NCBI GenBank assembly: GCA_003141815.1
Contig: PLNQ01000112.1
Span: 1-35,871, forward strand
Length of the DNA: 35,871 bases
Source of the DNA: Acidimicrobiaceae bacterium
GTDB lineage: Bacteria > Actinomycetota > Acidimicrobiia > Acidimicrobiales > RAAP-2
Direction of reading: 5' to 3'
Part shown: positions 1 to 35,871 of the stretch, piece by piece
Numbering within the stretch: the stretch's first letter is position 1
Layout of the letters: each line of letters begins with the position of its first letter
Position numbers and translations under genes: made by a program
The notes under the pieces: generated by a model
The model's input: the letters and a program-made list of their open reading frames with translations, nothing else
Databases searched by the model: none
What the model was told of the DNA's origin: nothing

Positions 1-147
1 CTAACCATCATGCGTGTCACACTCGTTTGAGAAACTGTGTACGTGACAAAAAGGATTGAAAAGCAGTCGACAAACCTCGTCGAGGCCATCGGAAGCATCT
101 AGGTCGATTTCTCTTGTCAATACATCATTTCGTGCTATGAATCGTCC

Positions 148-1335
148 ATGGATTTCCGCACTCGTGACGTTTCACTGAAGAATCCCGGCTCATTGCTTCT
201 TCTTGCGATGCTGGCTGTCACCAGCCTCATCGGCGTCGTCCTGTTCGTACCAATTGGTCCGGCCGCGGCGTCCAGCACGTTTCCCACCATGAACGACTCG
301 GGCGGTATCTACTGGCGGTCAGCACCGAATTGGAACGATTCGGTCGCCCAGTCGGGCAACGGGTTCTATCCGGGCACGTACGTGAGCGTGAGTTGCTACG
401 AGTCGGGCACCACAGTACCGGGCAGTGCTGACACCATGTGGGTGCAGGCTTCATGGGTATCGGGCCCCGGGCACGGCTCGGGCTGGATGAATGAGCACTA
501 TGTCAATGACAATGCCGCAATCAACCATGCGGCGGCGGATGTTCCCCCATGCGACGGCTCATCTTCCACATCGTCTCCCACATCTACATCGCCTCCCACA
601 TCGACATCGAATCAAACGTCAGGTGGGCCGCCGAGCCAGTTGATCGCAGGCACTGTGGTTTGCGATTCGGGTCGCTCCGTGGCTGGCGTCTGGGTGCAGT
701 CGAGCGCTGGCGCGTCTCATTTTGCGAGTTGGAAGGCAGAAGCCTGGCTTAACGTGGCGCAATATCACGCGTATGTTTCTCCTGGTGGCACTATCAGCAT
801 TCATGTTGGATGTGGCCGACACGGGGCAGTCGATTGGACTAGCGACAACTGGACAGCGGCAGTCGCGGTGGGATCGGCCGCTCGGGTCATCAACGTCCTC
901 TGCTCCGACGGTACGAGCACCGGCAGCGGGATTCGTTGCGCCATCCCGACACAGGGCCGTACTGAAACTTGGGGTAACCCGGGCCAAGCGGGAAACTGCA
1001 CGTGGGAGGCTTCGAAGCTGATGTATGACGCAATTGGCGCGTATCCCGGATGGGGGGGCAATGCCCTTGTTTGGGCAACGAACGCGAGCCGAACGGGATG
1101 GACAGTCTCGCAGTTTCCGATGGTCAATTCGATCTTCGTCTCCCAGCCCGGATACGGGACTCCGAGTTCTGAAGGCCACGTGGGATGGGTGACGAACGTT
1201 AGCTCGGATGGTCGAAGCTTTTCCGCCACTGAGATGAACGTCAGCGGGCTCTACTCGCTGTATCGGGGTCGTTCACATGATTTGAATTCTACGATGCGCT
1301 TCGTCCTGATTCCGCCAAGCCCGCCGGTTGGCTAA
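148..1335 (+). CDS. Secreted CHAP-domain peptidoglycan hydrolase
   Basis: Predicted exported cell-wall hydrolase (amidase or endopeptidase). The protein has 395 aa: a basic N-terminus and a hydrophobic stretch at about residues 15-40 ending in PAAASS (signal peptide or anchor), an SH3-like segment at about 48-125, a Ser/Thr/Pro linker at about 133-158, a middle domain containing AGVWVQSSAG, and a C-terminal CHAP domain. The CHAP nucleophile is Cys284 in GNCTWEA and the general base is His344 in GHVGWV; ATEMN after it fits the third polar residue. Family knowledge: CHAP enzymes cut within peptidoglycan peptides. The start is uncertain because no good ribosome binding site precedes position 148. 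It stands alone on its strand. The physiological role (growth, division or lysis of competitors) cannot be told. Confidence 0.8.
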   Translation: MDFRTRDVSLKNPGSLLLLAMLAVTSLIGVVLFVPIGPAAASSTFPTMNDSGGIYWRSAPNWNDSVAQSGNGFYPGTYVSVSCYESGTTVPGSADTMWVQASWVSGPGHGSGWMNEHYVNDNAAINHAAADVPPCDGSSSTSSPTSTSPPTSTSNQTSGGPPSQLIAGTVVCDSGRSVAGVWVQSSAGASHFASWKAEAWLNVAQYHAYVSPGGTISIHVGCGRHGAVDWTSDNWTAAVAVGSAARVINVLCSDGTSTGSGIRCAIPTQGRTETWGNPGQAGNCTWEASKLMYDAIGAYPGWGGNALVWATNASRTGWTVSQFPMVNSIFVSQPGYGTPSSEGHVGWVTNVSSDGRSFSATEMNVSGLYSLYRGRSHDLNSTMRFVLIPPSPPVG

Positions 1336-1903
1336 GTCACAGTTTCGCGATCTCGTTCCGGGCAGTTATCGAATCGGCTGCCAGGTCGATAGCGTAGAGC
1401 GCCGGAAGTGCCCTTGGGCGAGATTGCAGCGACCAACTGCAGCCCAAGCGCAGTCGGTCACCGACTGTAACTAGATCGTGGGTCCCGAGGTTCAACGATT
1501 AGCTCCTCCGCGGCGAGTCTGAAGACTGGACGGCGAGCGACGTCGAAGAGGACGTCGTTGCCAACACTCAGACCAGAGCTGGCCGAAAAATCGAAGACAA
1601 AGAGTGGCCTGCCCCAGGGTTTAGTTACCTCGTTTTGATGAAGAACAGGCCTTAGATGAAAGGCTGTTAACCGAACCGTCAGTCCCCGACAACGAATTTG
1701 GGACGACTACTGCAGTGGACGACAGAGGCCAAGGATGGCCGCAAACGAAGACGATCGCGTCGTTCATTGTGACCGAACCCGCTTCCCAAATGCAAACAAA
1801 CAGCGAAACTGAGGATGGGCTTCAAGAGACGACGAGTTTATGGGGCTATGTTAGGCAGCCTAATAGGCATGTCAAGGTACTTTCCGAAGACGAGGATCAT
1901 CTC
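1336..1903. other. Non-coding stretch without recognised features
   Basis: This gap separates the CHAP gene from the next secreted-protein gene. The second gene's frame is open back to a GTG at 1715, but a better start lies at 1904, so 1715-1903 is probably leader. No hairpin terminator, tRNA or recognisable coding remnant was found. Confidence 0.4.
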
Positions 1904-2728
1904 ATGAGCGAAATGGATACTTCGAATTATATGAAAACTCGACCAAGAACAGCAAATTATAGATTTTGGAACATTGGTGTCGCGGCGGTCATCAGTGCAG
2001 TGTTCGGTAGTTCCGCAGTGAGTCCGAACCTTGCGATGGCGGCAAGTTCACACCGGCTTAAGCATGCATCCATCAAGTGGGCCTTCGCACCCAACGCAAT
2101 TGATGCCAACACGCACCCAATTTTAAGTTACAGCGCCACAAAGTCGGCGCCAAGCGATCTCATCGTTATACAGAAGCAGTACGGAGGGGTGTGGCGTGAC
2201 GTGGCGAGACTTCACAGTATGGGCGGGACCTATCAGGCGGCGGCGGTGCTTCAAGGGGAATACAACTTCCGGATGGAGATCCGCAGTAATTTAGGCAAGA
2301 TGCTCGCGAAAGAGATCAAGCCACTCTACGTGTACGCAGATGTGCCACTCACTGAGTTCGCTGGGACTGGATCGGGCGGCACCGTCGTTGTGGGTCAGAA
2401 CTTGTTCGTGTACGTGGCAACGGATAGTTATGGTGGAGATTTTCTCAAGATTCTGAATTCCACTTGCCGCTCGGTCAACCTTCAAGTTGCGTACGTCAAA
2501 GGGCCGTACTTTACGCCCTCACCTAGCGCGACTTTGACTGCGGTAACGACAGTTGCCGATCCAGTGGTTCTCACGCTGATTTCTGGAACGTCTGGTGTGA
2601 TCCAAACTACGATGTCGAAAGATATCACCGTTCAAATGTCAGCCATCGACGGCGATGGTGGAGATACGGCATATATGGCCGGCACTCTCAATTGCTATAC
2701 AACAACCGGCATGAATCAGACTGGCTAG
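1904..2728 (+). CDS. Secreted protein of unknown function
   Basis: I do not recognise the family. ATG 1904 was chosen because a GAGG ribosome binding site lies about 8 bases upstream and because it places a signal peptide near the N-terminus: a basic stretch, then a hydrophobic run (WNIGVAAVISAVFG) ending in LAMAASS at about residues 40-48. The frame is open upstream to a GTG at 1715, but that extension is hydrophilic and unconvincing. The mature part (about 225 aa) is rich in Thr, Val, Gly and Ser and looks beta-rich, with two Cys (in NSTCRSV and LNCYTT) that could form a disulfide after export. GC content is visibly lower than in most neighbours, so it may be a recent arrival. Confidence 0.6.
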   Translation: MSEMDTSNYMKTRPRTANYRFWNIGVAAVISAVFGSSAVSPNLAMAASSHRLKHASIKWAFAPNAIDANTHPILSYSATKSAPSDLIVIQKQYGGVWRDVARLHSMGGTYQAAAVLQGEYNFRMEIRSNLGKMLAKEIKPLYVYADVPLTEFAGTGSGGTVVVGQNLFVYVATDSYGGDFLKILNSTCRSVNLQVAYVKGPYFTPSPSATLTAVTTVADPVVLTLISGTSGVIQTTMSKDITVQMSAIDGDGGDTAYMAGTLNCYTTTGMNQTG

Positions 2729-3051
2729 TGGGTAGGAGACTCAGGCGCACCGATTTCAGCGACGGCTATGGCGGGATCAATCACAATCTATAGCGAGGTC
2801 AAACTTTCAACTGGATCTTCGGTAGTCTCGTCTGCCGCCGGGTAGCTCAATTGTCGGGCCCACGCGCAGCCCCTGGTTCAAACCAGCCTTGCTCAGATCT
2901 GGTCTCGCCGACGAGCATGTAAGGAAGGAATGTTTGCGAACTCCACACGCCGTCGCCGTTGAATTCAGACTTGTGTTTCATTCATGACATGTACGGGTGT
3001 CTCAGGTATGTCAGTCCCCCAACAAAGGTGTCGTCCCGAGTGACTGGGGCG
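2729..3051. other. Non-coding stretch with a tRNA-like remnant
   Basis: No gene is seen. Positions 2834-2890 hold a degenerate tRNA-like piece: a D-arm-like GCTC...GGGC pairing after TAG, then, after a shortened middle, a T-arm-like CTGG-TTCAAA-CCAG hairpin at 2873-2886. The anticodon arm is missing and the acceptor strands do not pair, so it is not a functional tRNA. Confidence 0.3.
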
Positions 3052-3693
3052 TCAGTTGGGGTTCTTAATCCCCGCGAGGATGATGTCGACCAACCGTTGG
3101 AGGTTTGCGCCGTCAACTCCGCTCTGACCGGCCGCGTGACAGGTTCCCATGACGAGGTTCAACATATCTTTGGTGGCAACGTCGTCTCGTACCCGGCCCG
3201 CGTCGACGGCGCGTTGACGAAGTACGTCGATGCGCACCATCAGTTCTTCGAGCACGTCAAAGAAGCGAACCTTGATGTCGATGCCAGCTTGGCCAAGGGC
3301 GTCGAAGAGGTCGTGCTTCTCTGACGCTTGGTGGGCGAACTCACGCAGGAACGAGCACAGACCTTCTTGCGCGTCGGGGTTCTTCGCGCACTCGTCGGCC
3401 GTCGCGATGAGACCTCTGAGGCGCGTGACGACGATCTCTTCGTAGAGCGCTTCCTTCGTGGGGAAGTGGCGGTACAAGGTCCCGATGCCGACGCCCGCGC
3501 GTTCAGCGACAATGTCGATGGGGACCGTGACGCCATCGAGGGCAAAAATTTCTTCGGCCGCTAGCAGGATCTTTTCGTGATTTCTTGCTGCATCGGCGCG
3601 CATGGGACGGGGCTCGCACATCGCTGAATCTGCTGATGGCGCTGTGACTACGGCACCGGACGTCGCGTGGACGCTGCGGTGATCCTCACTCAT
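3052..3693 (-). CDS. TetR-family transcriptional repressor
   Basis: Likely ligand-responsive repressor of the divergent MFS exporter. The N-terminal helix-turn-helix is clear: NHEKILLAAEEIFA, then the recognition part ERAGVGIGTLYRHFPTKEAL, at about residues 35-80 of 213. The remainder is a helical ligand-binding domain with no recognisable ligand. The start is ATG at 3693 (minus strand), preceded by GGGAGGAC at good spacing; a TTG at 3720 would add nine residues without a better site. The intergenic region to the exporter carries palindromes (3753-3768 and 3766-3779) suited to a dimeric repressor. Divergent pairing with an efflux gene is the classic TetR arrangement, so the inferred job is derepression of efflux when a toxic compound binds. 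Confidence 0.85.
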   Translation of the reverse strand: MSEDHRSVHATSGAVVTAPSADSAMCEPRPMRADAARNHEKILLAAEEIFALDGVTVPIDIVAERAGVGIGTLYRHFPTKEALYEEIVVTRLRGLIATADECAKNPDAQEGLCSFLREFAHQASEKHDLFDALGQAGIDIKVRFFDVLEELMVRIDVLRQRAVDAGRVRDDVATKDMLNLVMGTCHAAGQSGVDGANLQRLVDIILAGIKNPN

Positions 3694-3734
3694 GAGTCCT
3701 CCCAACGGTGATGCTGACAAACGGAACCATCGTT

Positions 3735-3779
3735 ACTATAGTGGAATTTATCCGGAACCGTAGTTCCGATTTAAATCGG
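3735..3779. promoter_or_regulatory. Candidate TetR operator cluster
   Basis: Between the divergent TetR and MFS genes lie ACTATAGT (3735-3742, self-complementary, containing a possible minus-strand -10 TATAGT), CGGAAC-CGTA-GTTCCG (3753-3768, perfect 6-bp arms) and CCGATTTAAATCGG (3766-3779, a perfect 14-bp palindrome overlapping the previous one). Palindromes in a TetR/exporter intergenic region are typical operators. Which one is bound is not decided by sequence alone. Confidence 0.55.
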
Positions 3780-3855
3780 TCCGCGTCCAGAGTTTTCGCA
3801 GTTCGCAAGTGATTCAGCCCCCCGCAGTACTAGCCATACCGGAAGGAAGAGATAC

Positions 3856-5370
3856 ATGACCTCAGACGTCATCGATAAGAGCGCACCGATGGAGGAGACC
3901 GCACCGGATCCCAAGCGCTATTGGACCCTCGCGATCATCGCAATCGCTCAACTCATCATCGTGCTCGACGCCACGGTCGTCGTCGTGGCACTGCCGAGCG
4001 CGCAACGCGCCCTGCACATCTCCGTCGCGAACCGACAGTGGGTGATGAGTGCTTACACCCTCGCCTTTGGAAGTTTCTTGTTACTCGGTGGCCGCATCGC
4101 GGACTACCTCGGACGTCGGCGCGTCTTCGTCATTGGACTCATTGGATTCGGTCTAGCGTCGGGCATCGCGGGACTGGCACCGAATCAAGCCATGCTCTTC
4201 GGAGCGCGCGCCGTCCAGGGCGCCTTCGGCGCTCTCATGGCGCCAGCGGCACTGTCCTTGTTGACGGTGACCTTTACCGAAGCGCGTGAGCGCGCGCGAG
4301 CCTTCGGGGTCTACGGCGCGATCGCCGGTGGGGGCGCCGCTCTCGGCCTGGTGCTCGGCGGTGTTCTCACGCAGTACGCCTCGTGGCGTTGGACGCTGTT
4401 GATCAACGTGCCCATCGCGATCCTCGCCGCCGTCGCGGCCACGCTGGTGATCCGAGAAAGTCGAGTGGAGAGCCGTCACGGTTACGACCTGCCCGGCGCG
4501 CTGACTTCAACGGTGGGACTTTTTCTCCTCGTCTACGGCTTCACGATGGTCGCGTCGCACGGATGGGAATCGATGTTGACGGTGTCGCTGTTGTCGGGAG
4601 GCGTGTTGATCCTCGCGGCCTTCGTCATCATTGAACTGCGTTCCACGCAGCCGTTACTTCCGCTGAAGGTCGTCCTCGATCGCACGCGCGGCGGATCGTT
4701 CCTCGCGTCGCTGTTGGTCGGTATGGCCATGCTCGGGACGTTCTTGTTTCTTACCTACTTCTTGCAGGGAACCTTGGGCTACAGCGCGCTGAAGACGGGC
4801 TTCGCCTTCCTGCCATTCTCGGCGGGCATCATTGTTGGCGCGGGTCTCGCGAGTCGGCTCTTGCCGCGGACCGGGCCGCGGGGACTGATGATCACCGGTC
4901 TTTCATTGGCGACCCTGGGACTGCTCTGGTTCTCACGGCTCACTTCAGGCAGCTCGTACGTGACCCACGTCTTGGCCGGTGAGATCCTCGTGAGCATTGG
5001 GATGGGAATCACGTTCGTGCCAATGAACAGCACCTCGCTCTTTGGTGTCGACGAGGAGAACGCTGGCGTGGCGAGTGCGCTCGTCAACACCACCCAACAA
5101 GTCGGTGGTGCCGTGGGCACGGCCTTATTGAACACAATCGCGGCCTCGGCCACCGTCAGCTACTTGGCGCTTCGTGTCCACAACGCCTCGACGCTGAGCG
5201 CGGGCGCGGTGCACGGCTACACGACGGCCTTTGAAGTGAGTGCTGCGTTGGTGGCGGTGTCAGCAATCGTCGCTGGTCTCTTGATTGGCGGAAAACATGA
5301 GCACGCTGACCTCAAGAGCGACGTCGGTGCGCCAAGTGTCGCGCAGGGTACGGAGTTCGCCCTGGAGTAA
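3856..5370 (+). CDS. MFS drug exporter, DHA2 (14-TM) family
   Basis: Predicted proton-driven multidrug efflux protein in the inner membrane. At 504 aa it has the length and hydrophobic pattern of the 14-helix DHA2 group (EmrB/QacA type). Motif A is visible as GGRIADYLGRRR in the loop after TM2, the TM1 acidic motif as VLDATVVVVALPS, and the antiporter motif C region as GLVLGGVLTQYASWRW. The start follows GGAAGGAAGAG with good spacing. The divergent TetR gene and the palindromes between them indicate substrate-induced expression. A hairpin at 5395-5422 can terminate the transcript. Substrate unknown. Confidence 0.9.
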   Translation: MTSDVIDKSAPMEETAPDPKRYWTLAIIAIAQLIIVLDATVVVVALPSAQRALHISVANRQWVMSAYTLAFGSFLLLGGRIADYLGRRRVFVIGLIGFGLASGIAGLAPNQAMLFGARAVQGAFGALMAPAALSLLTVTFTEARERARAFGVYGAIAGGGAALGLVLGGVLTQYASWRWTLLINVPIAILAAVAATLVIRESRVESRHGYDLPGALTSTVGLFLLVYGFTMVASHGWESMLTVSLLSGGVLILAAFVIIELRSTQPLLPLKVVLDRTRGGSFLASLLVGMAMLGTFLFLTYFLQGTLGYSALKTGFAFLPFSAGIIVGAGLASRLLPRTGPRGLMITGLSLATLGLLWFSRLTSGSSYVTHVLAGEILVSIGMGITFVPMNSTSLFGVDEENAGVASALVNTTQQVGGAVGTALLNTIAASATVSYLALRVHNASTLSAGAVHGYTTAFEVSAALVAVSAIVAGLLIGGKHEHADLKSDVGAPSVAQGTEFALE

Positions 5371-5386
5371 GTCGTCCTTGACGGTC

Positions 5387-6316
5387 TTACGATGACGGCG
5401 GTGCCTCGAGGGGCACCGCCGTTTGTTCGTCCGCGGGTACGGCGAAGCGTTCGATCGTGGCGTTGAGTTCACCGCCGACCAAGATGGCGAGACCCGTGAG
5501 GTAGAGCCAGAAGATGAGGATGGCGACGCCGGCGAACGCGCCGTAGGTATTTCCGTAGGAACCGAAGCTCGAGGTGTAGAAGGAAAAGCCCCACGAGACG
5601 AGCGCCCAAACAATCGTTGCGATGAGCGCCCCGGGGCTGAACCAACGCCATGGAGCGCGCGTCCGATTGGGGGCCACGTAGTAGAGAAACGCCATCAAGA
5701 AATTCATCAGCCCAAGAGCGATGAGAAAGCGCAGTACCGTCCAGACGGCGCTGAACGCGGTGCCACCAATGGGTGCCGTGTGCTTGATGACGTTGCCCAA
5801 TTGGGGACCGAAGATGATCAGCGCTGAGGCAGCGCTCCCGAGGACGGTCGCGCCCAGCAGGAGTGGTATCGCCACGAGTCGCTTGGCGATGAACGAGCGG
5901 TCCCTCGAAAGGTCGTAGGCCATGTCCAAGCCTTCTTCGACGATGACCATGCCTGATGTCGCGCTCCACAACGCCACCACGCACGCCACCACCGTGGTGA
6001 TGAGGTCGGCGCTGGAACGTTGCGTGGCGTGCGAGATCGCTCCGGTGAAGACCTGCGCCGCGCCAGCCGGCAATGATTTGGTGACGCCGTGAAGCAGATT
6101 GAGCACGACGCCGCGCGACACCGTAACAAGCGTGGCGATGCCCAAAAGGGCGATGATGATCGGAAAGATGGCGAGGAACCAGCGGTAGGCGAACGCGCCC
6201 GCGGCGACGTTGACGCGATTCATCTTCATATGCGTCAACGTCGATCGAAGGACCGCTAGCCAGCCATGTACAGGTTTCGCTTCAGCGCTCGTCAAGACCC
6301 CATCTTTACCTGTCAT
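5387..6316 (-). CDS. YihY/virulence factor BrkB family membrane protein
   Basis: Integral membrane protein of 309 aa. It carries the YihY/BrkB signature: an N-terminal amphipathic part with HMKMNRVNVAAGAFAYRWF leading into the first long helix (FLAIFPIIIALLGI), a central GLDMAYDL.RDRSFIAKRL segment, and about six transmembrane helices with a conserved-looking WRWFSPGALIATIVW and GSYGNTYGAFAGVAILIFWLY near the C-terminus. The family is widespread (often misannotated as RNase BN) and has no agreed function. The gene is convergent with the MFS exporter and shares its terminator region. ATG 6316 was taken as the start; its ribosome binding site is weak. Confidence 0.88.
   Translation of the reverse strand: MTGKDGVLTSAEAKPVHGWLAVLRSTLTHMKMNRVNVAAGAFAYRWFLAIFPIIIALLGIATLVTVSRGVVLNLLHGVTKSLPAGAAQVFTGAISHATQRSSADLITTVVACVVALWSATSGMVIVEEGLDMAYDLSRDRSFIAKRLVAIPLLLGATVLGSAASALIIFGPQLGNVIKHTAPIGGTAFSAVWTVLRFLIALGLMNFLMAFLYYVAPNRTRAPWRWFSPGALIATIVWALVSWGFSFYTSSFGSYGNTYGAFAGVAILIFWLYLTGLAILVGGELNATIERFAVPADEQTAVPLEAPPSS
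5395..5428 (+). terminator. Rho-independent terminator of the MFS gene
   Basis: An 11-bp perfect stem (ACGGCGGTGCC, 5395-5405, with GGCACCGCCGT, 5412-5422) has a 6-base loop and is followed by TTTGTT. It lies 25 bases after the exporter stop and overlaps the end of the convergent YihY gene, so the last codons of that gene are part of the stem. Confidence 0.65.
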
Positions 6317-6339
6317 CGGTGAAGGCGTGGTCCTTGTCG

Positions 6340-6681
6340 CTAGAACGAGATTCCGCCGGTCGCGAAGAGGGCGACGGACGCCACGGCCATGATCGCGCAG
6401 GTGAGCCAGCCGAGGATATTGGCGACGTGACCATTGACGTAGTCGCCCATAAGTCGACGGTTGTTTGACACGATCATCACGATGACGAGCAGCGGCGCGG
6501 CGATAACACCGTTTATCACCGCGACGAAGACCAACAGTTTGATGGGGTTGACGCTCAAGAGACTGAGCGCCGTTCCACCCGGCGTTCCCACACCCACGAG
6601 GCCGTAGAACAGCGGTGCCTCACGAACGGACTTGGAGAATCCCCAATCTTTGCGAATGAGACCCGATAGTCCGACCGACCC
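6340..6681 (-). pseudogene. 3' fragment of an NRAMP-family metal transporter
   Basis: About 110 C-terminal residues of a divalent-metal transporter of the NRAMP/MntH type remain, against a usual length of about 400-450. Recognisable parts are REAPLFYGL, then a helix with NPIKLLVFVAVINGVIAAP, then NNRRLMGDYVNG and a last hydrophobic helix. The N-terminal metal-binding helices (TM1 DPGN and TM6 MPH) are absent. The frame stays open to an ATG at 6768, but upstream of about 6662-6681 it reads antisense through a TnpB fragment and loses NRAMP similarity. The gene was therefore probably cut by insertion of, or recombination at, an IS200/IS605-type element. No missing N-terminal half was found in the window. 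Confidence 0.8.
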
Positions 6682-6684
6682 TGA

Positions 6685-6816
6685 CGCGGCGAGTACGGGC
6701 ACGTCGAAGCCGGCAACCGGGTCAGCCAGGCCGTGTTTCGATGTCTCTCGTGCGAGCACGTTGCTCACGCTGACGTCAACGCGGCGCGCAACATCCTTCG
6801 GGCCGGTAGAGCCTAG
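6685..6816 (+). pseudogene. TnpB (IS200/IS605 or IS607) C-terminal zinc-ribbon remnant
   Basis: Plus-strand translation gives 43 codons ending at TAG 6814-6816 that match the end of TnpB: GHVEAGNRVSQAVFRC, then a second knuckle C-LS-C, then HADVNAARNILRAGRA. The first knuckle (normally CxxCGH) is damaged: it reads EYGH, and an in-frame TGA lies at 6682-6684. Everything upstream (the RuvC domain, about 300 aa) is missing; the sequence there becomes the NRAMP fragment on the other strand. Family knowledge: TnpB is an RNA-guided DNA nuclease whose guide RNA overlaps the 3' end of the gene. Only a dead relic is left here. Confidence 0.85.
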
Positions 6817-6862
6817 CAGGCTTTGCCTGCGGAGGTCGAAACTAGGCCACTACCCGATAGTG
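6816..6862 (+). repeat. Hairpins at the 3' end of the TnpB remnant (possible right end/omegaRNA relic)
   Basis: Directly after the tnpB stop come GCAGGC-TTT-GCCTGC (6816-6830, perfect 6-bp stem) and CACTA-CCCGA-TAGTG (6848-6862). Right ends of IS200/IS605-type elements carry such subterminal hairpins, and the TnpB guide RNA scaffold is transcribed from here. Whether these two belong to that structure is inference. Confidence 0.45.
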
Positions 6863-7140
6863 CAGCTCGTAACAGAGATAGAGAGCCAACGAAAAGTCAT
6901 CGTCACTCAGCGCGTCGACCGGTCTGACCGGTGGGGTGGCACCAAGGGTTCCGGGTTGTCGCTGCAGCGCCGAGATGACCGTCGCGCTCAGAGGACCGCG
7001 CGGTCACGGCAGGAGTGGCCACTCGGCCTTCGATCGCGTGGGCGCCGTGTTCAGTCCTTGAGATGAATCAACGCGGACCTTGTTCGTTGCTCGCGGAACT
7101 GGAGCGGGGAACAGCAGACTCGACGACACGTCATATTTCG
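6863..7140. other. Non-coding stretch after the TnpB relic
   Basis: With the hairpins before it, this makes a gap of about 320 bases between the TnpB stop and the next gene. No NRAMP N-terminal half is found here, so the NRAMP gene was not merely interrupted by the element; its 5' part has been lost or moved. Confidence 0.4.
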
Positions 7141-7347
7141 TCATTCCAGTCCCCACATCTGATCGAGCGAGGGACGCGGAGGGGCGAGCACGGTCTCCTC
7201 ATCGGTTACGACGTCAACGTCGAGCACCACTGTCGCACTCGCCGTGGTCGTCGCGGTGACGAGCAAGTCCGCCTTAAGTTCGTCGGCCCGCGCTATGAGT
7301 TTCAATTGGCGGTCATCCGCCGCTTGTCGTCTGTCAAATCGTTTCAT
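7141..7347 (-). CDS. Small protein of unknown function (68 aa)
   Basis: The family is not recognised. The call rests on a strong ribosome binding site (AAAGGGGAAG, six bases before ATG 7347) and a sensible composition: a charged helical N-terminal part (RQAADDRQLKLIARADELKA), then a beta-like stretch rich in Thr and Val, then an acidic Pro-containing tail ending in WGLE. No signal peptide or membrane segment. It sits between the IS scar and small stress-type genes. It could be an accessory gene or a chance frame. Confidence 0.45.
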   Translation of the reverse strand: MKRFDRRQAADDRQLKLIARADELKADLLVTATTTASATVVLDVDVVTDEETVLAPPRPSLDQMWGLE

Positions 7348-7695
7348 GAGTCTTCCCCTTTCTTGGTCGTCATAACGTACTGCACTTGCGTTACTTTCGT
7401 TTCCTTTCGCGAGGACTGTTTCGAAACGGGCATCCAGTTCGCGTCAGGAAACGAGGGTCTTCATTCCGTCTTACTGATCTCGAATAACTCGCGCACAAAT
7501 GCCTCGAGCTGTCGAAGTAGTTCGAGTGACGTCAGAGGTTGCTCCGCCATCTGACCGGCACTGTTTCCTCGATGCGTTGCTCTTGGCGTCACGTTGAAGT
7601 TGCGCTTCGGGGTATCGCCGTCGACAGGGATTAGGGGGAGGCGCGTAATCCCTGTCGACGGGCGGTCTGTTGTGTCCAGCGAGTGGACGATTGTT
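7348..7695. other. Stretch with a long inverted repeat and one weak small frame
   Basis: Apart from the perfect inverted repeat at 7618-7661, the only coding candidate is a 29-codon minus-strand frame (7461-7550, beginning MAEQPLTSLELLRQLE). It has no convincing ribosome binding site and is not called. Confidence 0.4.
7618..7661 (-). repeat. Perfect 16-bp inverted repeat, possible terminator of csbD-like gene
   Basis: CCGTCGACAGGGATTA (7618-7633) and its exact complement (7646-7661) flank a 12-base spacer of mixed G-rich sequence. It lies 34 bases downstream of the CsbD-like stop on the minus strand, so it could end that transcript, but no T-tract follows. The arm is longer and the spacer wider than in a usual intrinsic terminator. 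Confidence 0.6.
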
Positions 7696-7869
7696 CTATT
7701 CCTTGAAAGCATCTCTGACCTTCTCTCCGGCCTGCATCAGATGGCCTAGCTTCTGGTCGGTTCTTCCATCGGCTTCGAGTCGTTCGTCGCCAGCGATCTT
7801 CCCGGCGACTTCTTTCGTCTTGCCTTTGGCAACTCGCACGGTATTCCGCGCTTTGTCTCTGTGTCCCAT
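7696..7869 (-). CDS. CsbD family stress-response protein
   Basis: A 57-aa hydrophilic protein with the CsbD pattern: RDKARNTVRVAKGKTKEVAGK, IAGDERLEADGRTDQ and a C-terminal GEKVRDAF. CsbD-like proteins are small, abundant, general-stress-induced cytoplasmic proteins (sigma-B regulon in Bacillus, YjbJ in E. coli) of unknown mechanism. ATG 7869 follows AAAGGGACG. An ATG six codons upstream (7887) has a GGAG only two bases away, which is less plausible. A long inverted repeat lies just downstream. Confidence 0.85.
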   Translation of the reverse strand: MGHRDKARNTVRVAKGKTKEVAGKIAGDERLEADGRTDQKLGHLMQAGEKVRDAFKE

Positions 7870-8043
7870 TAGGCGTCCCTTTCTCATATCTCCTGGAGTG
7901 GCGAATGCCTTCCAGGTGCTGCACTCCCTTGCGATTGCTTTCGTCGGACCATCCACCGACGCTTCGATCGACCAACGCACACGGATTCACGGCGGGTCGT
8001 GACGTGGCGGCGCGTGGCGCTCTGGTGGACGGTGTTGGCTGAA

Positions 8044-8301
8044 CTATTCATGGATTGAACTCGAACTTCCTTGGGCTTCGACGATCCGCCAGTCGAAGGC
8101 GCGTCTGCTCGAACGCATCGGTCCACGCGATGGTGCCAATCGGAGATCGAAGCGACGAAACCACCGGTTTCGTGAATCAAAGGGGGACAGTCGCACGTTT
8201 GAAGGGAGAAAAGCCGTCTCGTGATGGGTAGAGACCCAGTACGCAACTGACCCAACGGCAATCGTGATGGCGATTAACGCCATTCCTGGAAGTCCCACCA
8301 C
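8044..8301 (-). CDS. Possible small membrane protein
   Basis: Weak call. This 85-aa frame starts with GTG 8301 behind GAAGAAGG and begins with one hydrophobic helix (MALIAITIAVGSVAYWV), followed by a basic, Arg-rich tail. No family is recognised. It lies upstream of the CsbD-like gene on the same strand, separated by about 170 bases with no terminator seen. The tail composition is compatible with a chance frame, so only the N-terminal half supports it. Confidence 0.3.
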   Translation of the reverse strand: MVGLPGMALIAITIAVGSVAYWVSTHHETAFLPSNVRLSPFDSRNRWFRRFDLRLAPSRGPMRSSRRAFDWRIVEAQGSSSSIHE

Positions 8302-8709
8302 GCACCTTCTTCCGACAACCCTGACGCACTGTCAGGTGAGAGGAAAGCTGGGTCTAGACGTCCTTACAGGGGAGCGTAACAGCCTCGGGTGGACGGAAAT
8401 TGACACATTTGTGACTAATGTTTGACATGCTTTGAAGGTATTTCCTCGCGGACGATCCGTCTGAAAAGGCTTTATTTCTCGGCATATTTCAACGTATTTG
8501 ACGTCTCGAGGGCGCGGACGTCAGAGGAGCGACGTAAATTCTTTTTGCAATCGTCGTCCGTGTCGACTTTCCTTCGAGGATCACTGTTCGGTACCGCGGC
8601 ACGCGTAGTCCTCGCTCGATTGTGACGTGGAATGCCCGAATCAGCCGACGTCGACGTTCCATTGGCGAACGCTGAAAATCAGCGCCGAGGAGAGGTCAGC
8701 GCCCCTCTT
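8302..8709. other. Non-coding stretch, lower GC
   Basis: No gene, RNA or convincing terminator is seen. A TTGACA at 8400-8405 is present but without a -10 at normal spacing. The region is more AT-rich than its surroundings. Confidence 0.35.
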
Positions 8710-9345
8710 CTATACCGCCAAGAGCTCGCGTTCGTCCAAGAACGCCCACCACGCCTCACCCACGAGACGCGCCGCGGCGTCGACGTCAGCTTCGTTGGGC
8801 TCGAGAGACGCGAGGGCGTCCATCGTCCACTCCGCGTGGTTTTCTTCGACCGATCCGTGGACCGTCCAGAACGTCACCGCGTCACTCGAAGCATTGAAGT
8901 GTTTGATGAGACCATCGGCCTTGGAGTCAGCGATCGCCGCTCCTTGGTACTCATAGGCCAAGAGGCCAGCGAGCGCCGCCTCGGGGCTTCGTTGGAGGAC
9001 TTCGTCGTACGATGCGACCAACGTCTTCATGGCAGGAGATATTGGCGCGTTCGAGGCTCCGTAGAAGTCGGCGAACGCCTCAAACAGTTCCAGGTGGCTC
9101 GGCGACGACACTTCATCTCGGTAGTTGTCAAGCACCGATTCGCGAGCGAGTCCCTCGGGAAGCTGTTCACTCAAACTCAGGAGGAACCTCGGCAGCATTG
9201 TCTCGAAGTAGCGGTACTGCTCTGCGTAGTTCGTCAACTCACCCTCTTTCAGTTCGCCAGCTTCCCAGCGCTGATAAAACGGATGATCCAGCAACTTTCG
9301 GTTGACGAGGGCGGCGTCGAGGATCTCATGCAGTTGAGTTTTCAT
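8710..9345 (-). CDS. CADD-like (TenA/PqqC-fold) putative folate-pathway diiron protein
   Basis: A 211-aa all-helical protein related to the Chlamydia protein CADD and its bacterial relatives, linked to an alternative route to p-aminobenzoate. The early HPFYQRWEAGEL and YAEQYRYF motifs fit the family. Candidate metal ligands are acidic residues with His in RDEVSSPSHLELF, Glu in LAYEYQGAAIADSK, and a final H-x3-E-x2-H (VHGSVEENH) where CADD has H-x3-D-x2-H, so one Asp is replaced by Glu. The Tyr in HPFY and the Lys in ADSK may match residues CADD uses as self-sacrificed substrates; that is inference. ATG 9345 was chosen because family similarity begins there, although the frame stays open upstream. 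It lies just downstream of rpiA on the same strand. Confidence 0.75.
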   Translation of the reverse strand: MKTQLHEILDAALVNRKLLDHPFYQRWEAGELKEGELTNYAEQYRYFETMLPRFLLSLSEQLPEGLARESVLDNYRDEVSSPSHLELFEAFADFYGASNAPISPAMKTLVASYDEVLQRSPEAALAGLLAYEYQGAAIADSKADGLIKHFNASSDAVTFWTVHGSVEENHAEWTMDALASLEPNEADVDAAARLVGEAWWAFLDERELLAV

Positions 9346-9496
9346 AGGTTGAAAGTACCACTTGGCATCGTCAGGGGTTCGTGGGAAGAAGAAGTTTCGC
9401 CACCGTCGACTCAGATCGGGTCCCATCATGGAAGCGGTGGGGCGCCAGGGCGATCGACGCCCGGAGAGACGAACGCTACTCCGAAGGACGCCGGCG

Positions 9497-10198
9497 TTAG
9501 TCGCTGATGACCGTCGGGCTGAATCCAAAAAACAGACCCGACCCGACAACACCGGGTACGGAATTCAGCCGTGAGTCAAGGTCTGAGTTCACGTCAGGAA
9601 ACCTGACGTCCAAGATGAGGTTTCCTCTCTCGGTGACGACGGGCCCGTCCTTTGCGTCTGACATGCGAAGTTCCGAAGAGAGAACGTGGAAGGAACCCTC
9701 CAGTTGAGACCGCACGAGGTTGAACGACTCTGGAATGATTTCGAGCGGCACCGCGACGTTACGACCGAGTCGATCAACCCGCTTCGACGTATCGACGACC
9801 ACGTACCGATCGGGTGAACTTGTCATGATCAGTTTTTCTCGGACCATGGCGCCCCCTCGTCCCTTGATCATGTTGCCGGCGTCATCGATTTCATCCGCTC
9901 CGTCAAAAGACCATTCGGGGCGGCTTCGGAGAAGGCTGGTCGTCGCGACGTGGAGTTCGCGGCATTCGATCTCCATCTCCAACGACGTCGTTATCGCCGT
10001 GAACTGCCACCCCTGCTGGTGGGCTCGATTGGCGAGCGCGCGAAGCGTCAAGAAACTCGTCGATCCGCTTCCCACGCCCACGACGTCGCCGTCACGTAGT
10101 CGACCGCCCATTTCTTGGGCGATACGCGACTTTGCGTCGAAGTTCGCGATGTCCGACCACGACCGAGCGTGACCTTCTCCTGGAGTTTTCCATTCCAT
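9497..10198 (-). CDS. rpiA: Ribose-5-phosphate isomerase A
   Basis: Interconverts ribose 5-phosphate and ribulose 5-phosphate in the non-oxidative pentose phosphate pathway. The 233-aa protein carries the RpiA landmarks: the phosphate loop VGVGSGSTS (about residues 41-49), the catalytic DGADEID, the KGRGGAMVREK segment with the conserved Lys and Glu (the second Gly of the usual KGGGGA is Arg), and the C-terminal LNSVPGVVGSGLFFG. ATG 10198 has AAGG about eight bases upstream. The N-terminal 20 residues before DAKSRIAQEM are longer than usual. It probably shares a transcript with the CADD-like gene; pentose phosphate supply and folate/aminobenzoate synthesis are loosely connected. Confidence 0.85.
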   Translation of the reverse strand: MEWKTPGEGHARSWSDIANFDAKSRIAQEMGGRLRDGDVVGVGSGSTSFLTLRALANRAHQQGWQFTAITTSLEMEIECRELHVATTSLLRSRPEWSFDGADEIDDAGNMIKGRGGAMVREKLIMTSSPDRYVVVDTSKRVDRLGRNVAVPLEIIPESFNLVRSQLEGSFHVLSSELRMSDAKDGPVVTERGNLILDVRFPDVNSDLDSRLNSVPGVVGSGLFFGFSPTVISD

Positions 10199-10292
10199 GT
10201 TGATGCCTTCTAATGCTTACGCGACTTGAAAAAAACGATACGCGAACGTTCGCGCGCACGCCTAATGAGCCGCGGAATGCTCTTTGCAACAG

Positions 10293-11714
10293 CTACCACG
10301 TGGGCCATCCGGAAGGCAAGGGACCGGGCGGTCCGAAGGGCTGGGGGAGACCGGGTCGTGCTCCGAGGGCTTGCAAGAGCGCACTGAAGTTCAGGCCGTA
10401 GGCGGTCGTGTTCTTTCCGTTGTATTCCACGTGGCCCGCGGCCTGTTCTGGCGACGCGGGCGGATCCGCCCAGCCAGTCTCGAGACAGGTCTTCGCGTCG
10501 TGCAGCACGCCCACGACGGTCGTCGCCGTTACGTGCTGACCGATGGCCACGCTGGGCGTGACATTCTCGGCGACGAAAACGTAGCGACCCTTCGCGGCGC
10601 CACTCGTCAAGCGGTAGGAGATGAAGACGCCACTCGGCCAACCCGGGTCGTAGAGATTATCGACCACGCCGTTGCCGAGTGCGTAGATCGGCCCGGACCC
10701 GCAGTAGTCGACACCTTGGTCGATCTCTTGGGGAAGTAGCGACGTAAGAGCGCGAAGCGGGTTGAGGTAGCCGCTGATCGGAGTCACGTCGATCGACACG
10801 TAGTAGCCACCGGTCGTGGGGTTCACTGAGAGCGCGCTGGCGAAACCACCGACGGGCATCGCGTTCGTCGCGGCGATCGAACCGTGCAGCGTGGCGCCGT
10901 ACCCGTCGATCTCGCCGTTCGCGCGAAGCACGTAGTAGCCCGACCCACTGGTCGCGGCCGCGAGAGAACTGACGGGGACCCCGCCGTACTTTCCGTGAGC
11001 ATCCGCGAGCGGTGAACCGTAGTTGGGCGCGTCAAAGCTGGCGACGTTGCCGGTCGAGGTAGCGATCCAGTACCCACCCGTCATGGGATCGACCGCGAGG
11101 GCGACCGCGACCACCGGGGCGATCGTTCGGTAGAAGAGGTGGCTGGCGAGTGACCCGTGTCCCTTCACGCCGTACGAGTAGACGGCGCCGTTCGCGCGAA
11201 GCACGTAGTAGCCCGACCCGTCGGGCGATGCGGCGATGGCGACGGCGGCTGGGTGCTGACCCCATCCTCTCGGCGGGACGAGGGTCTCACCGTGGAAGGG
11301 AGCGTTGAATCCTTGGACCCCGCCATTGGAGGCCACGATCCAGTACCCGCCTGTCGCCGAGTCGAGCGCGATGCCGGTCGCGGTGATGCCAGTAGGGAGA
11401 CTGCCCGCAGCTAGCGAGCCGTAGTTGGTCGCACCGTACGCGTCGACGGTTCCGTCCGCGCGAAGGACGTAGTAGCCCTTGCCGTCGGTGGAGGCGACGA
11501 CCCCGACGACGGCCGGACTCGCCGACGGAGGGGCGCCGAGGAAGGGGGCGTCGAAAGCGACCACCGTTGAAGTTGATGCGGTCGAGGTGGCCGCCGACGT
11601 GATCGGGATGGGCAGAGCGAGGGAAAGAGAAAGAAGGGAGCAAATGAAGATGGCCATCGACGCAAGGCGAGCGGAGGCGCAACGACCCGCGTTGTACGAA
11701 ACACGACCTTCCAT
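10293..11714 (-). CDS. Secreted repeat protein with M23-like C-terminal domain
   Basis: An exported 473-aa protein. GGAGGAAC six bases before ATG 11714 fixes the start, and a signal peptide follows (MAIFICSLLSLSLALPIPITSA). Residues about 55-320 hold five to six repeats alternating GxGYYVLRANGxxxxYG and GGYWIVASNGGVxxFxAP units with xxGS ends, suggesting a beta-propeller-like fold common in secreted proteins of Acidimicrobiia. The last 150 residues resemble the LytM/M23 fold (QGVDYCGSGPIYALGNGVV, then GRYVFVAENV, then IGQHVTATTVVG), but the zinc ligands are missing: Gln-Gly-Val-Asp stands where HxGxD is expected, and there is no HxH. It is therefore probably a binding rather than a cutting domain. 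Ligand unknown. Confidence 0.75.
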   Translation of the reverse strand: MEGRVSYNAGRCASARLASMAIFICSLLSLSLALPIPITSAATSTASTSTVVAFDAPFLGAPPSASPAVVGVVASTDGKGYYVLRADGTVDAYGATNYGSLAAGSLPTGITATGIALDSATGGYWIVASNGGVQGFNAPFHGETLVPPRGWGQHPAAVAIAASPDGSGYYVLRANGAVYSYGVKGHGSLASHLFYRTIAPVVAVALAVDPMTGGYWIATSTGNVASFDAPNYGSPLADAHGKYGGVPVSSLAAATSGSGYYVLRANGEIDGYGATLHGSIAATNAMPVGGFASALSVNPTTGGYYVSIDVTPISGYLNPLRALTSLLPQEIDQGVDYCGSGPIYALGNGVVDNLYDPGWPSGVFISYRLTSGAAKGRYVFVAENVTPSVAIGQHVTATTVVGVLHDAKTCLETGWADPPASPEQAAGHVEYNGKNTTAYGLNFSALLQALGARPGLPQPFGPPGPLPSGWPTW

Positions 11715-12041
11715 CAACTGTTCCTCCGGGCAATGAGTCTTTCGTAAGTCTTCATCACAGATGGGTCCAGCATCGAAACTCGGTCTGTGGTCGGGCCTGT
11801 CGGCGATGGCTGTCCACTCTCGAAGGGCGCGACCAGTTTTGCGCCGAGGCCGGGTGCTCGTCTTCAAACGTCAAGACCGCGGTCACCGCAATTCACAACA
11901 CCATTGTCGACCAGACGCGCCACACCGAACCAGTGTGCGTTTCGGAGGCGGCAATTCTCCAAGAGTCGAGTTCGGATTTCTCTCGCGATAGGGGCAATCG
12001 AGGTGGTCATCGCTGGCGCAGGGGTACGCACCGCCAGCGCT
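11715..12041. other. Gap where the rest of the DUF4331 gene would be
   Basis: All frames in the region downstream of the truncated DUF4331 start were read and no continuation of that family is found. The region also holds the upstream sequence of the secreted repeat-protein gene. No terminator hairpin was recognised. Confidence 0.4.
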
Positions 12042-12263
12042 TCACCGCCGAACGCCGTCGCCGTTGTTGCTGACGTGAATCTCGTAGAGGACGTCATCAC
12101 CGAACTCGTAGAAATTCGGTCCGGTGGCGGGTCCCTCGAGGGGGATGTAGTTGGCGATGAGCGTGACGGTGTCCGACTTGCCCGGACTTACGAACGCGTA
12201 GAGGTCGGTGCTGTCGGCGACGGGGTCCTTGGCGATTTCCGGTGCTTCACGGTGCGATGACAT
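12042..12263 (-). pseudogene. DUF4331 protein, truncated after the N-terminus
   Basis: The 73 residues match the beginning of DUF4331 proteins: SSHREAPEIAKDPVADSTDLYAF, then PGKSDTVTLIANYIPLEGP, then NFYEFGDDVLYEI. Family members normally run to several hundred residues. Here similarity stops at NNGDG and a stop follows three codons later; no continuation is seen in other frames downstream, so this is a truncation rather than a single frameshift. The start is well placed (GAAGGAG before ATG 12263), so transcription and initiation may persist. It follows the Tat-exported small protein by 13 bases, as in an operon. DUF4331 function is unknown. Confidence 0.75.
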
Positions 12264-12276
12264 TATTTTTCTCCTT

Positions 12277-12570
12277 CTAGCGAATCGCGCGCACGAGACG
12301 GCCGGCGATCTTGCGGTCGTGAATGGTCACTTCTCGGAGGCCCACGAAGAGACTGATCTCTCCCGTGCGCGAGTTCTTGATGTGCGCCACGAGGTCCTCG
12401 TTGCCACGAAGGTCCTCGTTGGGCGTCAACGGGGTGTCTTTGGGCGCGGTGGCACCCGCGACGGCGCCCCCGAGTCCGAGTGGAGCGGCCAGAGCACCGC
12501 CCGCCACCGCGGCGACCGCCGCAGCGGCTCCCGCGTGCTTGAAAAAAGTCCTTCGACTTAACGGTTCCAT
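12277..12570 (-). CDS. Small Tat-exported protein, partner of DUF4331
   Basis: A 97-aa protein with a textbook twin-arginine signal: SRRTFFKHAG at residues 5-14, then an Ala/Gly-rich hydrophobic stretch to about residue 45. The mature part of about 50 aa contains NEDLRGNEDLVAHIKNSRTG and VTIHDRKIAGRLVRA. ATG 12570 is preceded by GGAGGAGG at good spacing, better than an upstream GTG/ATG. Export folded through Tat suggests a cofactor or a bound partner, but no cofactor motif is seen. It immediately precedes the truncated DUF4331 gene, and I recall similar small Tat proteins beside DUF4331 elsewhere; function unknown. Confidence 0.7.
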   Translation of the reverse strand: MEPLSRRTFFKHAGAAAAVAAVAGGALAAPLGLGGAVAGATAPKDTPLTPNEDLRGNEDLVAHIKNSRTGEISLFVGLREVTIHDRKIAGRLVRAIR

Positions 12571-13045
12571 ATGTCCTCCTCCGGTGATCTCTTCCACTTG
12601 TTCGGAGCCACGGGCGGCACGGATGTCGAAATTCTGAGACGGTCAAATAAGTGAATGCTCAGGTGGCGGAGTTCTCAGAAGACCAAGGAGTTTCAGTCCG
12701 ATCGGTTCATCCGTGTCCGGTGAGGTGAAAAGTGTCCACGGGAGCATTCACGGGTTTTTCGAGGAGGACGGGGCGTCAATCGTTCTCCGATGGGCGACCC
12801 TATTGCGCCTGGCGTCGCACGTCACGACACGTTCCAGCGACCTCTTGCACTCATCTCATGTCGTCGCGACAGGGGGCGAAAAGTATTCCCACAATCTGGA
12901 ACCTCGTTACATAGTGAGGTCAACCTAAGTTCTAACTGGGGACGGGGGCGTTCTCTTGCCTGGTCGTCCCTGTAAAACAGGTTGGGAAATGGAGTCGTTG
13001 TGACGTTGCATTTTGGGGAAAAGAGTGACTCACGAAAAGGTTCTT
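12571..13045. other. Divergent intergenic region, AT-richer
   Basis: This lies between the minus-strand Tat/DUF4331 pair and the plus-strand TetR gene, and must hold both promoters. No palindrome long enough to call an operator was found. Confidence 0.35.
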
Positions 13046-13663
13046 GTGAGTAAGGGAGACTCGAATACGAGGCAGCACATCATCGACGTCACCGAGAACA
13101 TGTTGGAAACACGTTCGAGTAGCGAAATCCACCTTGCGGATATTGCTGATCAGGCCCACGTTGGCGTACAAACGATCTACTACCACTTTCAGTCCCGTAA
13201 TCAACTGATCGCTGAAGCGCAGGCGTCAGCGTACGCTCGACTGACGAAGCCACTTCACGAGTACCTCTTGATGGCCGAGAACGCGCTCGTCGAGCAAGAT
13301 CAAGCGACGTTTTGGTCCGCACTCGGCGAGAACATATCGCTGGCGTGGGCGCACGGACAAAGTGGTGATCAATGGAGGATTTCCAAACTCCTTATCGACA
13401 TCTGGTTGGACGAAAAGACGCAGCGAAGATTTAGTGAAGTACTAGAAATTCAGTTCGATCGCTGGATCAACGCGATTGAGGCCGCGAAGCCACTCGGTTG
13501 GATCGATCCCGAGATCGATACGTACGCACTCATCACTTCGTGCTGGGCCGCCTCGATTGGACAATCACTGTTCGCAAGTTCCACCAAGATCTGCTACACG
13601 CCCCAAAGTATTCGCGACTTCTTTGTCAACATCGCAATTCCGAAAACCGGAGGCGGGTTCTGA
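13046..13663 (+). CDS. TetR-family transcriptional regulator
   Basis: A 205-aa regulator with an N-terminal helix-turn-helix: DVTENMLETRSSSEIHLADI, then ADQAHVGVQTIYYHFQSRNQL, at about residues 15-60. The C-terminal domain contains LLIDIWLDEKTQRRFSEVL and no recognisable ligand site. GTG 13046 was chosen because AAAAGG lies six bases upstream; a TTG at 13013 is in frame but has no site. Orientation is away from the Tat/DUF4331 pair, which could be its target. GC content is lower than in the core genes. Confidence 0.8.
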   Translation: MSKGDSNTRQHIIDVTENMLETRSSSEIHLADIADQAHVGVQTIYYHFQSRNQLIAEAQASAYARLTKPLHEYLLMAENALVEQDQATFWSALGENISLAWAHGQSGDQWRISKLLIDIWLDEKTQRRFSEVLEIQFDRWINAIEAAKPLGWIDPEIDTYALITSCWAASIGQSLFASSTKICYTPQSIRDFFVNIAIPKTGGGF

Positions 13664-13792
13664 TAGAGGGTTGAAATCCCAAGACCAGCCGAACATATTC
13701 TCCATCGATGTAGAGGCGCGAACCGGGGAGAGCGATCGAGGGCGCGGCGACGTGAAGCGTCGCCTAACGAATTCTTGCTCTGGGCCTCACCA

Positions 13793-14709
13793 TTAGCGTC
13801 GAGTGCCGGGCGAGTTCTCGACCAGACGTACCAAGCGTTTTGCGGCCGGTGTGAGCGGCGTGCCCTTTAGCCACACGAGACGAATCGAGCGCTCAAGAGA
13901 TAGACCGTCGATGCTCACGACGACGAGTCGACCCTCGTCAACGTCGGATTCTACGGTGAGACGACTTAGGACTCCCGCCCCCACGCCCGAGGCCACGGCG
14001 GCCTTGATGGCGGTCGTCGAGCCCAGTTGGACGATTGGTGTCACGGAGAGATTCAGTGAATGCATCGCGACCTCGAGGACTTCGCGTGTTCCCGAGCCCG
14101 ATTCTCGCAAGACGAGAGGAACGGTTGAAAGCTCGGTCGGCGTCAGCGGCTTCTTTCGCTTCGCGAGCGGGCTCGACGGCGCGACCACGATGACCAGGTC
14201 GTCGAACGGATCACCCGTGATGCGAGTTCGAAAGGAGCACTTCGACCTTCCACGAATCCGATGTCGGCTTCTCCCCTTAGTACTACCTCGGTCACGTGCG
14301 TGGAGTTCCCCATCTGCAACGAGACCACCAGTGTCGGGTCGGTGTCTCGTAGGCGTGCGAGCCAACCGGGAACCAGATACTCGGCGACGGTCAGACTCGC
14401 CACGACGCGCAGACGCGTCGTGGCGTCCGCGTTGAGAGCACGTGCGCCTAGCTGGAGCTGTCTCATTGGTTCAAGTACTTCCTCGCTCCATTGAACGACC
14501 GCGACACCAGCGGAGGTCAGTTGGCCTCGACCGTGGGAGCGGTCCAACAACTGAAGACCCAACGATTTTTCGAGAGTACGTAGTCGCATGCTGGCTGCGG
14601 GTTGGCTTATGCGGTGCTGAAGCGCCGCCTGATGAATTGAACCGGTCTCGGCAACGCTGCGGAGAAGGTCGAGCGAGCGAACGTCGGGAACGGGCTCCGT
14701 CAGAGGCAT
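13793..14709 (-). pseudogene. LysR-family regulator with a frameshift
   Basis: The first part gives a normal LysR N-terminus: helix-turn-helix SVAETGSIHQAALQHRISQP and SMRLRTLEKSLGLQLLDR, then the start of the effector domain (RVVASLTVAEYLVPGW, EADIGFVEG). Around 14215-14245 the family similarity jumps to another frame and continues as DDLVIVVAPSSPLA, then REVLEVAMHSLNL, to a stop at 13793. The span from ATG 14709 to that stop is 917 bases, one short of a multiple of three, so a single missing base explains it. It is either a recent pseudogene or a sequence error. It diverges from the TDT transporter and would be its natural regulator. Confidence 0.85.
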
Positions 14710-14827
14710 AAGCAAACCTTATAGTGACGCGCGAAAAATGGTCTTCCCAGACGGCGTTCTCCGGCGGAAGATGAATCATGTGGCCAGATCATCCGGTCCC
14801 TGAAGCATGGTTCCAAGGAGGTACACC

Positions 14828-16003
14828 GTGAACGTAGGACATTCGAGTGTGAGCGCTCTCGCTTTAGACGAGTCCGAAAAGCCCTCGGAGAAGTATTTGG
14901 GGCCCAACTGGTACGCGTCAGTGATGGGCACGGGCATCGTGGCGACCGCTGGCGCCTCCCTCCCGTTTGACGTTCCGGGACTGAAGACCTTCTGTTTGTT
15001 CGTGTGGATTCTCGCGGCGGGAATGCTCGTGGGGCTCTTGGTGGCGACATTCCGGAACTGGACAGGTTCCCCGTCGCTGGCGCGAAGTTATGGCCGCGAC
15101 GTTCTAATGTCCAACTTTTACGGCGCGCCACCCATGGCGTTCATGACGGTGGGTGCCGGGGCGTTGTTGGCGGCGCGCTCATTGCTCGGACTTCGCGTGG
15201 CCGTGGATCTCGATTGGATCCTCTGGGTCCTGGGCACCGTCGGGGGTCTCGTCACGGCGATCCTCATACCCTTTCGACTCTTCACCGAGATCGAGGTTCG
15301 ACCCGACGCGGCGTTCGGCGGTTGGCTGATGCCGGTCGTGCCGCCGATGGTGTCGGCGTCAACCGGCGCGCTCCTGATCCCGTACGTGTCCTCCCTGCAA
15401 GGGCGTTCTACCTTGCTCTACGCCTGTTACGCACTGTTCGGGATGAGTTTTATGGCTGCCGTCATCATCATCACGATGATCTGGTCGCGACTCGCGCACT
15501 TCGGATCTTCACACACCGCTCGCGTGCCAACGCTCTGGATCGTTCTCGGTCCGCTCGGCCAGTCGATCACGGCCGTAGGACTTCTCGCAACGCAAGCGCA
15601 TTTGGCGGTCGCTGCGCCAATCGCGAGCGCCATGGGTGTCTTCGCGATTCTCTTTGGCGTCCCGGTGTGGGGCTTCGCCATGTTGTGGAGTGCGCTCGCG
15701 TTGGCACTGACCGTTCGAACCATGCGAAAGGGAATGCCGTTTTCGCTCTCGTGGTGGAGTTTCACCTTCCCCGTCGGCGTCACCGTCACCGGAACGATTC
15801 AACTGGCGCTGCACACGGGAGTCCCCTTGTTTCGCTGGGCCAGCGCCGTTGGCTACGTCGCGCTCGTGATCGCGTGGTCTGTCGTGTTCGTGAAAACGAT
15901 GAACGCAACGAAGGGCGGCGTTCTCCTTCGGCCGCCGGCGCCCGGATCGACGACGCCCGTAGCGAGTAAGGACATTTACCCGCCATTACGGTCTCGTGCG
16001 TGA
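14828..16003 (+). CDS. TDT/SLAC1-TehA family transporter
   Basis: Inner-membrane anion transporter or channel of the tellurite-resistance/dicarboxylate (TDT) family, 391 aa with about ten hydrophobic helices. The N-terminal LGPNWYASVMGTGIVATAGA is the family opening, and the alternating long and short helices fit the SLAC1/TehA fold. GTG 14828 was chosen because a perfect AAGGAGG lies six bases upstream; an ATG at 14807 is in frame but overlaps that site. Known members move malate, sulfite or other small anions; the substrate here cannot be told. It is divergent from a frameshifted LysR gene, so its control may be changed. Confidence 0.87.
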   Translation: MNVGHSSVSALALDESEKPSEKYLGPNWYASVMGTGIVATAGASLPFDVPGLKTFCLFVWILAAGMLVGLLVATFRNWTGSPSLARSYGRDVLMSNFYGAPPMAFMTVGAGALLAARSLLGLRVAVDLDWILWVLGTVGGLVTAILIPFRLFTEIEVRPDAAFGGWLMPVVPPMVSASTGALLIPYVSSLQGRSTLLYACYALFGMSFMAAVIIITMIWSRLAHFGSSHTARVPTLWIVLGPLGQSITAVGLLATQAHLAVAAPIASAMGVFAILFGVPVWGFAMLWSALALALTVRTMRKGMPFSLSWWSFTFPVGVTVTGTIQLALHTGVPLFRWASAVGYVALVIAWSVVFVKTMNATKGGVLLRPPAPGSTTPVASKDIYPPLRSRA

Positions 16004-16064
16004 TGATTTCGTTGGCGTGGAGTGCTGCGGCGAAAGGTTTCACTCAATCCTTTAAGGTGCTTTT

Positions 16065-17486
16065 ATGAATACCCCAATCGCCCCCTCGGAACTACCCTCA
16101 ACCCTCGCCGGTCTTCGCGCTTCGGGCTACGAGTCGCGCTCGATCCGAGACGAAATCCGTCGAAACCTAGAAGATCGACTCGCCGCCGGTATTCCATTGA
16201 CCTCGTCGGTCCTGGGATACGAGGACACCGTCCTGCCCCAACTCGAGACCGCGCTCTTGGCCGGACACGACATCATCTTGCTGGGGGAACGCGGCCAAGC
16301 CAAGACCCGGATCATTCGATCCTTGGTGGAACTGTTGGACGAGTGGCTTCCCATCGTCGCGGGCTCGGACGTTCGTGACGATCCCTACGATCCGATTTCG
16401 GCGTTCGCCCTCGACCTCGTGAGCGAGAAGGGCGACGAGACGCCCGTGCGCTGGATCCACCGAAGCCAACGCTTCGCCGAGAAGCTGGCGTCACCGGACA
16501 CGTCGATGGCGGACCTCATCGGCGAGGTTGATCCCATCAAGGTGGCCGGGGGACTCTTCCTCGACGATCCGAAGGCGCTCAGTTACGGTCTCGTGCCCAA
16601 GTCCAACCGTGGCATCTTCGCCATCAACGAGTTGCCGGACCTCTCCGAGCGCATCCAGGTGGGTCTGCTCAACGTGCTCGAAGAGCGTGACGTGCAGATC
16701 CGTGGTCACCTCGTTCGTCTCGACCTCGACGTGTTGGTGGTCGCGACCGCCAACCCCGAGGACTACACCAACCGAGGTCGACTCATCACGCCGTTGAAGG
16801 ACCGCTTCGGATCCCAGATCCGTACCCACTATCCCGCCGAGGTCACCACCGAGATAGAGATCATGCACCAAGAGGCGCACTTGCCGACGTCACCAGTGCC
16901 GATCAAGGTGCCGTGGTTCATCGACGACATCGTCGCGCGCGTAAGCCACGTCGCACGCCGTAGCCACGTCATCTCTCAGACGTCGGGCGTGTCCGTGCGT
17001 CTCTCCATCGCGAACTACGAAACCGTAATCGCGAACGCGTTACGCCGAATGCTGCGCACGCACGACGCCGTCGTCGTACCGCGCGTGAGTGACCTCAGCG
17101 CCATGGTGCAGTCGACGCAGGGCAAGATCGAATTCGACACCATGGACGATAGTGACGCCGATCAAGTCATCGCGGCGCTGGTATCACTAGCGATACGCCA
17201 GTGCTTCAGTGACGTGCTCCTGGAAGAGGCGCCCGAGATCGTCGAGGCCTTCAACTCCGAAGCCATCGTGCACACCGGTGACGACCTGCCCGACGCTGAC
17301 TATCTCGCGGTGCTCGCCGCCATGCCCTCACTTGAGGCACCGGTGGAGCGCATCGCGGGACCGGGAGCGAGCGACGGCGAGAAGGCCGCGGCCGTCGAGT
17401 TCGTTCTCGAGGGTCTGTATCTCACCAAGCGTCTCGCGAAGGACGCCTCGGGAGCGAGGGCGCTCTACCGCTCGAGGAATCGGTAG
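16065..17486 (+). CDS. AAA+ ATPase, MoxR/magnesium-chelatase-like (Rv0958 type)
   Basis: A cytoplasmic AAA+ ATPase of 473 aa, expected to work with the VWA protein encoded next to it as a chaperone-like or insertion complex. Walker A is GERGQAKT (about residue 73 on; the usual third Gly is Ala, as I recall for this subfamily), Walker B is GIFAINELPDL (about 183 on, with Asn before the Glu), and sensor 1 is VVATANPEDYTNRGRL (about 226 on), followed by LKDRFGSQI. Length and motifs match M. tuberculosis Rv0958, often annotated as magnesium chelatase. No chlorophyll or cobalamin genes are nearby, so a chelatase role is not supported. AAGGTG precedes the ATG, and the stop overlaps the next start. 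Confidence 0.88.
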   Translation: MNTPIAPSELPSTLAGLRASGYESRSIRDEIRRNLEDRLAAGIPLTSSVLGYEDTVLPQLETALLAGHDIILLGERGQAKTRIIRSLVELLDEWLPIVAGSDVRDDPYDPISAFALDLVSEKGDETPVRWIHRSQRFAEKLASPDTSMADLIGEVDPIKVAGGLFLDDPKALSYGLVPKSNRGIFAINELPDLSERIQVGLLNVLEERDVQIRGHLVRLDLDVLVVATANPEDYTNRGRLITPLKDRFGSQIRTHYPAEVTTEIEIMHQEAHLPTSPVPIKVPWFIDDIVARVSHVARRSHVISQTSGVSVRLSIANYETVIANALRRMLRTHDAVVVPRVSDLSAMVQSTQGKIEFDTMDDSDADQVIAALVSLAIRQCFSDVLLEEAPEIVEAFNSEAIVHTGDDLPDADYLAVLAAMPSLEAPVERIAGPGASDGEKAAAVEFVLEGLYLTKRLAKDASGARALYRSRNR

Positions 17487-19480
17487 TGCCCGTTCGCTAC
17501 GGCTACCGTCGCTTCGGCGAGGACGACGACTTCAACGACCTCGACGTCGAGGAAATGTTGGCGCACTTGGCGGACGACTTCATGGAGAGTGGCGACCTCG
17601 ACGACGCCATGGACCGACTGCTGCGCGACGGCTATACCACCGAGGACGGCGAACGGATTGAGGGCCTGCGAGACCTCCTCGATCGCACCCGCAAGAAGCG
17701 TCGCGAACTCGAACAACAAGGCGACCCCGACGGCGAGATGCAGCGCTACCGCGAGTGGCTCGAAGACATCGAGGCCCTGGAGTCGAGCGAGCTCGACGAG
17801 CTCGTGGCTGACGCGGAGGCGTCGGAGGACGAACGTCGTCAGGAGGTGACGCGCGACCTCGTCGATCAGAAGAAGATGCAGCGTGAACTGATGAGCGACT
17901 CGCTCGCTCCACGCCTGGGCGACTACCGCGACTACGAGTTCGTTTCGTCGAAGGCTCGCGAAGAGTTCGAGGAACTGTTGAGCGAACTCGAGCGCGACGT
18001 GCTCGACACGTACTTTCAAAACTCGAAGGAGTTCATGGGTCGTCCGGATCCCGAAGAACTGGCGCGCATGCGCGACATGATGGACGCGCTCTCAACGATG
18101 ATCGAACAAGACCGCCGCGGTGAGGATCTCGACCCCACGTTCCAAGACTTCATGGAAAAATTCGGTGACTTCTTTCCCGGCGCCGAGAATCTCGAGGACG
18201 TCGTTCGCCAAATGGCCGAACGCGCGGCCGCCGCGGAGGCGATGTTCAATTCGCTGTCCAGTGAGCAGCAAGGCGAACTGCGCGCGCTCTTTGACGAGAT
18301 GATGCAGAACATGGAGCTCAACTTCTCCATGAACCGATTGGTGTCGAACTTGCGTCAAGCGACGCCCGACATTGATTGGGACCGCGCGCACCGCATGCGC
18401 GGTCAAGACGGTTCGCCCTTCGCCCAAGCCACCTCGGTCGCTGAACAGCTCGGCCAACTGAAGGGCCTCGAGGACTTTCTCGGCCAGAGTCACGCCGCCC
18501 AGGGACTACCTGAAGTCGACGTGGAGGCCGTTCGGCGCAACCTCGGTGACGACGCCGCGCGACACGTCCAGCGACTTCAAAAGGCGCTCCAGGGACTCAA
18601 AGACCAGGGTTTTATCGACCGCCAGAGCAATCGACTGAAGCTGAGCGCGAAGGGGATCCGAAAGATCGGCCAGATCGCATTGCGCGATCTCTTCAATCAA
18701 CTCCACGACTCGCCGACCGTCGGCGCCCATCCCGTCGCGACCTTGGCTCGAGGTGGTGACCGCGAAGAGACGGCGAAACCGTGGGAACCGGGCGAAGCCT
18801 TCGCACTGCACTTACCCAAGACGCTGAAGAATGCCCTGTTGCGCCAGGGTCCCGGCACGCCCTTGCAACTGCACCCCGACGACTTCGAGGTGGAGGAGTA
18901 TGAGTCGGCACGTCGTTCCGCGACCGTGTTCGCGATCGACCTGTCGCTCTCGATGGCCATGCGCGGCAATCTCGTGCCAGCGAAGAAGATGGTGCTCGCC
19001 CTCACGCAACTCATTCGCTCGAAGTTCCCCCGTGACTTCGTCGCAGTCGTGGGATTCGGCGAAACAGCGCAGGAACTGAAAATTGACGACATTCCGGCCC
19101 TCACGATTGACTACAACTACGGCACCAACCTCCAGCACGCCCTGGCGCTCAGCCGCCACCTCCTGCGCAACGAGCGCGGGGAACGCCAGATCGTGGTCGT
19201 CACCGACGGCGAGCCGACGGCGCACCTGACGGCCTCGGGCGAGCCGTTCTTTTCCTGGCCACCCGTGAAGGAGACCCTCGACAAGACCATGGCCGAGGTG
19301 CTGCGGTGCACCAAGGCGGGCCTCACGATCAACACTTTCGCCCTCGACATCGAGCGAAGCCAGTTCCCTTTTGTCGAGCAAATCGCCCGGGTGAATGGGG
19401 GGCGGCTCTTCTACACCGACGTCGACGACCTCGGAATCTACGCCCTCGACGATTTCGTCAAACACCGTCGCGCGGGCTAG
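17486..19480 (+). CDS. VWA-domain protein, partner of the AAA ATPase (Rv0959 type)
   Basis: A 664-aa soluble protein. The N-terminal 430 residues are highly acidic and helical (LDVEEMLAHLADDFMESGDL near the start, then long charged coiled-coil-like stretches). The C-terminal part, about 478-655, is a von Willebrand A domain with a complete metal-binding MIDAS: DLSLS at about 485, Thr in NYGTNLQHA at about 546, and Asp in VVTDGEP at about 573. GTG 17486 overlaps the ATPase stop by one base (TAGTG), indicating translational coupling and a joint complex. In chelatase-like and MoxR systems the VWA partner brings the target to the ATPase ring; the target here is unknown. Size agrees with Rv0959. 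Confidence 0.88.
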   Translation: MPVRYGYRRFGEDDDFNDLDVEEMLAHLADDFMESGDLDDAMDRLLRDGYTTEDGERIEGLRDLLDRTRKKRRELEQQGDPDGEMQRYREWLEDIEALESSELDELVADAEASEDERRQEVTRDLVDQKKMQRELMSDSLAPRLGDYRDYEFVSSKAREEFEELLSELERDVLDTYFQNSKEFMGRPDPEELARMRDMMDALSTMIEQDRRGEDLDPTFQDFMEKFGDFFPGAENLEDVVRQMAERAAAAEAMFNSLSSEQQGELRALFDEMMQNMELNFSMNRLVSNLRQATPDIDWDRAHRMRGQDGSPFAQATSVAEQLGQLKGLEDFLGQSHAAQGLPEVDVEAVRRNLGDDAARHVQRLQKALQGLKDQGFIDRQSNRLKLSAKGIRKIGQIALRDLFNQLHDSPTVGAHPVATLARGGDREETAKPWEPGEAFALHLPKTLKNALLRQGPGTPLQLHPDDFEVEEYESARRSATVFAIDLSLSMAMRGNLVPAKKMVLALTQLIRSKFPRDFVAVVGFGETAQELKIDDIPALTIDYNYGTNLQHALALSRHLLRNERGERQIVVVTDGEPTAHLTASGEPFFSWPPVKETLDKTMAEVLRCTKAGLTINTFALDIERSQFPFVEQIARVNGGRLFYTDVDDLGIYALDDFVKHRRAG

Positions 19481-19518
19481 TGCGAAACCGCTCCCACCAG
19501 GTAGTTCAATAATTCGAT

Positions 19519-19547
19519 TTGCATTTTCCTTAAAACCCCGCAACAAT
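19519..19547 (+). promoter_or_regulatory. Possible whiB promoter
   Basis: TTGCAT (19519-19524), a 17-base spacer and AACAAT (19542-19547) resemble a sigma-70-type promoter about 55 bases before the WhiB start, in an AT-rich stretch after the VWA stop. Match to consensus is partial. Confidence 0.3.
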
Positions 19548-19601
19548 GACACCGTTGTAATTACATCGGTGGTAATTTCCGCCGACGGGGAGGATCGCCA
19601 G

Positions 19602-19877
19602 GTGGAAATCGTCGAACTGTTGAGCGGTATGGAAGATCGTGGCTGGCAAGCGCGATCGAACTGCATGGGCGTGGATCCGGACCTTTTCTTTCCCGAGCGT
19701 GGTGCGTCCACCCGGGAAGCCAAAGAGGTCTGTCGCGGGTGTGTCGTGCGTGAAGACTGCCTGGAGTACGCGCTCGAGAACGGTGAGAAGTTCGGAATCT
19801 GGGGCGGCATGAGCGAGCGCGAGCGTCGGCGACTTCGTCGAGCGCGCGCGATCGAACGTCGCGCGCAGGCCGGTTAA
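19602..19877 (+). CDS. whiB: WhiB-family iron-sulfur transcriptional regulator
   Basis: A small actinobacterial regulator that binds a [4Fe-4S] cluster and usually acts together with the principal sigma factor. Its four cluster Cys are visible: one in SNCMG, two in VCRGC and one in EDCLEYA. They are followed by the turn GIWGGMS and a basic tail (ERERRRLRR) for DNA binding. DPDLFFP is the typical segment after the first Cys. GTG 19602 follows GGGGAGG with eight bases between; an ATG at 19629 would also keep all domains. It resembles the WhiB2/WhmD cell-division group in layout, but the subgroup was not verified. It ends four bases before the convergent formiminotransferase stop. Confidence 0.9.
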   Translation: MEIVELLSGMEDRGWQARSNCMGVDPDLFFPERGASTREAKEVCRGCVVREDCLEYALENGEKFGIWGGMSERERRRLRRARAIERRAQAG

Positions 19878-19881
19878 GCGA

Positions 19882-20697
19882 CTACGCCAGTCGAGCTTCG
19901 ATCGTCTTTTCGTAGCTCAGATCTAGTTGGTCCCAACGCAAGGGGTCTTGCGTTCGTAGCAACGACTCGGGAATGAGGCCCACCAACTCCGCGTGGTCGA
20001 TCGCGCCCACCGGCATCAGGTCCGCGACGTCGTCGTAGATCGTCGAAGGTCCAACCACTAAGGGCGAAATCAGATTGCAACTGATCTGCGTGAACGAACC
20101 CACACGAAAGGCGAGCGCGCGCACCTCGGGGCGACGAACGGCCTTGGCGACGGCCTTACCCTCATCGAGCGAGATGCCCCGTACCCAGAGATTCCACGCG
20201 ACGAGCACGCCCCTCGCACCGAGGGCGCTGGCGCCCCACTTGGCGTGGGGAACCTCCGGTCCGAGATCGGGGGTCAGTGTTCGAAACGCCCCTCGGCGGA
20301 CGTCGGGAAGTGACCGACTGGAACCATCAGGGAGCGGCCCGTAGAGAAAGACCGGCAGGTCGAAGGTGGTCGCCAACCAGGCCGCGGTCTCGTCTCGCAG
20401 CGCCACGGCTACGTGAGCATCTGATTCGTCGAGGGCGACGAAGGGCACGACGTCGAGGACCCCGAAACGCGGGTGTACGCCCGCGTGGTCTCGCAGATCG
20501 AGTGAGTCCGTTGCCTGGCTCGCGAGCGCGCGTACGTCGCGGCGCAGTTCAGCGCGGTGGTGAATCAACGTGAAGACGCTGCGATTGTGCGTATCGTCAC
20601 GGTGACGATCGCGCAACGAATCGCCGGCGGCGAAACTCAGCGCGTCGAGGACGTCGAGACGTTGTCCCTCGGAGATATTGACAACGCACTCAAACAA
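19882..20697 (-). CDS. Formiminotransferase-domain protein (glutamate formimidoyltransferase type)
   Basis: A 271-aa single-domain relative of the N-terminal half of FtcD, which moves a formimino group from formiminoglutamate to tetrahydrofolate. Family motifs: VVNISEGQ at the start, HNRSVFTLIH, HAGVHPRFGVLDVVPFVAL, LPVFLYG and FRTLTPDLGP, and a C-terminal domain with VGSFTQISCNLISP. The cyclodeaminase half is absent, as in many actinobacterial copies. No histidine-degradation gene is near, so the actual substrate is open. The TTG start at 20697 is nine bases after the stop of the upstream WhiB gene on the same strand, suggesting co-transcription. Confidence 0.85.
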   Translation of the reverse strand: MFECVVNISEGQRLDVLDALSFAAGDSLRDRHRDDTHNRSVFTLIHHRAELRRDVRALASQATDSLDLRDHAGVHPRFGVLDVVPFVALDESDAHVAVALRDETAAWLATTFDLPVFLYGPLPDGSSRSLPDVRRGAFRTLTPDLGPEVPHAKWGASALGARGVLVAWNLWVRGISLDEGKAVAKAVRRPEVRALAFRVGSFTQISCNLISPLVVGPSTIYDDVADLMPVGAIDHAELVGLIPESLLRTQDPLRWDQLDLSYEKTIEARLA

Positions 20698-20706
20698 GAG
20701 GTTCGC

Positions 20707-20958
20707 TTAGTGAAGATCGCGATTAAAGAGGCGCACGCGACGACGTTCGCGTAGTAGGCGGCGGCGCTCTCGCTCGCTCTTGCCACCCCACACGCCATGA
20801 TCGATGTGATTGTCGAGTGCGTAGACGAGACATTGACTTGCGACTGGACACGTGACGCAGATTCGTTGAGCGATGATGACGCCCACGCCGTCACGGGGAA
20901 AGAAGGTCTCTGCTGGATACTCGCGACACTTCCCGTCGGCCATCCATTCGGTACTCAT
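20707..20958 (-). CDS. whiB: WhiB-family iron-sulfur transcriptional regulator
   Basis: Second WhiB protein, 83 aa. The four cluster Cys are in GKCREYP, ICVTC and SQCLVYA; then GVWGGKS and a basic ERERRRLLRERRR tail. AETFFP replaces the usual DPDLFFP. ATG 20958 has GGGAGG five bases upstream. The leader just before that site contains three tandem 12-base repeats (20980-21015), which is unusual for a whiB leader. The gene runs into the formiminotransferase gene. It is a paralogue of, not a copy of, the WhiB gene at 19602: sequence between the motifs differs. Confidence 0.9.
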   Translation of the reverse strand: MSTEWMADGKCREYPAETFFPRDGVGVIIAQRICVTCPVASQCLVYALDNHIDHGVWGGKSERERRRLLRERRRVRLFNRDLH

Positions 20959-20979
20959 ACTTACCTCCCTTCTTTCTAC

Positions 20980-21015
20980 TTCTACCCTTACTTCTACACT
21001 TACTTCTACACTCAC
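20980..21015. repeat. Three tandem 12-bp repeats in the whiB leader
   Basis: Plus-strand units are TTCTACCCTTAC, TTCTACACTTAC and TTCTACACTCAC. They lie 22-57 bases upstream of the WhiB ATG on the minus strand, in the probable leader or promoter. Each unit differs from its neighbour by one base. Copy-number change could alter spacing, or the units could be a protein-binding array. Confidence 0.7.
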
Positions 21016-21163
21016 AGTAGCGACCTCGCGCGTCACCATCTGCCACCTTTAGTTCGCGTGTTCACGAGGATTGCGCGTCTTATAACACCCTTAAAGATCA
21101 TTTATCGAACTCCAGTAGAATGAAGGAAGTACGCGCGTTTGTAACGCAATCGTAAGGAGTCTC

Positions 21164-21442
21164 GTGAGCCAGGTCCCGACAACAGAAGTCATCGAGGTCG
21201 TTGACCCGGTGGGTCACGTCCAAGTCATCTACCTCGGACCGGTGGCCCCGCACTGGGAGTGCCGGATGGTCTTCGGCGACGAGGAGCAGATCCAGGCCTT
21301 CGTTGACCGCGTGGACGCGCGACTTCGTTTTCTTCCTCCCCACGACCCGCAGTTTCGCCGCAACCGCGAACGCGTGAACCGTGACGCGGAACGAGAGAAC
21401 CTACTCGTCGAGTGGAACCTCGGCTACGACGAAGAGTCCTAG
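21164..21442 (+). CDS. Conserved-looking hypothetical protein (92 aa)
   Basis: The family is not recognised. GTG 21164 is preceded by GTAAGGAG at ideal spacing. The sequence has a beta-like N-terminal half (VIEVVDPVGHVQVIYLGPV), a central PHWECRMVFGDEEQIQAFVDRV, and a charged helical C-terminus rich in Arg and Glu. No signal peptide, membrane helix or metal site is seen. Its stop overlaps the convergent DUF2342-like stop by four bases. Good codon composition and the ribosome binding site make it a likely real gene. Confidence 0.65.
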   Translation: MSQVPTTEVIEVVDPVGHVQVIYLGPVAPHWECRMVFGDEEQIQAFVDRVDARLRFLPPHDPQFRRNRERVNRDAERENLLVEWNLGYDEES

Positions 21443-22569
21443 GCCAGCGGCGAGTTCGTCACTCGCTCGTACCATGCGTCAGGGTTGTTGAGTTCGCCCG
21501 CGCTCGGCAGTCCGTCCACGCGCAGTAACGCACCAAAGACGCTGAGTGAGTGCTTCTCCACGAGCGCCGACACGAAGGCCGTTGCCGCGTCGTGATGCGG
21601 TCCTTGAGTCGAGATGCCAAAGAGTGCGGCAGCCGCGTCCTCACCACGCGCGTCGCTACGTCGGTGTCTGGTGTAGGCCTCGGCCAGGGCGGGGCGTGGT
21701 CCGAGCAGCTTCTCAGTGATGTCCTGCGCCGCGGCGCAGAAGAAGGCGAGCAACACGCTCGCAGCCGCATTGATGGCGCGCGTGGCGTCGCTTTCTTCGG
21801 GCACCTCGATACCGTCGAGCAGTGATTCGGGATTGTTCATCATGTCGTTGATGTCGCCCGACTCCATCATTCCCTGCAGGCGTCCCATGAGATCGCCCTG
21901 GATGGCGTTGGCCTCGTTGACCGTGTCGATGAGCAGGGCTCGCAAGGCGTCACCGGTGCCCGGCTGAGAGAGGACCAGCGACGCCACGAACTCTTGGGCG
22001 AGCGCGAAGACGTAGACCTCGTCATGCTCCAATGACCACTCACTGGCGAAGTTGGCCAAGTTATTGACGACGAGCAGGTGCTGGTCATTCAGACGCGGCA
22101 GGGGCAACACGGCGAGCGACCACGCCCTCGCCGAGAAGTGGCCCGCGACCGATCCCATCTGAAAGCCCGCGAAGAGTGGTCCGATGGTCGAAGAGATCCG
22201 CGCCATGAGTTGATTGTTCGCATCCGCGTCGTCGAGCTCTTCGCTCGTCGTCGGCGGTGTGCTCGTGGCCATCGGATTCATCAAGGGACGCCATTGCTCG
22301 AGAGCGGCGAGCGTGAGGGCCGAACGATTCACCGCCACCACCGTTGGTTCACTCGAAACGCCAAAGAGGGCGTCGACGTGTCGTCCCACGAGCGGTGCCA
22401 ACTCTTCGAGTCGTTGGCGTTCGATGGGCAGGGGATTGGGGTCACCGTCGTCACCCCGGGCGATGTTGAGGGCGAGCTGGGTGGCCGTCGTGTACCAAGC
22501 GTCGGGACCCTGTTGACTCAACATCGAAAAGATGTCGCCGAACATGTCGCCGAAGGGGTTGGTCGTCAC
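21439..22569 (-). CDS. DUF2342 (zinc metallopeptidase-fold) protein lacking HExxH
   Basis: A 376-aa relative of the actinobacterial zinc-dependent peptidase family COG5282/DUF2342 (Rv3195 type). Supporting parts are the N-terminal GPDAWYTTATQLAL, the central MGSVAGHFSARAWS, a Pro-rich strand, and the C-terminal GEDAAAALFGI with LRVDGLPSAGELNNPDAW. In active members a HExxH helix follows the acidic EWSLEHDEVY-like segment; here that helix reads FALAQEFVASLVL, without either His. It is therefore predicted to be a pseudoenzyme that binds rather than cuts. GTG 22569 overlaps the stop of the upstream HtrA-like gene by four bases, indicating coupled translation. Confidence 0.8.
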   Translation of the reverse strand: MTTNPFGDMFGDIFSMLSQQGPDAWYTTATQLALNIARGDDGDPNPLPIERQRLEELAPLVGRHVDALFGVSSEPTVVAVNRSALTLAALEQWRPLMNPMATSTPPTTSEELDDADANNQLMARISSTIGPLFAGFQMGSVAGHFSARAWSLAVLPLPRLNDQHLLVVNNLANFASEWSLEHDEVYVFALAQEFVASLVLSQPGTGDALRALLIDTVNEANAIQGDLMGRLQGMMESGDINDMMNNPESLLDGIEVPEESDATRAINAAASVLLAFFCAAAQDITEKLLGPRPALAEAYTRHRRSDARGEDAAAALFGISTQGPHHDAATAFVSALVEKHSLSVFGALLRVDGLPSAGELNNPDAWYERVTNSPLA

Positions 22570-23660
22570 GGCACCAACTTAGAGGGACAGCCGAGCGTCA
22601 CGTTCACGTGGTGCACCGTGGACTTGTGGACGAAGCTGAGCTTCGCCGAGGTGTACGCGGGGGTCAGGTAGAGCGTCGACACCAACTGGTTCCAATTGTC
22701 GATTTCCTTGCCGTTCCAAGTGGTGAGGACGTCGCCCACGGCGACGTTGGCGTGCGCGGCGGCGCTGTAGCGCACGACGCTCTTCACGAGGACGCCCCCA
22801 CCTTGTTCGTCCTTGCCCACGACGCCGAGCTGCGCGTGACAGCCGTGGCCCGTGGCGACGACGACGGCGACCTCGGCCACGAACTGCGCGGCGTACCAGA
22901 AGTGCCGTGACGACAACACGGCCACGACGTGACCGCTCGCGTCGACGGCGATGGCGTCGACGTAACTACTGAGACTCGTGTCGGACTTCGTCGCCAAATA
23001 GCGCACGACGCCCTGGGCGTTGATGAGGGGGTCGCCGAGTGTTGTCATGGACCAGTCGTACTCGGGTGTCTTCGTCGAGCCACGAACGATCGGCGCCACG
23101 GCGACGACCGACGTGCTCGCGGGCATCGGATCAAGTTTCAACGCCGCGATCGGAACGCTCAAGTGCACGATGGAAAAGCCCATCACGCTGTCTCGGCCCT
23201 TCAGGGTCACGGGGAAGTTCACCTTCGTGGCGGTGGAGCCGGTGATCAGCGCGTTGACGGGAATCGCGACTGTCGTCACCGCGAGGTCGTGGGACAGCAC
23301 CAGTGCAGAGACGTGTACGACGTGGCCGGGCGTCGTGATCGTGAGGTCGACCGTACCCTTGGCTGCGGCGCGCGCCGACGCTGGGAGTGAACTGAGCGTC
23401 GTGGCCAAGTGCGCGGGGAGATTGCCGTTAGGGGTGCCAGCGCCCCGGTTGACCATGAGGACGATCCCGCCAACCACCAAGAGGATGGCCATGCCGCCCG
23501 CAATGGTCCGGGGGATGGTGGAGTGGGGCCGCACACTGGTCGTCGTCGCCAGTGTTTCAAAGCTCGGGAGCTCACTCGGGTGTACCCAGGGACGGCTTTC
23601 GGCCGACGGTCGCGCGCGACGGCTTCGGCGCCACCACCTCGATCTATCCCCATTAGCCAC
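22566..23660 (-). CDS. HtrA-like membrane protein with degenerate protease domain and PDZ
   Basis: A 364-aa protein: a basic cytoplasmic N-terminus (RWWRRSRRAR), one transmembrane helix at about 50-70 (GGMAILLVVGGIVLMV), an extracytoplasmic trypsin-like domain at about 95-260, and a PDZ domain at about 270-355 (VAVGDVLTTWNGKEIDNWNQL). Aligned by eye with HtrA, all three catalytic positions are lost: the TNxHV site reads TTVAI, the TDLAV site reads GFSIV, and the GNSGGPL site reads DAIAVDASG. It is thus probably a substrate-binding or scaffold protein. Start GTG 23660 lacks a clear ribosome binding site and may be leaderless. It is divergent from the MreB-like gene across 57 bases. Confidence 0.75.
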   Translation of the reverse strand: MANGDRSRWWRRSRRARPSAESRPWVHPSELPSFETLATTTSVRPHSTIPRTIAGGMAILLVVGGIVLMVNRGAGTPNGNLPAHLATTLSSLPASARAAAKGTVDLTITTPGHVVHVSALVLSHDLAVTTVAIPVNALITGSTATKVNFPVTLKGRDSVMGFSIVHLSVPIAALKLDPMPASTSVVAVAPIVRGSTKTPEYDWSMTTLGDPLINAQGVVRYLATKSDTSLSSYVDAIAVDASGHVVAVLSSRHFWYAAQFVAEVAVVVATGHGCHAQLGVVGKDEQGGGVLVKSVVRYSAAAHANVAVGDVLTTWNGKEIDNWNQLVSTLYLTPAYTSAKLSFVHKSTVHHVNVTLGCPSKLVP

Positions 23661-23717
23661 CTAGTGCAGGCTAGTTACGAAAGGACTCTTGTTGGCATCG
23701 CCCTAACATCGTTACTC

Positions 23718-24722
23718 ATGGCTTTAGACGTCGCGCTTGACATTGGCACCTCGAACACGCGCCTGGCGACCAGTCAGCGCGGCGTCTTATTCGACGAACC
23801 TACGATGGTCGCCATCGACACGAACTCCGGTGTCGTCGTCGAAGTCGGCCACGGCGCACTCGAACTCGTCGGTCGCACGTCACGTCACGTCGTCGTGTTT
23901 CGACCCTTCAATCAAGGCGCCACCGTCGACTTCGACGTCACGGCGCGACTCATCGAGGCACTCTTCGATCGTGCTGGCGTCTCCAAGTTGAGCCGCGCGC
24001 GCGTCGTCATGAGCGTCCCTTCTTTAGCGACGGCCATTGAACGACGCGCACTTCGCCAGGCCGCCATTCAAGCTGGTGCGCGCGAGGTGTCGTTAGTGGA
24101 AGCGCCCCTCGCCGCCGCGATTGGCCTCGGACTACCGGTCCAAGATCCCATCGGATCGGCCGTGACCCTCATGGGCGCGGGCGCGTCCGAGGCGGCGGTC
24201 ATCTCGCTTGGGGGCATCGTCACCGGTGGAGCGCGTCGAATCGGTGGCAACGACGTGGACGCGGCCATCGCGACGTCGCTACGACTCAACGTGGGCGTCG
24301 TCGTGGCCCCCTCCGTCGTCGAGATGCTCAAATGCACACTCGCTTCCGCACTCGGACGAACGACGGGACTCGTCGAAGTCGTACTCGCGCGCAGCGTGGA
24401 CCGAGGTGATCCCGTCGAAGTCGAAGTGAGCGCGGATTTGGTGAACGCGGCGGTGCACGACGTACTCAACTCGACGATTCGCATGATCGAAGAGTGCCTC
24501 AGTGACACGCCGCCCGACCTCTCTCAGGACGTCAGCGCGCGAGGCATGACCCTGGTCGGCGGACACGCCAACTTGAGCGACGTCGCCGAACTCGTCGCCA
24601 CGGCAACGGGGGTAGAGGTCAGCGTGGCTCCGCAGGCCGACCTCGTCGTCATCCAGGGACTGCAGGCCTGTCTCGAGGAGATGGCCTCACTGCACGCGTT
24701 GTTCCGTAGCGCCGACCGTTAG
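23718..24722 (+). CDS. MreB-like actin-family protein with altered phosphate-2 loop
   Basis: A 334-aa actin-fold protein of the MreB group, which forms membrane-bound filaments guiding wall synthesis. Phosphate-1 is intact (LDIGTSNTRLA, near the N-terminus), followed by FDEPTMVAID, the VVMSVPS strand and LVEAPLAAAIGLGLPV. The phosphate-2 loop, normally VDIGGGTTEVAVISLGG, reads TLMGAGASEAAVISLGG: the conserved Asp and the GGT are gone. The adenosine region is also weakened (GMTLVGGHANLSDV for GIFLTGGGSLL). Nucleotide hydrolysis may be slow or lost. Start ATG 23718 has no ribosome binding site. Its stop overlaps the convergent HEAT gene stop by two bases. No mreC, mreD or rodA is in the window. 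Confidence 0.85.
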   Translation: MALDVALDIGTSNTRLATSQRGVLFDEPTMVAIDTNSGVVVEVGHGALELVGRTSRHVVVFRPFNQGATVDFDVTARLIEALFDRAGVSKLSRARVVMSVPSLATAIERRALRQAAIQAGAREVSLVEAPLAAAIGLGLPVQDPIGSAVTLMGAGASEAAVISLGGIVTGGARRIGGNDVDAAIATSLRLNVGVVVAPSVVEMLKCTLASALGRTTGLVEVVLARSVDRGDPVEVEVSADLVNAAVHDVLNSTIRMIEECLSDTPPDLSQDVSARGMTLVGGHANLSDVAELVATATGVEVSVAPQADLVVIQGLQACLEEMASLHALFRSADR

Positions 24723-25351
24723 TCGTCGGTACGTCGAAGCTGCGTGACCGCCGAGCGGACCTGCCAGTCACGGTCCTCGCCGGCTTCGTCGAGCGCGGCG
24801 TCGATATCGGGGCCCTCGAAGTTCGCGAGCGCCACGATGGCCCGACGACGGATCGGCGGCTTGTCTTTCAGCGACGCGATGATGGTCGATCGTGCCCGGT
24901 CGTCGCCGATGGCGCCGAGCGCGGCGATGGCCGACTCACGACAGCGCGCGTCGTCGTGGTCTTTGGCGACATTACAGAGGGTCTGCACTGCGTTGACGTC
25001 GAGGTGCTCACCGAGCGCGAAGGCGGCGCCCTCGACCACGAGTGCGTCCTCGTCGCCGAGCATGCCTTCGACTTCGACTAGCACGGATTTATCCTCCAGT
25101 GGCGCGTGTGCCAACTGCTGGAGCGCGTCGCGACGAACTTCGACGTCGCTGTCGCGTAGCGCTCGGAGCCAGAGGTCGGTCGCCATAAGTGATTGGCGCA
25201 CTAGTCCGCGAAGCGCCAGCACGCGACGCCGCGTGATGGGCGATTCGACGTTGGCCATCAGCAGCGCGGTACCCTCCGCACTTGGAGACAAACTCGCGCG
25301 TAAGAAATCGTTTTCGAAGGGCTCAACTATCGTGGTCTCATCACTAGTCAC
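24719..25351 (-). CDS. HEAT-repeat protein
   Basis: A 210-aa soluble all-helical protein made of about five HEAT-type helical pairs. The repeat signature recurs: DSDVEVRRDALQQLAH, DEDALVVEGAAFALGE, DDARCRESAIAALGAIGDD, KPPIRRRAIVALANF and DRDWQVRSAVTQLRR. Such solenoids are protein-interaction scaffolds; a lyase role (PBS-lyase-like) is not supported without a partner phycobiliprotein. The start is GTG 25351, giving a 36-base divergent spacing to the PDZ-Lon gene. Longer upstream starts would run through that gene's promoter and coding start. It sits between MreB-like and membrane-protease genes, so an adaptor role there is a guess. Confidence 0.78.
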   Translation of the reverse strand: MTSDETTIVEPFENDFLRASLSPSAEGTALLMANVESPITRRRVLALRGLVRQSLMATDLWLRALRDSDVEVRRDALQQLAHAPLEDKSVLVEVEGMLGDEDALVVEGAAFALGEHLDVNAVQTLCNVAKDHDDARCRESAIAALGAIGDDRARSTIIASLKDKPPIRRRAIVALANFEGPDIDAALDEAGEDRDWQVRSAVTQLRRTDD

Positions 25352-25387
25352 GACCCCATTCCAGCACGACAGGGAACTCGTCGGTGG

Positions 25388-26488
25388 TTGAGCAAGTTTT
25401 ACGTAATCGTTCCAATCGTCGTCGGGCTCTTGATCGTGCTCGGAACCAGGAACACCAACGACTACCTGATCTCGCCGGGCAACGCGACGCCGGTCGCGCC
25501 ACTCGTGAAGATCCACGGTGTTGCGACGAACCCCACGCACGACGAGATCATGCTCGCCGACGTGTATGAGCAGCAGTTGAACTATTTTGGTTGGATCAAG
25601 GCGCACTTTCAGTCCCATGTGCAGATCATCACGGCCAGCCAACTCGTGGAACCGGGCATTCCACTCGACGAACTCCTCTCGCAAGGTTTTCTTCAGATGA
25701 GTGATGCCAAACAGGCCGCCGAAACGGCCGCCTTCCGCGCGGTTGGTTGGTCGGTCCCGGCGACAAGAACGGGCACGGTGGTGACGGCCGTCGTCGCGCC
25801 ATCACCGGCGAGGTCGGCCGGCGTGCATGTTGGCGACGAGATCGTTGGCGTCAACAACACGACGATTCGTTCGGGTTGTCAACTCATCGCTTCCGTGCAC
25901 TCGCTCGCGCCCGGCACGGCGTTGACATTGCACGTGCACGCCGTGAAGATCTCGAACTCCGGCGTGTTGACGTACGGGGCGTCGATTATCGTGAAAGTCG
26001 CCACGGCGAAAGCACCCGCGAACGTCGCAAGTTCCGGGTGCCCCGGGGTGACGGGGGTCGACCGCTCGTACCTCGGCGTCGCCGTCGAGGATGGCTTCAG
26101 TTACAAATTGCCCGCGACCGTCTCGATCAACACCGCAAGTATTGGCGGCCCCTCGGCCGGACTCGCGATGACGTTGACGCTCATTAACGAACTGACGCGC
26201 GGCTCTTTGACCGGCCACCACGTCATCGCCGTCACCGGTACCATCGACGCTCAAGGCAACGTCGGACCAGTCGGCGGCGTCGAGCAAAAGGCCGTAGCGG
26301 TGGCTCGCGCGGGGGCGTCGTACTTCTTCGTACCCGATAGTGGTGGCGACGTCGCGGCTGCGCGCGACGCGCGCCAAACGGGCCTCAAAATAATTCCTGT
26401 CACGACGCTTCAGCAGGTCCTGAGCGAACTGCGCTCACTCGGGGGCGCCAAACCCCAGCCCGTTACTAAGCCGTCCTCAGCGTTGTAA
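25388..26488 (+). CDS. Membrane-anchored PDZ-Lon (S16) protease, YlbL/Rv3194c type
   Basis: A 366-aa predicted extracytoplasmic serine protease. One N-terminal membrane helix (FYVIVPIVVGLLIVLG), a PDZ domain at about 115-195 (GVHVGDEIVGVNNTTI), and a Lon-type proteolytic domain at about 230-350. The Ser-Lys dyad is intact: Ser256 in GGPSAGLAM and Lys301 in GGVEQKAVAV, 45 residues apart as expected for S16. There is no ATPase domain, which is normal for this family. The start is TTG 25388, about ten bases after AGGGAAC. Its neighbours include an HtrA-like and a DUF2342-like protein that have lost their own catalytic residues, so it is the only clearly active protease of the block. Confidence 0.9.
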   Translation: MSKFYVIVPIVVGLLIVLGTRNTNDYLISPGNATPVAPLVKIHGVATNPTHDEIMLADVYEQQLNYFGWIKAHFQSHVQIITASQLVEPGIPLDELLSQGFLQMSDAKQAAETAAFRAVGWSVPATRTGTVVTAVVAPSPARSAGVHVGDEIVGVNNTTIRSGCQLIASVHSLAPGTALTLHVHAVKISNSGVLTYGASIIVKVATAKAPANVASSGCPGVTGVDRSYLGVAVEDGFSYKLPATVSINTASIGGPSAGLAMTLTLINELTRGSLTGHHVIAVTGTIDAQGNVGPVGGVEQKAVAVARAGASYFFVPDSGGDVAAARDARQTGLKIIPVTTLQQVLSELRSLGGAKPQPVTKPSSAL

Positions 26489-26526
26489 GCCAAAATATAG
26501 GTTCGCCACGCCGTAGTCTTGAAGGA

Positions 26527-28194
26527 ATGGACGACCGTCGAATAACCTCTACGACGCGCCCGTCGTCGTCCGATATCGTTCGGATGAACTTCACGACGGT
26601 GCGAAAAGGCGGGCTGGACCCGAACGAAGTCCGCTTGCACCTCGAGGCCGCGGCGCGCGAGATGGGTCACCTCGAGAACCGAGTTCGCGAACTCCAAGAG
26701 CAGGTCAACGAGGCCCAGCGCAAAGCCGCGAATCCTACCTTTGATGAGGCGACACTCACGGCCGCCCTCGGCGCGCAGAGTGCCGCGATCCTTCGCTCCT
26801 CGCACGAAGAAGCCGGGCGCGTCACCGCCGAGGCCCAAGAGCGCAGCGCCCAGGTCTTCACCGAGACCCAACAGCGCAGCGCCAGTCACCTCATCGAAGC
26901 GCAAGAGCGCGCGACGGCGTTGATTACTGAAGCCGAGAACACCGGGGCCACAATCGATCACGACGCTCGTTTGGCGGCCGAGCGACTCATCGACTCTGCC
27001 AAGGTCAACGGCGAGGCACTCGTCGATCGCGCGAGGGAGCAGGGCCGCGCGATTGTCGAACAGTCGAATGAGGCGCGCCGCAACGTACTCAACGACCTCG
27101 CGATTAAGCGAAAAGCGCTGCATCTTCAGATCGAACAGCTGCGCGCGGCGCGTGACACGTTAGGCTCTTTCATAGCAACAGTGCGTCTTCAGGTTGATGA
27201 CGTGTTGTCTGGAATAAACGGTTCCGACGAGGTCGCCCGCGGCGCCGCACTCGAGGCGCTGCGAATGCAGCCCGCGGCGCCGGAACCTACCGAAGAGGAG
27301 CTGCTGGCTGGCACGCCTCTACGTGAAGTGCCCGACGCTGCGCTTGAGACAGGAGAAGACGCCACGGTGACGAAGTCCCGATCACGCAAGCCGCCCAAGA
27401 GCGCCGCGCCCGTCGAAGAGTCACTGTTAGAGGACGACCCGTCCGGTACGGACGTCGTGAACGAGATCTTCGCTCGACTTCGTAAGGCCACTCTCGAAGA
27501 GCGGGGTGTCACGATACCGCCGCCCAAAAAGGCGGCCGCGCACAAACCCGAAACGCCCGTTGGCGTGCTCTTTCGCCGTCGCGACGCGGCGCTCGAAGAG
27601 TCGCTCGCGGTCCTGACGCGTCGAGTCAAGCGCGCGCTCCAAGACGACCAGAACATCATGCTCGAACGTCTGCGCGGTGTAAAGGCGATGATCACCACCG
27701 AACTCGAGGACGAGCACGACCAGCGCTCTCGTTACGCCGAGGCCGCCTTTGAGGCTCTCGAACATGCCGCCCAAGCAGGCGTGCAGTTCGCACGCGAAGA
27801 GGGCGGGGCTGCGGGTGCGAACGTCGAGAAGCAGTCGTTAGAAGATTGTGCTGCGGATCTCGCGGTCACCATCGTGTTAGCGCTGCGCAAGCGTATCCTC
27901 TCCGATAGCAGTGGTGACGGGCCCGAGCGCGTGAACGCGGCGTACCGCGAGTGGCGTGGTGCGCGCGTCGAACGACTCTGCACCGATGCGGCGCGACGAG
28001 CCTTCCACCTCGGTGTCGTGACGGCGTCCGTGGGACGATCGATTCGATTCTTTGCCGCGCCGAACGACGCGCCGTGCGACTTGTGTTCGCACGACTCTGA
28101 GACCGGTGAACGCATCGCGGGAGAGAAGTTTCCCAGTGGTTCTCCGTACCCACCGTTGCACGCGGGCTGCGCCTGCACTGTCGTACCCGTATAA
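26527..28194 (+). CDS. DivIVA-like coiled-coil protein with phage Mu F-like C-terminal tail
   Basis: A 555-aa protein. Residues about 15-65 look like a DivIVA N-terminal domain (VRKGGLDPNEVRLHLEAAA, then coiled coil LENRVRELQEQV), which in other proteins binds curved membrane at poles and septa. A long Ala/Glu/Arg coiled coil runs to about 230, then a low-complexity acidic linker, then a second helical region. The last 40 residues hold C517-DL-C520, H522 and PLHAGCAC (H545, C548, C550), the arrangement seen at the end of phage head-morphogenesis proteins of the Mu F/SPP1 gp7 type, probably a zinc site. I infer a cell-pole scaffold with a domain borrowed from a phage protein. It lies between the PDZ-Lon and UPF0182 genes, all on one strand. 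Confidence 0.7.
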   Translation: MDDRRITSTTRPSSSDIVRMNFTTVRKGGLDPNEVRLHLEAAAREMGHLENRVRELQEQVNEAQRKAANPTFDEATLTAALGAQSAAILRSSHEEAGRVTAEAQERSAQVFTETQQRSASHLIEAQERATALITEAENTGATIDHDARLAAERLIDSAKVNGEALVDRAREQGRAIVEQSNEARRNVLNDLAIKRKALHLQIEQLRAARDTLGSFIATVRLQVDDVLSGINGSDEVARGAALEALRMQPAAPEPTEEELLAGTPLREVPDAALETGEDATVTKSRSRKPPKSAAPVEESLLEDDPSGTDVVNEIFARLRKATLEERGVTIPPPKKAAAHKPETPVGVLFRRRDAALEESLAVLTRRVKRALQDDQNIMLERLRGVKAMITTELEDEHDQRSRYAEAAFEALEHAAQAGVQFAREEGGAAGANVEKQSLEDCAADLAVTIVLALRKRILSDSSGDGPERVNAAYREWRGARVERLCTDAARRAFHLGVVTASVGRSIRFFAAPNDAPCDLCSHDSETGERIAGEKFPSGSPYPPLHAGCACTVVPV

Positions 28195-28214
28195 GAAAGT
28201 CGTAGGCTCGTCCC

Positions 28215-31112
28215 GTGCGCAGTCCCACCGACGTCCCTCAACGACCGCGTCGCCTCGGACGATTGTCACGGCGGTTCTGGATTGGGCTGATTGTCGTGGT
28301 CTTGCTGGTGGGTTTTCTCTCGCTGCGCAATCTGGCGGTCCTTTGGACTGATCAGATGTGGTTCTCGTCGGTCGGGTTCTCGAGCGTCTTTTCGACGCTG
28401 TTCTTCGTCAAGGTCGGACTCGGCTTCACCTTCGGCGCGATCTTTTTCTTCATCATGTGGGGCAATCTGTTGCTCACCGACCGATTCGGCGCGCGGGACC
28501 TCTCCTTCGAGCCCGAGGACGAGGTCGTGCGACGCTTCCAGAACGTCGTACGCCCCTACGCCAAGCGCGTCTACGCCGCAATCGCGCTGATCATGGGCCT
28601 CGTCGCGGGGTTGAACGCCACGGGTCAGTGGCAGAAGTACCTGCTCTTCTCGCACGCTCAGTCGTTTCACCAGGTAGATCCGGTCTTTCACAAAGACCTC
28701 GGGTTCTACATCTTCACTCTTCCTTTCGTGTCCTACGTCGTCACGTGGTTCCTCGTCGTCTTGATATTCGCCTTGCTGGTCACGACGGGCTTTCACTTCT
28801 TGAACGGTGGCATCCGCACCACGCGCGTGACGCCGCGCGTCGCGCCTCGGGTGAAGGCCCACCTCTCGGTGATCGGCGCCGCTATCGCGCTCATGAAGGC
28901 GGCCGGTTACCTCATCGCCAAGTGGGAGCTCGTCAACTCCAGCAACGGCTACGTCCAGGGCGCGACGTACACGGACATCCACGCGCGCATGCCGGCGCTG
29001 ACCATCCTCTTCTATCTGTCACTGGCCGCGACCGTGATCCTTCTCTACAACGTGCGCTCGAGGGGATGGTCTCTGCCGGTCGTCGCCGTGGGCCTGTGGG
29101 CCTTCGTGGCGCTCGTCATCGGCGTGCTCTATCCGACGTTCCTCCAAGCCTTGAAGGTGAGCCCCAACCAGCAGTCGCTCGAGTCGCCGTACATCCAGAG
29201 AAACATCACCGCGACGCGCGCGGCCTTCGGTCTCGACAAGGTGCAGGATCATACCTTCGCCGGTTCGACGTCGATTACCCAATCCCAGATCAAGGGCAAC
29301 ATGTTGACGTTGAACAACATTCGCCTATGGGACCCGTCGAGCAAAATCTCCCTCGAGACGGTGACGCGGCGTCAGTCGATTCGTTCGTACTACAACTTCA
29401 CGACGTTGTCCGTGGATCGTTACTTCGTCAACGGCAAGTTGACGCCGGTTCTCATCGGCGCTCGCCAACTCAACTCCAACAACCTGCCCTCGCAGAGTTG
29501 GGTGAACCAGCACCTGCAGTACACCCACGGCATCGGTGCCGCGGTGGTGGCGGCCAACCAGGTCGACCCGTCGACGGGCAATCCGATCTTCGACATCTCG
29601 AACGTGCCGCCTCTCTCTACAAACGGTCTGCCGCTCTTGACCCAGCCCGATATCTACTTCGGCATTGGCTACAACGGCTGGGTCGTCGCGAACTCGAAAC
29701 AGCCCGAACTTGACTACCAGGTGAATACGGGCAAGAACGCCGGCACCCCCGTCGAGACGCACTACACGAGCACCGGCGGTGTTCCGGTCGGCACCATCTT
29801 CTCGCGACTCGCGCTCGCGCTACGCCTCGGTGACTTCAACTTCCTGATCTCGAATCAGATCGACGCGAAGAGTCGCGTGCTCTTCGTGCGTGACGTAAAG
29901 CAGATGGCCCAAAAGGCCGCGCCCTTCCTCACGTTCGACTCCCAGCCCTACGCCGTCGTCGCCAACGGTGAATTGCAGTACGTCCTCGACGGCTACACGA
30001 CGACGTCCCAATACCCCTACAGCGAAGACGCCAATCAGCTCGGCATCAGCACCGGGGGACTGCCCGGAAGCTTCAACTACGCGCGCAACTCCGTGAAGGT
30101 CGTCGTCAACGCCTACACCGGCGCAATGACGTTCTACGCGAACGACCCCAACGACCCGATCCTGAAGGCCTACCGTTCGGCCTTCCCGACGCTGTTCCAA
30201 CCCCTGAGTGCCATGCCTTCGACCATTCGCACGCACCTGCGCTACCCAGGTGACCTCTTCTCGGTTCAGGCCGCGACGTTCGGGCGTTACCACATCACCT
30301 CCGCGACGGCCTTCTACTCCGCGTCGGACCGCTGGCAGATCTCGCCCACGACGGGGGCTGGTTCTCCCTCACAAGCGCTCGCGCGCACCTCGACGCTCAA
30401 CAAAGCTGGCGACGTTATCTCCACGTCGTTTTCCGCGATGAGCCCTGTCTTTCAGGTTGGTTCGCTACCGAACCAGAACAAACAACAGTTGCTCGAGTCG
30501 GTCGACTACGTGCCAGCAGGTAACTCCTCGACGGTGCAGAGTCTGACGGGCTTCATGATCGCCACGAGTGACCCCAACAACTACGGGCAGCTCAGTGTCT
30601 ACGAGACCCCTCGCGGGACGACGGTGACCGGGCCGTTGCAAGCCGACTCGGAGATTCAACAGACCTCCAAGGTCAGTTCGATCATCACGCCCCTCGACCA
30701 ACACGGCTCCAGCGTCATCCTGGGTAACAACCTCACGGTGCCCCTCGACTCGAGCGTGCTTTACATTCGCCCGCTCTACGTCACGAGTACGGCGAACCCG
30801 ATGCCGCAGTTGCGCTACGTCATCGCGGTCTTCAACCAAGACGTCGGAATCGAGCCGACGTTGGCAGGTGCACTGTCCGACGTGTTCGGGGCCAACGTCA
30901 CGGGCATCGCCAACTCGAACCCGGGCAACGGAGGCGGATCGGGCACTACGAACAAGGGCGCGATCGTCGCTTCGTATTTACAGCGGGCCTCGGTGGACTA
31001 CACAAACGCGCAGACCGCGTTGGCTAGCGGAGACCTCGGGCTCTACCAAAAAGACGTCAACGCCATGAATCAGCAGTTGAAGCTGGCCCAGAACGCGCTC
31101 AACAAGGGCTAA
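28215..31112 (+). CDS. UPF0182 family large membrane protein (Rv3193c type)
   Basis: A 965-aa integral membrane protein. Seven hydrophobic helices lie in the first 320 residues (beginning RFWIGLIVVVLLVGFLSLR, with WTDQMWFSSVGFSSVF between the first two), followed by a large extracytoplasmic domain. The family segments VLYPTFLQ, SPNQQSLESPYIQRNI and the Tyr-rich YVLDGYTTTSQYPYS are present. Function is unknown; it is a hallmark of actinobacteria and some cyanobacteria and is adjacent to the PDZ-Lon protease in mycobacteria too. A Gly/Asn linker at about 895-910 and a final helical tail (DYTNAQTALASGDLGLYQKD) end it. GTG 28215 is 20 bases after the previous stop. Confidence 0.92.
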   Translation: MRSPTDVPQRPRRLGRLSRRFWIGLIVVVLLVGFLSLRNLAVLWTDQMWFSSVGFSSVFSTLFFVKVGLGFTFGAIFFFIMWGNLLLTDRFGARDLSFEPEDEVVRRFQNVVRPYAKRVYAAIALIMGLVAGLNATGQWQKYLLFSHAQSFHQVDPVFHKDLGFYIFTLPFVSYVVTWFLVVLIFALLVTTGFHFLNGGIRTTRVTPRVAPRVKAHLSVIGAAIALMKAAGYLIAKWELVNSSNGYVQGATYTDIHARMPALTILFYLSLAATVILLYNVRSRGWSLPVVAVGLWAFVALVIGVLYPTFLQALKVSPNQQSLESPYIQRNITATRAAFGLDKVQDHTFAGSTSITQSQIKGNMLTLNNIRLWDPSSKISLETVTRRQSIRSYYNFTTLSVDRYFVNGKLTPVLIGARQLNSNNLPSQSWVNQHLQYTHGIGAAVVAANQVDPSTGNPIFDISNVPPLSTNGLPLLTQPDIYFGIGYNGWVVANSKQPELDYQVNTGKNAGTPVETHYTSTGGVPVGTIFSRLALALRLGDFNFLISNQIDAKSRVLFVRDVKQMAQKAAPFLTFDSQPYAVVANGELQYVLDGYTTTSQYPYSEDANQLGISTGGLPGSFNYARNSVKVVVNAYTGAMTFYANDPNDPILKAYRSAFPTLFQPLSAMPSTIRTHLRYPGDLFSVQAATFGRYHITSATAFYSASDRWQISPTTGAGSPSQALARTSTLNKAGDVISTSFSAMSPVFQVGSLPNQNKQQLLESVDYVPAGNSSTVQSLTGFMIATSDPNNYGQLSVYETPRGTTVTGPLQADSEIQQTSKVSSIITPLDQHGSSVILGNNLTVPLDSSVLYIRPLYVTSTANPMPQLRYVIAVFNQDVGIEPTLAGALSDVFGANVTGIANSNPGNGGGSGTTNKGAIVASYLQRASVDYTNAQTALASGDLGLYQKDVNAMNQQLKLAQNALNKG

Positions 31113-31139
31113 CGAATCGTCTTTCGCCACGCTGTCGTT

Positions 31140-32531
31140 CTAGGAATCGTCTCGAGCGTCGAGGTGTCGAAAAGGATTGAGGAGCCCCTTCGGATCAAAA
31201 ACGTGCTTGATCTTGCGCTGAAGTTCGACGAGCGCCGGGTCCGCGAGCGCCAAGTACGGACCACGTTTGTCGACGCCGAGCCCGTGTTCTCCCGACACAG
31301 CGCCACCGAGGGCGAGGCCAGCGCGAAAGAGTTCGAGTAAGAATTCGTCACGCTTCTCCGCGTCGGGTTGGAAGACCGACAAGTGGACGTTGCCGTCACC
31401 GACGTGACCACAGCCCGCAACGAACGCGCCGTGACGCGTCGCCAGTTCACTGACGCTTTCGAGGAACGACGGCACGGTCGAGCGCGGGACGACCACGTCG
31501 ATGATGTCATTGGCTCCGGCGGCTTTCGCGAGCCAGAAGACTCGCTCGCGCGCTTCGATGAGTTGCGTCGCGGCGGCGCCCTCGAGCACGTACACGTCGA
31601 GCGCTCCGGCCTCCTCGACCAAGGCAGCCGCGGCCACAAGATCGCTCTCTAGCTGCTCGGGAGTTCTCGTCTCGAAGACGACGATAAGGTACGCCGCCGC
31701 CGCGTTAGCGACGTCGGGATTCACGCCGAGGTGAAGATCCGTGCCGCTCGACAGCGAGCTCATGGTGAGTACGTCGAGGTACTCGAGAATCGAGGGTGAG
31801 AGGCCTGAGGAAATCAGGGTGGGCACGACGCGCGTCACGGCCTGGAGATCGCTGAAGGGGACGAGCATGGTGGCGCTGTTCTCGAACACGGGCGAAAGTT
31901 TGAGCGTGACTTCGGTGACGAGCGCGAGCGTCCCTTCACTGCCGACGAGTAACTGCGTGAGGTCGTAGCCCGAAGAGGACTTCACGACCGGTCCGCCCGT
32001 CCGCAGCACGGTGCCGTCCATGAGGACCACCTCAAGGCCGAGGACGTGCTGGCGAGTCACGCCGTGGCGTACCGCGCGCATGCCCCCGGCGTTGGTGTTG
32101 ACGTTGCCGCCCAGCGAGCCAGAGAGTTCGCCGGGGTAGACGGGGTAGTGCAGCCCGGTGCCGAGTAACGCTTGGTTCAGTTCACGTAACGTGATGCCTG
32201 CTTGCACGACCGCGACGTGATCGCGTACGTCGATGCGAAGGACGGCGCGCATCTGGTCGAAGCAGATGACGAGGCCGCCGTTCACGGGCGTCACGCCACC
32301 CGAAAGTCCGGTGCCCGATCCACGCGGAGTCACGGGGACGTCGTGTCGATCGGCCCACGCCACGAGCTTCGCCACTTCTTCGCTCGAATGCGGTCGCACC
32401 ACGGCGAAGGGCTCGCGGTGGCGTTGGTGGAGTGACTCGTCGTGGAGGTCGCTCTCGGCGTGCGCGCCAGCGAAGGTCACGTCACCGTTGACGATCTCCT
32501 TGAGTTCGCCCTGTCGCTGGCTATCGTCCAT
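31140..32531 (-). CDS. FAD-linked oxidoreductase, GlcD/D-lactate dehydrogenase type
   Basis: A cytoplasmic flavoenzyme of 463 aa oxidising a 2-hydroxy acid such as glycolate or D-lactate. The FAD-binding domain shows VTPRGSGTGLSGG (about residues 70-82) and the YPGELSGSLGGNVNTNAGG pyrophosphate loop, then KSSSGYDLTQLLVGSEGTL. The C-terminal oxidase domain has the metal site GCGHVGDGNVH and SGEHGLGVDKR, ending with FDPKGLLNPFRHLD. Length is standard. No GlcE or GlcF partner is adjacent, so it is probably a stand-alone form. ATG 32531 was preferred over the GTG one codon upstream. It is convergent with the UPF0182 gene. Confidence 0.9.
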   Translation of the reverse strand: MDDSQRQGELKEIVNGDVTFAGAHAESDLHDESLHQRHREPFAVVRPHSSEEVAKLVAWADRHDVPVTPRGSGTGLSGGVTPVNGGLVICFDQMRAVLRIDVRDHVAVVQAGITLRELNQALLGTGLHYPVYPGELSGSLGGNVNTNAGGMRAVRHGVTRQHVLGLEVVLMDGTVLRTGGPVVKSSSGYDLTQLLVGSEGTLALVTEVTLKLSPVFENSATMLVPFSDLQAVTRVVPTLISSGLSPSILEYLDVLTMSSLSSGTDLHLGVNPDVANAAAAYLIVVFETRTPEQLESDLVAAAALVEEAGALDVYVLEGAAATQLIEARERVFWLAKAAGANDIIDVVVPRSTVPSFLESVSELATRHGAFVAGCGHVGDGNVHLSVFQPDAEKRDEFLLELFRAGLALGGAVSGEHGLGVDKRGPYLALADPALVELQRKIKHVFDPKGLLNPFRHLDARDDS

Positions 32532-32593
32532 CACCGACGAACCCTACTCTTTGGTCCCACAGCTCAGGTCGGGCATTTTCGTGGCGGACAACA

Positions 32594-32630
32594 ACGAGAC
32601 CCCCTCGAAGGAGGGGGTCTCGTATCGATC
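32594..32630 (-). terminator. Strong hairpin terminator of the secreted protein gene
   Basis: A perfect 13-bp stem (32594-32606 with 32611-32623) and a 4-base loop lie 23 bases downstream of the secreted-protein stop. On the minus strand it is followed by TGTTGT, a loose T-rich tail. It also separates that gene from the oxidoreductase gene on the same strand. Confidence 0.75.
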
Positions 32631-32646
32631 GCCTTACGCGATGGAG

Positions 32647-34287
32647 TTACTTGACGGTGTAGCGGATGCTGGTCCTCTTGCCGCTCGCGAACTTAATCGT
32701 GAGGGTGTAGGTGCCCTTCTTCAGTGTCGTCGCTTCCTTCACTCGAACCGTCAGTCTTGCGCTGGTGGCCCTGAGTACGGTCGCGCTAGTACCCCTAGGC
32801 CCGGTAATCCTGGGTCCGCCGGTGAAGTTCCTACCGATGATCGTCAGGACGACGGTGCGGCCATGAACCGCGGCGCCAGAGACCCTGAGGGCCTTCGGCA
32901 CGGGTTTCACGATGGGCGGTGTGGTGCCCGTGACGACCAACGCGTACGAGAACGTGCCGGCGTCGCCGCTCGCGTCAGTCGTGGTGCCGGTCGCGGTGTA
33001 CGTACCGGCCTTCAACGCGCCAGAGGTGGACACGGCCCCTGAACTAGAGACCGCGACGCTTGGCGAACCAGTGGACTGCGTGTACGACACGGTGCCCTGG
33101 TTGCCACTCGTGGTGAGTTGATCCTTGAAACTCGACGCCGAACCCACGGCGATGGTGTTCGTCACGGGGAGGTTCTGAGAAATCACCTTCGCCTTCGCTG
33201 TGAAGCTGAATGATGCGTCAATCCATGAGGGCGCGCCAGCGCCGCAGATGGTCGCGGCGTGGGTGTCGTTACTCGGGTACGGAGTGGTGTTGACCTCGCA
33301 GAGGACCACCGTGTACGCCGTGCCGGCAACAACGGTCGCTGGCACCGTGATGGTGCCACCAAGGACGGGCGGACTCAACGTCTTGCCGTTGTAGCAGTCG
33401 TTCGAAATGGTGACGCCCGACGCGGGACCGCCGCCTATGGCTGTGGACGTGCCGGTAACGAACCAGACGTCAGCGAGGTACGGCCCAGGTGCGTTGCCGT
33501 ACCCGACCCCGGTACAACTATTCGGTGCGATCGCGGGCGTTGTACCGGCGGCCGCTGCTTGGACCGCTTGGACGGCGCTGCCCCACCAGTAACCGGTGTT
33601 GCCCGTGGCGTCGGCGACGTTGATGAGACTGCCCTCGGAACCCGTCGTTTGGAGCGGCTGGATACTGGGCGGGCTAGGTACCGTGGACTGCGAAGCGTAC
33701 TGAATCAAGTACTCAGCGCCGGTAACGGGCGCTAGTTGCGTGCTCGCAACCGCGATTGCGCAACCAAAGAGTCCGGCGTTGATCTCGGCCTGCGTCGGGG
33801 GGCAGACGCCGTTGGCGTCAGCGGTTGCAAATGTGGCCGGTACTGCGAACGTGGCGATCGAACACGATCCGGCGGTTCCCGCAGGACAGCCGGTGCTGGT
33901 CGCGCTTGGCGCGAAGGTACCAAGGGCACTCGTGTCGGCTTCAGTCGTTGGGATGACGCCCGACGTGCCGACGGCCGCGAGAAGCGAGGCTTCGGCGGCG
34001 ATCCCGGCACCAGAGGACGTGTTGCAGTTAAAGGTGACCACCGTGGTGCCAGCAACGACGCCGACGATCAACGTCTGCCCGGGAACTGCCGTGCCCGCCC
34101 CGGTGACGGTGATGTTGCAGGGTAACGGCGGGGCGGCGTGCGGCGTGCCTGACGCGGCTGACGCGCTGCCGACCGAGATGAGTGTCAGGCCCGCGACCAT
34201 GGCCAGGGCCGACGCGCCCGAGAAGGCGGACATCACCGACGCTCGACGCGTAGGACGAAACTGCGATTTACTAAATGGATTTCTCAT
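32647..34287 (-). CDS. Secreted Ig-like/IPT-like surface protein
   Basis: A 546-aa exported protein. ATG 34287 follows GGAGAA; a long signal peptide (basic RRASVMSAF, then GASALAMVAGLTLISVGSASA) ends at about residue 45. The mature part is rich in Thr, Ser, Gly, Ala and Val, with spaced Cys that could form disulfides (CNITV, FNCNTS, STGCPAG, GSCSI and others). The last 80 residues resemble an IPT/TIG-type Ig-like unit (VVLTIIGRNFTGGPRITGP through KKGTYTLTIKF). No enzyme motif is seen. It has its own promoter candidate and a strong terminator, so it is probably a monocistronic, well-expressed surface or matrix protein. Confidence 0.72.
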   Translation of the reverse strand: MRNPFSKSQFRPTRRASVMSAFSGASALAMVAGLTLISVGSASAASGTPHAAPPLPCNITVTGAGTAVPGQTLIVGVVAGTTVVTFNCNTSSGAGIAAEASLLAAVGTSGVIPTTEADTSALGTFAPSATSTGCPAGTAGSCSIATFAVPATFATADANGVCPPTQAEINAGLFGCAIAVASTQLAPVTGAEYLIQYASQSTVPSPPSIQPLQTTGSEGSLINVADATGNTGYWWGSAVQAVQAAAAGTTPAIAPNSCTGVGYGNAPGPYLADVWFVTGTSTAIGGGPASGVTISNDCYNGKTLSPPVLGGTITVPATVVAGTAYTVVLCEVNTTPYPSNDTHAATICGAGAPSWIDASFSFTAKAKVISQNLPVTNTIAVGSASSFKDQLTTSGNQGTVSYTQSTGSPSVAVSSSGAVSTSGALKAGTYTATGTTTDASGDAGTFSYALVVTGTTPPIVKPVPKALRVSGAAVHGRTVVLTIIGRNFTGGPRITGPRGTSATVLRATSARLTVRVKEATTLKKGTYTLTIKFASGKRTSIRYTVK

Positions 34288-34624
34288 GGATTCTCCGTAG
34301 CTGCTCAATGTTGTCGATGAATCATTAGGCGGTCTTAAAGATTTTTCGCCGTCATAACGACTATAGAGGTGGCCCATGTGTCACACAAGGTGACGACGCA
34401 CCTCGTCAGGTTCGAAAATACGGTTGATACGTGGATCATGTCTCCCTTTGACGCAAGTGCTACGAGAACGTCACGCAAACGTCATTTGCTTCGTCGAACA
34501 ATGATCGCAGCAACATTGGCGAATCTTGACAAAGTGTCACCACTTGAATTCACATATAACTTTCAAGAATTGGATTACAGAGGTTCGACGATTGTTCACT
34601 GATTGCATCGCCGACCGCATATTC
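34288..34624. other. Intergenic region upstream of the secreted protein gene
   Basis: AT-richer than its flanks. It contains the candidate promoter described at 34360-34388. The ABC ATPase gene upstream ends at 34625; no hairpin terminator for it was recognised. Confidence 0.4.
34360..34388 (-). promoter_or_regulatory. Candidate promoter of the secreted surface protein
   Basis: On the minus strand TTGTGT (34383-34388), a 17-base spacer and TATAGT (34360-34365) form a good sigma-70-type match, giving an expected leader of about 65 bases before ATG 34287. Confidence 0.45.
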
Positions 34625-35710
34625 CTACTTCTCGATGAAGTTGGCTCCTTCGATATCGGGCCACGCGACGACGCCACCGCGAATTTCAAGGCTGACCTTC
34701 GAATCACGCGCGGGGAGATTTGACGCGTCCGACGTTCTCACGGTCAACGTCGTGGCGCCATCGAAGTCCGCGAGAAGTTTTAGTACTGCGTCATGTCCGT
34801 AGAACTCGGTGGCGACAACACGAGCGGTGCCGACGGCGTCATCGTGAGTAGTTCCGAGGATGATCTGTTCGGGGCGAACGAGGACGAGGAGTTTTGTCCC
34901 ATCGATCACGCCACCTTCGATAGACGCGGCATTCTCTAGTTCGAGTAGGCCGAGAGGCGTGTCAACGACGCCGTCTTTGGCGATGCCCTTAAGGAAGTTG
35001 ACGTCGCCGAACTCGCGCGCCAACTCGGGCGAGGACGGTCGCGCGTAGATGCGAGCGGGCGTGTCGAACTGACTGATGCGCCCCTCACGAATGATTGCGA
35101 CACGATCGGCGAGCGAGAGTGCTTCGTCTTGATCGTGGGTAACGAGAATCGCCGTCGTGCCTGCGTTTCGCAGTACTTCGCGGACGTCGTGGCGTACCGC
35201 CGCTCGAAGACTCGCGTCTAGCGAAGAGAAGGGCTCATCGAGGAGCACGAGCGCAGGGTCGATAGCGAGACCGCGCGCCAGTGCGACGCGTTGTTGCTGA
35301 CCGCCCGAGAGTTGGTGGGGGTATCGCTCGGCCATTCCGCCCAGACCGACCATCTCGAGCAACTCGGTGACGCGCTTGCCACGACGGTCTCGGCGCGCGA
35401 GTCCAAAGCCCACGTTGCGTTCCACGGAGAGATGCGGGAAGAGACTCCCGTCTTGGGGAACGTAACCAATCCGGCGCTTTTCGGGCTCGACGAAGTGCGA
35501 CTCATCGTCAACGATCTCGTTCCCAAGTCGCACAGTCCCTCGTTCGGCGCGCTCGAAGCCAGCGATCACGCGTAATAACGTGGTCTTGCCACTACCCGAA
35601 GGTCCGAGTATCGAGACGAACATCCCCGCCGGAACGTTGAGGTTGAGATCCCGCAGGACGCCCTGGGTGCCGTAGGACTTATCGAGACCAACGATTTCGA
35701 GTTCGTTCAC
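34625..35710 (-). CDS. ABC transporter ATP-binding protein, FbpC-like
   Basis: ATPase subunit of an importer of the iron(III)/thiamine/polyamine class, 361 aa. Walker A GPSGSGKTT (about residues 36-44), Q-loop YVPQDGSLFPHLSV, signature LSGGQQQR, Walker B LVLLDEPFSSLD and switch His in LVTHDQDEA are all intact, so it should be active. A C-terminal TOBE-like regulatory region follows (LLVLVRPEQIILG and KVSLEIRGG). VPQDGSLFPHL fits the iron-type FbpC group, but the substrate is not proven. GTG 35710 overlaps the permease stop by one base (TAGTG), so the two are translationally coupled. The binding protein gene would lie beyond the window. Confidence 0.88.
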   Translation of the reverse strand: MNELEIVGLDKSYGTQGVLRDLNLNVPAGMFVSILGPSGSGKTTLLRVIAGFERAERGTVRLGNEIVDDESHFVEPEKRRIGYVPQDGSLFPHLSVERNVGFGLARRDRRGKRVTELLEMVGLGGMAERYPHQLSGGQQQRVALARGLAIDPALVLLDEPFSSLDASLRAAVRHDVREVLRNAGTTAILVTHDQDEALSLADRVAIIREGRISQFDTPARIYARPSSPELAREFGDVNFLKGIAKDGVVDTPLGLLELENAASIEGGVIDGTKLLVLVRPEQIILGTTHDDAVGTARVVATEFYGHDAVLKLLADFDGATTLTVRTSDASNLPARDSKVSLEIRGGVVAWPDIEGANFIEK

Positions 35711-35871
35711 TACGCAACCTTTCGAACGGGTGACGGACCTTGACGCAAGGGGAGTCGATCGAAGAATCGACCAAGTAGGTACGCCGGTAACGCCGCGAGG
35801 GCGATGATGAGCAGCGCGAACGGCGCGGCCTGGCCGTAGGAGAGGTTCTGTTGGTACGACCAGAACTGCGT
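35710..35871 (-). CDS. ABC transporter permease, C-terminal end (partial)
   Basis: The gene runs off the right edge. The 53 visible codons read into a hydrophobic last helix (GQAAPFALLIIALAALPAYLL) and a short basic tail (GRFFDRLPLRQ), as at the end of FbpB-type permeases. It is coupled to the ATPase gene by a one-base stop/start overlap. Family placement rests on position and the final helix. Confidence 0.65.
   Translation of the reverse strand, partial: TQFWSYQQNLSYGQAAPFALLIIALAALPAYLLGRFFDRLPLRQGPSPVRKVA

Follow-up and report, generated by a model that had tools for sequence, protein, structure and literature searches.

What holds seven contiguous genes for putative envelope proteins together in an Acidimicrobiaceae genome, and why should three of their products, two with protease folds and one related to MreB, have lost catalytic residues? 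We addressed this question in the window, i.e., the full 35,871-nt stretch of contig PLNQ01000112.1 (GCA_003141815.1), in whose positions all coordinates are given. The seven genes (21439-31112) are real, and their order and strands match those proposed by a first-pass annotation of this DNA: a DUF2342 gene (21439-22569) and an HtrA-like gene (22566-23660) on the minus strand, an MreB-like gene on the plus strand (23718-24722), a gene for a HEAT-repeat protein on the minus strand (24719-25351; PF13646 (HEAT_2), E 1.4e-28), and three plus-strand genes transcribed in one direction, which encode a membrane-anchored PDZ-Lon (S16) protease (25388-26488), a DivIVA-like protein with a predicted C-terminal MuF domain (DivIVA-MuF; 26527-28194) and a UPF0182 membrane protein (28215-31112). 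The spacing reported earlier was also recovered, with gaps of 57 bases between HtrA-like and MreB and of 36 bases between HEAT and PDZ-Lon, and overlaps of 4 bases each for DUF2342/HtrA-like and MreB/HEAT; the HEAT start was refined to a GTG at 25351, shorter than the longest-ORF start. The block extends to the left past its earlier boundary: two WhiB genes and an FTCD_N-domain gene (19395-21039) form a left flank conserved in most of the family, with a WhiB transcription factor (19395-19877, plus strand; PF02467, E 3e-26) in 66/80 named loci, the FTCD_N-domain protein (19882-20697, minus strand; PF07837, E 9e-37) in 67/80, and the second WhiB (20707-21039, minus strand; PF02467, E 9e-20), present in only part of the family, in 34/80. 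On the right, GlcD (31140-32534) was rejected as a block member, as none of 40 order-wide loci gave a GlcD match. Outside the block, the window also carries an AAA_5 ATPase gene followed by a VWA-domain gene (16065-19480), a common pairing in bacteria, and a gene (32647-34377) for a 576-aa protein that looks secreted and has no Pfam match.

The conservation of this arrangement was assessed in 40 order-wide loci (up to 20 kb, around PDZ-Lon), 20 loci of the window's family and 80 named loci from Acidimicrobiales MAGs, many of which have bog or palsa in their isolate name. Within the order, 97 of 99 genomes encode PDZ-Lon, and across the three sets the block genes recur with unchanged order and orientation; the neighbourhood is thus not scattered in related genomes. 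Among the order-wide loci, several of which end at contig edges, UPF0182 was present in 37, HEAT in 35, DivIVA in 34, MreB in 33, HtrA-like in 27 and DUF2342 in 25. In the window's family, DUF2342, MreB, HEAT, PDZ-Lon and DivIVA were present in 20/20 loci, and PDZ-Lon and DivIVA occurred together in 80/80 named loci, with the remaining genes in nearly all that had sufficient contig. The block is colinear in 18/20 family loci and 48/80 named loci, many of the exceptions being truncated or lacking HtrA-like only. Moreover, DivIVA-MuF and UPF0182 lie on the same strand in 147/147 loci, other classes included, and the former directly precedes the latter in 145 of these. The age of the "old functional unit" claimed in the first pass is supported by this conservation: the locus is an old, strongly conserved actinobacterial cell-envelope neighbourhood, and its synteny suggests that the seven gene products may form one complex. 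The mycobacterial-type layout, as in actinobacterial locus L229, resembles the window in that DUF2342 is divergent from PDZ-Lon, with UPF0182 following, and in a DUF2342 without the first His of HExxH; unlike the window, L229 has no DivIVA-MuF between PDZ-Lon and UPF0182, and HtrA-like and MreB were not seen in this short locus. We take the mycobacterial Rv3193c-Rv3194c-Rv3195 neighbourhood to encode UPF0182 (Rv3193c in M. tuberculosis), PDZ-Lon and DUF2342, respectively. In one genome of the window's class (G328), the PDZ-Lon, DivIVA and UPF0182 trio occurs twice, on two contigs (L200 and L201).

PDZ-Lon, the intact member of the block as first proposed, matches Lon_C (E 8e-13) and the SepM family model (E 1e-23). 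Like Bacillus YlbL and streptococcal SepM, it has a single N-terminal TM segment (by hydropathy), a PDZ domain and an S16 Lon domain with a Ser-Lys dyad, formed in the window by the serine of GGPSAG and the lysine of GGVEQK; both residues are kept in all aligned members, with one GGPSGG and one IGPSAG as context variants. It differs from SepM in scoring under the SepM equivalog cut-off, and hence we claim only the YlbL/SepM kind for it, homology to which suggests that the protease domain faces outward. We know of no YlbL/SepM PDZ-Lon in a DivIVA-MuF/UPF0182 block. Hydropathy further predicts several N-terminal TM segments for UPF0182 (PF03699, E 1e-243), one for HtrA-like and no clear one for DUF2342, MreB, HEAT or DivIVA. 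Based on these counts, DivIVA-MuF, MreB-like, DUF2342 and HEAT probably lie on the inner side, UPF0182 in the membrane, and the PDZ-Lon and HtrA-like domains on the outer side.

The strongest novelty of the locus is the phage-type tail that had been noticed on the DivIVA-like protein. This protein shares an N-terminal DivIVA domain (PF05103, E 1.7e-7; present in 15/15 members) and a coiled coil with the polar scaffold DivIVA/Wag31, but differs from it by a 215-residue C-terminal domain (about 27547-28191). An AlphaFold2 model of these ~215 residues (pLDDT 94.5, pTM 0.91) returned nothing useful from the PDB and 66 matches at E<=0.001 from BFVD (predicted viral structures), where MuF-type matches reached a probability of 1.00 and where, among the 50 matches listed, the named ones were mostly head morphogenesis, minor capsid, MuF-like or portal proteins. 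At the sequence level, PF04233 matches 15/24 members (best 3.6e-5, the shown scores being under the Pfam cut-off), the window protein has a PHROG minor head protein match (E 9e-4), and tblastn against phages yielded nothing beyond short, weak matches, several of which fell in head morphogenesis proteins. The domain also shares with phage MuF/SPP1 gp7 minor head proteins a terminal CxxC...H..CxC (C177, C180, H205, C208 and C210, in C-terminal-domain numbering), and the invariance of all five residues in 44 relatives suggests a metal site. Convergence on a zinc knuckle is an unlikely source of the MuF likeness, as the fold match spans the whole domain. The AlphaFold2/BFVD match and PF04233 together confirm the tail, which on the modelled fold is a phage-capsid (MuF) domain captured by a putative cell-pole scaffold protein and missed by current annotation models. 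In contrast to the phage proteins, DivIVA-MuF is chromosomal, fused to DivIVA, conserved across classes and always found beside envelope genes; no phage head gene was mapped next to it in the 147 loci, where not all other ORFs are annotated and where its neighbours are PDZ-Lon and UPF0182. The fusion is present in 42/297 genomes of the phylum, belonging to the order, to other members of its class and to some families of other classes. At L053:14282-16520 and L103:12254-14088 its coding sequence is broken into two ORFs that overlap, which may reflect a frameshift or an assembly error. The window's genome has a separate ordinary DivIVA (G000:C57), adjoining a SepF-like gene, and a separate canonical MreB (G000:C165), followed by an MreC-like gene (both neighbours named from their translations); hence, the DivIVA and MreB of the block are specialised paralogues.

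DUF2342/Zincin_2, a full-length PF10103 match (E 3.7e-24; residues 26-366), has AQEFVASL at the zinc site, in place of the HELTHH of intact members. Of 26 DUF2342 proteins sampled across the order, only three (L056, L065, L070) retain HExxH; in most, the first His has been lost and the Glu kept. As this His is missing in other loci of the phylum too (e.g., L229), its loss is common in the DUF2342 family. The HtrA-like protein is recognized by Pfam through its PDZ domain only; when the exported part was modelled with AlphaFold2 (pLDDT 90.6), it matched DegP/DegQ/DegS in the PDB (Foldseek probability 1.00, E 4e-15), and it has a trypsin-like fold with a C-terminal PDZ, His, Asp and Ser all being absent from the aligned triad columns. 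L046, L055 and L056 retain the triad, which nearly all other members have lost. The gene itself has disappeared from 18 of 72 named related loci, in which DUF2342 abuts MreB and the other block genes remain; HtrA-like is therefore dispensable in some lineages and not essential to the module. In nine loci (L035, L038, L039, L042, L047, L048, L098, L100, L103), the PDZ-Lon strand carries a further HtrA gene, located upstream of DUF2342, whose product keeps an active-site motif (GNSGG and, in most, TN[AN]H). Some genomes thus have both an active and a dead HtrA around DUF2342; at the window's block, the active second copy is missing. The MreB-like protein is a full-length MreB_Mbl match (PF06723, E 2.7e-77) that does not reach the NCBI MreB subfamily cut-offs, and its phosphate-2 reads VTLMGAGASEAA instead of the canonical VVDIGGGTTETA (DxGGGT). 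Most of the order has a canonical MreB; the window's genus and several further lineages have lost the Asp or the Gly-Gly of phosphate-2. Motif comparison thus bears out the earlier picture of one intact protease, two protease-fold pseudoenzymes (DUF2342 without HExxH, HtrA-like without a triad) and an MreB-like protein with a changed phosphate loop.

These losses are not private errors of the window: close homologues share them, and since the genus as well as a large part of the order has them, an assembly fault is excluded as well. Loci of other classes hold, in the same neighbourhood, DUF2342 with HEVAH/HEVSH, HtrA with TNAHVV and GNSGG (encoded on the opposite strand, with MreB and PDZ-Lon on either side) and an intact MreB; given these intact versions in deep relatives, catalytic activity was probably ancestral for all three. 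Mapped onto a UPF0182 tree, the catalytic states require at least 4 changes for DUF2342, 5 for MreB and 3 for HtrA, for which sequences gapped at the Ser column, the window's own included, were left unscored. Between the window and its close relative L105 (isolate palsa_458; dS about 0.45), dN/dS was 0.056 for DUF2342, 0.107 for HtrA-like, 0.053 for MreB-like, 0.206 for PDZ-Lon, 0.050 for DivIVA, 0.092 for UPF0182 and 0.148 for HEAT, where ratios near 1 for L136, L140, L141 and L184 were set aside as probably derived from a wrong overlapping ORF. Ratios of 0.05-0.11 indicate that DUF2342, HtrA-like and MreB-like are constrained, which excludes their neutral decay between close species. Judged by motifs and substitution ratios, catalytic residues are gone from two proteases and an MreB filament protein that selection nevertheless maintains.

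Considering these data, we propose, with a probability of about 45%, that the locus is an ancient actinobacterial module for envelope growth or division, with PDZ-Lon, the DivIVA-MuF scaffold and UPF0182 as its core and the pseudoenzymes as structural parts. Counting against it, the conserved synteny takes in the WhiB and FTCD-like genes, which have no obvious envelope role. Their linkage would fit a rather unlikely account in which old synteny keeps the genes together with no shared complex and the degraded enzymes are on their way out, as would the clean loss of HtrA-like and the independent, stepwise losses on the tree; however, strong purifying selection acts on the degraded proteins between close species, DUF2342 and MreB-like are kept in all 20 family loci, and the same-strand adjacency of DivIVA-MuF and UPF0182 spans classes. 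The first-pass proposal that HtrA-like and DUF2342 are dead-protease adaptors, handing substrates to PDZ-Lon on a scaffold at the cell pole, gained no support, and we consider it very improbable. The pseudoenzyme states and the PDZ of HtrA-like on which it draws are confirmed, both sequences are constrained, and HtrA-like, with its one TM segment, could share the outer face with PDZ-Lon. DUF2342, however, has no TM segment and is therefore probably cytosolic, across the membrane from the PDZ-Lon protease domain, and from the inner side it could hardly pass outer-side substrates to PDZ-Lon. Moreover, PDZ-Lon stays where HtrA-like is missing (18/72 loci), and in deep relatives both proteins are active near PDZ-Lon.

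PDZ-Lon could alternatively serve recovery from a division checkpoint, removing a membrane division inhibitor after being placed by DivIVA-MuF and tuned by the adjoining WhiB regulators. Its SepM/YlbL kinship, the WhiB genes flanking the block and the precedent of B. subtilis YlbL, a PDZ-Lon that helps to clear the division inhibitor YneA (PMC6051672), favour this idea; no inhibitor gene was identified at the locus, and we regard it as improbable. The link to division in our envelope-module reading is drawn from the presence of DivIVA and MreB, from YlbL, and from M. tuberculosis Rv3193c ("hypothetical" in the paper), transposon mutants of which were underrepresented in a division-complex mutant (PMC8093794).

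Gene order and orientation, domain content, catalytic states, the polarity of the losses and purifying selection carry the module reading, and from these we infer a mechanism. The cytoplasmic DivIVA end would self-assemble at the poles or septum, and the cysteine-rich MuF end would dock a partner, most likely UPF0182 or PDZ-Lon, although the choice of partner is a guess. Docking would place the UPF0182/PDZ-Lon membrane pair at growth or division sites, where PDZ-Lon could trim or remove an extracytoplasmic envelope regulator. Active enzymes once encoded in this neighbourhood would have given rise to HtrA-like, DUF2342 and the MreB paralogue, which would today serve in binding or as structural subunits without catalysis, HtrA-like as an optional PDZ receptor on the outer face and DUF2342 and MreB-like probably as inner-face partners. 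Tentatively, and at somewhat less than even odds, we further suggest that early actinobacteria acquired a phage portal-docking (MuF) domain as a fusion to DivIVA, that this domain is now the docking end of a scaffold for the UPF0182/PDZ-Lon pair at the pole or septum, and that HtrA, DUF2342 and MreB around it repeatedly turned structural in place.

In the open-access literature, which omits most subscription journals, we found no paper on DivIVA joined with MuF, on the function of DUF2342 in bacteria or on UPF0182 with PDZ, and no function for UPF0182. Each protein of the block belongs to a known family or is a degraded member of one; new are the DivIVA-MuF fusion and the in-place passage from enzyme to pseudoenzyme. 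The latter forms a natural series, in which the proteins are active in deep relatives, have lost their residues here but remain constrained, and in one case were later deleted. If our reading is true, UPF0182, a large family, would gain a physical context and a partner, and a capsid-assembly domain would have been reused for bacterial morphogenesis.
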